The notes beneath the pieces are model-generated. The model had not been told where the DNA came from, did not search any database, and was given only the letters and a program-made list of their open reading frames with translations. Both the position numbers and the translations under genes were made by a program. A stretch of 64,000 bases of DNA from Flammulina velutipes. Lineage: Eukaryota > Basidiomycota > Agaricomycetes > Agaricales > Physalacriaceae. The stretch is from the NCBI GenBank assembly GCA_011800155.1, contig CM022368.1, forward strand, positions 2,790,001-2,854,000, read 5' to 3'. This document shows, piece after piece, positions 1 to 64,000 of this stretch (positions are counted from its first letter, which is position 1; every line of letters starts with the position of its first letter).

Positions 1-2110
1 CCATCTTCGTTAAACTGCCCCACATTTCCATCTCCCGTCGCCAGAACAATCGTACTCCCATGTGGTGGCGTACCATCCACCTTGTTGATTTCCTGGTGCA
101 GCTTCAGCTGTAGCAACTCGTCCACGCCCTGTTCACGGTAGCGAATCCGGGCAGGCGGTGTACTACCCTGCGACAAACTCATGACAGTCGACGCTCCCCC
201 GGGAGGAGACGTCGATAAACTCGCAGACCCGTTGGCACCATTCCCTCCAAGACTTCGCAAGAACGCCTGAGAGAACGATTGCCCGCCGGCTCCAGCCCCA
301 TTACCCTGTTCGCTCTCCGTCGAAGTGCTGCCTGATATCTTCCTCGAATGGCCCTTCTTTCTTCCACCGCCCATCAGGGCGCTACCATTGCTGATGCTGC
401 CCCCTCGTCTCCGTGGAATCTTGATTCCGTCTCCAGAACCAGTTACTGCGGAACTTCCGCTATTGCTTCTCGTGTGCCCAAGCCCCATACCCGGCCTAAC
501 ATTCCTATCCATCCCATCGCCCATATCCGGCACACGCGCAAAGACTCGGACCTCGTAGCCCAGCAGCTCAGCGCTATACATTGGCTGATACAATGGGGAG
601 GATGCAACAATAACGCGTTTCTGAATGGGACGACCCCGCTCAAGCAACAGCGCCAAAGCGGAGTGAGAAAGATGCCGAAGTGGTTTCTGGGGCGAGGAAT
701 GCTGCGGGTGCTTGTATGGATGGCGCTTGAGGTAATTTAATAGTCCTATAAGGATATTGGAGCTAAAAGAGGACAAGACATTCAGAGAAAGACGAGACGG
801 GGAGGGTTCCGACTCACTGATCTACAAATACATGGATTATTCGTTCATTTTCCGGTTGTGGAGGAGGTCCCCGTGTGTCAACAAAAACTCCCATTGCATC
901 CTCCGCCACATCGTTCCGGCAAGGATAGTGTTTAGTCGTGAAAATCGTCTCGGTTGGATCCAGGGCTCCTAGATGTACTTCCTTCAAGAGGGGTATATCT
1001 TCGGGGAAGGCCTGGTCCAATTTCTTCATTAGTCCTTTCATTTGCTTGATGCGAATGCTGTCTTGTTCAGTGACGAAGAGTCTATTCGGGGGTACGGCAT
1101 CGTCGTGTAACCTAAGCTGAGGAGTAGACTTGGTATTTCGGAGACGTCCTGTCTTCCGACGGGGAGTCCCTGGAGTAGATTTGAAGAGGTGTTGCTCGCC
1201 ACTGCCACTGGGATTATTACTCGTGGTGCTGTATTGGTCGTAGGAAGAAGACGATTCGTCTGCGTCTTGATCCGCATCTGCATTTGGGCCAGTAGATTCA
1301 GAACGCGAGCCTTTCATTCGCCGACGCCGACGTTTGCGTCGAGATTCTATAATTTTTTCAGAATGGATGGTGTGTGGAATGGAACGCCTCACCTGATGCC
1401 GCCGCCAATGATACCAGTCGACCATTGTAATTTGGTCCAGGCGTGCGTGCGGTCAATCTCTGTCGCTCATCTGCAAGGAAGCTCAGCGCCTCCTGGAAGC
1501 CGAGCGTTGGCATGACATAGTCCTCGTCGTCGTGAACAAGGTCAAGATCGACGCCTTCAGTCTCTCTTGAGGACAGAATATCAAGGTCGTCGGATCCGTC
1601 TGCAATATAGACTGTTCTGGACTGACGGTCGCCTTCGGTGTCGGATGAGTCGTATAGCTCCTCAACGTCGTCTGACTCGTCCGATGCCTTTGCATCATGT
1701 CCGTCGTATTGGTCGGCCTCTGTTTCAGTGTCTCCGCTTTTGAGATAAGAAGCTATTGGCCTCTGAGCCCATACTGTAGAGCCACGGGGAACATCGATGT
1801 CAGAGTCGAATTCTGAAGGAAAGTGGTCGGAAGGAGTGATAGAGGATGTAAGAGAAGTGGAAGATGGTTGCTGTTGACGAATAAGGATAGGTCTCCTTGG
1901 GGGTTGTAGATACGTCCATTCTCTTAGTACTGTCGTAAATGCGCCAAGATTTGGCTGTTCTGTGGTTACAAAGTCTAGCTGTGAAAGTACAGGCAAAACG
2001 AGTCACTTGCCGTCTGAAGTGGGCTCCGAAGGCACGGAATCGGTGGAAAAAGGACTGACTGGCGTTGGCGAGCTAATAGTAGTTGTCGAGTCGGAATTTG
2101 TACGAAACAT
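1..2110 (-). CDS. NYN-domain (PIN-like) protein, 3' end outside window
   Basis: Three joined exons are readable: about 1393-2029 or later, 818-1346 and <1-762, with introns 1347-1392 and 763-817 showing GT...AG ends. The splice at 818/762 builds the motif VFVDHSNILIGL. This is the conserved first strand and Asp of NYN domains (PIN-like RNase fold, usually RNA-binding or RNA-cleaving). Further on, the stretch around 560-640 (RPIQKRVIVASSPLY) and the one around 20-60 (STIVLATGDGNVGQFNEDG) fit the later strands, including the TGDGN Asp. Between them lies a Ser/Gly-rich low-complexity insert. The N-terminal half is acidic and disordered, with a basic run (RRKRRRRR). The start is uncertain: an ATG at 2110 fits if an intron using GTCAGT skips the in-frame TGA at 2003-2005. 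The C-terminus is cut by the window edge. Function beyond the domain is unknown. Confidence 0.72.
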
Positions 2111-2267
2111 TAGATAGACAGTAAAAATACAACGAAAGCAGATGAAAGCAAGAATGAAGGAACGAAACGAGCTGGTTTCCGCGTGCTGCACAACACGATC
2201 AAATAAGTTGTGATAAGATAAGATTAGATCATTTATGCGCCACATACAATCCGACACTACAAACATA

Positions 2268-4639
2268 CTACTTCTTGCGGCACTTGTGACGCTCTTTGTG
2301 ATCTCTCCATCCTTCTCTGAAGCAAGTGTGGTTGCAGAAGAATGCCTTCCCACTGCAAGAGCCTAGAACATAGTGAGCTGTGCGTTTAAAAGAGATGTTA
2401 TCCAATACATACCACCGCACTTCTGCCATGGGCCTGCGGACCCACAGGTATAGCAGCGCTGCCACGGACCCGCTTTCGCCGTGCGCGCCTCTTCTTCAAG
2501 ATCCACATTGTCAAAGAAGCCTCCTGGAACGTCCAGCTTAAGTTGCCATACATCAGCAAAGTTTCGCGAGATGGGACTGTTCCGAGAGGGTACAAAGTCC
2601 GAGTTGGTATACCCAGAAAACAAATACGTCTTCCCGGTGGTCTCGTCAACGACAAGCTGGGAGTGGGCGCGATAGGTCGGGAAACCTCGTGTCACAACAT
2701 GCTTCCATGATGACTTTGTTGGATCGTCGGAGTCGAGCATGAATGTGTCGCCGTAATACGAGAAATGGAACATGGTCCTGTTGTCCGTGATAGTTGGAAC
2801 TCTCGGACTGTAGCCGCCAAACGTAAAGACCTTGTCCAAGATGGGATTCTGGGAAGCGCGTCGGAGTCAGTCCGAATCATATACACTCGACCACTAGAAG
2901 ATACGCACATAAACACAAGCCATCTCTGTCCTCTTGCACGGACGATTGCCGATGATTCTTTCCTTCTTCCACTTCTTGGTGGCAATGTCCCAGCTCCACA
3001 GATCCTCGTAATCATAGGTTGTATCCGATGCGTGTAGATCTTTGAGCATCTTCGCACCTAATCGATCAGCATCACCAGCGAAAATGTAGATTTTCTTCTG
3101 GTCTTTACCGACCCAACTGCACGGATGCTCTCGCGGTCCCGGGGAAAAGAAATCGGGCTTCTCCGCTGTCGTCGTTCCGGACAGTTTGGTCCACGTCTTT
3201 TTCTCGATATCAAGAGTCATGAAGAGGTCCTGGCCGACCCTCGATCCGTCGTGCTTGCCACCAAAGATATAGAGTGAACCATCAATGCAATGCATCGCAT
3301 AGTTCTTGATCGTCTTCGTGTACGGCCATGCCGCTCCCTCGTACTTGGTCTTGATACAACCCCAAGTATTCGTCTTCAAGTCGAAGAAGGGAACATCCGG
3401 GCTACCCAAGAAGAGGTATGCCTTGGAATCCTTCTTGTTCAGTGCCATAGAATAGTTCGAAAACGCGACGATGCTTTTGGGCGGGAACGGGAAAGACTGC
3501 AGCTGGCGCCATTTAGCCTTAGCTTCGAGGTCGAGAGCCCAGAGTTCTGTATAGTATGGACCGATTGCTTCTCGTTCCCCACCAAATACGTAGAATGTGC
3601 CTAGACGCATGTCAGCGCGCGCTCGGAGTCAGGATTTGGAGGAAAGCACCTTCGTAAACAAAAGAGGCGGTTGCTATGCGGGCGCAAGGCCCACCCGGAA
3701 CGTTCAATTTCGACCAAGAGCCCCGAACTTGAAGATTCGGTGAGATGATAGTTTGCTTGTGGACAGAAAATGGATCGGGATGGCGTATGCTGAGTAGTCC
3801 AGCTGGATCCATGCTAGGCTTGGGCACGCGACTGCGCACAGTGTCCCGGATTAATGGTGAGAGATTATTCCAAGTGCACAGTCCCGTCCAGTGTCGTTCT
3901 GCTGCAGTGCCCGTATTACCTAGAGCCTTGTATGCATCGTAGGCTGCGAAGTTGGCAAGAATAGACGCTTGGTAATATTCTGCGAGGTTGAGATAGAAAT
4001 CTATCCATTCTGCAAGGGTGATGAGAACAGGTAGAAGGAGGGAGTAGCCTTCGCACCAAATTCTACGCCATTGGTCGGTATAGCCGCGTACTGAGCGTGT
4101 CTCTGGAGTACGTCCACCTCGGATGACCATTGGAGAGCCTAAGGGGTCTCAACGGAAGCCGGGTACCATTCCCAAGGACTTACATCCTCGTATTCGCGTA
4201 ATTCCACCATGCATCTCGCGGCCTGAGCACAGCACATTTGGGCGACTACGTTCTCCATGTCCATTCCCAGCTCAAGGTATTGAAGAACGACGTATCCTTC
4301 TCTATGAGGAATGGGACCTTGTGCGAGAATGGTAGCAGCCTCCGTGTACGCATCGCGAGCGTTCTTCCATTGCTTGTTGGCGAACGCCGAATCGCCTTTC
4401 GCCCGCAAAGCGAATGCTCTGGCTAGCCGCGATTTTCGATCACCCTGGCTTTCGAGAGATCTATGAAAGTCCCTCTCGATTTCCGGGTTCGTCAAGAGAG
4501 ATTGGATCCCAGCAAAATTGGGCAAATGGGCGAATTGGGAAAACTGTGGCAAAGGTGGACTAGGACTCTCTTTGTTGTAATCCTCGCCCATCGTCGCGCG
4601 CATGAAGGCGTCTGCGACTTCCTTGGTTAGTTTGGGCAT
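2268..4639 (-). CDS. TPR-like / Kelch-repeat / MYND zinc-finger protein
   Basis: Multi-exon gene starting with an ATG at 4639. The N-terminal exon (about 4200-4639) holds a TPR-like helical pair (residues about 60-130: ALRAKGDSAFANKQWKNARD). A helical linker follows (about 3700-4020). Kelch blades occupy about 2480-3650, with repeated blade motifs such as YVFGGE, YIFGGKHDGS, IYIFAGDADR, FTFGGYSP and YLFSGYTNSD. The last two exons encode a MYND finger: CYTCGSAGPWQKCGG joined to CSGKAFFCNHTCFREGW and ending HKERHKCRKK. MYND and Kelch are both protein-protein interaction modules, so an adaptor role is inferred; the partner is unknown. The 3' end lies about 160 bp from the NYN gene start, same strand. 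Exact internal splice sites between 4020 and 4200 were not resolved. Confidence 0.85.
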
Positions 4640-5015
4640 GGTGGCAAGAGGAAAGTAATTAACCTCATGCTAATGATTGTTGATGATCGCCGCTTGATCG
4701 TATCACGGACTTTGGGAAATCTGGGAAACGAGTTAGCTACGGCCGTTGCAAGCATTTAAATTGGAGAAAAAGGGTAAGTACTGTAGTAGAAACATATAGA
4801 GGATAACCATGGGACATAGTGGTAGTAGTAAATAGAAGAAAATAGTAGAAGGCTACATGCATTGATAGTGGTACAGTGAAAATTCATATCAGGAAAACAA
4901 TACCGTGTAACATTGGTTAGCCAACCATTAACACAGCGACAGCAGCGCAAGCGTGAGCGAGACTGAGGAGAAGGCTCGGAAGCCGAGGACGTTGCTTAAA
5001 TTCTATGCTCAGCGA
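4640..5015. other. Intergenic, no gene seen
   Basis: Spacer between the 5' end of the Kelch/MYND gene and the 3' end of NUF2, both on the minus strand. It should hold the Kelch/MYND promoter. AT-rich with short TA runs around 4780-4860; no convincing ORF, RNA gene or repeat. Confidence 0.6.
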
Positions 5016-6739
5016 CTACTTGGGTAACCCATTCGAGAGTGTCTCCATGTAAACATCTAATGTGACCGTAATGAGCTACATCCAACACATGAACAAGAAA
5101 CACACCAATGGAATGCCGTAGCTTCCAGTACTCGTCCAGAAGTTCACTGAGTTCTCGACTATTAGCCTCGAGTTGTTCGTTTTTCTTCGTGTGATGTTAG
5201 ATAAACCACGATATAGCCATCTAGACATTACCTCTGCTTCAATGGCATCAGCTTCCTGTTGCAATTTCTCTATCTGCTCTTCGTTCCCCCGTCGTTCGTT
5301 GACCATCTCATTATAGTCCTGCTGTAAACGTTCACTGGTCCGTTGATTCGCAGCGCGTTTCTCCTCCAAGTGCCGTTGCGCTCGTTCCAGTTTCTCGTGA
5401 GCATTAGCGAGTTGTTTCCTGACGCGCTAAAGGGTCGCTTAGGACGCGAAATCGAAAGAGAAGAAAGGGCGTACATCACGTCTCAATTGAAGTTCGTTCT
5501 GAGCTATTTTTCTCTCTTCGAGGTGGTCTCTAAGAACTGAGAGTTCGTTCTGTGACGTATGTAACGCGTCCGACTCCTTCTCAATAGTCTGTAGCTGTTC
5601 TATGCACCCACGAACATCCTAGGACGGATCAGCGCGGAAGCAGACGACAAGAATGAGACGGCCTACTCGCGAAATATTGTGCAACGCGTTGATCTTAGCT
5701 TGAAGGTCCCGAGCCTTGGCCTCGTGAATTGCAATGGTCCTCTTGTCATCATTGGCTGTAGCGCCCATGCTTGTTATATTCCGCTTTAGACGTTCTGGTG
5801 ACTGCACGATACGCGACCGGGTGTGCATAATTGCGTTGTGGGAGTTGTCGAGTTCATTGTTTAGAATTTCCTATAAGAGTGGTGAGCACATGGTAGTCAG
5901 GCAGGTTCAACCGTACTCTTCGTTTGACAAGAGCAGTCTTCTCGCTCTTTAGTCTCTCCAGGACCTCGAGACCGGAAGTTTGTTGGTCCTTTGCGGCAAG
6001 AATCTTGGAACGTAGGACCATGCTTTCCTGTCTCATTTGATCGCATTTTGGCTCATCTTCAGCTATCCTGGCCCTAAATAATGAATCAGTACCTGCAAGT
6101 TTATGGCATAGCTGAGACTGACTTCATAACAGTAATCTTGTCCTTGATTATAGCAAGCTCTTGAGTGATTTGGTTCCGCTCGATCAGCATATCCTCGGAA
6201 CGATTCTGGAGTTCTCGCACGAACGGTTCGCATTCCTGGTCTGTGAATTTGACAAAATTGATTATTGCTGAAAGAAAGGTAATCGTCCCAGATGGTTTTG
6301 GGTTGACGATATCTGTTACTGAACATCCGCCGAGCCCCGCCGCGGAGGTGAGACGGCCACTGGAAGTCTGAGTATTTCACGTACTAAAAGGACAGCGGGA
6401 GCACTCACAGATGGAATAGCAGATAGGTCAAATCCAGAGCAGGGATATATGAATGCTGCAGCTCTGATTAGATGTTTGCTGCTATTTATTGGGAACGAAA
6501 CGCACCTTGTCTTCCTCCCTCTGACCGCCAGTACATGCCTGCAAGCCTTGTTGTATTGGTTGCTGGAGACGTTCACGCGATATGCCAGTAACTTCAGTCA
6601 AGCAGGCCCAGTAGATGCTTTCCACCAAGTCACTTGTCGGCCGGAGGAGTTGTTCGGCCGTGATTGCGACGCCCCAGTCAGCCAAAGTCGACGCGATTTC
6701 TTCTGGCTTCATGTCGGGATATGTTGCTTTGGGCGGCAT
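5016..6739 (-). CDS. NUF2: Kinetochore protein NUF2
   Basis: NUF2 is part of the NDC80 complex that couples kinetochores to microtubules in mitosis. The N-terminus (6480-6739, MPPKATYPDMKPEEIASTL...) matches the NUF2 calponin-homology-like head, including ITAEQLLRPTSDLVESIYW. The rest is a long coiled coil read through several short exons, e.g. 5270-5370 with ERLQQDYNEMVNERRGNEEQ. The C-terminus needs a 49-bp intron (GTGTGT...CATTAG) after RHSI. Splicing it out gives DVYMETLSNGLPK and a stop at 5016-5018, which resembles the usual NUF2 ending; without the splice the frame runs on into non-matching sequence. It lies back-to-back with the RecQ gene, with about 520 bp between them. No break was seen. 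Confidence 0.9.
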
Positions 6740-7257
6740 CGCGGTAGGAAGGAAAGTGATATGTCACGCGTTGTCACAAACCCCGTGATTTACGCGTCGT
6801 TCAACTCGGGGGCTGTGCAACGTGTTTTACCGCGACACCATCATGGTGCGCGATGTGCGGCTGGGTTTGGCGCGTTCCCAGTCAGATATACCACCTCTTG
6901 TTCTTTTGGTCTGTTTTGGACTGCAACTAGCTATACTGGCATCTCATGATTTTACCTAGTCTGAGCCACCACTCAAGCGCGCTCACATTGTATCCAATCT
7001 GAGCGACAAGGAGAACGCACCACCTGGAGAAAACGCCCCGGAAACCCGTGAAACTGTTCTTGTAAATTTCTCCCTTTTCTTCCTATTTTCCATCATATTC
7101 ACGCAGCCATAGAGACTCCGCCTAGCAGGACGTACCGAGACCAGAAATTTACTTTGCGCGCGCAGCATTGGCAGCCGCGACCGTCGGTTCTATGAAGCTA
7201 CAATGTAAGCACCTGCAGATTATTGGATGCCCCTTCTAATGTGTCTGTAGTGCTATC
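6740..7257. promoter_or_regulatory. Divergent promoter region NUF2 / RecQ
   Basis: About 520 bp between two divergently transcribed genes, so it must carry both promoters. It probably also holds the unresolved first exon of RecQ: an ATG at 7192 is followed by a good GTAAGC donor and a TGTCTGTAG acceptor, but that splice leaves the frame off by one. No repeat or RNA gene seen. Confidence 0.45.
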
Positions 7258-10064
7258 GTGGAGAGTTGGATAAACGAAGCCCAGCTCGAACTGGCCGCTT
7301 ACTTGACGAAATGTCGCAGGTACTCTATCACTCTGTCGCCCGACACGACCCCAGGCCGATATCATGACGAAATCATGGACAAGTTAAAACTCTTTGGACT
7401 CTCTTCCTTTCGGTTACTTCAATACGAGGTCATAACAGCCTGTCTATCCGGTAGAGACTGCATGGTACTCATGCCTACTGGGAGTGGAAAATCCCTCACC
7501 TATCAGCTACCCGCCATTTGCACCTCTGGCAAGACGTGCGGTTTGACGGTCATTGTTTCGCCCCTTCTTTCGCTCATGGAACAACAGACGAAATCACTAC
7601 GCGACAAAGACATCCGAGTCGTCAATGCCTCGAGAGAGTCGCAGCGAAATTGGGAACATCAACTTCTCTATTCCCTTCAAGAACCTGTCATCTTATATCT
7701 CACTCCGGAGAAGCTCGTTGGGCATGAACATCTCAATGGAATCCTGGATCAGATCCACGCTCAGTCAAGATTGGCTCGTTTCGTTATTGACGAAGCCCAC
7801 TGTATCTCTCAATGGGGTCGCAGCTTTCGCCTCGCTGTAAGTTCGTTGTACTCGTTCAAGGAATTGCCTCGTCTCATTTTGTTTACAGTACGAAAGGCTC
7901 GGTGAGCACATACGCAAGCGTTTCGTTGGTGTTCCTATTACAGCCTTAACGGGTACGGCTACCGAAGCGCAAATCCTCGATATTTCGGGACAGCTACGAC
8001 TCGATAATCCTTTGACCTTCAGATATCCGAGCAACCGTGCCAACCTTTTCTATGGGGTAGGCTATAAGTCGAAAGGAAAAGGTTCCATGGCACAAGCTTT
8101 GAAATTTATTCAAGATAGTTATCCTGGTCAGACGGGGCTGGTCTATTGCATGACGAAGAAGGAGACCGAACAAGTCGCCGCTTACCTCCGTGGACGTGGG
8201 GTGTCTGCGGAGCACTATCATGCTGGTATGTCGACGCAAGACCGAACAACGATGCAGGAGAAGTGGTTGGCGGGAGAGTGCCATGTAATTGTCGCCACGG
8301 TACGCTTTCTAATTTATCGTATATCCCATCAAAGACTGACAGTTTACACAAGACAGCTTTTGGTATGGGGATAGACAAACCCAATGGTAGCGAATTTCAT
8401 GCACTCTGCTCCAATCTCATTTTAGTCCTTCGAACTAGTGCGTTTTGTGCTACACTTCGACCTACCAAGAAGCATGTCTGAGTGTGTATCACATTTTCTA
8501 CTTCTCAAAGAGGCTGATGTATGTTTTGGAAGATACATCCAAGAGACTGGTAGAGCTGGGCGAGATGGTTTATCTTCCAAATGTTTGCTCCGTGAGTGAA
8601 TGTCGAGATTCTACTTATATCTAGGTACTAACCCGTTTATAGTGTTTAACGAAGGGGACTACAAGAAGCTCATCTTCTTAATTGGTCGTGCTTCCGTATC
8701 CGACTCTGAGAAGGAACACCAAAAGCGTCAAGTCCACACAGTGCGACAGTACTGTCTCAACGCTGATTGTAGACGGGTTGCTCTCTTGAAGGCGCTCGAC
8801 GAACGTTCATCTTCCTCTGACTGCCAACAAGGATGCGACAACTGCGTTGACGAAGGGACGGAGACAGTCTTGGAGCACGATTTCACTGCGGAGGCGAAGG
8901 AGCTAGTGGAATACCTGAAAGTGCTCCAGCCTAAGGATCTCACAGTCGATTCGTGTCGTGATAGATTCCTTGATGACAATGGCTGTCTGCTGGAAGACTT
9001 TCCAGGTTTTACCCCCGCTGAGGTCTTCGATACCTTGATCTTTCATCTCGAACTTCGGGACGTCCTCCAGTATCATTACGCCCTCCGAAAAGGAGAGAAC
9101 TGGCAAACACAATTCATCAAGGTATGCAGCCACAATTGTTTTCTGTGCTCGTAACTAACCGTGTCCTACCAGCTTGGACCCAAGGCTTTGGAGTTCCTCG
9201 AGAATGCCGACTTTGAACCCATTGTAGTGAGGAGGCATGATTGGGGGAATGCGGGAGATGTTGTAACCCATAGCAAAGGGCGACCGCCGAAGGGAATGGA
9301 TGCCAACGAGGCAGGAGCAGACTCTGACGTTTATGCATCCGATTCCCAGTCCGAGGAGGTGGTTATCCCAGTGTCAGCGACTTCCCCCACTTCGGATGAT
9401 AAACTCACCGAAAGCCACAATAAAGCGCCTGCAGTTGTGCGGACAGACTCTGACTCTGACGACGACGACGACGATACTCCACTCACGGTTCCATCCCGTC
9501 GCGATCTGCGCGCCAACCTATCCTTAGGCGGACTAGCAACTATTCCAGTCATCAAGCCAGTATCGGAGGAAGCAGCCACAGGGTATGTTTCTGGAGTAGA
9601 TGTCAACTCGGATACTACGTCGAAACGACGCGAAGGAGAAATGGGAGAGGGGAAGCCTGTTTCAGGTAGAGGACTCGACGACGCACCTACGGGGCATTTC
9701 GCGAGTTCGACATTATTGTTCCTGTTGAGGTGGGAGCGGGATAAGGTGATTATCAACGATTCCCGTCATTCTCGCGTCTCACATCACTATAGATCATGAC
9801 TGAAGCTGAAATGGCGTCGGATTGGGCTGGAGACCACCCAATAATTAGCGATGCAGCCTTAAAAGCTCTCAGTCTGAAATGTCCTGGAGGTAACTTTAGT
9901 ACCACTTGTGTTCCAGAGCGATTCACTGATGAATTGCAGATTACTTCGTTTTGCGAAAGGTGGTTAGCGAGGCGTACTCACCCTCTGAACCACCAATGTG
10001 TTGGAAACGTTACGAAATGCGGTTCGTGGCACTATGTACTCGATGGAGGCAAAACAAATTGTAA
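7258..10064 (+). CDS. RecQ-family ATP-dependent DNA helicase
   Basis: Motif I is MPTGSGKSLTYQLPA (about 7470-7520) and motif II is DEAHCISQWG (about 7790). Later motifs are TALTGTATEAQ, VIVATTAFGMGIDKPN and QETGRAGRDG. A RecQ C-terminal zinc-binding cysteine set follows (QYCLNADCRR ... CQQGCDNC, about 8745-8850) and then a winged-helix region. All motifs join cleanly through short introns; the splices at about 8303-8355, 8387-8438, 8472-8544 and 8592-8641 give a canonical protein. RecQ helicases unwind 3'-5' and act in recombination and replication-fork repair. The C-terminal tail is acidic (Asp run near 9460). The last exons after 9796 end in WRQNKL at 10064. The true start codon is upstream or in an unseen first exon; 7258 is only where coding is supported. 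The aromatic-rich loop reads GRSFRLAY rather than the usual HDFRPDY. Confidence 0.88.
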
Positions 10065-10144
10065 ACATTTCAAAGTTGGTCGTGGATGTACTGTATTTCT
10101 ATGTACTTACATAATTGAGATCCCGTTGTACTTCTCATTTGACT

Positions 10145-11480
10145 CTATACGCTCTTCGTTTCTATCGTCTCCATGTAATGGATGTCAGAGCAGTTTCTCA
10201 ACTTAGCAGCAGCCTGCTCGGCGGTGAGATCTCGTTGCGCCTCTCCCATGAGTTCAAACCTGTATCCAGTCAGTTATCTGATCTTCAAGCATGGTACAAT
10301 GTCCGTACCCGACAAGGAATTTCCGCACGGTGGCGCTGCGCAACAGAGGCGGGGAAAAGTGCAGGTGGAGATGAGCATAGTCGTGCGCATCTTCGCCTTC
10401 CTTGACATTCGAAGATGGTACCGGTCGTTGATGAATGCCCATTGAGTACGCGAAGGAGCACGAGAAAAGATTGTCATAACGTTTCGTCACAATCGAGAGG
10501 GCATCTGCGAAGTCTCGTTTTTCGTCGTCCGTGAGCTCCACGAGGGACGGGATGTGGCGCTTGAATGGGAGTACTGTGTGATATATCAAGTTAGAACGTG
10601 TGCTTTACCTTGCGCGGGACAGACGTACACAAAACTTCGAATGGCCAGGTTGCCCACCAAGGTACAACGGCTATCCAGTGCTCGTTCTTGTAGACGAGGC
10701 GCTCAGTGGATGATGATTCTACGTGAGCATAGTCACACAGAAGGCATGGCTTTCCGCCTTCCGCCTTCGGTGCACTTGGAGTCACAATGTCCTTTTGAGA
10801 ATACTGCTTTAAGCTCTCGAGTTCCACTGCTGGGAGGGTCGGGATAGCTGATAAAGACCACAGTTGACCGTGGGGATGTGGATTCGAGCAGCCCATCATA
10901 CTGCCTTTATTCTACCAAGCGACTGAGCCGTCATAGCTATCTTATTGTGTTGGTTTGGCTTACCTCGAAAATCTGAACATAATTAATATGTTCCTGCGAT
11001 CCACGTCTGTGATACAGGCGGATCCATTCCTCTATGATCCCGGACATCTTATCAGAGGAAAGACGAGCCAGAGAAAGATCATGACGGCGATCGAAGATGA
11101 GGACATCGCACCCTCCCTCGACAGCCTTGGTGGCCAAAAGGGGATGCACAGGTGGTGGGGGCGCAGGGATCGGACCAGGCAGTACCGAGGCAAAGTCATT
11201 TTCAAAAGAGAAGAACTGGTCGTAGTCCGGATTTTTCAGTCCTCCTGCACGAGTGTTTCCGGGACACAGGTAGCAAGCTGGATCATGATGAGGGAGATTG
11301 GAGATTTCTGGAGGCTCAACCTGGCCCAACCAAGGTCGTTTGATACGATGGGGAGAAACGAGTATGTACTCGTTTGTGAGAGGGTTCACTGTTCGGTTGT
11401 TTAAGAGTTACGCCACACCGGGATGGAGGGAGCTTACAGCGTCGATGGGGGTGCTCTGTGGGATCAAACTCTTCAGTCAT
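10145..11480 (-). CDS. GAL7: Galactose-1-phosphate uridylyltransferase
   Basis: Leloir-pathway enzyme swapping UMP between UDP-glucose and galactose-1-phosphate. The start MTEEFDPTEHPHRR at 11480, spliced to NPLTNEYILVSPHR, matches the family N-terminus. Zinc-site-type Cys residues are visible (CYLCPGNTRAGG). The catalytic HPH motif is present in GCSNPHPHGQLWS (about 10870-10900). The C-terminal domain carries VLPFKRHIPSLVEL and HLHLHFSPPLLRS. A short intron after KFLVG restores FELMGEAQRDLT, the conserved ending, with the stop at 10145-10147. It is convergent with RecQ (stops 80 bp apart) and divergent from the DEAD-box gene, with a spacer of only about 118 bp. It looks intact. No other GAL gene is in the window. 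Confidence 0.93.
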
Positions 11481-11598
11481 GGTGGTCCGAAAGTAAGGTT
11501 TAGTGAACCATGCGCACCTTCCGAGACGCATAAATTCGAAAGGATCTGAGCATGACATCAACGGGAGGAGCGGGCCGGTCAAATACCCGCTTCTCTTT

Positions 11599-13812
<2,214 letters not shown>

Positions 13813-14090
13813 TACTCATTGTGATGATCCCGCGTACCACTGGCACCCATCATTGTACATGTTGGTAAGACCCAAAGTTCATTAACCATCAACTGTGTTT
13901 GAATAGCCTTGGTCCTCCGACGTGATAGCGATCACGCGTCCGAAGCACTTTTGGATGGAACGAGAACGTTTCTATTGAGCTTCCTGCCATTGATCTTCAC
14001 TCCGGTGACTAACAACTATTTATATTGTGATCCTTCAGGCCGCTTGGCGCCCTCATTTCTTCGTTCCCCCATCGTGGATGTGCTGTTCCG

Positions 14091-15705
14091 ATGCACGGTG
14101 ACGATATCGACGACGTCTCCCGGCCATTCCTAATCACTTCTCAGCGTCTCTCAGTATCCAAGAGTCGGCTCCCTTCATCTTTCGTTTCCAGGCGGAAGGT
14201 CTTCACTGGCGTCTTTTTCGTGTTACTTCTATCCGCCTTTCTGTACCTTCCAGAGTTGGGGTCATCCAGCGTTACAGATTCTGTGCACGTTGCCCACGCG
14301 TCTTATCCAACTAGTCGGGATTATCATCACACGGCCACCACCACCGTAACAGCCACCATCACCGATGTATATACCGCACCCAGTACGACAGAAACTTTGC
14401 TGCAAGAAATTGTGGCGGAGCCAGTTGTTTTCTTACTCTTAGCTTGGTCCGAGTCTTCCGCTACCGAGCTTGCATTGCTAGTGAAGGTAAGAGTCTGTCA
14501 TGTTAGTTCGCGTTGTTTGACAAGTGCACAGACTATTCTCATGTACACCAGCGCTCCTGTGGATTTGCACATCATCTGTGATAACGAGGCCCACGCATAT
14601 CTTGAATCTAGATTATCTCTCGTCACCCACCCGCGATACAACGTACGCGTCCATTTTTACCTTCCCTCTTGGCAAAGTCTTTTGGATCGAGTGGGTCGAG
14701 AAGGTTCAATAAAGACAGACCATTCTGCAGGGTTGCGTGCGTGTCTTGCTTTTTCTATCGTCTGCCTTGACTTATGCTTCCATAGCTGGGTTAATGAAGC
14801 TGTTTATCCATGAAATTTTACCTTCAACGGTGAAGAAAGGAATTTACGTGGACACCGACGCGCTTTTCATATCAGACCCTGCACTTCTTTGGGACGTATT
14901 TTCGCGCCTCAAACCCACCACATCCATCGTGATGGGCAGCCACCCCGAGCAGGACAGCCCCGAGTGGTTCCATGCATCACGAATATGCAGCTGCGTGATG
15001 CTGCTCGACCTGGAAAAACTCCGGGCGCTACGTCTAATGGATTCTAGCATCTACCGACAATCACACGGCGTGAAGGCGCTGTCTCCGCCGACATTTCAAA
15101 GGATGTACGGTGTCCCCGATGCGAGCAGTGGCAAGTACGAAAACGTGCGATTGGGCGACCAGGGCTATTGGTGGGCCATCGTTGATGGTCGACCTGATAT
15201 TTTCGAGCCTCTAGACTTTGACTTTGAGGTTACTTCATGTCTACTGGATACTTATTTGACTGGGCTCGGAGATGACACAATAACGGAGGAGGAGGAGATG
15301 AAACGTCAGATACACGTCCAAGGAACCCCTCAAGAGGTACGTTCCCCGCTACTCCCGTTCAATGGCGCCTTTTGACATTCATTCTTCCCCTAGGGCGAGG
15401 TTGTCCTTCCCAAGCTACTCCATTTGTTAGTTCACATCCATCACTGCATTGATCGGACACTGATTAACGCCCTTGACAGTAATTGCTTGCATGGAACCCC
15501 AATCTATATGGAATGGGAAGGCTGGAGTGACCCCGACAACTACCTTAATGTGCGGTGGGGCACGGCTGTTGAATATCATGAGGGGTACAAGTGGATATGG
15601 TTGAATACTGGGAAGTATTCACGAACCGTGTTAGAGATGACTTCCTTCCGGGATGTTCGTTTCGCCGACGAATTGTATGCTATAGAGCATGGTATACCGT
15701 ACTGA
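14091..15705 (+). CDS. GT8-like glycosyltransferase, type II membrane protein
   Basis: A short cytoplasmic tail is followed by one hydrophobic anchor (VFTGVFFVLLLSAFLYLPEL, residues about 37-56) and then a Ser/Thr-rich stem, the plan of a Golgi/ER transferase. The catalytic part contains LHIICDNEAHAYL and the metal-binding DxD motif in GIYVDTDALFISDP (about 14850-14880), with ENVRLGDQGYW further on. These agree with the GT8/LARGE-type fold. The C-terminal exons read MEWEGWSDPDNYLNVRWG and end at 15705. Donor sugar and acceptor are unknown. At least four exons. Alternative: a related GT-A family such as xyloside xylosyltransferase. Confidence 0.75.
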
Positions 15706-15831
15706 ATTTCTTGTAATTATCTCTTAGCCATTGAGCTCGCTGTACGACTCATTTTTGAATTGATGCTTGTCACATGATATGGCACGCGTCCAAGGTAACG
15801 TCAAAGAAAATCCGCCTTTCTTCTTACCTTC

Positions 15832-18800
15832 ATGTCTCAATTACCGACTCTCCTTCTCGCCTCGCTAAACCCAAACACAAGAAAGCAGGCAGAGCAAAGC
15901 CTCGACGCGTTGAGTGTCGAGACTGGCTTTCTTGCACATCTCTTGGGCATCGTTCTCGACCAATCGCAAGACCGCGCGGTCAGACTCTCTGGAAGTGTTT
16001 ATCTCAAAAACATAGCAAAGCTTAGATGGGAAGAGGTGCGCATGCCTTATACTAGCTCGCGATTTCTCTGATTAGATTCCAGGATGTCCAACCGTTGAAC
16101 GACAGCGATAAAAGAGCACTGCGATCGCAGCTTGTGCCGGCCATGCTTGCTCTGTCGAACCCCTCAGACAAAGTAATCCGTGCACAAGTAGCAGAAGCTG
16201 TCTCTCTCATCGCAGAACTCGACTTTCCTGAGAAGTGGCCCGATCTCATCGACGTAAGTTATTATGCCACTGCCACTCAAAGCCACATTTGACGCGCATC
16301 CAGCAACTTGTCGCTTCCCTTTCCGCGACGGACTACAACGTCAATGCCGGGGTTCTTCAAACCGCCCATTCGATATTCGGCCAATGGCGCGCTCACGTCC
16401 GGTCGGACCAGCTCTTCACTGAGATCAACTTGGTCTTTTCTAAATTCATGAATGCCTTCCTGCAGCTTTTCAGACAGACCGCGACACTTTTGCTCTCTAA
16501 TCAGAGTACTGATCCCACCGTGGCCCAAAGCATGGTCCTATTACTCGAGATCTTTTACGACTTTACATGCCAGGATCTACCTCCCGCAATTGAAGATGCT
16601 CAGGCAGAGTTCTTCGGTCGTGACAATGGCTGGTTCCATAACTTCATGGCTTGGGACCCACCACACCTCAAGACTGATGTGAGTCCTGTCCGCTCACAGT
16701 GGATGTCGTCACTGACGTTTGTTAGCCCACCGACGCTGCTCCCTCTTTGACATCCCAAATCAAAGCCAGCATTTTCGAAATAGCAGAGGTGAGAATCATT
16801 TCTCAAACAATGCACAACTTACTTATGGTCTCTCTAAGCTCTTCTTAAAACTTTACTCTGAACAACTGCAAGAATGTGGCGCCGTTGAAGTATTGGTCCA
16901 AGATGTATGGAGCCTCATTGGATCAAATCGTCTTCCTGGTATTAGTGACGATCAGGTATGAGACCAACCTCGATATTACGCCTACGTACTCATCCCAACT
17001 GTTAGCTCGTTTCCCAAGCCCTTCGCTTCGTGTCTGCCGCGATTCGATCTGGACCCTACCAGCCACTATTTGCTGCCGACAACATCATTTCGTCGTTAGT
17101 CGAAGGCGTCGTAATACCAAACGTGGCTCTACGTGAAAACGACGTTGAACAATTCGAGGATGACCCTCTCGAATTCATTCGACTAGACCTTTCCGTCACA
17201 TCTGCGGGAACCGATTTGGCAACACGCCGCCACGCGGCGGCTGATGTGTTACAGGCATTGGTTTCTAGCGGACACGAAGCAAACACGACGAAGATTGTTG
17301 GACAATGGATCCAAAATGGGCTGGAAGAATACAAAAGCAATACGAGCGAAAAGTGGAGGGCCAAAGATAGCGCTATTTACCTTCTGACAGCGATTGCCAC
17401 TAAGGGCTCTACCATCCAGCAAGGTGTCACGTCAACGAACACCTTGGTCAATGTTGTCGAATTCTTCTCAACACAGGTCTTCCAAGACCTCGAGGCTCAA
17501 ACTGGCACTGTCCATCCGATTCTACAAGTTGATGCTATCCGTTTCATCATGACCTTCCGAAACCAGGTATGTTCGATCGTTCTTGCTTGAAGTTACAACT
17601 GACACGATGATTATAGCTGACGAAAGAACAATCACTGTCCGTTCTCCCTTCTCTTATGCGACACATCGGATCCGAAAGCTATGTTTGCGTTACCTATGCT
17701 GCCATTACCATCGATCGTGTTTTGTCTACCAAACAGAATGGCATAGCACGGTAATGTTCGTCCTTCGCCAGTCGGCATATCTTTTAATATCTCTATAGGT
17801 TCACTTCCTCTGATATCGAAACTTTCGCAATGCCTCTTCTCAATGCTTTGTTAAGCAAGATAGAGTCGGCTGGCTCTCCTCAGAAAGTGGCTGAGAACGA
17901 CCATTTGATGCGCTGTATGCCGTTCATCACCGTGCGGTGCACGATACTAACTTTGTATCTATAGGCACCATGAGAGTCGTGTTTACCGCTCGTGAAACCT
18001 TGACCCCGGATTATCAACAGCTACTAACGAGGCTTGTTGGCATCCTGGGCGTTATCTCCACCAACCCCAGTAATCCAAAGTTTGACCAATACATCTTCGA
18101 GAGTATTTCTGGTCTTATTCGGTCCGTGTTTTCCAACCTATGTAAGACTACCGTCTAACGGCTTTTTACAGATTTGTCGTCAAAGGAACACCCGCCACGT
18201 TATCGGTATTCGAAGGGGCACTCTTCCAGCCATTCACTATCATTCTCCAGCAGGATATCGATCGTGAGTCCTCGCTATCACCCAGGGATGCTCAGCTTAT
18301 GATCATTGTAGAATATATCCCTTACGTCTTCCAGCTCTTGGCCCAGATGCTGGAATTCCACGAAGGCAACATTCCCAACGAATACCGGGGACTACTTTCG
18401 TTCCTCCTCACCCCGGCGATATGGGCACAGAAGGGCAGCATTCCGGGACTGGTCAAATTGTTGAAGGCATATCTGTCACGGGATGGTGCCCAGATGATCC
18501 AATCTGGACAACTCACCTCCTTGTTGGGCATCATCCAGCAACGTCTTATCCCTTCCAAGCAGAATGATGCTTGGGGCTTTGAGCTCCTGGAAGCGCTTGT
18601 GCGGTACATCCCTGCGTATGTATACTCCAGTCACTTAGAAATGGATGTTGATTCTAACGTCTCTACAGAAATAGCTTGCAACAGTACTTTGACAAGATCA
18701 TGATTGTCCTCCTGGGACGTTTGCAGTCCACAAAGACAGATAAATACGTCTACCTGCTTGCCAAGTTTTTCCTCTACATGTCTGCCATCAACATTACGGG

Positions 18801-19305
18801 TGGTGTCACGGTCGACTTTATCATCACTGCTCTTGAGGGCATCCAGAGCGGCTTATGGACGATGGTGCTCACCAACATCATCACCCCCGAGGCGTCTCGC
18901 CTACCAGTCAAGGATCGCAAGATTGGTGTCGTCGGCCTTACGCGCCTTCTGACGGACAGCACGTACATGCTCCAGCAGCCTAACGTCCAGCAATGGCCTA
19001 CGCTGTTCAACATCCTCGTGAAGCAATTTGTAGACCCTCAATACCTTGAGGCGGCTAAGGCGGACACTGCCGCTGGGTCCACGGACATTGACTACGAGGA
19101 GCAGACGGCGGGCTACCAGGCAGCTTATTCGCAGCTTGCGGCTTCGAGTGCGGCCCCTGAGGATCCGGTGGCGTACGTGCGGGACCCCAAGCAGTTCGTG
19201 GTGGAGAGATTGGGTGCTGTGGATAGGGCGAAGCTGCAGTCCTTACTTTCGAGCGCAGATAGGAATCTCGCTGTTTCCTTCCTGCAGGGAACTGGTCTTG
19301 TGTAA
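15832..19305 (+). CDS. CSE1: Exportin-2 (CSE1/CAS), importin-alpha re-export receptor
   Basis: HEAT-repeat karyopherin that returns importin-alpha to the cytoplasm with Ran-GTP. The N-terminus (MSQLPTLLLASLNPNTRKQ, then QDRAVRLSGSVYLKNIAKLRW) is the importin-beta N-domain. FPEKWPDLID and later blocks (NEYRGLLSFLLTPAIW, LLKAYLSRD, LLGRLQSTKTDKYVYLLAKF, LWTMVLTNIITPEA) match the CSE1 C-terminal half. Around ten exons with short introns run continuously over 3.4 kb and total roughly 950-980 aa, the normal family length. No break seen. It lies 126 bp downstream of the GT8 gene on the same strand. Confidence 0.92.
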
Positions 19306-19642
19306 CTTCATTGTACTTACTTACTTTTCTTGCTTCAATCCATTATATTTGGCCTATGTAATGCGACCCAGTGCCGTACTAGTGTGCAAATACATCTTGA
19401 AAATATGACATGGTATTTGGCCATGCTTGGCATATTCGGTCTTGCACTTATACTCAATCCACCATGGTCTTGCGCATGCTCGCTTCGTCTGATGATGTCA
19501 AGAACACGCTGTATACTATTTCGTCTACCTGGCTGCATGGACCGAAGCATACGGACAATAAGCGAAGGACAATAAACGGAACCAGAGTTATCTTCTCACG
19601 AACAGAGGATATAATGGTCCGGGACCACACACAACCGTATCG
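19306..19642. other. Intergenic, nothing recognised
   Basis: 3' region of CSE1 plus the upstream region of the next gene. Pyrimidine-rich, no convincing coding or structured RNA. Confidence 0.6.
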
Positions 19643-21265
19643 ATGGTGGTTTCCTGCGCTTCATCTACAATGCCCACCACAATGCGCACAATGATGGCTT
19701 CTCCAGCCATGCGATTTCCTCTCGAGCTCAAGCTGGCTGTCATCGAAGAGCTAATTCTCGAGAAGTCTCCAGAACTTGAAAGCGCTCTCTCTACCATCGC
19801 TCTTGTCTGGCCCGATACCCTCTATTTCATTCGCCGACATCGATTCGAGTATATCATTCTGCGTCCTCACAGTGAAAACCCCGCCCCATTCGACCGCATC
19901 CTACGGGTCCTCCAGGACCCAGTCTTGTACTCCGATATCACGCAAATGATTCGCTCTTTGTCTGTAAAGGAGCGATGCAATCAAGAGGACCCGTACCTCC
20001 ATCCCCGTTTCCCCGAATTCATCAAATCAGCAAAGCGTCTTCAGCGTGTCATCATCGAAGATATCTTTATACCATCTACCTCCCTGCCATTTTGGGAACT
20101 GTTCCGTTCCATGCGCCACATCACCATTCTCCGCCTCGAGCGTGTCAAGATGCTGGGGTTGTGTGAGCTGATGGACCGCATAGCCTCTCTTGATAGCCTC
20201 CAGGAACTGCAGATTAACGAAATAACGGTGTCAGGCTGGGAACACGATGTATTTCTCAAACGTACCACCGCATTCAGAGGGATCTCTTTTCCCGTGGATA
20301 TATACTGTGTCGAAGACATAGATGTTTGGTGCCGTGCCAATATCGATGGCGAGGAAGTGGTCGAGGAGGAGGAAGAAGAGGAAGAAGAAGCCGATTCGGA
20401 GGAGGCCAAAGAGAAAGACTCGGACGAGAATATGTCTGGCGACGACAGTGAATCGGAATCGACAACTGCTTGTGGACATATCCCACGTACATCATCTGTC
20501 ACCTTTTCCCATCTCATCAAGTTGACGCTTATCGGCGGGTCAGGTGATAGCGACAAGGTTCTCCTCGAATACTTTGCACTCAAGGGAAAGGTTATGTTTC
20601 CGAACCTCCAGGAATGCGTAGTTGATACGTGGGAAACGGATTATATGAGCGGCATGTCCTACCCCCACGTGCAAAATCTATGTGCATCTCTTCCAGACAC
20701 AGTCAAATATATGGACTTGTATGTTCAACTGGAATTTTGTATGTGGTCGAATTCTATAGTTGCAACAACGCTAACATTCGTCGTAGCGTTTTTGCAGGCA
20801 GATCCATTCCCACTCTTTCCGTTGAGCATCGAAAGACTCAAGTTCCATCTTCAAATTTACCCCACTGACGGCGAGGAAGACGACCTGTCTCGAACTCCTA
20901 TCTTGGGATTCGCGCAAGCGTTGGAGACTCATGCTTCTCTGTCGTCCATTCCTCTGTATCAGGTTGATGTCTACCTGACCTTCGATTTTGGCTATGACTA
21001 TAAGACCGGTGGCGTGTGGAGGCATGTCAGAGAAAACATGTCCTCGCTGCACCGTTTCGACCGGGCATTAGCTTCTCCTAGTCTGGGAGTTACTCGCTGT
21101 GTCCTACACGTCTGCTTCCGGCATGATTCAGAGGTCATGAAGCGTTGGGTGCTAGAAGAGGGACTTCCCAATGTGAACAGGAAGTTTTTCACAGGAGGCG
21201 GGGGTTTTGTGGGCGAATGGATAGAATGGAATGGTCATTCTGATTACGAGCCGCCAGCACTCTGA
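19643..21265 (+). CDS. F-box/LRR-like hypothetical protein
   Basis: A single open frame of 540 codons. The start may be 19643 or the inner ATG pair at 19691, which puts MRFPLELKLAVIEELI near the N-terminus. That is an F-box-like helix of the kind common in Agaricomycete F-box families. It is followed by leucine-rich irregular repeats (e.g. ILRLERVKMLGLCELMDRI, LIKLTLIGGSGDSDKVLLE). An acidic low-complexity stretch (residues about 235-275, Glu run then DSDENMSGDDSES) interrupts them. F-box/LRR proteins usually present substrates to SCF ubiquitin ligases; that role is inferred only. No catalytic motif seen. Confidence 0.65.
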   Translation: MVVSCASSTMPTTMRTMMASPAMRFPLELKLAVIEELILEKSPELESALSTIALVWPDTLYFIRRHRFEYIILRPHSENPAPFDRILRVLQDPVLYSDITQMIRSLSVKERCNQEDPYLHPRFPEFIKSAKRLQRVIIEDIFIPSTSLPFWELFRSMRHITILRLERVKMLGLCELMDRIASLDSLQELQINEITVSGWEHDVFLKRTTAFRGISFPVDIYCVEDIDVWCRANIDGEEVVEEEEEEEEEADSEEAKEKDSDENMSGDDSESESTTACGHIPRTSSVTFSHLIKLTLIGGSGDSDKVLLEYFALKGKVMFPNLQECVVDTWETDYMSGMSYPHVQNLCASLPDTVKYMDLYVQLEFCMWSNSIVATTLTFVVAFLQADPFPLFPLSIERLKFHLQIYPTDGEEDDLSRTPILGFAQALETHASLSSIPLYQVDVYLTFDFGYDYKTGGVWRHVRENMSSLHRFDRALASPSLGVTRCVLHVCFRHDSEVMKRWVLEEGLPNVNRKFFTGGGGFVGEWIEWNGHSDYEPPAL

Positions 21266-21408
21266 AGAGGAATACTATGTTATCTTTTGAACCTACATCG
21301 AGCCAACATAGTATTAGCTGACAAGTTATGCTCCGCCGGCGCGGGTATCGAGTTTGCCGGGCCTCATATAATATGATCGCACTTTGATCTCTACCCCGCT
21401 CGTCCACC

Positions 21409-22324
21409 ATGGCACCAGTACCATACATCGCTCCCGTTGTTCCCTCCACATCTGTCTTCAAGGCAGACCTCTTCAAAGGCAAAGTCCTCTTCTGCACTGG
21501 CGGTGGTTCTGGAATATGTCGAACAATGACTGAAGCCGTCATGCGGCACGGTGCCGACGCTGTGATCGTTGGCAGGAAGTACGTTCTTTACGCGTCCATT
21601 CTCTATTCGCGTCCTCAAACCAATACACAGAATAGACCGCCTAACGCAAACCGCAGCCGAACTAAGCAAATTGACCGGCCAGAAATGCATTCCTGCCCAG
21701 GCCGACGTGCGCCACCCCAGCGCCCTCGCCGACGCCGTAGCCAAAACCATCGCGGCCTTCGGGAAGATAGACTTTGTCATCTGTGGCGCTGCAGGAAACT
21801 TCCTCGCGCCCATCTCCGGCTTAAGTGAGAACGCGTTCCGGACGGTGATGGAAATTGACACCATCGGAACGTACAACACTATCAAAGCTACGCTGCAGCA
21901 CCTCCGCCAGTCCAAAGGCGCGTACATCATGGTCAGCGCGACGCTTCATTACAGCGGTACACCCTACCAAGCTCACGTTTCCGCCGCCAAAGCTGGTGTT
22001 GACGCGCTTTCTGCTGTGTTGGCCGTCGAGGAAGGCCCGCGCGGCGTGCGCTCCAATGTCATATCTCCAGGAGCTATTGGAGGCACGGAGGGCTTTGACC
22101 GCTTGCTACCAAAGGGAGCTGAAGAGCAGGCTTTGAAGCTGATGCCTCTTGGGCGTTACGGCGATGTCGAGGACGTGGCAAATGCGACTGTCTTCTTGTT
22201 CAGCGGTGCGGCGTCGTATTTAACCGGACAGATCGTCGTCGTGGACGGTGCGAGCGAGAACCTGCGCACTACACAGTTGGCTTATCCGGAGATGGTACTC
22301 GACCCACCCAAAGCTAGAATGTAA
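21409..22324 (+). CDS. Peroxisomal 2,4-dienoyl-CoA reductase-like SDR
   Basis: Two exons joined over an intron (GTACGT...ACACAG, about 21579-21632). The Rossmann glycine motif is TGGGSGICRTM (residues about 31-41), followed by the dinucleotide-binding Arg-Lys after VIVGRK and then NAG-equivalent CGAAGNFLAPIS. The active-site region lacks the classical YxxxK (YQAHVSAAKAGVD), which is typical of dienoyl-CoA reductases such as yeast SPS19 and mammalian DECR2. The C-terminus is ARM, which fits the PTS1 consensus [SAC][KRH][LM], so a peroxisomal location is likely. The role would be an auxiliary step in beta-oxidation of unsaturated fatty acids. Confidence 0.87.
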
Positions 22325-22927
22325 CAGATGTTAGGGTGCAATCGTACCATCGACCATTGTAATGTGCGCATGCACTTCCTTGTACTACCATACAGTATAC
22401 AATGCATGGATTGAAGGAGCCTTTCTAGTTGAAGTAGAAGCTTCTCCTTACACGGCGTACGGAGTCTCGTGAATTTCTTGCCTGAAATTTCAACGTGGCT
22501 ATATGTTCCTTCAGGTAAGCAGATCCATAGGGTCAATGACGGTGTCGACTGAGACGGTTGTAGGTTTCTAAGAGGGACGTAGGCTGAGGTCTGAGATCTG
22601 AGGTTAGGCCTTTTGCAGTGGACGTGGTCGTGGTGGAAGCTCGTCAAGCAGGATCAAATGTTCTTTCTCCCGTCCTTTCTTTCTCTCGTTTTGCATTTTA
22701 ATCCTCATCAGTACAACGGCCACAGGCTTACCAAAGTTGGCGCCCACGTGTGGGGTGTGAACTTCGCCGAGGAAGCAAAACAGTTAAGTGCCAGGCCTCA
22801 CGATTAAATACGTCCAGTATGTAGAATTAAGACCATTATGGAAGCGTATTACAAGCGAGCAATTTATAGATACACGAAAAGAGTCCAGTGAATGAAATAC
22901 GAAAGGGGGTCATGAAGCATCAGGTGT
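22325..22927. other. Intergenic between convergent genes
   Basis: Holds the 3' ends of the SDR (+) and the PalI-like gene (-). Several small frames exist, but none shows a recognisable product or splice support. Confidence 0.55.
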
Positions 22928-23599
22928 TTAGTACGTGGCCGCATCTCTTCTCTTCCTGTAGCTTCCGAACACACCGCATGCGCTGCTGCAGAACGCCAAT
23001 AGAAGCGCAACGAGAGCACCAAGAGTTATCCATAATGCATTCCCGAAGGTCGCGTCGATGCCTTGGTCGCGGAAGCGGTTGCGGGCGATGCCAAAGAGCA
23101 CCATATCGAGCACCCATGCAACGAGTGTCACGATGGTAGCGAGAGCAGCGGAAAGAGACATGAGGACGGTCCCGGCGCGGTGATAACCAGCGCCACATAG
23201 TCCGAAGAGGACTGCAAAGCCTGATAGGCCAGCGGCGATGGGATGGAGGATGAGGGATTTTGTGAGGTTGTGGATGATGCTGGTATTAAGACGGTTGGCA
23301 CTACCAAGGGATGAGCACGAGAGTTTTTTTAATTAGACAAACGACTTACTCGAATCCGAGCGTTGATGGGTTGAATTCGTAGCCAATGCCAATCTTGGAT
23401 CCTGTGAAGCCAAAGACGCCGTAGCGCGTTTCTCCGACGTCCAGGAATGAAATCTTTTCCCATGTTGGGCTGGAGACACAGCTGCAGTGGAGGATTAGTA
23501 CAGACGGAGGGCAATGGAAGAACGAACATACACGAAGACTAGGAGAACGGTTGCTGCGAAGCAGAGGATGAGGCCTGGGAGCGCGGGGGAGGCAGGCAT
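22928..23599 (-). CDS. PalI/Rim9- or SUR7-like four-TM membrane protein
   Basis: Three exons. The first encodes MPASPALPGLILCFAATVLL, an N-terminal membrane helix. The splice to CVSSPTWEKISFLDVGE gives the conserved Cys/Trp extracellular segment, then GVFGFTGSKIGIGYEFNPS. The last exon has three hydrophobic segments (GLSGFAVLFGLCGAGYH, LATIVTLVAWVLDMVLFGIA, ALWITLGALVALLLAFCSSA) and the junction motif IARNRF. This pattern matches the fungal SUR7/PalI family. PalI/Rim9 members assist the ambient-pH sensor at the plasma membrane, and SUR7 members mark eisosomes. Which of the two it is cannot be decided here. Stop at 22928-22930. Confidence 0.82.
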
Positions 23600-24062
23600 G
23601 GCGTTAAGATAATAAAAATGTGGTCGTGAAAAAGGAGGTCGTGAACAGCTGGGAAAATTCCAAACGCATGCTCGCAGGTTATAAGGCGGATGATTCCGAT
23701 GACGTCGCTGACACTGCCATGACTTCACTGCGCAGGGTCTCGCAAGGGTCCGGTCTCTGATTTTTTTGGAGTGCGATCTGACGTACCAAGACGTTCCTGT
23801 GGCCAAAGGTGCTGGGCTGGACTGTTGTAAGCGAGGTACAATACAAGACGAAGATTGAAAGCTTGTAGTTATCTAGCCAGGTCGCTCGTGCTTGGTATCT
23901 GCTGTATCTGTAATGAACAGTACAGCTTCAAGGATTGGCATCAACTGCGCACGAAGCCTCCAAGTATCGACATCTGCATCGCCTGACGGTAAACCAGCCT
24001 CGGCCGATGTTCGCAAAGGTTCTGCAGCAGATCTATCAATATTAATTATACAATCTTACTGT
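23600..24062. other. Intergenic, PalI-like promoter side
   Basis: Upstream region of the PalI-like gene and 3' flank of the aldolase gene. No supported gene. Confidence 0.5.
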
Positions 24063-25286
24063 TTACAACGAATTCTCGTATTCAATCGCCCGCTTCAGCT
24101 CCTTGGCCAGCATCGATTTAATCTCCTCGCTAGCAGGCGGTAGCGGTGACCGTGGAACACCCCCAAGGCCCTTCTGGATGTACTCCTCCAGCGCGTACTT
24201 GGTACCTCCGATACCCGCCTTGACGATCGCCCAGTCAGCGTCGGAAACGATGTCCTGCAGCTCTAGCGCCGCCTTCATATCCTCCACTCGACCGCTCTCT
24301 ATAGCTTTTACACTGGTATTGTATAGCTTGACAATAGTCTTGGGTATGACATTGCCTAAGAGTTTGGAGATTAGACGAATAACGCCACAACACGTAAGAT
24401 GGTATACTTGCCTGTACCGGTGATAGCACCGGAAGCCCGACTTATGAGGGCGGGTAATAGGTAGTCACTGAAGCCGGGGAGAACAAAGAAGGGCGTGGGA
24501 TGGCGCTTCTTGTACGCGTCCGATTGTGTGTAGGCTGATAGTCTGTGGCCTTTACCGATACCAGCACAGGTGAGCTGGATAATTTTTTGAGCGACAGCAC
24601 AACAACAAAACTAGATGGGTTCTCTTACCTTGGCACCAAAGCAGTTCTGGTGCTCCGCCAACTCGCAGAGGAAATCAGAATCGAAATCAATACCCGAAGC
24701 TGCGCCACTACCCAAAAACCGTCAGCCCCGTCCGTTCTCGAAAATAGATCATCGCGCTCACGGGAAATTGTAAATCATGACAGGCAGAGGACTCTTATCC
24801 AGCACCTCCAGGAAGAATTTCTTCAGCGTAGCCTTATCCCGGCCCATAGCAAACGAGAAATATCCCGGGGAGATGACGATCGCGTAGTCCGCGCCCGCCT
24901 CCTTCGCCGCGATACACAGCTTCACCGACTCTTTAGCAGAGCCGGTACCCGTTCCAACGAGCAGCAGCGTATTCTTGAATCCGTTCTTGTCCAATGCTTC
25001 TCGAGATACGGAGATGATGGACGTTCGTTCGGCGTCAGAGAGGTGAGATGCTATCCGTCCGTTCAGCTTGAGCATTCTCATAAACCAGGGAACAATAAAA
25101 CTCACCTTCGCCATTCGTACCAAGCAGGACGATCCCCATATCCGCCTTCGCCAGGCGCACTACCTGCCTCTGGATAGCTTCATAGTCCACCTCCTCCGTG
25201 TCAGGCTTGAACGGCGTAATCAGAGGACAGTAAACCCCATTCTTGAAGGGCCTGCTAGGGTGTCCGTGTCCATTCGTGATTGTCAT
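24063..25286 (-). CDS. DHDPS-family class I aldolase (fungal LGA1/GaaC-like)
   Basis: Start MTITNGHGHPSRPFKNGVY at 25286. The fold-defining blocks are YCPLITPFKPDTEEVDYEAI, GIVLLGTNGE, LLVGTGTGSAKESV and YNFPGAASGIDFDSD, with the catalytic Tyr. The Schiff-base Lys lies in CFGAK spliced to LTCAGIGK. The GxKLTC form is what I would expect in fungal 2-keto-3-deoxy-hexulosonate aldolases rather than in lysine-pathway DapA. The rest (FFVLPGFSDYLLPALISRASGAITG) is typical, ending EYENSL. Likely reaction: retro-aldol cleavage of a 3-deoxy-hexulosonate to pyruvate plus an aldehyde in sugar-acid catabolism. Alternative: 4-hydroxy-2-oxoglutarate aldolase. Five or so exons, no break seen. Confidence 0.8.
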
Positions 25287-26151
25287 GTTTGGTAGGCGAT
25301 AGAGAATCAAATTGGACGAACATTCAAGGTGATATTATTTAAAGTCAAGGAAGGCCTTGCACGGTCCGTCAGTAACCGCCTGTAGGCGCCGGCGGCATCC
25401 CGGACCGCCACCACCAACGGATCAACTATGGCGCCCCGACCATTTATGTCCAAATGGGGAGGCGGAACGCCTAATCTGCGTTCCAGACTCAATGCCAGCG
25501 TTAACCGACGCACTTTTATGTGGCGCAACACTTTCCACAAACTCAGAGAGGACTTGTAGAGCTGATTTTTGGACTGGGATGCAGACCACATGATAGTCAG
25601 TGCCAAACTTCTCATCCAGATGCTTCACTCTCATGATCAGATCATCATTTAGTTCTCTGAGACTGCGCTCAACTCCGAAACTCATTCTTCTCCACCCAGG
25701 TGTTACATTGGTCGTCCGTTTCTCGAGTCTTGGAGTACAGATAGATCTACGCGGGATAATATCTTTGGAGTGAGCACGGCCAGGAAATAAGGGAACACCG
25801 GAAGATTCAACAAACTCGAAAATTAGGGTGGCAGTATGTAACACCTCATGCTATTGACATTCTAAGTACGTATGTTTCATTGTGTGACCTGAACCCAGTC
25901 CTTTGTAAGATGATTGACCTCGTTGGAATTCGTCGGGCAGATTTGAACTTCTTTTATTTTCTTTGAACAACGGAAGCTTTTCCATTTACTGACAACGGGC
26001 TAGTCGTTTACGCTACCGTGAATGACTTTTCAAGGCGGAGAAAGGTGAAAAGCGCGCTACGGCACCCAGTCACAAAGTTTGCGTACAATGAATCCGCGTT
26101 TGAAACTGGAACTCTATCCTTGTAATGTATATGACATTCGCTGCCCGATAG
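25287..26151. other. Intergenic with one weak minus-strand ORF
   Basis: A 140-codon minus-strand frame at 25422-25844 has no recognised domain. It overlaps the presumed promoter of the aldolase gene. I do not call it a gene. The remainder is AT-rich 3' flank of the P450. Confidence 0.5.
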
Positions 26152-28541
26152 CTATTCCTTCTTCCTTGGACTCATCTTGAGCTTGAGAGGGATATGGCTC
26201 CAAAGCCCATATTCCTGCGTCAATGTAAGTGGTCGAGTCCTGTTGCAACGAAGGCCCCTTACCTGGTAGGACGCGTCGAACGCATTTTCACTAAATCCAT
26301 CGGCAGTCTGGATATCGAAAGATGATATGAGGGAGGCAACAAGAAGCCTGCCAATGGGCGTCAACCTCACTTCGATATTAACACCAGGCGTACTCACTTG
26401 ATGTTCTGGAGCGCGAGATGTTTCCCAACACACGAACCGTAACCGCTGCTAAACGGCATGAAAGCCGTCATATTGAATGGTTCGAGGACGGAATTTGCTT
26501 TTCGTTCTTCCTCCAACCAGCGCTCTGGTATGTATTTGTCGGAAAGGATACCGAAGAAAGCTGGGTCGCGATGCATCGTGTACACAGGTACGTGTACTGT
26601 CGTTCCAGCAGGAACCCATGTTCCAACGATATCGCGATCGATAGATCCAGTGGTTCGGGGCGGACCTAAATGGTGATGTGGTAAATCGTGGTGCATTTGG
26701 TACTAAGGCGTAGAGTAGATAGTTACCAAATGGTCCAGGAGGCATGAGACGAAGGGCTTCTTGCACGCAGGCGTCGAGGTACGGTAGTTCCAATAGCGCA
26801 ACTGTGTCAATATTGCCACTGACTTCGACTGTCTTGATTTCGCTAAGTAACCTCTGAATGCAATCCGTGTTGAGGGATACGTGGCGAAGAAGTGTTATGA
26901 CCGTCTGAACGCTGGTATCTGTAGCAGCGACAATTATCAATGACGCGTCCGCGGAAGCCTCATCTTTGGTCAAGGCTGGGCTGCTCTCGTTCATCTTTCG
27001 CAGGAACGTTAGTCTTATCATTTCTGGAGATGAACGAGGGTGGAAGACAAACCACAATGCCCAAAATGTCGCGACGTCTGGCGGTAGTCTTCTGGATCTC
27101 TTCGACTTTAGCTTCTGTAAACTATGGAGATAATTTCTGTTAACAGCAATAGACACATGGATGATAACTCATACCGCTTGGAATGAAACGATAGGACCGC
27201 TCTTCGGAAGAAGTTTGAAAAGGTCACGAAGCCATGGAACTTGACCTATGCCTACGTAGTGGATGATGTGTTAATGACAGGATTACGATCAAGAATTGTG
27301 TTACTCACAGCTAACGAAGATAACTCCAGTCGCGAGCTAGAACAGAGTTATGAGAAACGAACCGAGGGAAACAATAGGTGGTGCACTTACAGTATCCAGC
27401 CAGTGTTCGGTGTCTTCGCCCTTTGACATTGTCTCAAACCCACCGGAGAACCCCATGTCACCCATACTATCCCTGGAGTATACATTAACGAGGACAAAAT
27501 TATCGGAACAATATGACTAACAAGAAAAAGAGGTTGGTCCTTGGTTGGTCCAGTGATCAATGTTGATAGGAATGCCATGCCGTGCTTGGTCCTGAAAGAT
27601 CTCAACAAGCTGCTGCACACGTCCCTGGTACGGAATGAGAATAGCGAAGGTAGTCCAAAACACGAACTGACTTCAACTAATGGAATATATGATCGCATCG
27701 CATCCCCGGTAACAGCTTTTGTCCAAGCCTATCGCAGTCAGAGTCAACCTTTGTAGCACCGGTGGACATAGTTACATACCTGCCGCCTGCGAGCGTGCGA
27801 TTTCCGATCGACGACAGTGATCAGAGTGTCAGCCTTCGATGGAGTACCTATACCCAAAGCCGGTTAAGTGCGCGACTGTGTGGAGATCATAGAAGGACCC
27901 ATATGCGTCACATCCGTACCTTCGTAAAACGGTCCACGGTTGAGCTGTCCGTAAATGTATTTGATTGCGTCCGGTACATTCACAGAAAGCTCGTTGGGGC
28001 CTAGAAGGACTGAGTTTACAATGCAAATTGTTCGAGTAACAACGCACCAACACGGACCCACGGGCCATGCTTGGCATGTAACCTAGTCAACCACGCGTTA
28101 GAGATGGTCTCTGACGATGAAGTGATACCCTAACTCTTGGATGGTAGTGTGTCGCCCTCCTTTGATTAAAATACGATACATCATCCACCATTTAGTCGTA
28201 ATAGCAAGAGCTGGGCCCGGGAATCTCGCAAGCGGGTGTCTTGAACTGTGGCGATAGATGGTGGTTGAGACAGATAGAGAACCAACATAGAGTAGTATGG
28301 TCGTAGACAATGTTAGAGAAACAGCGAAATATGAGGTAGCACCTGTTTGCAGAACCCGAATGGTGGTCGCAATTCCGCATAGACAAGTAGTCTCGACAAA
28401 GAAACGAGCCAGGCAGGGCTCACGACATTTGTACGAATGATGAACAGTCTGAAAGGGTTTCAGAACGTGAACAGAGGCGTGAAAGACGACACGTACCGCT
28501 CCTATGGATGCAACAGCTAACCAAAAGAAGGAGTCGGACAT
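26152..28541 (-). CDS. Cytochrome P450 monooxygenase, membrane-bound
   Basis: Begins MSDSFFWLAVASIGA at 28541; the next exons encode an N-terminal membrane region and the Pro-rich hinge (SSRHPLARFPGPALA). Conserved blocks are VGPNELSVN, the I-helix-like ASLIIVAATDTSVQT (Ala/Thr oxygen-binding region, about 26920), the K-helix ExxR in VQEALRLMPPGPF, PPRTTGSID, FIPERW-equivalent YIPERW, and the heme-thiolate loop FMPFSSGYGSCVGKHLA. In that loop the Cys is present, but the Arg of the FxxGxRxC consensus is Gly. Many short introns; several exons in 27100-27800 were not joined in detail. Substrate unknown. A decayed relative lies head-to-head at 28986. Confidence 0.82.
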
Positions 28542-28985
28542 ATTTACAAGTACCCATTCTGTTTACGGAGAGTCTTTTGAAGGCGACACATAGCCGAAGT
28601 GTTACAGAAAAATATCAGAGGTTGTTGCTTCGGAGTCCTGTACGATGTAGCTCGCTGCACTTCGCGGTTGAGGATCAAGATGATGGTACAGGGTCAAACG
28701 TATCACGCTCAGCGATCTTTCCTTCCTTCCATCATGGCGTCGGACAGAATATGCTATACTCTCTTGATCCTTCTTCACATTCATGTGTGTTTTGACGTAT
28801 CTCATCTTTGGCTTCCTAGAAATCTCTGCACCTCCTTGAGTTGTGTTTCACTGTCAACTGAGATGGAGTTATCGTGATTGCGCGATGCTATTTCTGCCAT
28901 GTATATGATGCGTGGACAGACGTCCTCTAAGGTCTCAGCAAAAACTTCAGCTTGAATCACCTATTCCCCCGCCTGCACTCTATCC
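28542..28985. other. Spacer between head-to-head P450 copies
   Basis: Divergent promoter region of the intact P450 (-) and its decayed copy (+). No other feature seen. Confidence 0.5.
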
Positions 28986-30115
28986 ATGAGCGCAACTGCA
29001 CCCTACTTTTTCTTCAGTCTCATTACGTCGATTGTGAGTTTCTTTCGTACGAATTGGTGACGATGAGCACTCATAAGACTATGCTAGGTAACATCACTCG
29101 TATTTAGGAAACATGAGCCACCTGTCTCGACCTTCACGGCCGTCTGTGGTTCTTTTTGTCTCCTTATGTTGAGTATGCATGTGATGACGACACCCGAACC
29201 TAGCGTCTTTTGTGCATTTGTCTTCATGTTCCGTCACTTCACTGTCTATATCGTTTCGCTTACGCTACTCATCGTGGAATATCGTCTTTCTTCGCGTCAC
29301 CCTCTTGCTCGATTTCCGGGCCCCGCTATGGCAAAACTTACCAAGTGGTACATGGTATACCACGTATTGAAAGGAGACCGGCATACGACCCTTCAACAGT
29401 TTGTCTTGGTCCACTTTCTATGGACCGCATCTAAACCGCTCTTAGACTTCATTCGCAACTGGGGTCCTGGGTTCGCATTGGTAGGTGATCTATTATCCAT
29501 CTACTCCACGCATCTTACCAGCTTTCCATCCTACGTAGGACCTAATGAGCTGTCAGTAAATGAAGCGAGGGCTGTCCGTCCGATATACATAGACCTCTCC
29601 CGGGCTTCGTCATACAGAGGTACGTGAGTCATCAGTTGATTGAGAATGTTATCAACCGAAGCGTAGGCGTTCCGGCACACGACGACACTCTTATCATGAT
29701 CATCGACCGGCAGCGTCATGCCCGTCGGAGAAAGGTCAATTCGTTCATAATTCATCTTCCTGACGGAACTGGGTTCTGACAGGATAAATAGCCATGGGCG
29801 AAAGCATTCTCGGCAAAAATGTTGACGCAGTACAGCGTCACTGCCAATGTTGGTCTCTTCTATACTCTCACCAGAAGATGGTTGATTCTTCTTCCTTCAG
29901 AAAAGGGCCGATCAGTTAACACTAGCTTTGCTTGAACGCAAGGAACCTGTTGACTTACATCATTGGCTGGCACTTTGCTTGATGTGTGTCCCCTTGTACA
30001 GCGTTATGATTTCCGAACTCATGAGATACAGGGATATTATTGGCGACCTCGGCTTTTCTGGAGGCATTGAAACATTAGCGGCGGGTAGGGATCTTGACGG
30101 TTGGAGCGGCGAGAG
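28986..30115 (+). pseudogene. Truncated, decayed cytochrome P450 copy
   Basis: Starts ATG at 28986 (MSATAPYFFFSLITSI, then a GTGAGT donor). It continues with a membrane segment and LSSRHPLARFPGPAMAKLTKW, the same hinge as the intact P450 at 26152-28541, then VGPNELSVN. After a spliced GVPAHDDTLIMIIDRQRHARRRKV the C-helix region reads stop-PWAKAFSAKML, i.e. a nonsense codon just before the conserved Trp (about 29787). Homology fades out after GDLGFSGGIETLAAGRDLDGW near 30110. The I-helix, ExxR and heme-binding Cys are all absent. It is therefore a 5' fragment only. Confidence 0.75.
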
Positions 30116-30918
30116 TAGAAGTTGCGCCTGTAGAGTGTGGCGCAGGAGGTGGCAGCAGAGAGCTACAGAATTCCTGGAGTCAGTGGTACAGATCAGGTGG
30201 CGCTAACAGTATTCCCTGTCCCAGGTTTTCATAGAGAGTCTGAATTAGTGGAGCAATATTTACATTAGGTGGCATTCTATTCTCCAACAAGCGAGATAGA
30301 ATCTAGATCCATAACAGCAAGGAAAGAAAGAAAGTGTCACCCCAACTCTTTGTTCTCCACCACGACAATCCCCACCACATCGGCACTCTACTAGACCGGT
30401 ATCGTTGTGCCCTTGCTGTCCATAATGAACGAGGGAACATAGGGTCCACTCTTGCCCTTCTGGGAGTTACATTGACAATTATAAACTAACGTCTAAATAA
30501 ACTCATTTATTCTGCATTGAGACGTGGAGCTAGCGTCGTCATTCAGTACGCTCCTTCCGAAACGGCAATAAATATGTACAAATAAAGCTGTTGATTGTTC
30601 CCAACTCGCATCGTCCCTTCCTCCGTCTGGGCTAAATGTCGAAAAGTACCTCTCAGTCTCCTGTAATAAGGGCAACGTCAGTGTTCCACAGAACCTTGCA
30701 TAACGCATGAGATATTGACAACCTCGCCAGCTCGGCCCCTTCAGCCTCTACTCCGTAAGCGGTTGATTTGATTTATGAGAGATATCGTCACCTCTGATAT
30801 CCTGACCGTCAAAGCCGTTTTACTCCGTGAGTTACAATCTTCCTATCAATTGTTTCTCTACTAAAAGACCGATGCAGCCCTGGCCTCCCTGCTTCTGCTT
30901 CTGCCTCTGCCTCTGCCT
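30116..30918. other. Non-coding stretch with pyrimidine-rich run
   Basis: No gene supported. Around 30885-30920 a repeated CTGCTT/CTGCCT run resembles a long polypyrimidine tract ending TTTGCAG, possibly the acceptor of an upstream intron of the next gene. Confidence 0.4.
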
Positions 30919-32530
30919 TTGCCTTTGCAGGCGTCATGTGAGTGGGACGATACAGACTCTCGAGTTCCGCTTCCAACCATCGCCATAGGCCTGGCCCATT
31001 ATCTCCATTATTCGCAACGGGTCACTCCTCTTCACCTTCACCTTCCCTTTCCTTCAACAAGCCTGTCCAATCGCCAACGTGAGTTGAAGTGTACGAAACG
31101 TACGGCTGTATCTGACCCGGAGTTAATAGTACACTATCCGAAAGTGCTGATGAAATAGGCACTGTCCAATTCCGCTCTGCATCTACGTACGTTCAGCAAC
31201 TATGCTACCCTTTTTATTCGCTCACTCATGGTTCATACTGCAGTTTTTGCGAAACCGACGGCGCATTCCAAGCTTGGGCAACCGCATTCCCGTCCGTCAC
31301 CATCGAACGTGATTATCATGAAACAGTGGAGACAGGCGTTTTGAAGGCAGAGAATCAACTCTTCGAGGCGTGGCCGAGTGATATCGACGCATATCTTCAG
31401 AAATCGATTCCCGACCACTGCTCCTTCTTGGAAATGCTATTCCAGCTCCAACAAGGACCCCACGAATCAGAAGCCAGTTTCCGCGTCGCCTTGGATCCTC
31501 TGTTCAGGTATGTCTTTTTGAACAAAGGATCGACCTGGTAAGTCCACCGGTTCTCCTTACAATATCTATCCCCTGATCCTGTTACAGCGTGGAGTGTCGC
31601 ACATCCCTTCCGGAACTCGGATCCGACTTGATTAACGTCGTACCCAACTCTCCCGCAAAAATTGATGTTGCGGGATTGCGCCGCATCTCATTCTCTACAC
31701 CAACCATACCTTCGAATAGGTTCGACCAAGCTACAATAGCTCTGCTCTACACTCCCACTCTGCACAGGTTTCATTTTATCAGTTTTGCAGCGGAATACAA
31801 ATTACAATACACGAGACAAGTGGTCAACCAGATCATATTGGATCTTTTGGCAATGTCCCAGTTCCTCCGACATCTTGGACTACGCGACCTCGAACTGCAT
31901 GGCCTAGTATTAGTCCCAGATGTGAGGGTTCGAGTATACGCTGCCCAAATCGATGTGCGTACATTTCTTGCCCGCCTCTCAATTTGTACTGAGTGTGCTG
32001 CATAGACCGAAGGAACTATTAGGATAATTCAATCAGACAGTGGGAAAGACGTAGACCCTTCAACGCGGGAAGGATTCATGAAGTTTTACCTCTTGCTCTG
32101 CAGGATGCGTGCTCATATCGAGACTACTCTTGTCCCAAAATGCGAAGCCCTCACTACTCAAGCCTTCAAAAACTCTGAGTGGCGACGAGCGCCTCCGAAG
32201 AAGAAGGAACACAAGAAGGTAAAGAAGGACAACAGTGGTAATGACCGTAACAGTGGTGGTTGGGGGCCTGCGGATAACGACGACGACGACAGCGACGACA
32301 GCGACGACAACGACAACGACAACGACAAACGGCAGAAAGGCAAGGGAAGGAAGCATAGTCGCTCAAACTCCATGACGCGAACACAGAACAAAGATGGAGC
32401 TAGGGATGGTGGCCACTCAAGAACAGGCGCAGTCGGGTATGGGGACAACACAGTTATCTTCTCACCCTCCCCACAATACCCTCTCGATAAGGAGCAGTCC
32501 ATTTTGGCGCCCGAATTCTTCGCTTATTAG
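30919..32530 (+). CDS. Hypothetical protein with Asp-rich and basic tracts, 5' end unresolved
   Basis: Exons about 30919-31080, 31159-31186, 31244-31508, 31589-31955 and 32006-32530 join in one frame through short GT...AG introns (e.g. 31187-31243). The middle reads FCETDGAFQAWATAFPSVTI and LELHGLVLVPDVRVRVYAAQ. The C-terminal exon has a Lys-rich patch (PPKKKEHKKVKK), an Asp/Ser run (residues from DNDDDDSDDSDDND) and ends at a stop at 32528-32530. I recognise no family. Its location at the boundary between conserved genes and transposons fits a lineage-specific gene. The start codon is not visible; the frame is open upstream to about 30870. Confidence 0.5.
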
Positions 32531-33226
32531 CCATCATACTTACCGCTTCTTTCTTGTGTCTTGTGTTCCATCTTGCTGTGTATTGTTATATTATCATACG
32601 TTGCTGTGTCGTTATATTACCTTGCTGTGCAGTGTTGTAGTGTTCCTCGCCTAATGTTACAGAATCACATTATCTTGTAGATTCACAGTAAAGACTTGAG
32701 ATGACGATAAATGTCATCACGCGCTGAGCAACTTCGCTCGGGAAGAGAGTGACAGGCGCGGGATTCGGCTTCACCGAATAATCAACGAGATCGCATATAT
32801 TAACGAATGTTCCCTTGATAGCCTAACGACTTCGTCAAGTACAACGACAACGTTTGCTGAGGCGCACGCACCGCTTTGCAGCCATTGACGGTATCCGGGA
32901 TGTTCGTTATGCGGAGCACTTTGTAACGGATCGGACTCTATTACTATTTAGATTAGATAACGACGCACCCTCTCGTACTTTCTAGATCTATCTAACCATG
33001 CTGCGACTATATATACGATGTTCCACTACTTATTTACGCTAACTTACTCTTACCACACGACTCATTGTACTGTAGTAGTCTAGTGAAATAGTATCACTTG
33101 TCGTGCTTACTTCGCGTGACTACTCTAAGTACATAGTCGGTAAGCCGAGTTACACTTTTTTAAGCATCATATTGATAGCTATTCACCACGGACTTCGATA
33201 CGAAGTACAAACACTACGATTTTTGG
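32531..33226. other. Presumed leader/LTR region of the gag element
   Basis: Non-coding. A TATATATA box lies at about 33008-33015, roughly 215 bp ahead of the gag frame, as expected for an LTR promoter. I found no matching second copy downstream of the element, so an LTR call rests on position only. Confidence 0.35.
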
Positions 33227-36200
33227 ATGACCCCAAGGTCGTCCGCTCCAAACCCTGCTACTCCATCCCGCATCCCGCAACCCATTCGTAAGCCTCAACG
33301 GCAAGCGAACACTCCTGTGCCGTTAGGTACACCAAAAACCCGTCGACATCGAGGTATTGTAGAGGACAGACGTCAACTCCTTACCAATCTCCCATTCACC
33401 AATCCATCCCTCTCCACCACTGACTTCATGTCTCAAGCTGGTCCGTCTAACTCACCTGGACCGTCTGGACTCCATCACCCGACACCCTCTCACCCAGTCT
33501 CCATTCAATTGAGTCAGATTGAGCAGAAAGCAGCGGTGTCTCTGGTTCCGAATCCGAATGATCGGAACGCCACACAACCATTGCGATCGGTGAGTTCGAG
33601 ATCATCATCTCGTTTTTCTCACTATGACTTGGCTGACCTACAACAACGTCAACAAGCGATTGAGAATGAAATCAGATTCCGCTTACAGAAGACCCAGGAA
33701 GAAAAAGAACGTGAGCAACGACGTCCCTCTGTGAAGGCTGAATCATCATCAGATCATCTTCCACCAATAACAAGCGAGACCTCCACAATTCCATCGTTTG
33801 TGGAGCTTGCCAATAATGAGGACCCCATTCCGTTTAGGCAAGGTATGTCGCGCGCAATGAAACGTGCACATGCAAACGATCTAAGAGATTGGATCAATAA
33901 GACTGATCTTCCAGACGATAGGCAAGCCTACCGTGACTTTCAAGATCATGCGTTCCGAAACCTAGTCCGGAAGTATGAAGATGGGTTTGCTAATATCTCA
34001 ACACAACGGCAAACCGTTCACGGCAACACTTTTATGGGTGCGCCACGATTAGCTATAAATAGGTTCTTTGCAGATAATATCAACCGGGATGGTAGACTAC
34101 GACGCAGTCCTGTTAATGTAGCCACTAAATTAGGACAGTATCATCACGAAAGAGATGATTATAGCTTGAACATCCACCCCGAGCAACTACAAACAGAAGG
34201 CTTCTCTCGAGAGCCAAATGAAACGGACTCTGTCTATATGCGTCGCGCCAATGTGCAGCGGGCAATGGAAAACTGGACGCCGGAAATATCCTCATCAGAC
34301 GCTCCATCCAGTGGCCCATTTGGTATTGACGAAATGAAAGATAGAGTTAAAGAATTAATCACAAGGGGGATTGCTCAACAATTGCGTGAATCTGATATCA
34401 ATGTGTATGGCCGTTCACGCATTCCAGATCAACGTATCAATGTTCTTGATAATGGAAATGTTGAAGATCTTGAGCGTCCTGATTTCCGGATGCCTATACC
34501 ATCACACAACGACGCGGGCGAAGTTTACAAATCGTTGCGAAAATGGTTTCCTATTCCAACTCCCGTGACTGTAGATGCTTCGCATTCACATACAGCTAAT
34601 ATAAAATCGGAACAGGGTAGTAAACACATGGATAGTAATAATCATACTGAACGACATCCGCCACCTCCAGGAGGGAGTGGAGGCAGTTCCAGTAGTAGTA
34701 GTACAACTACCATTAATAATAGAGGTCCACCACCAAACGGTGGACCTCCTGGCCAACCATCATCACACGGACACCATTCCCATGGCGGACACCATTACCA
34801 TGGCGGACCACCATTACCTCCGCCTCCGCCTCCCGGGCCATCCAGCAGAGGCCCATCTGATGCTGGCGCCGACATTGACAGTAACAGGTCGAATAGACGA
34901 CTCCGCGGCCATGGAAATGAAGCTACACCCGCACCATTCGGAGGCGCTAGGTTTGAATCTGTCGGCCTCATGAATTACAATGCAGATGAAGAATTTAAAT
35001 ATTCACCTATCGTTTGTTCTGACATGCAGATGATGTATCTCATCTTTAGTCGATATGAAAAGATGATCCGAGTGCATTTGTTGAAACCACGGCCAGGATT
35101 GGATGTTGGTGTCCAAAAGGCCACGTTACAGGGGATGCCACGTCCGCCAAAGTATGGTGGCAGCTCGAACATCGTCACATTTGACGATTGGATAACCACC
35201 ATCGTTAGATGGTTCAAAGCTGCAAATATATGTGGGCCTGAACGGGTAAATGACGAACATGGAGAACCTACCATTTCTAGCACAGATGTTCAGCGAACGA
35301 CCACCGTTGGAACGTTCCTCGATGGCGACGCTAAGAACTGGTATAACGACATTATCGATAATGTCAACTGGAACATAAACCTAGAAGACGACTACGATCA
35401 ATATACTTTCATCGATGTAATCAAAGGACTTTACCATCGTTTTATTCACGAAGGCTCATTATTTGAGCTGGTAAAAAAGTTTGACAACACTGCATATCGA
35501 TCAGAAGGCGGAGTAAGACAGCTATTCACAGACTTACTACGCTGGGCTAACATGATGCCCTGTCCACCGGATGTGTATCGCTTTAAGCATAAACTTATGC
35601 TAGCGATACCACATAACATATGATCCCTACTCAATCAGTCAGGAATTATTGCCGAGACGTCAAGTGTGAACGAAATCATGCAACGCGCCTTGGTCTTGGA
35701 ACGTGGTCTGCGCGCGGAACGACAGTATAATCGTCAAGCGCGCGAGATGGCATCTTCAGGGAATAAACCTACAGAGGGTACGAGAACAATGTATCCCATA
35801 CAACGTTCAAACTCACCTGTAGGACATGTATCGTCACCACGAAAATTCAAGAAAGTTCAAGGACAGTGGCATAGTACGCGTCCCAATCCATCCCGTGAGT
35901 GTGCGCGTTTGCAAGCGAATCAAGACGAACATCAACCCAGTACACCGCGGCCCAAGAGCCCGCGTAACGATAACCGCAACATCCGCTGCTGGGGTTGTGG
36001 GAAAATGGGTCATTTCACGAATGATCCAACCTGTGAACATTACGGTCAGCCTCCGTTACATCCAAATGGCGAGAAACTATACCTTATGCACCATGAAGGT
36101 GCATCAACTGTTGAAGCCGAAACAGAAAATGAATCCATCAGGAAAAACCTAAAACGGAAAATCATCCAAACCTATCATAATTTATCATAGCTATGCAGCA

Positions 36201-38242
36201 TTATACAGGACCGTCAGAATCTGATAGATTTTGATAGCTATACAAGTCCTCGGGAGAAAATGCAATAATTATCACACACTATACATAAATTATCGCCCAC
36301 TATACAAGAATTCTCGCATACTATGTGTACTACTGCTTGTCAACTTACTGAGCACACGAAGTAGGGATTAAACAAGGATATATTTGCCTAACTACTACAG
36401 GGAACAAATCACAAAATGTATGGTAAATCCGAATTCAACACCCCCCAAGTGACCCGAACAGCAACATCGCTCAAAGTTTCGTAGAATAACTGCAAACACG
36501 GTCAGTGGTTGAAAACGAAAGGTGATGATAGTACATACTCGACGATGTAGTTTGTGTATCTGCTATGAGGGGCGGCTGGGAAAAAGAGCGGCGGAGAGTG
36601 CTCAGCAGTCGTGTCCTTGTTTCAAGACATCAGTACGACGACAGGCCAAAAACAATGACATAACATACCAAACTCAAAAACCAAGGTCCAGATACCCATT
36701 CTAAGTTAATCCCGAGTGGACTCGAACAGATGGAATACCAGTAAGAGGATGTTCGACGGGGGTGACTGCATGTGGAGGCGCGCGAGAGGCCGAGAGGTGG
36801 CAACGAAAGCTTCATTTAATTGTCGACGCCGGGGTCTACAAAGGTCTGCAGTAAGTAGAAGAGAGATGGCAGTACACCGACACAGAGATACAGAATACCT
36901 GTCTGGAGGTGCTGAGGCCATGCAAGACTATCACACATCGCAGTGTACTCATGCACTATTGAATGTTGGGCGAAGAGGGTACACCCAAAAGGGAGAGAGG
37001 GAGCGTGTAGCGAGCCCGCGGGCGTTGCATCGGGAGTACACGTCACTAGATACATCTGACACGTCGTCAATGGGGTGGTCAATAAAGAGAGGAATCTAAA
37101 CACACCTGGAATAAGGGACAGTAGCATACAATGGGGTAAGGTTGAGGAACCACGGCCTGAGTGTTGACGGTTGGTCGACGACGAGGCGCGAGACAGCAGG
37201 AGACGGTCGTGGTCGAAAGGAAAGTGACTGACGTGGCAGCTACGCTGTGTAATCCAAACACGCACGTGATGGTAATTTGCCGCCGGCAGTGGGACTTGTG
37301 CATTTTTTCACACATGGCCATCAGCTCGACACGTCCCTCATATCATCGCGTGCTTCTGGCACAATGAGAACCCACATTGTTCTCGATAAATCGACTTTTA
37401 GTGTTCATCGGTCTGTGAAGGATGCAGTTCATACTTTACGTTCGGCAACTTTAGAGAACTCTATGGCATTCTTCATCCGTACTACTACTGGTTGCTCCAT
37501 TCCGCTAAATCTTAGCTCAAGTTTCCCTAGATCTTACCACTGTTACCAGTGAAACCAGCATGAAAGATTCACACAGCGAGAAGCCTCAGCCTCAGAACAT
37601 AATACATTGGAATCAATGGATGCACCTCATCCACGGTCTTAAATCTCTCTAAACCCCGGAGCCCGTGACGAGAATCAGAGTCCTGTCTGTTCTTTTAGCT
37701 TTCACAGTCAACTGTCCCTCCTGCCATCCATATTGATGTCTCAGTCATCTTTCCTCTGATCCCAGCAATTGAACTGAAAGCACCATACGGCTAAGTGTGC
37801 AGAACAATACTACATACTGTGGAAACAAGTACTCTCCCAACCAACACCAGTTAAGTTCATTCAAGCATCTAGAGACGCCCCACAATGCATAGGTATGATA
37901 AATGATCATAAATTATGATAAATTTGGATAATTAACGGTTTTAGGTTTTTCCTGATGTCGGCGCCACCCATTCAAGAGAACTCAAACGAAGAGGAAATAG
38001 ATCCTTGGGGAGGAAGTCAGTACTCATCGGATGAGTTTGAAGAAGAAATGATGGGTGCAATGCACTCACCAGACTCATCGGATACCAACGATGAGATTTA
38101 TAATACCTACAATGAATACTTCGGAGCTATGAACGACTTGTCAGAGGAAGAAATGCTTGAAGAAGAAGATGATACTTACTCTGATTCTGAAAGCATAGAC
38201 TCCGGCACGAGTGACGGGTGGCACGAGTCATCCGCGAGTTGA
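33227..38242 (+). pseudogene. Ty3/gypsy-type gag remnant, one stop codon, split by insertion
   Basis: A long Gag frame starts at 33227. It has a disordered N-terminus, a charged coiled stretch, a Gly/Ser/His/Pro-rich linker (about 34670-34850) and a capsid-like domain (ending near 35620: VTFDDWITTIVRWFKAANI, FLDGDAKNWYNDI, LLRWANMMPCPPDVYRFKHK). A single TGA at 35621-35623 interrupts the frame, which then continues unshifted: SLLNQSGIIAETSSVNEIM. A zinc knuckle CWGCGKMGHFTNDPTC (C-x2-C-x4-H-x6-C) follows at about 35987. Coding breaks at 36135 where a 1.8-kb element is inserted, and resumes at 37958 with the acidic tail containing DPWGGSQYSSDEFEEEMMGA, ending at 38242. No protease, reverse transcriptase or integrase follows, so it is gag-only. 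Confidence 0.75.
36136..37957. mobile_element. 1.8-kb element with ~63-70 bp terminal inverted repeats
   Basis: The left end (36136-36197) and the reverse complement of the right end (37886-37957) align well. Both begin CATCAGGAAAAACCTAAAAC, share ATCCAAA and TATCATAATTTAT, and end in CTATGCA; the right copy has an extra 9-10 bp. The flanking TC at 36134-36135 and 37958-37959 may be a 2-bp target duplication. Removing one TC plus the element rejoins the gag frame. The interior has no recognisable transposase, so it would be a non-autonomous element. Interior frames (e.g. minus 36816-37265) look like non-coding or captured sequence. Confidence 0.65.
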
Positions 38243-38375
38243 CCCGTAATAAGTACCCGCGAGTTGACCCGTGCGCCACACTTGGGTACACTCGTGACAG
38301 GTACCCAACGGGTGGCAGGTACGGCTTTCCAGGAATGCAAAAAAACGACGGGTACCCGTGTACTTACCCAACATT
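38225..38375. repeat. CCCG/GGGT-rich repeat
   Basis: Repeated words GAGTTGACCCGT and GGGTACCCG, with one GTGCGCCACAC. It resembles, in inverted orientation, the GGGT-rich body of the SINE at 38641-38950. It abuts the end of the gag remnant. Confidence 0.4.
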
Positions 38376-38640
38376 TTCTATAATACCTGTAGCTTAGTTT
38401 CAGCTGCGAGAGCCCCAAAAGGCATATAGTACAACGAATCTAGTATCTACGTGATGATGATGCTAATGGTGATGTCCAAGAAAGAAAGAAAATCCAAGGA
38501 AAAGTCTACTAAAGGTACAAATCTAAATCCCGATCGTATTAGTATATCACAGTCCATGAGGTAGTAGAGGAGCCTGTTTAAATGTATATACAAACACTTG
38601 AATATAATAGAGAGCTAATTGATACTCAGCTTTGTCCAAC

Positions 38641-38950
38641 TCAGCTAGTATCAGAGTCGTCGACGTCGACGGCTCCTACTTCTTCGCAGCTCTCACTAGG
38701 GAACAGCCCGGGTGAACCCGCGGGTGTCTGACCCCGACCCGTTACCCGACCCGTCAAAAACCCGACCCAGATCTGCGGGTACGGGTTTGGCCCGGGTGTG
38801 GCGCAACCCGCGGGTTGACCCATACCCAAACAGCTGAAACAGCAGTCCAGGTCTCTCCAGTTGATAAATAAGTGTGTGGCAGGCTTGAACCCAGCTTCAG
38901 CATTAAATCTATCATCTGAGAGAGGCTCTAACCACTGGGCCAAGAGGTCT
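38641..38950 (-). mobile_element. tRNA-derived SINE
   Basis: On the minus strand the head looks like a tRNA gene. TGGCCCAGTGGTTAGAGC (about 38924-38943) fits an RNA polymerase III A box, and GGGTTCAAGCC about 45-50 nt downstream (38885-38895) fits a B box. The head is followed by a body of CCCGCGGGTT/GGGTCGGG words and then unrelated sequence with the unit-like run GTCGACGTCGACG. A true tRNA is excluded because no acceptor-stem pairing or clear anticodon arm could be drawn. The exact 3' end was not determined. Confidence 0.6.
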
Positions 38951-39870
38951 TAGACAATTATCCCAATTAGGAACTTCTAACTCTCAATACACACTCTTTC
39001 ATATCTACTCTCAGCACTCCTCACCACAAATCCCAAGCAACAGGAATAGCTGGACCTCCTCAAGTCTTCCTGCCCAGCACTGACAGCAGCTTATATGTGC
39101 AGATTGGAAGGAATCTCAGACTTACAGCCTGATGCTGAAGTCTCACCACCCAGGTATGTCCTATAACTTGTCCTGCTGTATTCAAGGGTCATTTTAGGTG
39201 ATTATGGGTGCTCTAGTAGCGAGAGGAACGACCCTGAAACGATGGTGCTATGTCAAGTGCGACTTTTTATATTTTCCCCACTGATTCCTCCAGATCACCA
39301 TGGTTTCGCACCGCATACCTAGCGACCTGTATACCTTCGAAAAGCCCTCATTTATGCGCTCCAATCGCGCTATTCAGATCCCAGATCGATACAGATTTGA
39401 TCGATATGCGCCACATACGACATTCTAGCTTGTTTCCCTCATAACTTCACCAATATTGCTCCAAATCCCTTTGACTTGCATACTGTCGGATTCGCCTAGA
39501 TCAGACCTTTTGAATGCACTGCTTTTCACCTGAATCGAATCGACACAAGTCAAGATAGGGTACATTCTTACCCTTTCCCCATTCAAATCTTCATTCTGTG
39601 AGACGGCGGTAATCCGAGTCTTCAACCATTGCCGCAGGGGTTATGGCGGTGGTGTGCTTATAAGCACAGGGCGGTTTTATAATTTGAGTGGTTATAAGCA
39701 CTCACATTTGACCAAACCCTGTGGTTATCCACTCCTATACCTGCCCTCCTGTTATATCTATAAAGTCACTGCTTATTGTCCTTAAGTCTCAGACTATGTC
39801 ATTGTAAGCTGTATATTACAGCCAGATAAGTGCCTAAGTACATAAAAACCACTAAAAACGTCCATAAGTG
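38951..39870. other. Non-coding region with nested small palindromes
   Basis: No gene seen. GTGCTTATAAGCAC at about 39655 is a perfect 14-bp palindrome, followed about 25 bp later by the near-palindrome GAGTGGTTATAAGCACTC. Could be the worn end of a DNA transposon next to the KDZ gene. Confidence 0.4.
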
Positions 39871-42205
39871 TTATACAGGTGGCGGGCCATTACCCTCGTC
39901 ATCGGCGGGATCCGCTTCGTCATCAGCATCTTCGCCATCCCTATCAGCTCTATCTTGCCCCCCGTCAATCTCCTGCTCCCCTTCCGATTCAGACATCTCA
40001 ACATCCCGGAGGTCGCTGCGATCCCGCACTCGAGCCCGCCAGATACGAGCCGGCGACGCCCAGATCCGCTGGAAACTTGTCGCAATCCCGCGGCGCAGCC
40101 AAGCTTGACGTTTCGCATAAGCCACCACACCCTCCTGTCCCGCCGTGTCCAAATCCTCCCGAGAGGGACTACGCTCTGATTCCCACTGACAGGCCTCATG
40201 CTCTAATGCCTTGAGAGTGAACCCGCGTTCATCCGTCACCATAGCTACTTCCTCACGGTAACGAATCACTCGAGCACGGCTCTTCAGCCATTCGACCCGG
40301 AGTTGACCATCGATGTCGTCCTGGGCGACACCGTTCACAGCACCCTTCACCATCCAAATCCAAGATATCTAGTAGGACCCACTCCCGAACTGCTGAACGT
40401 TGGTGCCCGCGTTGCCCAGTTTCCTCTTCTTCGCCTTTGGAATGTCGATATCAAAAATTTGACTGTCCAAAGCCCGGACGTCACTGTCGTTTAAAACTCG
40501 CAAGTTGTCCTGCCATGGTCCGGGTCCACGGAGGACAAGTAGGGCCTCTCGCGCGATACAATATTTCGCGACGGCTAACTCTGACTTTGCAGCCAGACGG
40601 TCCAAGACCTGAGACGTCCGAGTGGTTGCTGCAACCCCACGAAGATTTCGGTGACGGAAAGCTTGAATAGAGCGCTTCGTGCGCTGCAAAGTCCTGATTG
40701 TCTCCAGTGCATCGTAGCACTGGGCCTCGCGAAGCTTGGCCTCCCTCGCCCCCATATCTCTGTAACATCCCTCCTGGCGTAGCGCACTCAGCAATCCCGA
40801 AGGCATAAAGAGCCGTTCCGTCTCTACATCTCCTTCACGGCTTCCAGAAATCTTCGCCAACTCAGCGCCGACACAGAACATATAGGACGTCTGGAGTTGG
40901 CGGAACTGGGTCAGATGGCGCTGACAGACGATCCGTTTGTCTTGGATATCCTTGAGTACGCTGGGCGACTCAGCGTCGTCACAGTCCAGGAGGTAGATGA
41001 TACGTCGTCTGCAAAAAGTGTCATTAATAGTACATGTCCAGATATCCGGTCAACGTACTGCATATCCTCAATCAACAGACCCAGTATCAGACATGCCGTT
41101 GGACTTGTCTCGTGTATAGGAGGATTTGTCCGTGCTGCCTTGCGGTCTGCTTCCTCTAACGCCAATTGCACATCATTGACAGTCTGATCTATGATGGGTA
41201 AGCGCGGGGCAAACATGTTGGACAGGAAACTTACAGGATACGGGATCATAATAAGGGCTAATTAGCGACGGACTTTCCTCCCATGCCTTTACTTGCTTCA
41301 ACCACCGTTCGGCGCATCCATTCGGGAGGACTGACGTGAACTCTTCATGAGCGCGAGACTGGTTCTCATAGGCAGCGTGGGCCTTTGCAAGCCGTGCATG
41401 CAGATGGTGACCTAGAACGTAGGGTTCATTTATCAACCAGAATAACGAGTTGAAGCCAAACCTACCTAGTCCGACCAATTTTTGCCAGTTATGTGCGCCA
41501 AAGCGTCGATCCAGCATATCGTGCCTTGCGCCCGGTAGCATCTCTTTCGTCGAGGACGCAGCATGATTGAGCTGTGACCACGTCCTCTCAATTCCTTCGC
41601 CGTCAGTTCTTCCTACACCCGGTTGAATGTTCATCGAGTAAAGGCATTGGCAGGGAAACTTGTGCCCTTTGCAATGACATTTTGGGATTCCCCCGCAGAG
41701 GCGCAGGCTCTCCGGTAGCTGCAGACGTTCCGCCATCTTCTCCATTCTCGCCTTGAAATTGATGGTGTATTGGCACCAGATGTCGTAGGAAACGAACAGC
41801 TCCCGGAGCGTGTCCTTTTCAGTCGACACAGCTGAAAGGAGTATGAAATCCATGTTACAGTATCTGTATTGCCAGTCAGTCAAGGCGAAATGCAGTTGGA
41901 TTGACTTACCTCTCCCCACGCTGCAAGTCTCCAACACCTAAAGGCCGAATCATTTCATGGCGCGCACATATCGCCATCCCTACACCGGTCGCCTGTAGTC
42001 CTGATGCCTTCTTCGTCTCGGCGTGAGCAAGAGTCTTGAAGCCACTGCATGAACTGATCTATGTAAAATCAGCTCTCCAGTATCAGCTGCAGCCGGCGAA
42101 ACATAACTTACATCTTTTTGTTTAGGATCCCGAGCCAGGTGTTCAAAATAGTCGCGGTTAGCAACAAAGTAAGCGTTCCCGGTATGGAGGCCCGGATCGA
42201 CAGCA

Positions 42206-42213
42206 GACGGGCG
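42206..42213 (+). repeat. Left target-site duplication of E1
   Basis: GACGGGCG; the same 8 bases occur at 45014-45021. One copy is enough to make the KDZ coding sequence continuous. Confidence 0.85.
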
Positions 42214-45013
42214 CACCCTATGACATAGACCTAACTAGTTATCCAGCCCTACTAATGGGGCCAAATAACTAGTTGCCAGCTCTTGTTAAGTAGGCCATTT
42301 TGGCAGGCTAATATGGCTGGCTGGCGGGCAGGGGGCGGGCTGGAATGGGGCGGGATGGGTCCCAAATATGGATAGGAATTGATGGGAGCATGTAGGGATT
42401 GATGGGCAGGGGGAGGGGGAGCAGGGGATGGGGAAATGTGGCCACACATAAATCCGGACCTAGGGATTGATGGGTACTGATGTCATTGATTGCCCAGGAG
42501 GATGGGGGATGGGGATAGGAATTGTGGCACCAGGAAAATCCGGACCTAGGGTTTGATGGGGGCAGGGGATGGGGGATGGGGCAGGGGAAATGTGGCCACA
42601 GGAAAATCCGGACCTAGGGATTGATGGGAACTGATGGGATTGATGGGAGAGGGGATGGGGGATGGGGGCAGGGGGATTGGGGGCAGGGGACAATTGTGGC
42701 ACCAGGATAAATACTGGGCTATTGCCAGGGTATGAGGAGGGTATGGGAGGGATGATTGTAGGTTGAAAAATAAAATTCTTTCTAACTATCAGAAACATGA
42801 ATGGGGATGTGGCAGCTACTGAAACCAATAATAAAACGATGTGTGGCGCATTTTTAATCGAGGAGCACATACCTCGGATCAACCTGGGGTTGTTTTAGAT
42901 GTCTTCCTATTGAAAAATGGATGTGTGCAGCACAAAGAACCATGTAAAAACACGAAGATTTGGCTGAGAAACAAGCAGAACATTATTGAAAATCCATCAA
43001 AAAGCACCAAAAAGGGAGCAGCACTTTGCCCTCGCTTGGGGGTGACCTGGAACAACTTGTAGGTCGTCCAGACACCTTTGGGGCATTGTATATGTCACTC
43101 AGTTAGGTCCCTAGGTCAACAGAACCCTTGGATATGATCAAAATGCCAAAAACCCGGACCACATAGGTTTGGGCCACACTATCAACTTGCCATGACCTGG
43201 GGACACCTTATATTCGAAGATATATGTATATAATGCTCTAATCATGAGTTAGATGAAGTCTGGAGTGTCAAAAATGCGGTCAAAACCTTGGATATACCCC
43301 AAATAATGTCCCCCAAGAAAGCACACACACCATCAACTTCCTCTGACCTCTGGGTCGTCCCAATGTGTTCTATTATCATTATAGAGGATGTATTAGCATC
43401 CCAGAGGTGTCCCCAGTGTGGCAAAATGCGAATAGAAATGGTACAATAATTTATATCCCCTCCTTCTACACCAAGAACTACCCCAACTATCACACATCTG
43501 AGTGGTGGACTATTGATTTTAACATCATACAATGTGTTGTTAGCTTCCCAGGATATGTCCCAGGTTGAACACCCTTCAATATAGAGCATGGACATTTGAG
43601 AATTAGTACAAAGATCATATCCTCACCATGTACCCAAGGGGTGTATCTTCGAGGTCTACCTATGACCTGGGCCCCAAGATATCATCTATATGATGTCAAA
43701 TGACTATTAGAACAGTCCTAAAGATGTAGATATGCGAACCAGTGGGTGTACTTGAGCAGGAAGGGTGAAGAAGGGTTCACCTATTATCATGAATATTCGC
43801 ATTTTGACATACTGGGAACACCTCTGGAGTGCTAATACATCATCTATAATGATAATAGAACACATTGGGACGATCCAGAGGTCAGAGGAAGTTGATGGTG
43901 TGTGTGCTTTCTTGGGGGACATTATTTGGGGTATATCCAAGGTTTTGACCGCATTTTTCACACTCCAGACTTCATCTAACTCATGATTAGAGCATTATAT
44001 ACATATATCTTCGAATATAAGGTGTCCCCAGGTCATGGCAAGTTGATAGTGTGGCCCAAACCTATGTGGTCCGGGTTTTTGGCATTTTGATCATATCCAA
44101 GGGTTCTGTTGACCTAGGGACCTAACTGAGTGACATATACAATGCCCCAAAGGTGTCTGGACGACCTACAAGTTGTTCCAGGTCACCCCCAAGCGAGGGC
44201 AAAGTGCTGCTCCCTTTTTGGTGCTTTTTGATGGATTTTCAATAATGTTCTGCTTGTTTCTCAGCCAAATCTTCGTGTTTTTACATGGTTCTTTGTGCTG
44301 CACACATCCATTTTTCAATAGGAAGACATCTAAAACAACCCCAGGTTGATCCGAGGTATGTGCTCCTCGATTAAAAATGCGCCACACATCGTTTTATTAT
44401 TGGTTTCAGTAGCTGCCACATCCCCATTCATGTTTCTGATAGTTAGAAAGAATTTTATTTTTCAACCTACAATCATCCCTCCCATACCCTCCTCATACCC
44501 TGGCAATAGCCCAGTATTTATCCTGGTGCCACAATTGTCCCCTGCCCCCAATCCCCCTGCCCCCATCCCCCATCCCCTCTCCCATCAATCCCATCAGTTC
44601 CCATCAATCCCTAGGTCCGGATTTTCCTGTGGCCACATTTCCCCTGCCCCCATCCCCATCCCCTGCCCCCATCAAACCCTAGGTCCGGATTTTCCTGGTG
44701 CCACAATTCCTATCCCCATCCCCCATCCTCCTGGGCAATCAATGACATCAGTACCCATCAATCCCTAGGTCCGGATTTATGTGTGGCCACATTTCCCCAT
44801 CCCCTGCTCCCCCTCCCCCTGCCCATCAATCCCTACATGCTCCCATCAATTCCTATCCATATTTGGGACCCATCCCGCCCCATTCCAGCCCGCCCCCTGC
44901 CCGCCAGCTAGCCATATTAGTCTGCCAAAATAGCCTACTTAACAAGAGCTGGCAACTAGTTATTTGGCCCCATTAGTAGGGCTGGATAACTAGTTAGGTC
45001 TATGTCATAGGTT
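42214..45013. mobile_element. Palindromic foldback element E1 (2800 bp)
   Basis: Arms 42214-~43436 and ~43794-45013 are inverted copies around a loop of about 357 bp. The tips are CACCCTATGACATAG on the left and, read inward from the right, AACCTATGACATAG. Subterminal AACTAGTT palindromes occur twice per arm. Each arm holds three to four diverged copies of a G-rich unit marked by ATCCGGACCTAGGG and GGATGGGG, then a unique-sequence section containing TGTGTGGCGCATTTTTAATC. No transposase frame. Open frames inside the arms recur only because the DNA is repeated. It interrupts the KDZ gene. Confidence 0.9.
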
Positions 45014-46544
45014 GACGGGCGACGGAGATTCTTGAGACGAAAATTGGCGTCCAACGCCAGAATCAAACGAAAACGATACCTACAAATAGTTAGTTGCTGT
45101 AGAGATGTCAAGAGAAGGGAGTTCACATACTGCTCCGTACTGGGCATCGACTCCCAGTTCTCCGGCAAATTGACGTTGGGGTGGGGGCACGCTGGGCAAA
45201 CTACCGCCAACTCGCCTGCAGCTGTTCCAGCAACTCCGTCTAGAAACGCACCCCGACCAGCACACTTAAGCATTTTCAGATGGGCAAACTGGCGGTTCAT
45301 GCGAAACAAGGCCTTCGAGCGGTCCTACAAATCAATTAGCTAAAAGTGGCAACATTGCTTGATATGAAGTCGTACCTTGGGAAGTCGAATACCCGTATTG
45401 TCCGTTCTCCTGACCAGTCCGTTATAGAATTCATGGTTGGAAAGCTGGCCCGTCGCAGAAAACATCTCGAACGTCTCAAGCGCACGAAAGGTGGCCCCGG
45501 ACTTTGGAAATCGAGATGTCGCCGGCATGACTTCAGAGCGGAGGAGTTGCGTGCGATTTGGTTGGCGTCGCTCACAGCCACAGAAATCTACATTGACCAG
45601 ATGGATGCCATTGTCGTGGATCATGGTGAACAGTCATGTGGATGGAATCGGGCGAATGCAGGGAAATCCAGCGTGGGGGCCTAGCTGAATGCGAAGCCCT
45701 AGCTCTCGCAAGGACATTGGCTTGTAGAATCCATTATCCCAGTGCTGATAACGCCTGTCAGTGATGTTGAAAAATAAGAAATAAAAAAAAGACGTACTTG
45801 AACGCGGTGGAATGGTAGGCGTCGGTGGCTCATGAGGATGCAACTTGCACATTCCATGAACGTTCTGAAACAATCTTCGCAGGTAAACACAGCATCACCC
45901 GACACACCGTCCATTCCGCCCTCCCCAAAGCGCTCACGACACCCACTGCACGTTGAACCAGTATGATCCCCTCGTCCTTCTAGACGGATGAATTCATCCA
46001 GGTATTCTTGGGGTCTGCCTTCTTGCATCCAGCAGAGGAGAGTTTGGTCCTGGAAGTGAAATAAGTTGTGTCTCTGAGTCGGGCACCATGAAGCAAGCTT
46101 ACCGAGTTTTTGTAACGGCGCTGCTTCTTGGGAAGTAGGGGAATAGCAACCATATCGGGTTGAGAAGGAGGAGGGACGACCTTTAAGCTGGGTCCATCGT
46201 CGACACGAGCAACTGCTTGAGGGATGGATGTTTGGAGACGTCGACGGTCCGCGGAGAGCCTTGAGGTTCTGGCCTCTAGCAAGCCATTGTCGTCGTCAGA
46301 GGAGTCGGCGCGTGAAACTCTACTGCGCTTCTTGCGTTTGGGCACCGTAACGGTATTGGAGCGCATTTTTGGATGTTGAGAGTAGGAGATTGACTCAACA
46401 GGCCCACGTGACCAAATGCGTGGTCACCCGCGCCGTAGATTCCGGGTCATGATACTAACATAATGCTCAAGAGTATTCAACACGATTTCAATACAGATTA
46501 CAAGATACATGAACAACGAAGCGCATCATACAAAATACATCGCC

Positions 46545-47308
46545 TCAGCTCAGCCCGTCATCCGATTCGTCCTCGTTATCCACACTGACATGCTGAGATG
46601 ACCCGCCCGGAACGCCGCTTTGCGCCTGCCTTTGAGACGTCAAAAAATACTCAACCTCGGCGTGTGTCCAGCATGGAATGAGGGTGAAATCGTCGCCAGC
46701 GGCCTTGGTCTGTTCACACATCCGAAGGGCTTGGGTGCTAATGCAATTTCAGTTGTGCGCTCAAGAAGCGACATAGAATTACTCACACTGACGAGAAAAC
46801 TTGACGAAAGCCACCTCCTTCGTACAAGAAGTAAGGTGTTGTGCTCGATTCAGAGGAGCCTTTCTTGGGGGAGCGCGCGCGGCATGACTGTGTCGAAGCA
46901 TAGGTGACTTTGGCGCTTTTTTTGGAAGGGGAAGGAAAAGGGGTGGCTGGCGTCGATATAAACGAAGCGTCGAGGTGAGGGCCTTGTTTTCGGGGTGAAG
47001 GTGTTGGTGTTTCTGTGGTGCGGTTGATATGTTTGTGCCTCAAGAGACAGATATCTCGCCACTTGGTCTGAGCGTCTGCATACAATTCAACGTGGGTGGG
47101 GATGGTCTCGTCTTTGGCGATATCAGCGATGTCTCTGAGCACAGTGTTAGCAGACGGAGATATAAACCGAACAGAAAACATACAAAGCAGTATAAATACC
47201 CTGCGCATTTCCATGGGATTTAATGTAGTATCTGGAAAAGTTCTGCGGCGCACGGCCAGTCTCCGAGGGCGCACAGAAAAACTGCGGGACGCAAGATGGG
47301 GGCTGCAT
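46545..47308 (-). CDS. Hypothetical protein next to KDZ gene
   Basis: ATG at 47308 (MQPPSCVPQFFCAPSETGR). A GTATGT...CTCAG intron joins YTAL to DIADIAKDETIPTHVELYAD. The Ser/Thr/Pro/Lys-rich middle carries TETPTPSPRKQGP and FPSPSKKSAKV. A second intron leads to TQALRMCEQTKAAGDD and an acidic end, with the stop at 46545-46547. Same strand as KDZ, about 180 bp upstream of its start. No domain recognised; low complexity suggests a disordered, possibly DNA-binding protein. Could be cargo or accessory protein of the KDZ element (inference from position). Confidence 0.55.
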
Positions 47309-47479
47309 GGAAATGGTGAGAGGCAAGGGCGCAACATTGAGAGGGAAGCAAACAAACACAGTAAGCCCACAGTGGTAGCGTTTAGAAGGCACAAAGGCCC
47401 AGGCCTTTCCTATCCGTTAAGCCGAAATGTGTTCCATTCACCGCGGCATACAAAAAAATTCTACAACGGATATGTACGT

Positions 47480-48522
47480 CTACAACTCCGGCGACTTGGT
47501 GCGCGCACACTCAGATTCATAGTCACGTAACAATGCCACAACACTGTCCATTTCCGCAATCTCCTCCGCTGACAAGGAGCCAAAGTCCTTGTTGGCTAAC
47601 TTTCCAAGAGTAACGTAGGAAGGCCAGGTGGAAGCCGACGTTGAAGCGGAAGCGACAGGAGCAGCCGTTCCCGTATTCGCCTCAGTCAGTTTCGGCTTTT
47701 TTAGAAAGGCCGGGCGAGGGCGCGCACGCTCACCATCTTCACGGAGGATGGTGATGTTGGGGTCCAGCAAGTTCCTTGGCTTCCATACAGCACCGCCGTC
47801 ACGACGGTACCGTAGCATGTCCACAGCCCACATCAACGAGGGCCACCAAAACCTCTGCACCCGAATGATAAGTATACTGTTGAAGGACCGATGCAAAATA
47901 AACATACCTTATGACGATCACTACAGCGCTGCTTGTACGTGTCGTCCGGCTCGTCAAGCATACGCATGGGTTTGAACTCGACCTCACATACTGTCTTGAA
48001 GTGTTTGCGAATTGTGCGCTCAGAGACGTAGGCACGTTGAGCTTCCACAACGGCGACAGCCTGCGTCTGAAGGAATGAGAACAGATAGTTCTTGTCCTTC
48101 GTCAGTCCCTGACAAGAGGGTCAGCGCTAAGAATGTGAAAGAAATAATAGATTTACCTCTGGACGCTTAGGCGTCGTCAGAAGAGTTTGACCAGGCAGGA
48201 GTTTTCGGCGCTTCGCCTTGGAAGGCCCCATGGCGATTTTTTTGTTGCGATACATCCGTGACGGCGTCGAACGACCAGCCTTGGAAAGAGTTCAGCCAAA
48301 AGATCGATGTCAATGAAAACGAACATACTGGGGTCGCTTTGGGAGTAGAAGGAACAACGGGACCAGGGGACGACGGCGTCAAACGACCAACCTTGGAAAG
48401 AGATCAGTCCGAAGAAACGATGCCAATAAAAACGAACATACTGGGGTCGCTTTGGGAGTAGAAGGGACGACGGCTCCAAGGGAGGTCGCCCGGCGGCTGG
48501 TTTTTTTCGATACACGACCCAT
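47480..48522 (-). CDS. Hypothetical basic protein with duplicated exon-intron module
   Basis: ATG at 48522 (MGRVSKKTSRRATSLG). A 112-bp unit is repeated in tandem at 48260-48371 and 48372-48478. Each copy holds an intron of about 49 bp (GTATG...CCAAG), and each ends an exon in PSTPKATP, so the protein carries that octapeptide twice. The rest reads MGPSKAKRRKLLPGQTLLT, VEAQRAYVSERTIRKHFK and the C-terminal FWWPSLMWAVDMLRYRRDGG, ending ESECARTKSPEL. Basic N-terminus, acidic end. Function unknown. The same strand and spacing as the neighbouring KDZ genes suggest a shared mobile unit. Confidence 0.6.
48260..48478 (-). repeat. Tandem 112-bp exon-intron duplication
   Basis: Two direct copies with period 112 bp (48260 and 48372), sharing GACGGCGTC, CCTTGGAAAGAG and CGAACATACTGGGGTCGC. 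Each contains one complete short intron plus flanking coding sequence. Confidence 0.8.
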
Positions 48523-48822
48523 TTACAGCGCGGACAGTCTGAGGTGTCTCAGGATGAATTATGGGTCGTGCTCTTGAGAATCCCTGCTGTACAGCTGTAC
48601 AGTTGTCCTAGACTCCGACACTGTTGTGCCGAGGGCCCGAAGGCAAGCGCCGGGGTGTTACTGTAGCAGAAAGAAGATGACGACCGGCTTTCACAAGGAT
48701 CCCGTGGTGTGGCGCATGACAAGGGAAAATGCAATTTATTTTCCGGACCGATAATTAGGCGTGCTCGCGAGAGACATGAACGAAGAGAGAGGCCAGCTGA
48801 AGCGACGCTCCGGGGAAAGACG
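48523..48822. other. Short intergenic, nothing recognised
   Basis: Contains one GTGTGGCGCA at about 48708, a decamer that recurs in several elements of the window. No coding support. Confidence 0.5.
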
Positions 48823-49506
48823 TTAATCCGCGCTCTGCTGGAAGAGCAACCTGCGAGCCTGCCACACCTTCACCAGCTTGCCCTTCTCGGCCCATTGGCG
48901 AATATCTTCGACATACGTCAAAATATGTGCCATCCTGTCGCGAATCGCTGCGCCCTCCTGCCACAGCACATCACGAATACCAACTTCTTGCCTGATCTTG
49001 TCGAGGCCGTCCTCCACGTCCTTGAGATTGAGCGTCAGCCCGGTCTCAATGTCGGCCAAACCCATGCAGCCATCTTCGTGTTCCCTACAGTGATATTCCT
49101 CGACAATCTCCTTCGCATAGTCCTTGAGGTTGCTATCATGCGACTGACCACGGAGGATGCTGTCTATCTTGCGCAGGCGACGGATGCAACGTTGAACGAG
49201 ACGGGTGTCGATAAATCTGCAGGTATAAAGCCTTAGTGAGGTAGGTGGCGGCACAGCTCGTAGACGTACTTTTCTGTGGGAGCCTGAGGGCCTTGGTGAC
49301 GGCGGCGACGGTCAAGAGGGATAGCCACCTTTTCGTCATATTTTTTGCGCATGTTAATTAATTGCTGCTCGCGATTACTACCCAAGGAGTCAGGACACAG
49401 ATGCATCGTCTCGATAGGGAACATACTCATGATACCACGACATCCTAGATGCTCTCCTGGCCTCACGACGCTCGGGCGACGAGTTATATAGCCGTTTGCG
49501 CGGCAT
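48823..49506 (-). CDS. Small basic, helical protein of unknown function
   Basis: ATG at 49506 (MPRKRLYNSSPERREARRAS). A splice with GTATGT...GGGTAG gives SWYHDNREQQLINMRKKYDE, and a second intron (GTACGT...CTGCAG) joins PTEK to FIDTRLVQRCIRRLRK. The rest is charged and probably helical, ending KVWQARRLLFQQSAD. The N-terminal PRKRLY...RREARRASR pattern looks like the basic part of a bZIP-like helix, and I have the impression that similar small genes sit near KDZ transposons in Agaricomycetes; a search is needed. No catalytic motif. Confidence 0.6.
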
Positions 49507-49947
49507 TGAAGAAAACCTGTAGAATGATATGCGTTAGCAAAAGAGACCAGTAGCAATAAATTATAGCACACCCGAATGATTGACGCAACAGTGAGATGGA
49601 AGTCTATGGACGAGACGACGCCAGTAGCAATGGTATGAGTCCAAGTTAGGAATGCATGCTAGATTTGGTTGAGGCTTCCAGATCATTGGACATTCATTGG
49701 ACACATACCGCGCGATGTTCCCTGCCGCCAAAGAAATGGGTGTGCATCGAAGGAGAAGTACCACGAGAGGCTGTGGGCGATTTTTTGGGGCGTCAGGCAA
49801 AGGTGGAAAGGTAAGAGGTAGCCAACAAGGGTCACCACAGATGGCCTGTACGTCGGTCCGGGAATTTGTTCATTGGACATCAATTGGACATTAACATTTC
49901 AACCCTCGGACTGAGTCTGGTAAGCAGGATGAACACAGGAATCCTCA
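49507..49947. other. Spacer with CATTGGACAT direct repeats
   Basis: CATTGGACA occurs at about 49684, 49694, 49870 and, as AATTGGACAT, at 49881. No coding support. Lies between divergent small genes. Confidence 0.45.
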
Positions 49948-50708
49948 ATGTATAGTACAAATATAATATCCCGATGCTTTTTAAGCTATCCCGGTGTGGT
50001 TGACGAATACGACAGCCACTTTGAATTTCGCAGGTGGACGGGACTGACCTGTTGCCATTTCGGGATTGCGGCAAATCCCGCGGTTCGGTTCGGTGCTTTC
50101 ATAATCTTGCCCAGTGAAATTTTCAACCACCATCTCGCCAGTATGCCAATGTAAGTGTAGCCCGTGGGCTGAACGTCGTCCATTCTGATGTTTTTCCAGG
50201 TTTTCACCCATTCGAGAAGTCTTCCTGGCTCAATTTCTGCTCAAGTTCAGCACGGCCAAAGGGAGCAATCAGGGACCGATTGTTGTGGGGCAAGCCCTGC
50301 ATGTCTACCTGCAAGTTTACCCGTGGTGGGTTCCTGTTGATGAAGAGGTCGACCCCAACAAGGAGTACGACGAAGCCACGCTGGATCCGGCCGTCGCCAG
50401 TCGCAAGGAAGCAACGGTTCACCAGCTTCGTGAGGTGCGCCACACTGTCCTTAGACGTTCATGGATGCTGATGTTCTACGCAGTGGATCGGGCATTATTT
50501 TGACTACCATCATGTCAGGCAAGACATCTGCCGCCGCATTGCCCTTTTCGAGTCGACGTTCCGCACCACATTTTGCCCCATGAATCACAGCGCGGACGGG
50601 AGCATGAGCCACACCGATAATCCCTACGTTGTACAGCCTGCACTTGGGCTGAGTGCAGAACTGATACTAAACATGGGTGTGGCGCACGACGGCGCCAGCG
50701 CCATATAG
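49948..50708 (+). CDS. Hypothetical protein fragment beside gypsy element
   Basis: Three exons join. The first is about 49948-50152 (FEFRRWTGLTCCHFGIAANP), followed by a GTAAGT...TTCCAG intron. The second is 50202-~50430 (VFLAQFLLKFSTAKGSNQG ... LHVYLQVYPWWVPVDEEVDP), followed by a second intron. The third is ~50527-50708 (ICRRIALFESTFRTTFCPMN ... GLSAELILNMGVAHDGASAI, stop 50706-50708). Codon pattern and splice signals are good, but no family is recognised and the N-terminus may be incomplete. Confidence 0.45.
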
Positions 50709-51630
50709 GTCGGAACGTGTGAACGCGCCATCCGCGGCGCGTCCGCATTAGGAACATATGGCGCAGCACTTCACACGGCACAAGCATGGACGTTTCAGAA
50801 CACGGAAGCTACCGAACTAATCGATGGATTGCAACAATCGATAACGAGAAGATCCAGATCGATGGGAAGAGATTACACCAAGGCTGTGCGCCATGCATGG
50901 CGCCCAGGCACCTTCGGGATTCTGGATACCAAAGCCGACAGGAATGGAGAGAATTACCACCCTCGAAGAGTCATATCGCGAGGTGGTCTGACTCGACGCG
51001 ACGGAACGCCAATCACATCACGGACTCAAACCCCGGATCATTGCACGATCGCTCGATCAGGGTACATGACGCAGGCATCGAGAGGCCTAAGCGTCGAACT
51101 AGACGGAAGAGAAAGCCGATAGCGTACAGTATAAATACTGTAGCATGTCGTAGAAACATATATATAGAATTATCACCCCACAATATCAACACAGAAGCCC
51201 CTTGCGACTGTCGAGAGACTTTTGGAACCTATACTTTCGCGCACGCGTTAGTACTTCGACGAACGCGTACTTGGAAGCGCCACCGTCATCTGCGACAGCT
51301 CGCTGCCCGACTTCTTCACCTACCAAGGTCTGCGACCTCGGTGCGCCAGAACAAGAGCAGGAATCCGCCGAGTAGTCCCCTCAACATCACAACGAACTCA
51401 GACTCGTTAAGAGATCTATATCTGGAGCCCACCACGAGGGGATACTACAACAAGGATCCCATTTGTTCTTCCGAACACTTTCCTTGTCGTCACGAGACAA
51501 AGGAGTCTAGGAATCAACCGAGGGTCGGACTCTGGCTGGAGGAAAGAGGCCGAGAGAGAGCAGCGGTAGATTCGCGAAGAAAGTTCGTACAACCGAAGAC
51601 CCCGAGGACAGAGGAGAGCCAGTAAATCCG
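50709..51630 (+). other. Presumed 5' leader/LTR zone of gypsy element 2
   Basis: TATA-like TATAAATA at about 51131-51138 and ATATATATAG at about 51161. A 279-codon frame at 50786-51625 has no gag-like content and is probably fortuitous. No matching downstream LTR was found, so its borders are unknown. Confidence 0.35.
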
Positions 51631-53964
51631 TTGACTCCGGTACAAGAAGAATTGGACATCGACTTTACTGCTCTCACCTTACAACCCTTCGACTTCACGG
51701 TACCCACAACCGCGAGACCACCTGGAACGACAATTCCACCCACAAACCCATTCCTGGCGCATCAAGCCGGAAACCAAGGCCGAGGAAACAACCCCGCGCC
51801 TACCAATACACCTACCAACCCACCAACCAACAATACACCTACACCCAACATGTCTAACAAAACAATGCCGGGAAGGGGAAACAAAAGCGCCCCCTCCTTT
51901 ACGGAAAATCCGAAAGACTTGATGGACTACCTCGAAGACGTGAAGAACCTATGTGTGGAACATGGGAAGAAGGACGACGCGGACTGGATCCAGTACGCCC
52001 TGTACTATCTACCAGCAGAGGCACGAGAGTACTGGCGCCGTATCCCAGAAGCAAAGGATGTGACGTCCGCGCTAGGAGTCATAACCAAGGCAACATGGGA
52101 CGCCTTCGTGCAGGCGGTGCTCAACAAGTACCCAGGAGCAAGGGAGAAAGGACGATACGAATTATCGGACTTACAGGACGCATCGGATCAGCGTCACCTG
52201 GCGCCACCTCAGGACCTACACACCCTAGGAGAATATACCCGGACATTCGAAAGGATTGGTTTAGCCCTCAAAGAAGAGAGTGCGGTTTCGGACCCCGAGC
52301 TCGCTCGCCTGTTCGAGCGCGGCTTGGGAGAAGCTTTGAAAGGAATGGTTAAGAGGCGTTTGGAAATCAAATTCCCAGACCGCCCTCCAACTAGGCCTCA
52401 CAAGCTCGCCGACCTCATATCAGCATCTGAGTTCTGTCTCACGGGAACCTCTACATTTATCGCCAACCAGAAAGCAGGCGTAAAAGAACATAGTGTCAAA
52501 ATCGAAGGATTCGAACCAGCGGCTGTGGTACAAGCAGTACTGCAAGCGCTAACTCTACAAGGAGTATCGACGGGACAGAACAAGAATGGACCAAGTAACG
52601 CTCAAGGACCTCAATCACAAAGGAACCCACAAGCGAGCGGCGGAAATGTGAAATCCACGAGTACGCAAAGGTTCGAGGAATCGACAAGGCGAAATCAGTT
52701 TCAACCTAGATGTTTCTGCGGAGGAACCGAATGCAGGAGCTGGAACGTTTGTCCAGTACATCGGAAAGCGGTCGAAGACAAGGTAGTCTTGATCTCTCCA
52801 GGTGGAAGGACCACGTTATGGGACGGATCCAGGGACTTCCCTAGGGGAGAAGGATCGCTGTACGACCGTATCGTGCAGTGGAACCAGAAAAATCCGCATC
52901 TCAAACCAACGGGACAACCAGAAGGGAAAGCTTTCCTACTGGAAGTGACTCGACCAGGAGGAGGAGGATCGAGGATACCGCCTTCCTCCACGTTTCTCAG
53001 CAACGAGATTATCACCGAACAACCTGAACAGTTTTGGAACACTATGTTGAACCTTAACCAGAAGGAAAACACGGGGCCGGGAAACAACTACAAAGGACCG
53101 CCAATGCCGCCAGGCAAACGGATGGCATTCCGAGGAGTAGAGATACCGAAGACAACGTGGAAGAAACCTCCGTTTGGGGTGGACCCCAAGGCGGCTCACG
53201 ACGCAGTGCCCGGACCCAACCTTCCACCAGGATACGTTTTACCTAAACAGGCACAGCAGACGAAGCCTACTGTCACCGCCGCACCATCAGCACCCAAGCC
53301 ACAACCGGTTCAGCAGAAAGGAAATCCGCAGATCGGATCAAGGAACCCTTTTCGGGCCGACAATCAACAATATCGTACCCAATTAGGACCGGGCCTGAAC
53401 GAAAAAGAATCTAGCGATAGGGTCTTTGACACTATACTAGGAGGATCGTCCACTTTGTCGAACAAAGACTTACTGGCCGTAGCACCGGAGATTAGGAAAC
53501 ACATCAAGGAAGTGGTATCAAACCAAAGGATATTACAGGATGTGGCGCAAACGGGAATGCTCGCCATCGAGGACGATGACGAGGAACCACTCTCAGAAGA
53601 AAACTTGGAATCCGTGGAAGCGGGGGAATTGATCGACACATTCTATCAATCACTCGCGGACCAGGGGGTGATCGTCGGCGCAGAAAGTCTGGCTTTACGC
53701 GCGATCACTCCGGTGATCGATCACAAGTACGAGGTGGAAGCAATCTTGGACGAAGGGGCGCAACTAGTGGCAATGTCAGAAGAAGTGTGGGAGCACGTCG
53801 GACTGCCATTGGACACCTCAACACGAATTTCAGTCCAGTCTGCCAACAAAGGTGTTGAGTCTGCACTGGGGTTTGCCGAAACGTACCTTTCACTATCGGA
53901 AACGACCTTACAATATTCTTGCAAGTCCACGTTCTACGAGGAGTCGCCTACGACATTCTACTAG
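51631..53964 (+). pseudogene. Ty3/gypsy Gag plus aspartic protease, frameshifted near its end
   Basis: A 777-codon frame. Pro/Thr/Asn-rich N-terminus; capsid (retrotransposon gag) domain at residues about 90-260 with IQYALYYLPAEAREYWRRIP and FERGLGEALKGMVKRRLEIK. A Cys/His cluster CFCGGTECRSWNVCPVH (about 52711) replaces the usual CCHC knuckle. The retropepsin region reads VEAILDEGAQLVAMSEEVW, with Glu where Ser/Thr is usual in DxG. At about 53912-53920 a single-base loss shifts the frame: the expected LQVHVLRGVAYDILLGRPF continues in the next frame (53919-54170), so the fused Gag-Pol cannot be made from this copy. Confidence 0.82.
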
Positions 53965-54166
53965 GACGACCTTTCGGCGTACTTACCGAAAGTGTTACAA
54001 GGAACTACATTGACGGAAAACAAACCATTACTCTCAGGGACCCTAACTCGGAACGGACAATAGCAATTCCGACGCATAAGAAAGGCGTACCGAGATTCTC
54101 TGCACCACGGGAACACGAATTGGACTCGCCACATATTCATACGGCTCGCGCCAACATACACGACCA

Positions 54167-57100
54167 ATGATGATTATGCAAGAGGATGAACAAACAGGGC
54201 TTGTTATAACGGTTACACACAGGAACGGCATTGGATCTAGGACACCTCACATCGGAAAGCTTCTGGAAGGACCACAAACCTTCGAAGATTGGGAAAGTAT
54301 ACCAGGATACGGAATATCTATTTCAGGATTTACAGGGGAAGTATTGGAAGAGGCCGTACAGACGGATGGCGCAGCAACATTGGCGCAGAAGGCATTCGTT
54401 CTGGCTGCGGCGCTCTACGCGGACACTTGCACCCCGACCAAAAACGACTCATCGCGTCCATTGGGAGTTCCAAAGGCACGAAGTCATGGAAGGGGTGGAA
54501 TGGCTGTGATTTTGGATACGAAAGCGCCGGTCGCTGTGTTTGCAGGAAAGAAATACAAAAAGGTCGCGAACAGGATCAAACCAGTCGCAACCACTCTACC
54601 AGAGGACTTCAGGATAGTCAGGAACATCGTGGGGGACCCTCTGGAAACCTTACCCGTACTACCCGTGCGCCCGCCACACTTCGAGCCACGGGGTCGGTAC
54701 ACTTTGGAAAGGAAAAAGATCATCGACGACTTGCATCCCGAGGGATTTCTCTGGCCAGAAGAGAGGAAGTTGATGCATCCACCCTATGCTATAGGGATAA
54801 CACGTTATAGGCCTGTAGTGGCAGGGCAAAACAACGCGTTGTCCACTGTAGCTCTAAATGGCTGTCTGGCTGGCTGGCTGGCTGGCCAGGGTATATTGGG
54901 GCAGGCTGGAATGGGGCGGGATGGGTCCCAAATATGGATAGGGATTGATGGGAGCATGTAGGGATTGATGGGGAGGGGGAGGGGAGCAGGGGATGGGGAA
55001 ATGTGGCCACACATAAATCCGGACCTAGGGATTGATGGGTACTGATGTCATTGATTGACCAGGGGGATGGGGGATGGGGATAGCAATTGTGGCACCAGGA
55101 AAATCCGGACCTAGGGTTTGATGGGAGCAGGGGATGGGGGATGGGGGCAGGGGAAATGTGGCCACAGGAAAATCCGGACCTAGGGATTGATGGGAACTGA
55201 TGGGATTGATGGGGGAGGGGATGGGGGATGGGGCAGGGGGATTGGGGGCAGGGAACAATTGTGGCACCAGGATAAATACTGGGCTATTGCCAGGGTATGA
55301 GGAGGGTATGGGAGGGATGATTGTAGGTTGAAAAATAAAATTCTTTCTAACTATCAGAAACATGAATGGGGATGTGGCAGCTACTGAAACCAACAATAAA
55401 ACGATGTGTGGCGCATTTTTAATCGAGGAGCACATACCTCGGATTGACCTGGGGTTGGTCTAGATGTCTTCCTATTGAAAAATGAATGTGTGCAGCACAA
55501 AGAACCATGTAAAAACACGAAGATTTGGCTGAGAAACAAGCAGAACATTATTGAAAATCCATCAAAAAGCACCAAAAAGGGAGCAGCACTTTGCCCTCGC
55601 TTGGGGGTGACCTGGAACCACTTGTAGGTCGTCCAGACACCTTTGGGGCATTGTATATGTCACTCAGTTAGGTCCCCAGGTCAACAGAACCCTTGGATAT
55701 GATCAAAATGCCAAAAACCCGGACCACACAGCTTTGGGCCACACTATCAACTTGCCATGACCTGGGGACACCTTATATTCGAAGATATATGTATATAATG
55801 CTCTAATCATGAGTTAGATGAAGTCTGGAGTGTGAAAAATGCGGTCAAAACCTTGGATATACCCCAAATAATGTCCCCCAAGAAAGCACACACACCATCA
55901 ACTTCCTCTGACCTCTGGATCGTCCCAATGTGTTCTATTATCATTATAGATGATGTATTAGCACTCCAGAGGTGTTCCCAGTATGTCAAAATGCGAATAT
56001 TCATGATAATAGGTGAACCCTTCTTCACCCTTCCTGCTCAAGTACACCCACTGGTTCGCATATCTACATCTTTAGGACTGTTCTAATAGTCATTTGACAT
56101 CATATAGATGATATCTTGGGGCCCAGGTCATAGGTAGACCTCGAAGATACACCCCTTGGGTACATGGTGAGGATATGATCTTTGTACTAATTCTCAAATG
56201 TCCATGCTCTATATTGAAGGGTGTTCAACCTGGGACATATCCTGGGAAGCTAACAACACATTGTATGATGTTAAAATCAATAGTCCACCACTCAGATGTG
56301 TGATAGTTGGGGTAGTTCTTGGTGTAGAAGGAGGGGATATAAATTATTGTACCATTTCTATTCGCATTTTGCCACACTGGGGACACCTCTGGGATGCTAA
56401 TACATCCTCTATAATGATAATAGAACACATTGGGACGACCCAGAGGTCAGAGGAAGTTGATGGTGTGTGTGCTTTCTTGGGGGACATTATTTGGGGTATA
56501 TCCAAGGTTTTGACCGCATTTTTGACACTCCAGACTTCATCTAACTCATGATTAGAGCATTATATACATATATCTTCGAATATAAGGTGTCCCCAGGTCA
56601 TGGCAAGTTGATAGTGTGGCCCAAAGCTGTGTGGTCCGGGTTTTTGGCATTTTGATCATATCCAAGGGTTCTGTTGACCTGGGGACCTAACTGAGTGACA
56701 TATACAATGCCCCAAAGGTGTCTGGACGACCTACAAGTGGTTCCAGGTCACCCCCAAGCGAGGGCAAAGTGCTGCTCCCTTTTTGGTGCTTTTTGATGGA
56801 TTTTCAATAATGTTCTGCTTGTTTCTCAGCCAAATCTTCGTGTTTTTACATGGTTCTTTGTGCTGCACACATTCATTTTTCAATAGGAAGACATCTAGAC
56901 CAACCCCAGGTCAATCCGAGGTATGTGCTCCTCGATTAAAAATGCGCCACACATCGTTTTATTATTGGTTTCAGTAGCTGCCACATCCCCATTCATGTTT
57001 CTGATAGTTAGAAAGAATTTTATTTTTCAACCTACAATCATCCCTCCCATACCCTCCTCATACCCTGGCAATAGCCCAGTATTTATCCTGGTGCCACAAT

Positions 57101-60100
57101 TGTTCCCTGCCCCCAATCCCCCTGCCCCATCCCCCATCCCCTCCCCATCAATCCCATTAGTTCCCATCAATCCCTAGGTCCGGATTTTCCTGTGGCCACA
57201 TTTCCCCTGCCCCCATCCCCCATTCCCTGCTCCCATCAAACCCTAGGTCCGGATTTTCCTGGTGCCACAATTGCTATCCCCATCCCCCATCCCCCTGGTC
57301 AATCAATGACATCAGTACCCATCAATCCCTAGGTCCGGATTTATGTGTGGCCACATTTCCCCATCCCCTGCTCCCCCTCCCCCTCCCCATCAATCCCTAC
57401 ATGCTCCCATCAATCCCTATCCATATTTGGGACCCATCCCGCCCCATTCCAGCCCGCCCCAATATACCCTGGCCAGCCAGCCAGCCAGCCAGACAGCCAT
57501 TTAGAGCTACAGTGGACAACGCGTTGTTTTGCCCTGCCACTACAGGCCTATAACGTGTTATCCCTATAGCATAGGGTGATGCATCACTTTATGGCGCTAC
57601 ATGAAAAAGGATTCGCTTGGGACGAAACGGAAAAAGGACACTTTCGGGAGGACTTCTTCCCGCCGGTGAACATGGGAATAACAGAACATATTCCTTGGGT
57701 CAATAGGAACATGCCGATACCACCTGGGATATACGACGAAGTCATTCGCATTGTTAGGGAGAAGGTCGCGTCCGGAGCGTACGAACCATCAAGCTCTTCC
57801 TACCGATCGCGCTGGTTCACGGTACTCAAGAAAGACGGGAAATCCTTGCGGATTGTGCACGATCTACAACCTCTGAACGCTGTCACTATACGTGATAGTG
57901 GAATGTTACCATTTGTCGAGACGCTGGCGGAGTCATTCGCTGGGCGCGCATGTTATAGAGTTCTGGATCTCTTTGTGGCGTTCGATCAAAGGGGACTGGC
58001 GCAGCCGTCTAGGGATTATACGACTTTCCAGACGCCGTTGGGCACCTTTCGACTCACGAAGCTACCAATGGGATGGACGAATAGTGTATCCATTTTACAT
58101 GGGGACGTAACCTACGCGCTACAGGACGAAATACCGGAATTCACAATACCTTTTATGGATGACGCAGGTATTCGGGGACCACCTACAAGATACGAAACCA
58201 AGGACGGAGGATACGAGACGATTGAAGGAAACGAGGGGATACGGAGATTCGTTTGGGAGCATTTTCAGGCGCTCGGACGGATTGTCCAGAGGATCTGGTA
58301 CATTGGGTGTACTTGGAGCGGGAAAAAGGCTTTCCTTTGCGTTCCAGAAGCCATGCTTGTTGGACACAAGTGTACCTACGCGGGAAGGGAGCCCGACGAG
58401 ACGAAGATGGAGAAAGTGAGGAACTGGGGACCATGCAGGGACCTCACGGATGTACGAGCATTCATGGGGACCGTGGGCCTCATGAGGGTGTTCATATGGA
58501 ACTTCGCGGGTTTATCTAGGCCTCTAGTGGACTTGACGAAGAAGGATGCCGAATTCTATTGGGGACCAGAACAACAGGAGGCGCAGGACGAGCTGAAAGC
58601 CGCAATGCTAAGTTCACCTGCATTGCGCCCCTTGGACTACCACTCGGGCGCACCCATAATTCTATGCGTAGACTCGAGCGTTATCGTGATTGGCTACGCT
58701 CTCTTCCAGGAAGACGAAGAGGACGCACGCTTGCGATACCCAAACCGCTTTGGATCTATGGCATTGAACCCCAGGGAAACCAACTACAGTCAGCCAAAAC
58801 TGGAGTTGTACGGACTCTACAGGGCTCTGAAAGCGGTATCCATGTACATCATCGGAGCTAGGAATCTGGTCGTAGAAGTGGACGCCACAGCTATTAAGGG
58901 AATGATCAACAATCCTGATCTGAACCCGAACGCCACAATAAACCGATGGGTCGCAGGCGTTCTGCTATTTACCTTCAAACTGGTACATGTTCCGGGGATT
59001 TGTCACGGGGTAGATGGTCTATCTCGTCGGCGCCCATTTCCTGGAGAAGAGTTGGAGGAGGACGACGAAGATTGGGTGGATAGGCATTACGGTTTCCTTC
59101 AGGTAATAGCGTCGGCGCACGTGGAACCTGAGGCAACCGTGTGTGAAGTACTGTTGAGGGAGCTGGTGGAAGTCCCGGACTACTCTTACAACGAGTTAAA
59201 TCCGAACATCCAGCCAGACGCCACACCGGAAATTCCCAGGTCGAAGAAACATATGGCGCAGGATGAGCGCCTTGTGCAAATTCTGCGTTTCTTGGATAAA
59301 TTGGAAATACCGGAGAGGATGGGAGAGAAGGAGAGGAAGAGGTTCATCAAGTACGCAACGGGTTTCTTTCGAAGGGAAAGTGACCTGTGGCGCAGGATGG
59401 AAAACGGGAAACATCAGCTAGTGGTCAAGCCTCCAGCACGACTAGGGATTTTACGATCGGCGCACGACAGACTGGGACACAAGGGAACGTTCTCTGTCCG
59501 CCATACCGTGCAGATTCGATTCTGGTGGCCGGGATTGTTAAACGACATCAAGTGGTATCTATCGACATGTCACGAGTGTCAACTGCGACGCACGCAGCAC
59601 TGGCATATTCCACCGGTCGTCGCGGAACCTGCACCTTTGTTTGCGAAAGCATATATTGACACCTTTTTCATGCCACCTTCGAACAGATTCAAATACTTTG
59701 TACACGCAAGGTGTTCTCTAACGGCGTACCCCGAATTCCGGATGCTCAGGAAGGAGAACGAAAACACTCTAGCAGCTTTCATATTCGAGGAGCTCATATG
59801 TCGATGGGGATCGCTTAGGGAAATCGTCACGGATAATGGGCAAGCGTTTATTGCTGCGATGGACCGACTATCTCGACAATACGGCGTTAAGCACATCAGG
59901 ATTTCTGGCTACAACTCTCAGGCAAACGGTATCATCGAAAACAGGCATTACGACGTTCGAGAGGGTCTATTCAAATTAGCCAAAGGGAACGAATCCAAGT
60001 GGTCAGAAGGGACGTTCGCCATGATGTGGGCAGAGAGAGTTACTATCTCTCGTGTTATGCACATGAGCCCCTACCGAGCTGCGACAGGCGCGGAACCTCT

Positions 60101-60579
60101 GCTACCTCTGGACTTTGTGCAAGCAACCTGGTTAACTACGCCCTTCAGTGGTATAGTTTCCCACGGTGATGTCATCGTGCAAAGAGCCATGGATTTATGG
60201 AACAGGGAGAAGGAGATGGAAAAGCTGAAAGAAGACGTTTGGAAGTCTAGAGTCGACGCTGCAAAGCGTTGGGAAAAGGAACACCAAAACCGAGTTGTGG
60301 ATTTCGATTTCAAACGTGGCGATCTCGTACTACTGGAAGGGATTTCAAGACAAGATGCAAGCCCGCTACTTTGGACCCCTTGTGGTACTATTCAGGATGA
60401 AAGGAGGCGCCTACCAGCTTTGCGAACTATCTGGCACAAGACTCGCTAACACGGTAGCGGCGCGACGTGTCATGAAATATCTGGCGCGGGAGCGGATATC
60501 CTTGCCTTGGTACTACACGGGAGCTTTGACTGATGAGGAGACGAAGCGCTTAATGGAGAGCGACGAAAAAGGGGAGTGA
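54167..60579 (+). pseudogene. Ty3/gypsy Pol (RT, RNase H, integrase), split by E2 and frameshifted
   Basis: A spacer segment at 54167-54779 is followed by element E2, and coding resumes at 57578-57586 exactly where it stopped (KLM-HH-FMALHEKG). Reverse transcriptase: WFTVLKKDGKSLRIVHDLQP, LPMGWTNSVS, and the catalytic box FMDDAGIRGPP. RNase H: ILCVDSSVIVIGYALF. Integrase: zinc H-H-C-C (AHDRLGHKG ... CHECQLRRT), then core D in YIDTFF, D in VTDNGQAF and E in NGIIENRHYD. Near 60336-60345 another shift moves the frame: DKMQARYFGPLVVLF and the C-terminus (to 60579) lie in the neighbouring frame. The copy is therefore dead, though otherwise well preserved. Confidence 0.85.
54780..57577. mobile_element. 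Palindromic foldback element E2 (2798 bp)
   Basis: Flanked by GATGCATC at 54772-54779 and 57578-57585. Tips CACCCTATGCTATAG (left) and the same read inward from the right. The outer about 130 bp of the two arms differ at a single base (54901 region versus 57456 region). Subterminal perfect palindrome ACAACGCGTTGT at about 54830 and 57525. Loop about 55999-56356, reverse-complemented relative to E1 and E3. The core is shared with E1, but the outer about 120 bp are unrelated apart from the extreme tip. No transposase. Confidence 0.9.
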
Positions 60580-61091
60580 GAATGGGAGTTTTTCAACAAG
60601 TTGGGGGGAGCGCCATTTCTGGCGCACGAGGATAAAATCTGGAAAATCAAGATCAAGACAAAATTTTTGTTGGGGGAAGGACTATCGACTCTCAAATCGA
60701 TATAATAACCCACATGTGTACCTACAATACAGTGGCACGTCATTCGTTTAAACATCGGGACCGAATTACGACCAGGCGCCACTACCACCGAACAATCTAC
60801 CTAACACAACCTACCTGCGAAAGACACCAACTGGCGATCGATCGAACCACCCATGAACGACATGGACCTACACCCATCACCATACGCGGAAAACACAGGA
60901 TATCTTATGGAGGTCGCGTTGATGCGCATTGTATTAATGCAAGTACGAAAGACCCCAAAATTTGTGATTCTAAGAAGCATTCTTAGTGATAGAACGAACC
61001 TATGAGTACGAGAACCTCTAGTTACAGACCGAAACGCATATACGATACAGTGTAAGGAGTTTCCGTGGTACGACCGGAAAACTCCTAAGAT
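60580..61091 (+). other. Presumed 3' end/LTR zone of gypsy element 2
   Basis: Purine-rich TTGGGGGGAGCG (about 60600) and TTGGGGGAAGG (about 60673) are candidate polypurine tracts directly after pol. Downstream sequence is non-coding and is interrupted at 61092 by E3; it resumes at 63742. Confidence 0.4.
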
Positions 61092-63740
61092 CACCCTAGG
61101 AAGTAGGTCTAACTAGATATGGTCTTGTTATTAGAGGGGGTCGTATTTAAATGTGCACCTCTAGTAAGAGGTCGTTTAAGGTGAGGTCAACAACTAGTTG
61201 TGCCCACACTCCGGGGCTCCGGGGCAGGTAGCACTGGCTGGCCTATATAGGAATGGGAGCATTGATGATATTGATGGGGCCAGATGATGGGGAGCAGGAA
61301 ATGGGGGAAATGTGGCACCAGGAAAATCCGGACCTAGGGATTAATCAGAATTGATGGGGATCATTGACAGGGGATGGGGAATAGGGATAGGAAATGTGGC
61401 ACCAGGAAAATCCGGACCTAGGGATTGATGGGATTGATGGATTGATGAGCAGATAGGATGGGGGATGGGGGATGGGGGATTGATAGCAGGGGGGAAATGT
61501 GGCACCAGAATAAATACTGGGCTATTGCTAGGGTATGAGGAGGGTATGGGAGGGGTGATTGTAGATTGAAAAATAAAATTCTTTCTAACTATCAGAAACA
61601 TGAATGGGGATGTGGCAGCTACTGAAACCAATAATAAAACGATGTGTGGCGCATTTTTAATCGAGGAGCACATACCTCGGATCAACCTGGGGTTGTTCTA
61701 GATGTCTTCCTATTGAAAAATGGATGTGTGCAGCATAAAGAACCATGTAAAAACACGAAGATTTGGCTGAGAAACAAGCAGAACATTATTGAAAATCCAT
61801 CAAAAAGCACCAAAAAGGGAGCAGCACTTTGCCCTCGCTTGGGGGTGACCTGGAACCACTTGTAGGTCGTCCAGACACCTTTGGGGCATTGTATATGTCA
61901 CTCAGTTAGGTCCCCAGGTCAACAGAACCCTTGGATATGATCAAAATGCCAAAAACCCGGACCACACAGCTTTGGGCCACACTATCAACTTGCCCTGACC
62001 TGGGGACACCTTATATTCGAAGATATATGTATATAATGCTCTAATCATGAGTTAGATGAAGTCTGGAGTGTCAAAAATGCGGTCAAAACCTTGGATATAC
62101 CCCAAATAATGTCCCCCAAGAAAGCACACATACCATCAACTTCTCCTGACCTCTGGATCGTCCCAATGTGTTCTATTATCATTATAGATGATGTATTAGC
62201 ACCCCAGAGGTTCCCCCAGTGTGTCAAAATGCGAATATAAATGATACAATAATTTATATCCTCTCCTTCTACACCAAGAACCACCTCAACTATCACACAT
62301 CTGAGTGGTGGACTATTGATTTTAACATCATACAATGTGTTTTTGGCCTCCCAGAATATGTCCCAGGTTGAACACCCTTCAATATAGAGCATGGACATTT
62401 GAGAATTAGTACAAAGATCATATCCTCACCATGTACCAAAGGGGTGTATCTTCGAGGTCTACCTATGACCTGGGCCCCAAGATATCATCTATATGATGTT
62501 AAATGACTATTAGAACAGTCCTAAAGATGTAAATATGCGAACTAGTGGGTGTACTTGAGGAGGAAGGGTGAATAAGGGTTCACCTAGTATCATGAATGTT
62601 CGCATTTTGACACACTGGGGGGACCTCTAGGATGTTAATACATCATCTATAATGATAATAGAACACATTGGGACGATCCAGAGGTCAGGAGAAGTTGATG
62701 GTATGTGTGCTTTCTTGGGGGACATTATTTGGGGTATATCCAAGGTTTTGACCGCATTTTTCACACTCCAGACTTCATCTAACTCATGATTAGAGCATTA
62801 TATACATATATCTTCGAATATAAGGTGTCCCCAGGTCATGGCAAGTTGATAGTGTGGCCCAAAGCTGTGTGGTCCGGGTTTTTGGCATTTTGATCATATC
62901 CAAGGGTTCTGTTGACCTGGGGACCTAACTGAGTGACATATACAATGCCCCAAAGGTGTCTGGACGACCTACAAGTGGTTCCAGGTCACCCCCAAGCGAG
63001 GGCAAAGTGCTGCTCCCTTTTTGGTGCTTTTTGATGGATTTTCAATAATGTTCTGCTTGTTTCTCAGCCAAATCTTCGTGTTTTTACATGGTTCTTTATG
63101 CTGCACACATCCATTTTTCAATAGGAAGACATCTAGAACAACCCCAGGTTGATCCGAGGTATGTGCTCCTCGATTAAAAATGCGCCACACATCGTTTTAT
63201 TATTGGTTTCAGTAGCTGCCACATCCCCATTCATGTTTCTGATAGTTAGAAAGAATTTTATTTTTCAATCTACAATCACCCCTCCCATACCCTCCTCATA
63301 CCCTAGCAATAGCCCAGTATTTATTCTGGTGCCACATTTCCCCCCTGCTATCAATCCCCATCCCCCATCCCCCATCCTATCTGCTCATCAATCCATCAAT
63401 CCCATCAATCCCTAGGTCCGGATTTTCCTGGTGCCACATTTCCTATCCCTATTCCCCATCCCCTGTCAATGATCCCCATCAATTCTGATTAATCCCTAGG
63501 TCCGGATTTTCCTGGTGCCACATTTCCCCCATTTCCTGCTCCCCATCATCTGGCCCCATCAATATCATCAATGCTCCCATTCCTATATAGGCCAGCTAGT
63601 GCTACCTGCCCCGGAGCCCCGGAGTGTGGGCACAACTAGTTGTTGACCTCACCTTAAACGACCTCTTACTAGAGGTGCACATTTAAATACGACCCCCTCT
63701 AATAACAAGACCATATCTAGTTAGACCTACTTCCTAGGGT
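61092..63740. mobile_element. Palindromic foldback element E3 (2649 bp)
   Basis: Flanked by CTAAGAT at 61085-61091 and 63742-63748; the eighth base is C on one side and G on the other. Tips CACCCTAGGAAGTAG on both arms. The outer about 160 bp match between arms with one difference seen (ACTGGCTGG versus ACTAGCTGG) and contain the perfect palindrome ACAACTAGTTGT. Loop about 62237-62597, same orientation as E1. The core is diverged by a few per cent from E1/E2, and the G-rich tandem unit is present in fewer copies (two marked by ATCCGGACCTAGGG). Confidence 0.9.
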
Positions 63741-63748
63741 GCTAAGAT

Positions 63749-64000
63749 TCGTCGGAAAAGCGCCACACGCTGAAGGGCGTGTAGGTATAGCCAAACCACA
63801 CATGGCGATCTTGAATATCATCATCAAAAGTACCCCGATGGAGACATCGTGATCGAATACACTTGAATGCGCGAAACTCTGAAATACTTAACGGAATTCG
63901 GCGAGTTACCCTTACACAAGGAAACTCTACATAAAGAGACGCAACGCCAGCAAGCAGTTAAACGCTTGCTGGACTAGCAAGCCAAATGTTCATACTACTC
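63749..64000. other. Continuation of gypsy 3' flank, no gene seen
   Basis: Resumes the sequence interrupted by E3. One GCGCCACAC word at about 63764. No coding support before the window end. Confidence 0.4.

Follow-up and report, generated by a model that had tools for sequence, protein, structure and literature searches.

Three large palindromes lie within a 64,000-nucleotide stretch of Flammulina velutipes DNA (contig CM022368.1, positions 2,790,001 to 2,854,000; hereafter the window). What are these elements, and whose enzyme moves them?

Three palindromes and their insertion sites

The elements, E1 (42214-45014, 2801 bp), E2 (54780-57578, 2799 bp) and E3 (61092-63741, 2650 bp), consist of two inverted arms (1230, 1229 and 1155 bp, respectively) around a loop of 341, 341 and 340 bp. 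The arms are 98-99% complementary and the inverted repeats account for about 87-88% of element length, the organization of a foldback element. In E1, the left arm (42214-43443, plus strand) carries tip type t1, CACCCTATGACATAGACC, and is followed by the loop (43444-43784, plus strand) and the right arm (43785-45014, minus strand). E2 comprises a left arm of tip type t2, CACCCTATGCTATAGGGA (54780-56008, plus strand), a loop in the orientation reverse to that of E1 (56009-56349, minus strand) and a right arm (56350-57578, minus strand); E3 has a left arm of tip type t5, CACCCTAGGAAGTAGG (61092-62246, plus strand), a loop (62247-62586, plus strand) and a right arm (62587-63741, minus strand). All three start with CACCCTA, and end with TAGGGTG in E2 and E3 and TAGGTTG in E1. 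The palindromes lie where the initial annotation had placed them. Degenerate repeats spaced 138-164 bp apart, most but not all of which outscore shuffled sequences, occupy the inner arm and loop of E1; a repeat spaced 154 bp apart is found nearer the tip.

The palindromes had been said to encode nothing recognizable, and our scan agrees: six of the 10 reading frames of at least 60 amino acids in E1, the element scanned, gave no match reaching the Pfam cut-off (best E-value 0.088), and the other four look like mirror copies of these six. A known RNA was also considered for E1 and rejected, Rfam returning no match at E-values up to 1.

Each element is flanked by a direct repeat: ACGGGCG for E1 (42207-42213 and 45015-45021), ATGCATC for E2 (54773-54779 and 57579-57585) and CTAAGAT for E3 (61085-61091 and 63742-63748). 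The host of E2 is a Gypsy-type retrotransposon, whose pol frame, with RNase H, integrase and reverse transcriptase matches, lies at 57586-60449 on the plus strand (listed ORF 57570-60449). This retrotransposon has 17 full-length matches besides the one holding E2. We read five of these, and all five uninterrupted copies display a single ATGCATC at the empty site, which bears out the empty-site comparison suggested by the initial annotation. E1 appears to interrupt a KDZ gene: a reading frame at 41173-41937 on the minus strand matches the KDZ transposase (PF18758, E-value 5.1e-36), and related KDZ genes run uninterrupted across the E1 site. The frame on the other side of E1 (44956-45309) by itself matches no Pfam family, and no palindrome-like tips were found for this KDZ host within the window. 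E1 to E3 are real transposable elements.

Used as a genome-wide marker, the E1 loop gave 102 hits, in both orientations, across the 38 Mb of the genome and none in a reversed control. We analyzed 24 loop hits in detail, sampled by their likeness to E1; 21 have two usable tips, the two true tips not both being found for A2, L025 and the second element of L028. A perfect 7-bp duplication flanks 17 of the 21, with the proviso that tip pairs with matching duplications were favored in choosing between pairs; four lack it. Copies without duplications, which had been named as an observation that would count against the initial reading, are the minority. The 17 duplications all differ from one another. 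They are preceded by G in six cases and followed by C in five, so that an 8-bp rule fails on one side or the other for 11 or 12 of the 17; E1 and E2 belong to the six in which the preceding G mimics an eighth base. Of the '7-8 bp' duplications described earlier, the 7-bp length thus stands, and the 8-bp length is ruled out by the empty sites and the flanking-base counts. Because the duplication is 7 bp long, the argument for hAT or Zisupton enzymes drawn from an 8-bp duplication is lost.

KDZ-bearing elements with palindrome-like ends

A search for autonomous copies sharing the palindrome tips had been proposed, and eight long elements (A1 and A3 to A9; 8.6-12.9 kb) of the same genome are candidates: they have palindrome-like ends, and each contains KDZ transposase matches over the cut-off. 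The KDZ scan, in which 150 of 159 candidates were scored, gave 166 matches at about 89 separate places, eight of which are tied to palindrome-like tips; ends were sought for these eight alone. Six of the eight elements (A3 to A8) are flanked by a perfect 7-bp duplication; A9 shows one mismatch (by eye) and A1 has none. Terminal inverted repeats (TIRs) extend over 993-1127 bp at 99.7-99.8% identity in A1, A3 and A4, and over at least about 560 bp in A5 and A6. A CxC2 cysteine cluster is present in A1 and A3, and an in-frame stop interrupts the KDZ matches of A6 to A8. A further candidate, A2 (C13:192229), was rejected as a 10 kb KDZ element: it is really a palindrome split by an insert of about 7.2 kb.

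Tips of types t1 to t6 and t9 were compared with the ends of five KDZ elements. The best likenesses are t1 with A5 (53/61 positions), t2 with A1 (76/82), t3 with A3 (99/120) and t9 with A6 (105/116); t5 is weakly similar to A5 (22/28), and no clear match to these five elements was detected for t4 and t6. The t4 pattern gave only pairs 2.8-2.9 kb apart and one unpaired tip. Past the outer 60-130 bp or so, BLASTN found nothing in A1, A3 or A4 that matches the palindrome body, except for a palindrome nested in A4. Since several end types resemble the ends of different KDZ transposons, the palindromes probably borrow KDZ enzymes. From these similarities, we infer that the palindromes would be moved in trans by a KDZ transposase and that the KDZ partners may be active. 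Of the earlier suggestion of non-autonomous hitchhikers of a hAT or Zisupton/KDZ enzyme, the KDZ part is upheld by the tips and 7-bp duplications common to palindromes and KDZ-bearing elements; the hAT part is not.

A subterminal motif, TGTGGC[GA]C, is also common to the palindrome arms and the KDZ terminal repeats, pointing inward in both. In the left arm of E1 it occurs at arm positions 310, 482 and 629, that is, at 42523, 42695 and 42842 of the window (42523-42849, plus strand), each time inward. In six arms (the left arms of E1 to E3 and the TIRs of A1, A3 and A4) we counted 18 inward and no outward occurrences, at a density of 1.0-3.6 per kb against 0.12-0.31 elsewhere, for a motif picked after the sequences had been seen. 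A5 and A6 add three inward and no outward occurrences. TGTGGCGCAC and the AACNNGTT tip repeats are putative targets for the CxC2 region.

One body with several kinds of end

At least eight kinds of end are found on a single palindromic body. The loops of E1 and E2 are identical but their tips differ, the near-identical bodies changing sharply into unlike ends. The duplication is absent in three of four copies with unlike ends versus one of 17 with like ends (Fisher p 0.012). Comparing arms across 22 of the 24 elements (A2 and the second element of L028 being absent, and L025 kept with a false left tip), we found the nearest relative of an inner arm to be the opposite arm of its own element in only 10 of 22 cases; for each of the two outer parts of the arm this held in 14 of 22. 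On the body tree of the same elements, in which nine of 19 inner branches are open, tip type changes nine times, versus a minimum of seven for eight types.

The most elaborate arrangement is a five-element array on contig C8, with the order X (t6b/t6b), spacer, t9/t6b, spacer, t9/t9, inverted spacer, t6b/t6b, spacer, Y (t9/t9). The array is consistent with two insertions having undergone unequal exchange, together with a single inversion. That GAGGTGG would follow the last tip was predicted before the letters there were read; units 3 and 4 were explained post hoc. A single chain of hybrids was dropped in favor of amplification and one inversion, as units 3 and 4 are separated by an inverted spacer.

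We may also hypothesize that end types differ through fast divergence of tips within lineages, with no exchange of ends. Some types are indeed close variants (t3 and t3b), and the incongruence between tips and body amounts to just two changes over the minimum on a tree with many open branches. However, the abrupt switch between E1 and E2, the unlike-ended copies and the C8 array all argue against this explanation, which we consider unlikely.

The evidence leads us to regard E1 to E3, with good confidence, as one family of foldback-type non-autonomous KDZ transposons, probably served in trans by a KDZ enzyme and with ends shuffled by recombination. In such a family, the enzyme would be supplied by KDZ elements of the same genome, which encode a KDZ transposase with CxC2 and a second, nameless gene. 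It would recognize the CACCCTA tips and the recurring subterminal motif, cut out the palindrome in its entirety and reinsert it elsewhere with a 7-bp duplication. The body is the palindrome common to the copies and the outer ends are the part that differs; crossing-over between the bodies of different copies would yield hybrids with two kinds of end, and inversion between arms of neighboring copies could re-pair like ends. By such end exchange, the body could pass to new KDZ families. As copies share the same inverted body, ends would keep re-pairing, through exchange between copies and flips in arrays, and one parasite lineage could therefore be moved by several distinct KDZ transposases in turn, outnumbering them and outliving each. 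To this more tentative proposal, in which the palindromic body is a sponsor-changing device, we give somewhat less than even chances.

Other readings and known relatives

The palindrome might instead be kept as a long-hairpin transcript feeding RNA interference for or against KDZ elements. Its arms of about 1.2 kb at 98-99% identity would fold near-perfectly, but BLASTN gave no match between the body and the A1, A3 or A4 genes, which leaves the hairpin without homology to these genes and this reading very improbable. Even less credible is an origin as non-autonomous hAT elements, including those of the 7-bp 'hAT7' type: the genome holds 32 hAT dimerization matches, and hAT7 families of rusts make 7-bp duplications (in the accessible text of PMC12730594), but none of the 32 falls inside a long tip pair (by-eye comparison) versus eight long tip pairs with KDZ matches, and the 8-bp duplication typical of hAT is not observed. 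Long palindromes are hard to assemble, yet 102 loop copies in both orientations, 17 different duplications and exact empty sites make an assembly artefact the least plausible reading of all.

Among described elements, Kyakuja-1_LB and Kyakuja-2_LB of Laccaria are KDZ elements with 7-bp duplications and CA..TG termini, reported without TIRs and carrying a TET/JBP gene (accessible text of PMC12730594). On these reported features, the elements studied here agree with Kyakuja in transposase, duplication and termini. They differ in that the KDZ elements have TIRs and that no TET/JBP Pfam match was found in the 10 A1 and seven A3 reading frames scanned. The 8-bp duplication of Zisupton is not seen here. 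KDZ1 to KDZ3 of Cryptococcus neoformans are likewise mobile KDZ elements with TIRs, of about 9-11 kb; unlike those described here, they have TIRs of 139-241 bp, CxC1 and duplications of 8 bp (KDZ1) or 4-8 bp (KDZ2 and KDZ3), and the accessible text describes no palindromic non-autonomous form (PMC12810828).

We found no described Agaricomycete family of nearly all-palindromic elements in the part of the open literature that we covered. What reads as new is one palindromic body with several KDZ-like end types, apparently shuffled by recombination: a single parasite lineage bears ends like those of several transposon families. This genome is rich in KDZ transposons, on whose ends and non-autonomous partners the open literature searched says little; the present analysis supplies their end sequences, the length of their duplication, a putative binding motif and a partner family. 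The palindromes also offer a readable record of inverted-repeat recombination in a fungal genome, including the tandem amplification of a short segment.

Parallels to this organization are found in Drosophila. Galileo, a foldback-like member of the P superfamily, is similar in its long TIRs, in duplications that are mostly 7 bp, in the greater conservation of its ends and in ectopic recombination between copies; it differs in its P-type transposase and in its preferred target, GTATTAC (accessible text of PMC4168063), whereas 19 duplications in the present genome show no strong target motif. Tetris of Drosophila virilis is alike in foldback organization and unlike in host (accessible text of PMC4079207).

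Palindromic elements and their target sites

The three giant arm-loop-arm palindromes recognized in the initial annotation are present: E1 (42214-45014) has arms of 1230 bp, E2 (54780-57578) arms of 1229 bp and E3 (61092-63741) arms of 1155 bp, each around a loop of 340-341 bp. The loops of E1 and E2 are identical in sequence and opposite in orientation, and the E3 loop is 96% identical to that of E1. That the elements encode nothing recognizable holds for the 6 of 10 ORFs inside E1 scanned with Pfam, none of which matched at cut-off; an Rfam scan of E1 gave no match.

E1 is inserted in a gene for a KDZ transposase, as a PF18758 match in the ORF 41173-41937 indicates. KDZ genes related to its left flank (71-80% identity) span the insertion site in all five loci read, with 82-132 identities to the 200 joined bases. 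E2 breaks the reading frame of a Gypsy-type pol gene, and a genome search with its left flank gave 20 matches, namely E2 itself, 17 full-length copies and the two halves of a copy interrupted elsewhere. The proposed alignment of empty sites found the E1 and E2 sites uninterrupted in five of five related loci each. Because all five copies read at the E2 site contain a single ATGCATC, E2 measures exactly 2799 bp and is flanked by a 7-bp duplication. Of the 7-8 bp originally suggested, only the shorter length stands: among 17 elements with perfect 7-bp repeats, the preceding base is G in only 6 and the following base C in only 5, so that an 8-bp rule fails for 11 or 12. No strong target motif was detected among 19 duplications, two of them from the KDZ elements A3 and A4. 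Elsewhere in the window, positions 1-27200 look like a normal genic region, with matches to Kelch, DEAD-box helicase, CAS/CSE1, short-chain dehydrogenase and P450, and adjacent direct repeat copies of about 112 bp, 87% identical, occupy 48260-48483.

KDZ-bearing elements with related ends

A search for longer relatives carrying a transposase between the same kind of tips yielded eight long tip pairs that enclose KDZ matches; ends were established for these eight among the listed KDZ places, which number about 80 more. A1 (C1:2880950-2890943) has terminal inverted repeats (TIRs) of 993 bp and no duplication; A3 (C9:2469367-2479671) has TIRs of 1119 bp and the duplication CAGTTTT; A4 (C5:1980223-1993125), with a palindrome nested inside, has TIRs of 1127 bp and TTTAATC. 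TIR identity in these three is 99.7-99.8%. The TIRs of A5 (C11:131227-141172; CAACCTC) match at 571 of 572 positions over the part read, and those of A6 (C1:4315128-4325158; CTCGTCA) at 559 of 559. A7 (C9:1229823-1239853) and A8 (C9:1258475-1268506) are flanked by GTCCAAC and GTTTATA, and A9 (C11:116496-125119) by a duplication with one mismatch, as judged by eye. Since A6, A7 and A8 share a length of about 10,031 bp and equal KDZ scores and differ in their 7-bp duplications, their sequences suggest recent movement. Matches to the putative KDZ genes fall exon by exon, with a stop within those of A6-A8. A CxC2 cysteine cluster adjoins KDZ in A1 and A3, and both elements carry on the opposite strand a second gene for which Pfam gave no convincing name. 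The second gene of the KDZ elements, recorded at L037:1159-4736 (minus strand) and L040:5537-9126 (plus strand), has no Pfam family over cut-off, and its A3 and A4 versions are similar. Rejected as KDZ elements were C13:192229, a palindrome split by an insert; a long pair at C5:224576, which extends into an adjacent palindrome; and one at C5:172548, which has unlike tips and no listed loop or KDZ match.

The match between palindromes and KDZ elements is confined to the outer 60-130 bp or so. Tip types t1-t6 and t9 were compared with five KDZ elements, and the best matches were 76/82 for t2 (the E2 type) with A1, 53/61 for t1 (E1) with A5, 99/120 for t3 with A3 and 105/116 for t9 with A6; t5 (E3) reached only 22/28, with A5, and t4 and t6 had no tip match among the five. 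Further inward, the motif TGTGGC[GA]C, picked after inspection of the sequences, keeps one orientation: in the left arms of E1-E3, which are not independent of each other, together with the A1, A3 and A4 TIRs, all 18 occurrences point inward and none outward. Its density is 1.0-3.6 per kb in arms and TIRs versus 0.12-0.31 per kb in KDZ interiors and the remaining window.

In structure the palindromes are of the foldback kind; their ends and their duplication place them with KDZ. The KDZ-type affiliation put forward initially agrees with the four tip types that have KDZ counterparts and with the 7-bp duplication. Kyakuja of Laccaria is reported to have the same 7-bp duplication and CA..TG ends but, unlike the KDZ elements here, no TIRs (PMC12730594). 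In Cryptococcus, the TIRs of KDZ1-3 measure 139-241 bp and the duplications 8 or 4-8 bp (PMC12810828), as against 993-1127 bp (A1, A3, A4) and 7 bp here. In Pleurotus, CxC2 precedes intact KDZ elements (PMC7641404). Among elements that use a different enzyme, Galileo is the closest analogue of the palindromes (PMC4168063); no description of palindromic KDZ partners was found in the part of the open literature that was searched.

Copy number and distribution

A loop marker of 32 bases, with three or fewer mismatches allowed, occurs 102 times in the genome, 51 times per strand; the reversed control gave none. Among 113 listed tips (one of two listings gives 100 of 154), at least 38 pairs lie less than 3.5 kb apart, and 33 of the 38 enclose one of 100 listed loops. 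Another loop is found within 20 kb of 50 of these 100 loops, and a listed KDZ match within 10 kb of 21, versus about 10 and 5 expected under uniform placement. At G000 C1:2.83-2.99 Mb, palindromes are densely clustered with KDZ and Gypsy elements, possibly in a centromere or heterochromatic block.

Probable exchange of ends between copies

In this one genome, we read the DNA of 24 of the 102 loop copies, picked mostly by likeness to E1, and the C8 array. Bodies are similar across the copies read, and no fewer than eight types of end can be distinguished. Placed on a tree of 22 bodies that leaves 9 of its 19 inner branches open, 17 like-ended elements of eight types require nine tip-type changes, the minimum being seven; supported pairs of unlike type are L017 (t1) with L020 (t6) (100/99) and L026 (t4) with L029 (t3) (97/93). 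Arm identity has a median of 0.980 (mean 0.970) within elements and medians of 0.954-0.958 between elements, where arms of the same side resemble each other about as much as arms of opposite sides. An element's own arm is the nearest in 10 of 22 cases for the inner arm and in 14 of 22 for each of two outer parts. Among the 21 of 24 loop hits usable, perfect duplications flank 16 of 17 like-ended and 1 of 4 unlike-ended elements (Fisher p 0.012), with a pair finder that tolerated one mismatch per tip and preferred pairs with matching duplications. The exception, L031, has unlike tips yet a perfect duplication, and is the one candidate for the transposition of exchange products that we infer.

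At C8:986370-1002739 (L057, L058, L069-L072), five elements are interleaved with tandemly amplified copies of a segment of about 761 bp, in which one frame is largely open with two stops. Two segment copies read fully (761 and 762 bp) are 99.2% identical; the remaining two were read at their ends. The first unit is t6b at either end, with CACGGAC as its duplication; the second has a t9 left end preceded by GAGGTGG and a t6b right end followed by CACGGAC; the third is t9 and the fourth t6b at both ends. At the far end of the last unit stands a t9 tip with GAGGTGG directly after it, as predicted before this stretch was read. The segment between units 3 and 4 is inverted. The whole array can be derived from two insertions 761 bp apart, an unequal exchange that raised the number of elements to five, and a single inversion between an arm of unit 3 and one of unit 4. 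Unlike-ended hybrids are thus a plausible product of exchange between palindromes, and an inversion can re-pair like ends. Three interrupted or truncated copies, L023, L028 and L032, have almost coincident breaks in the body, near E1 body position 943-952.
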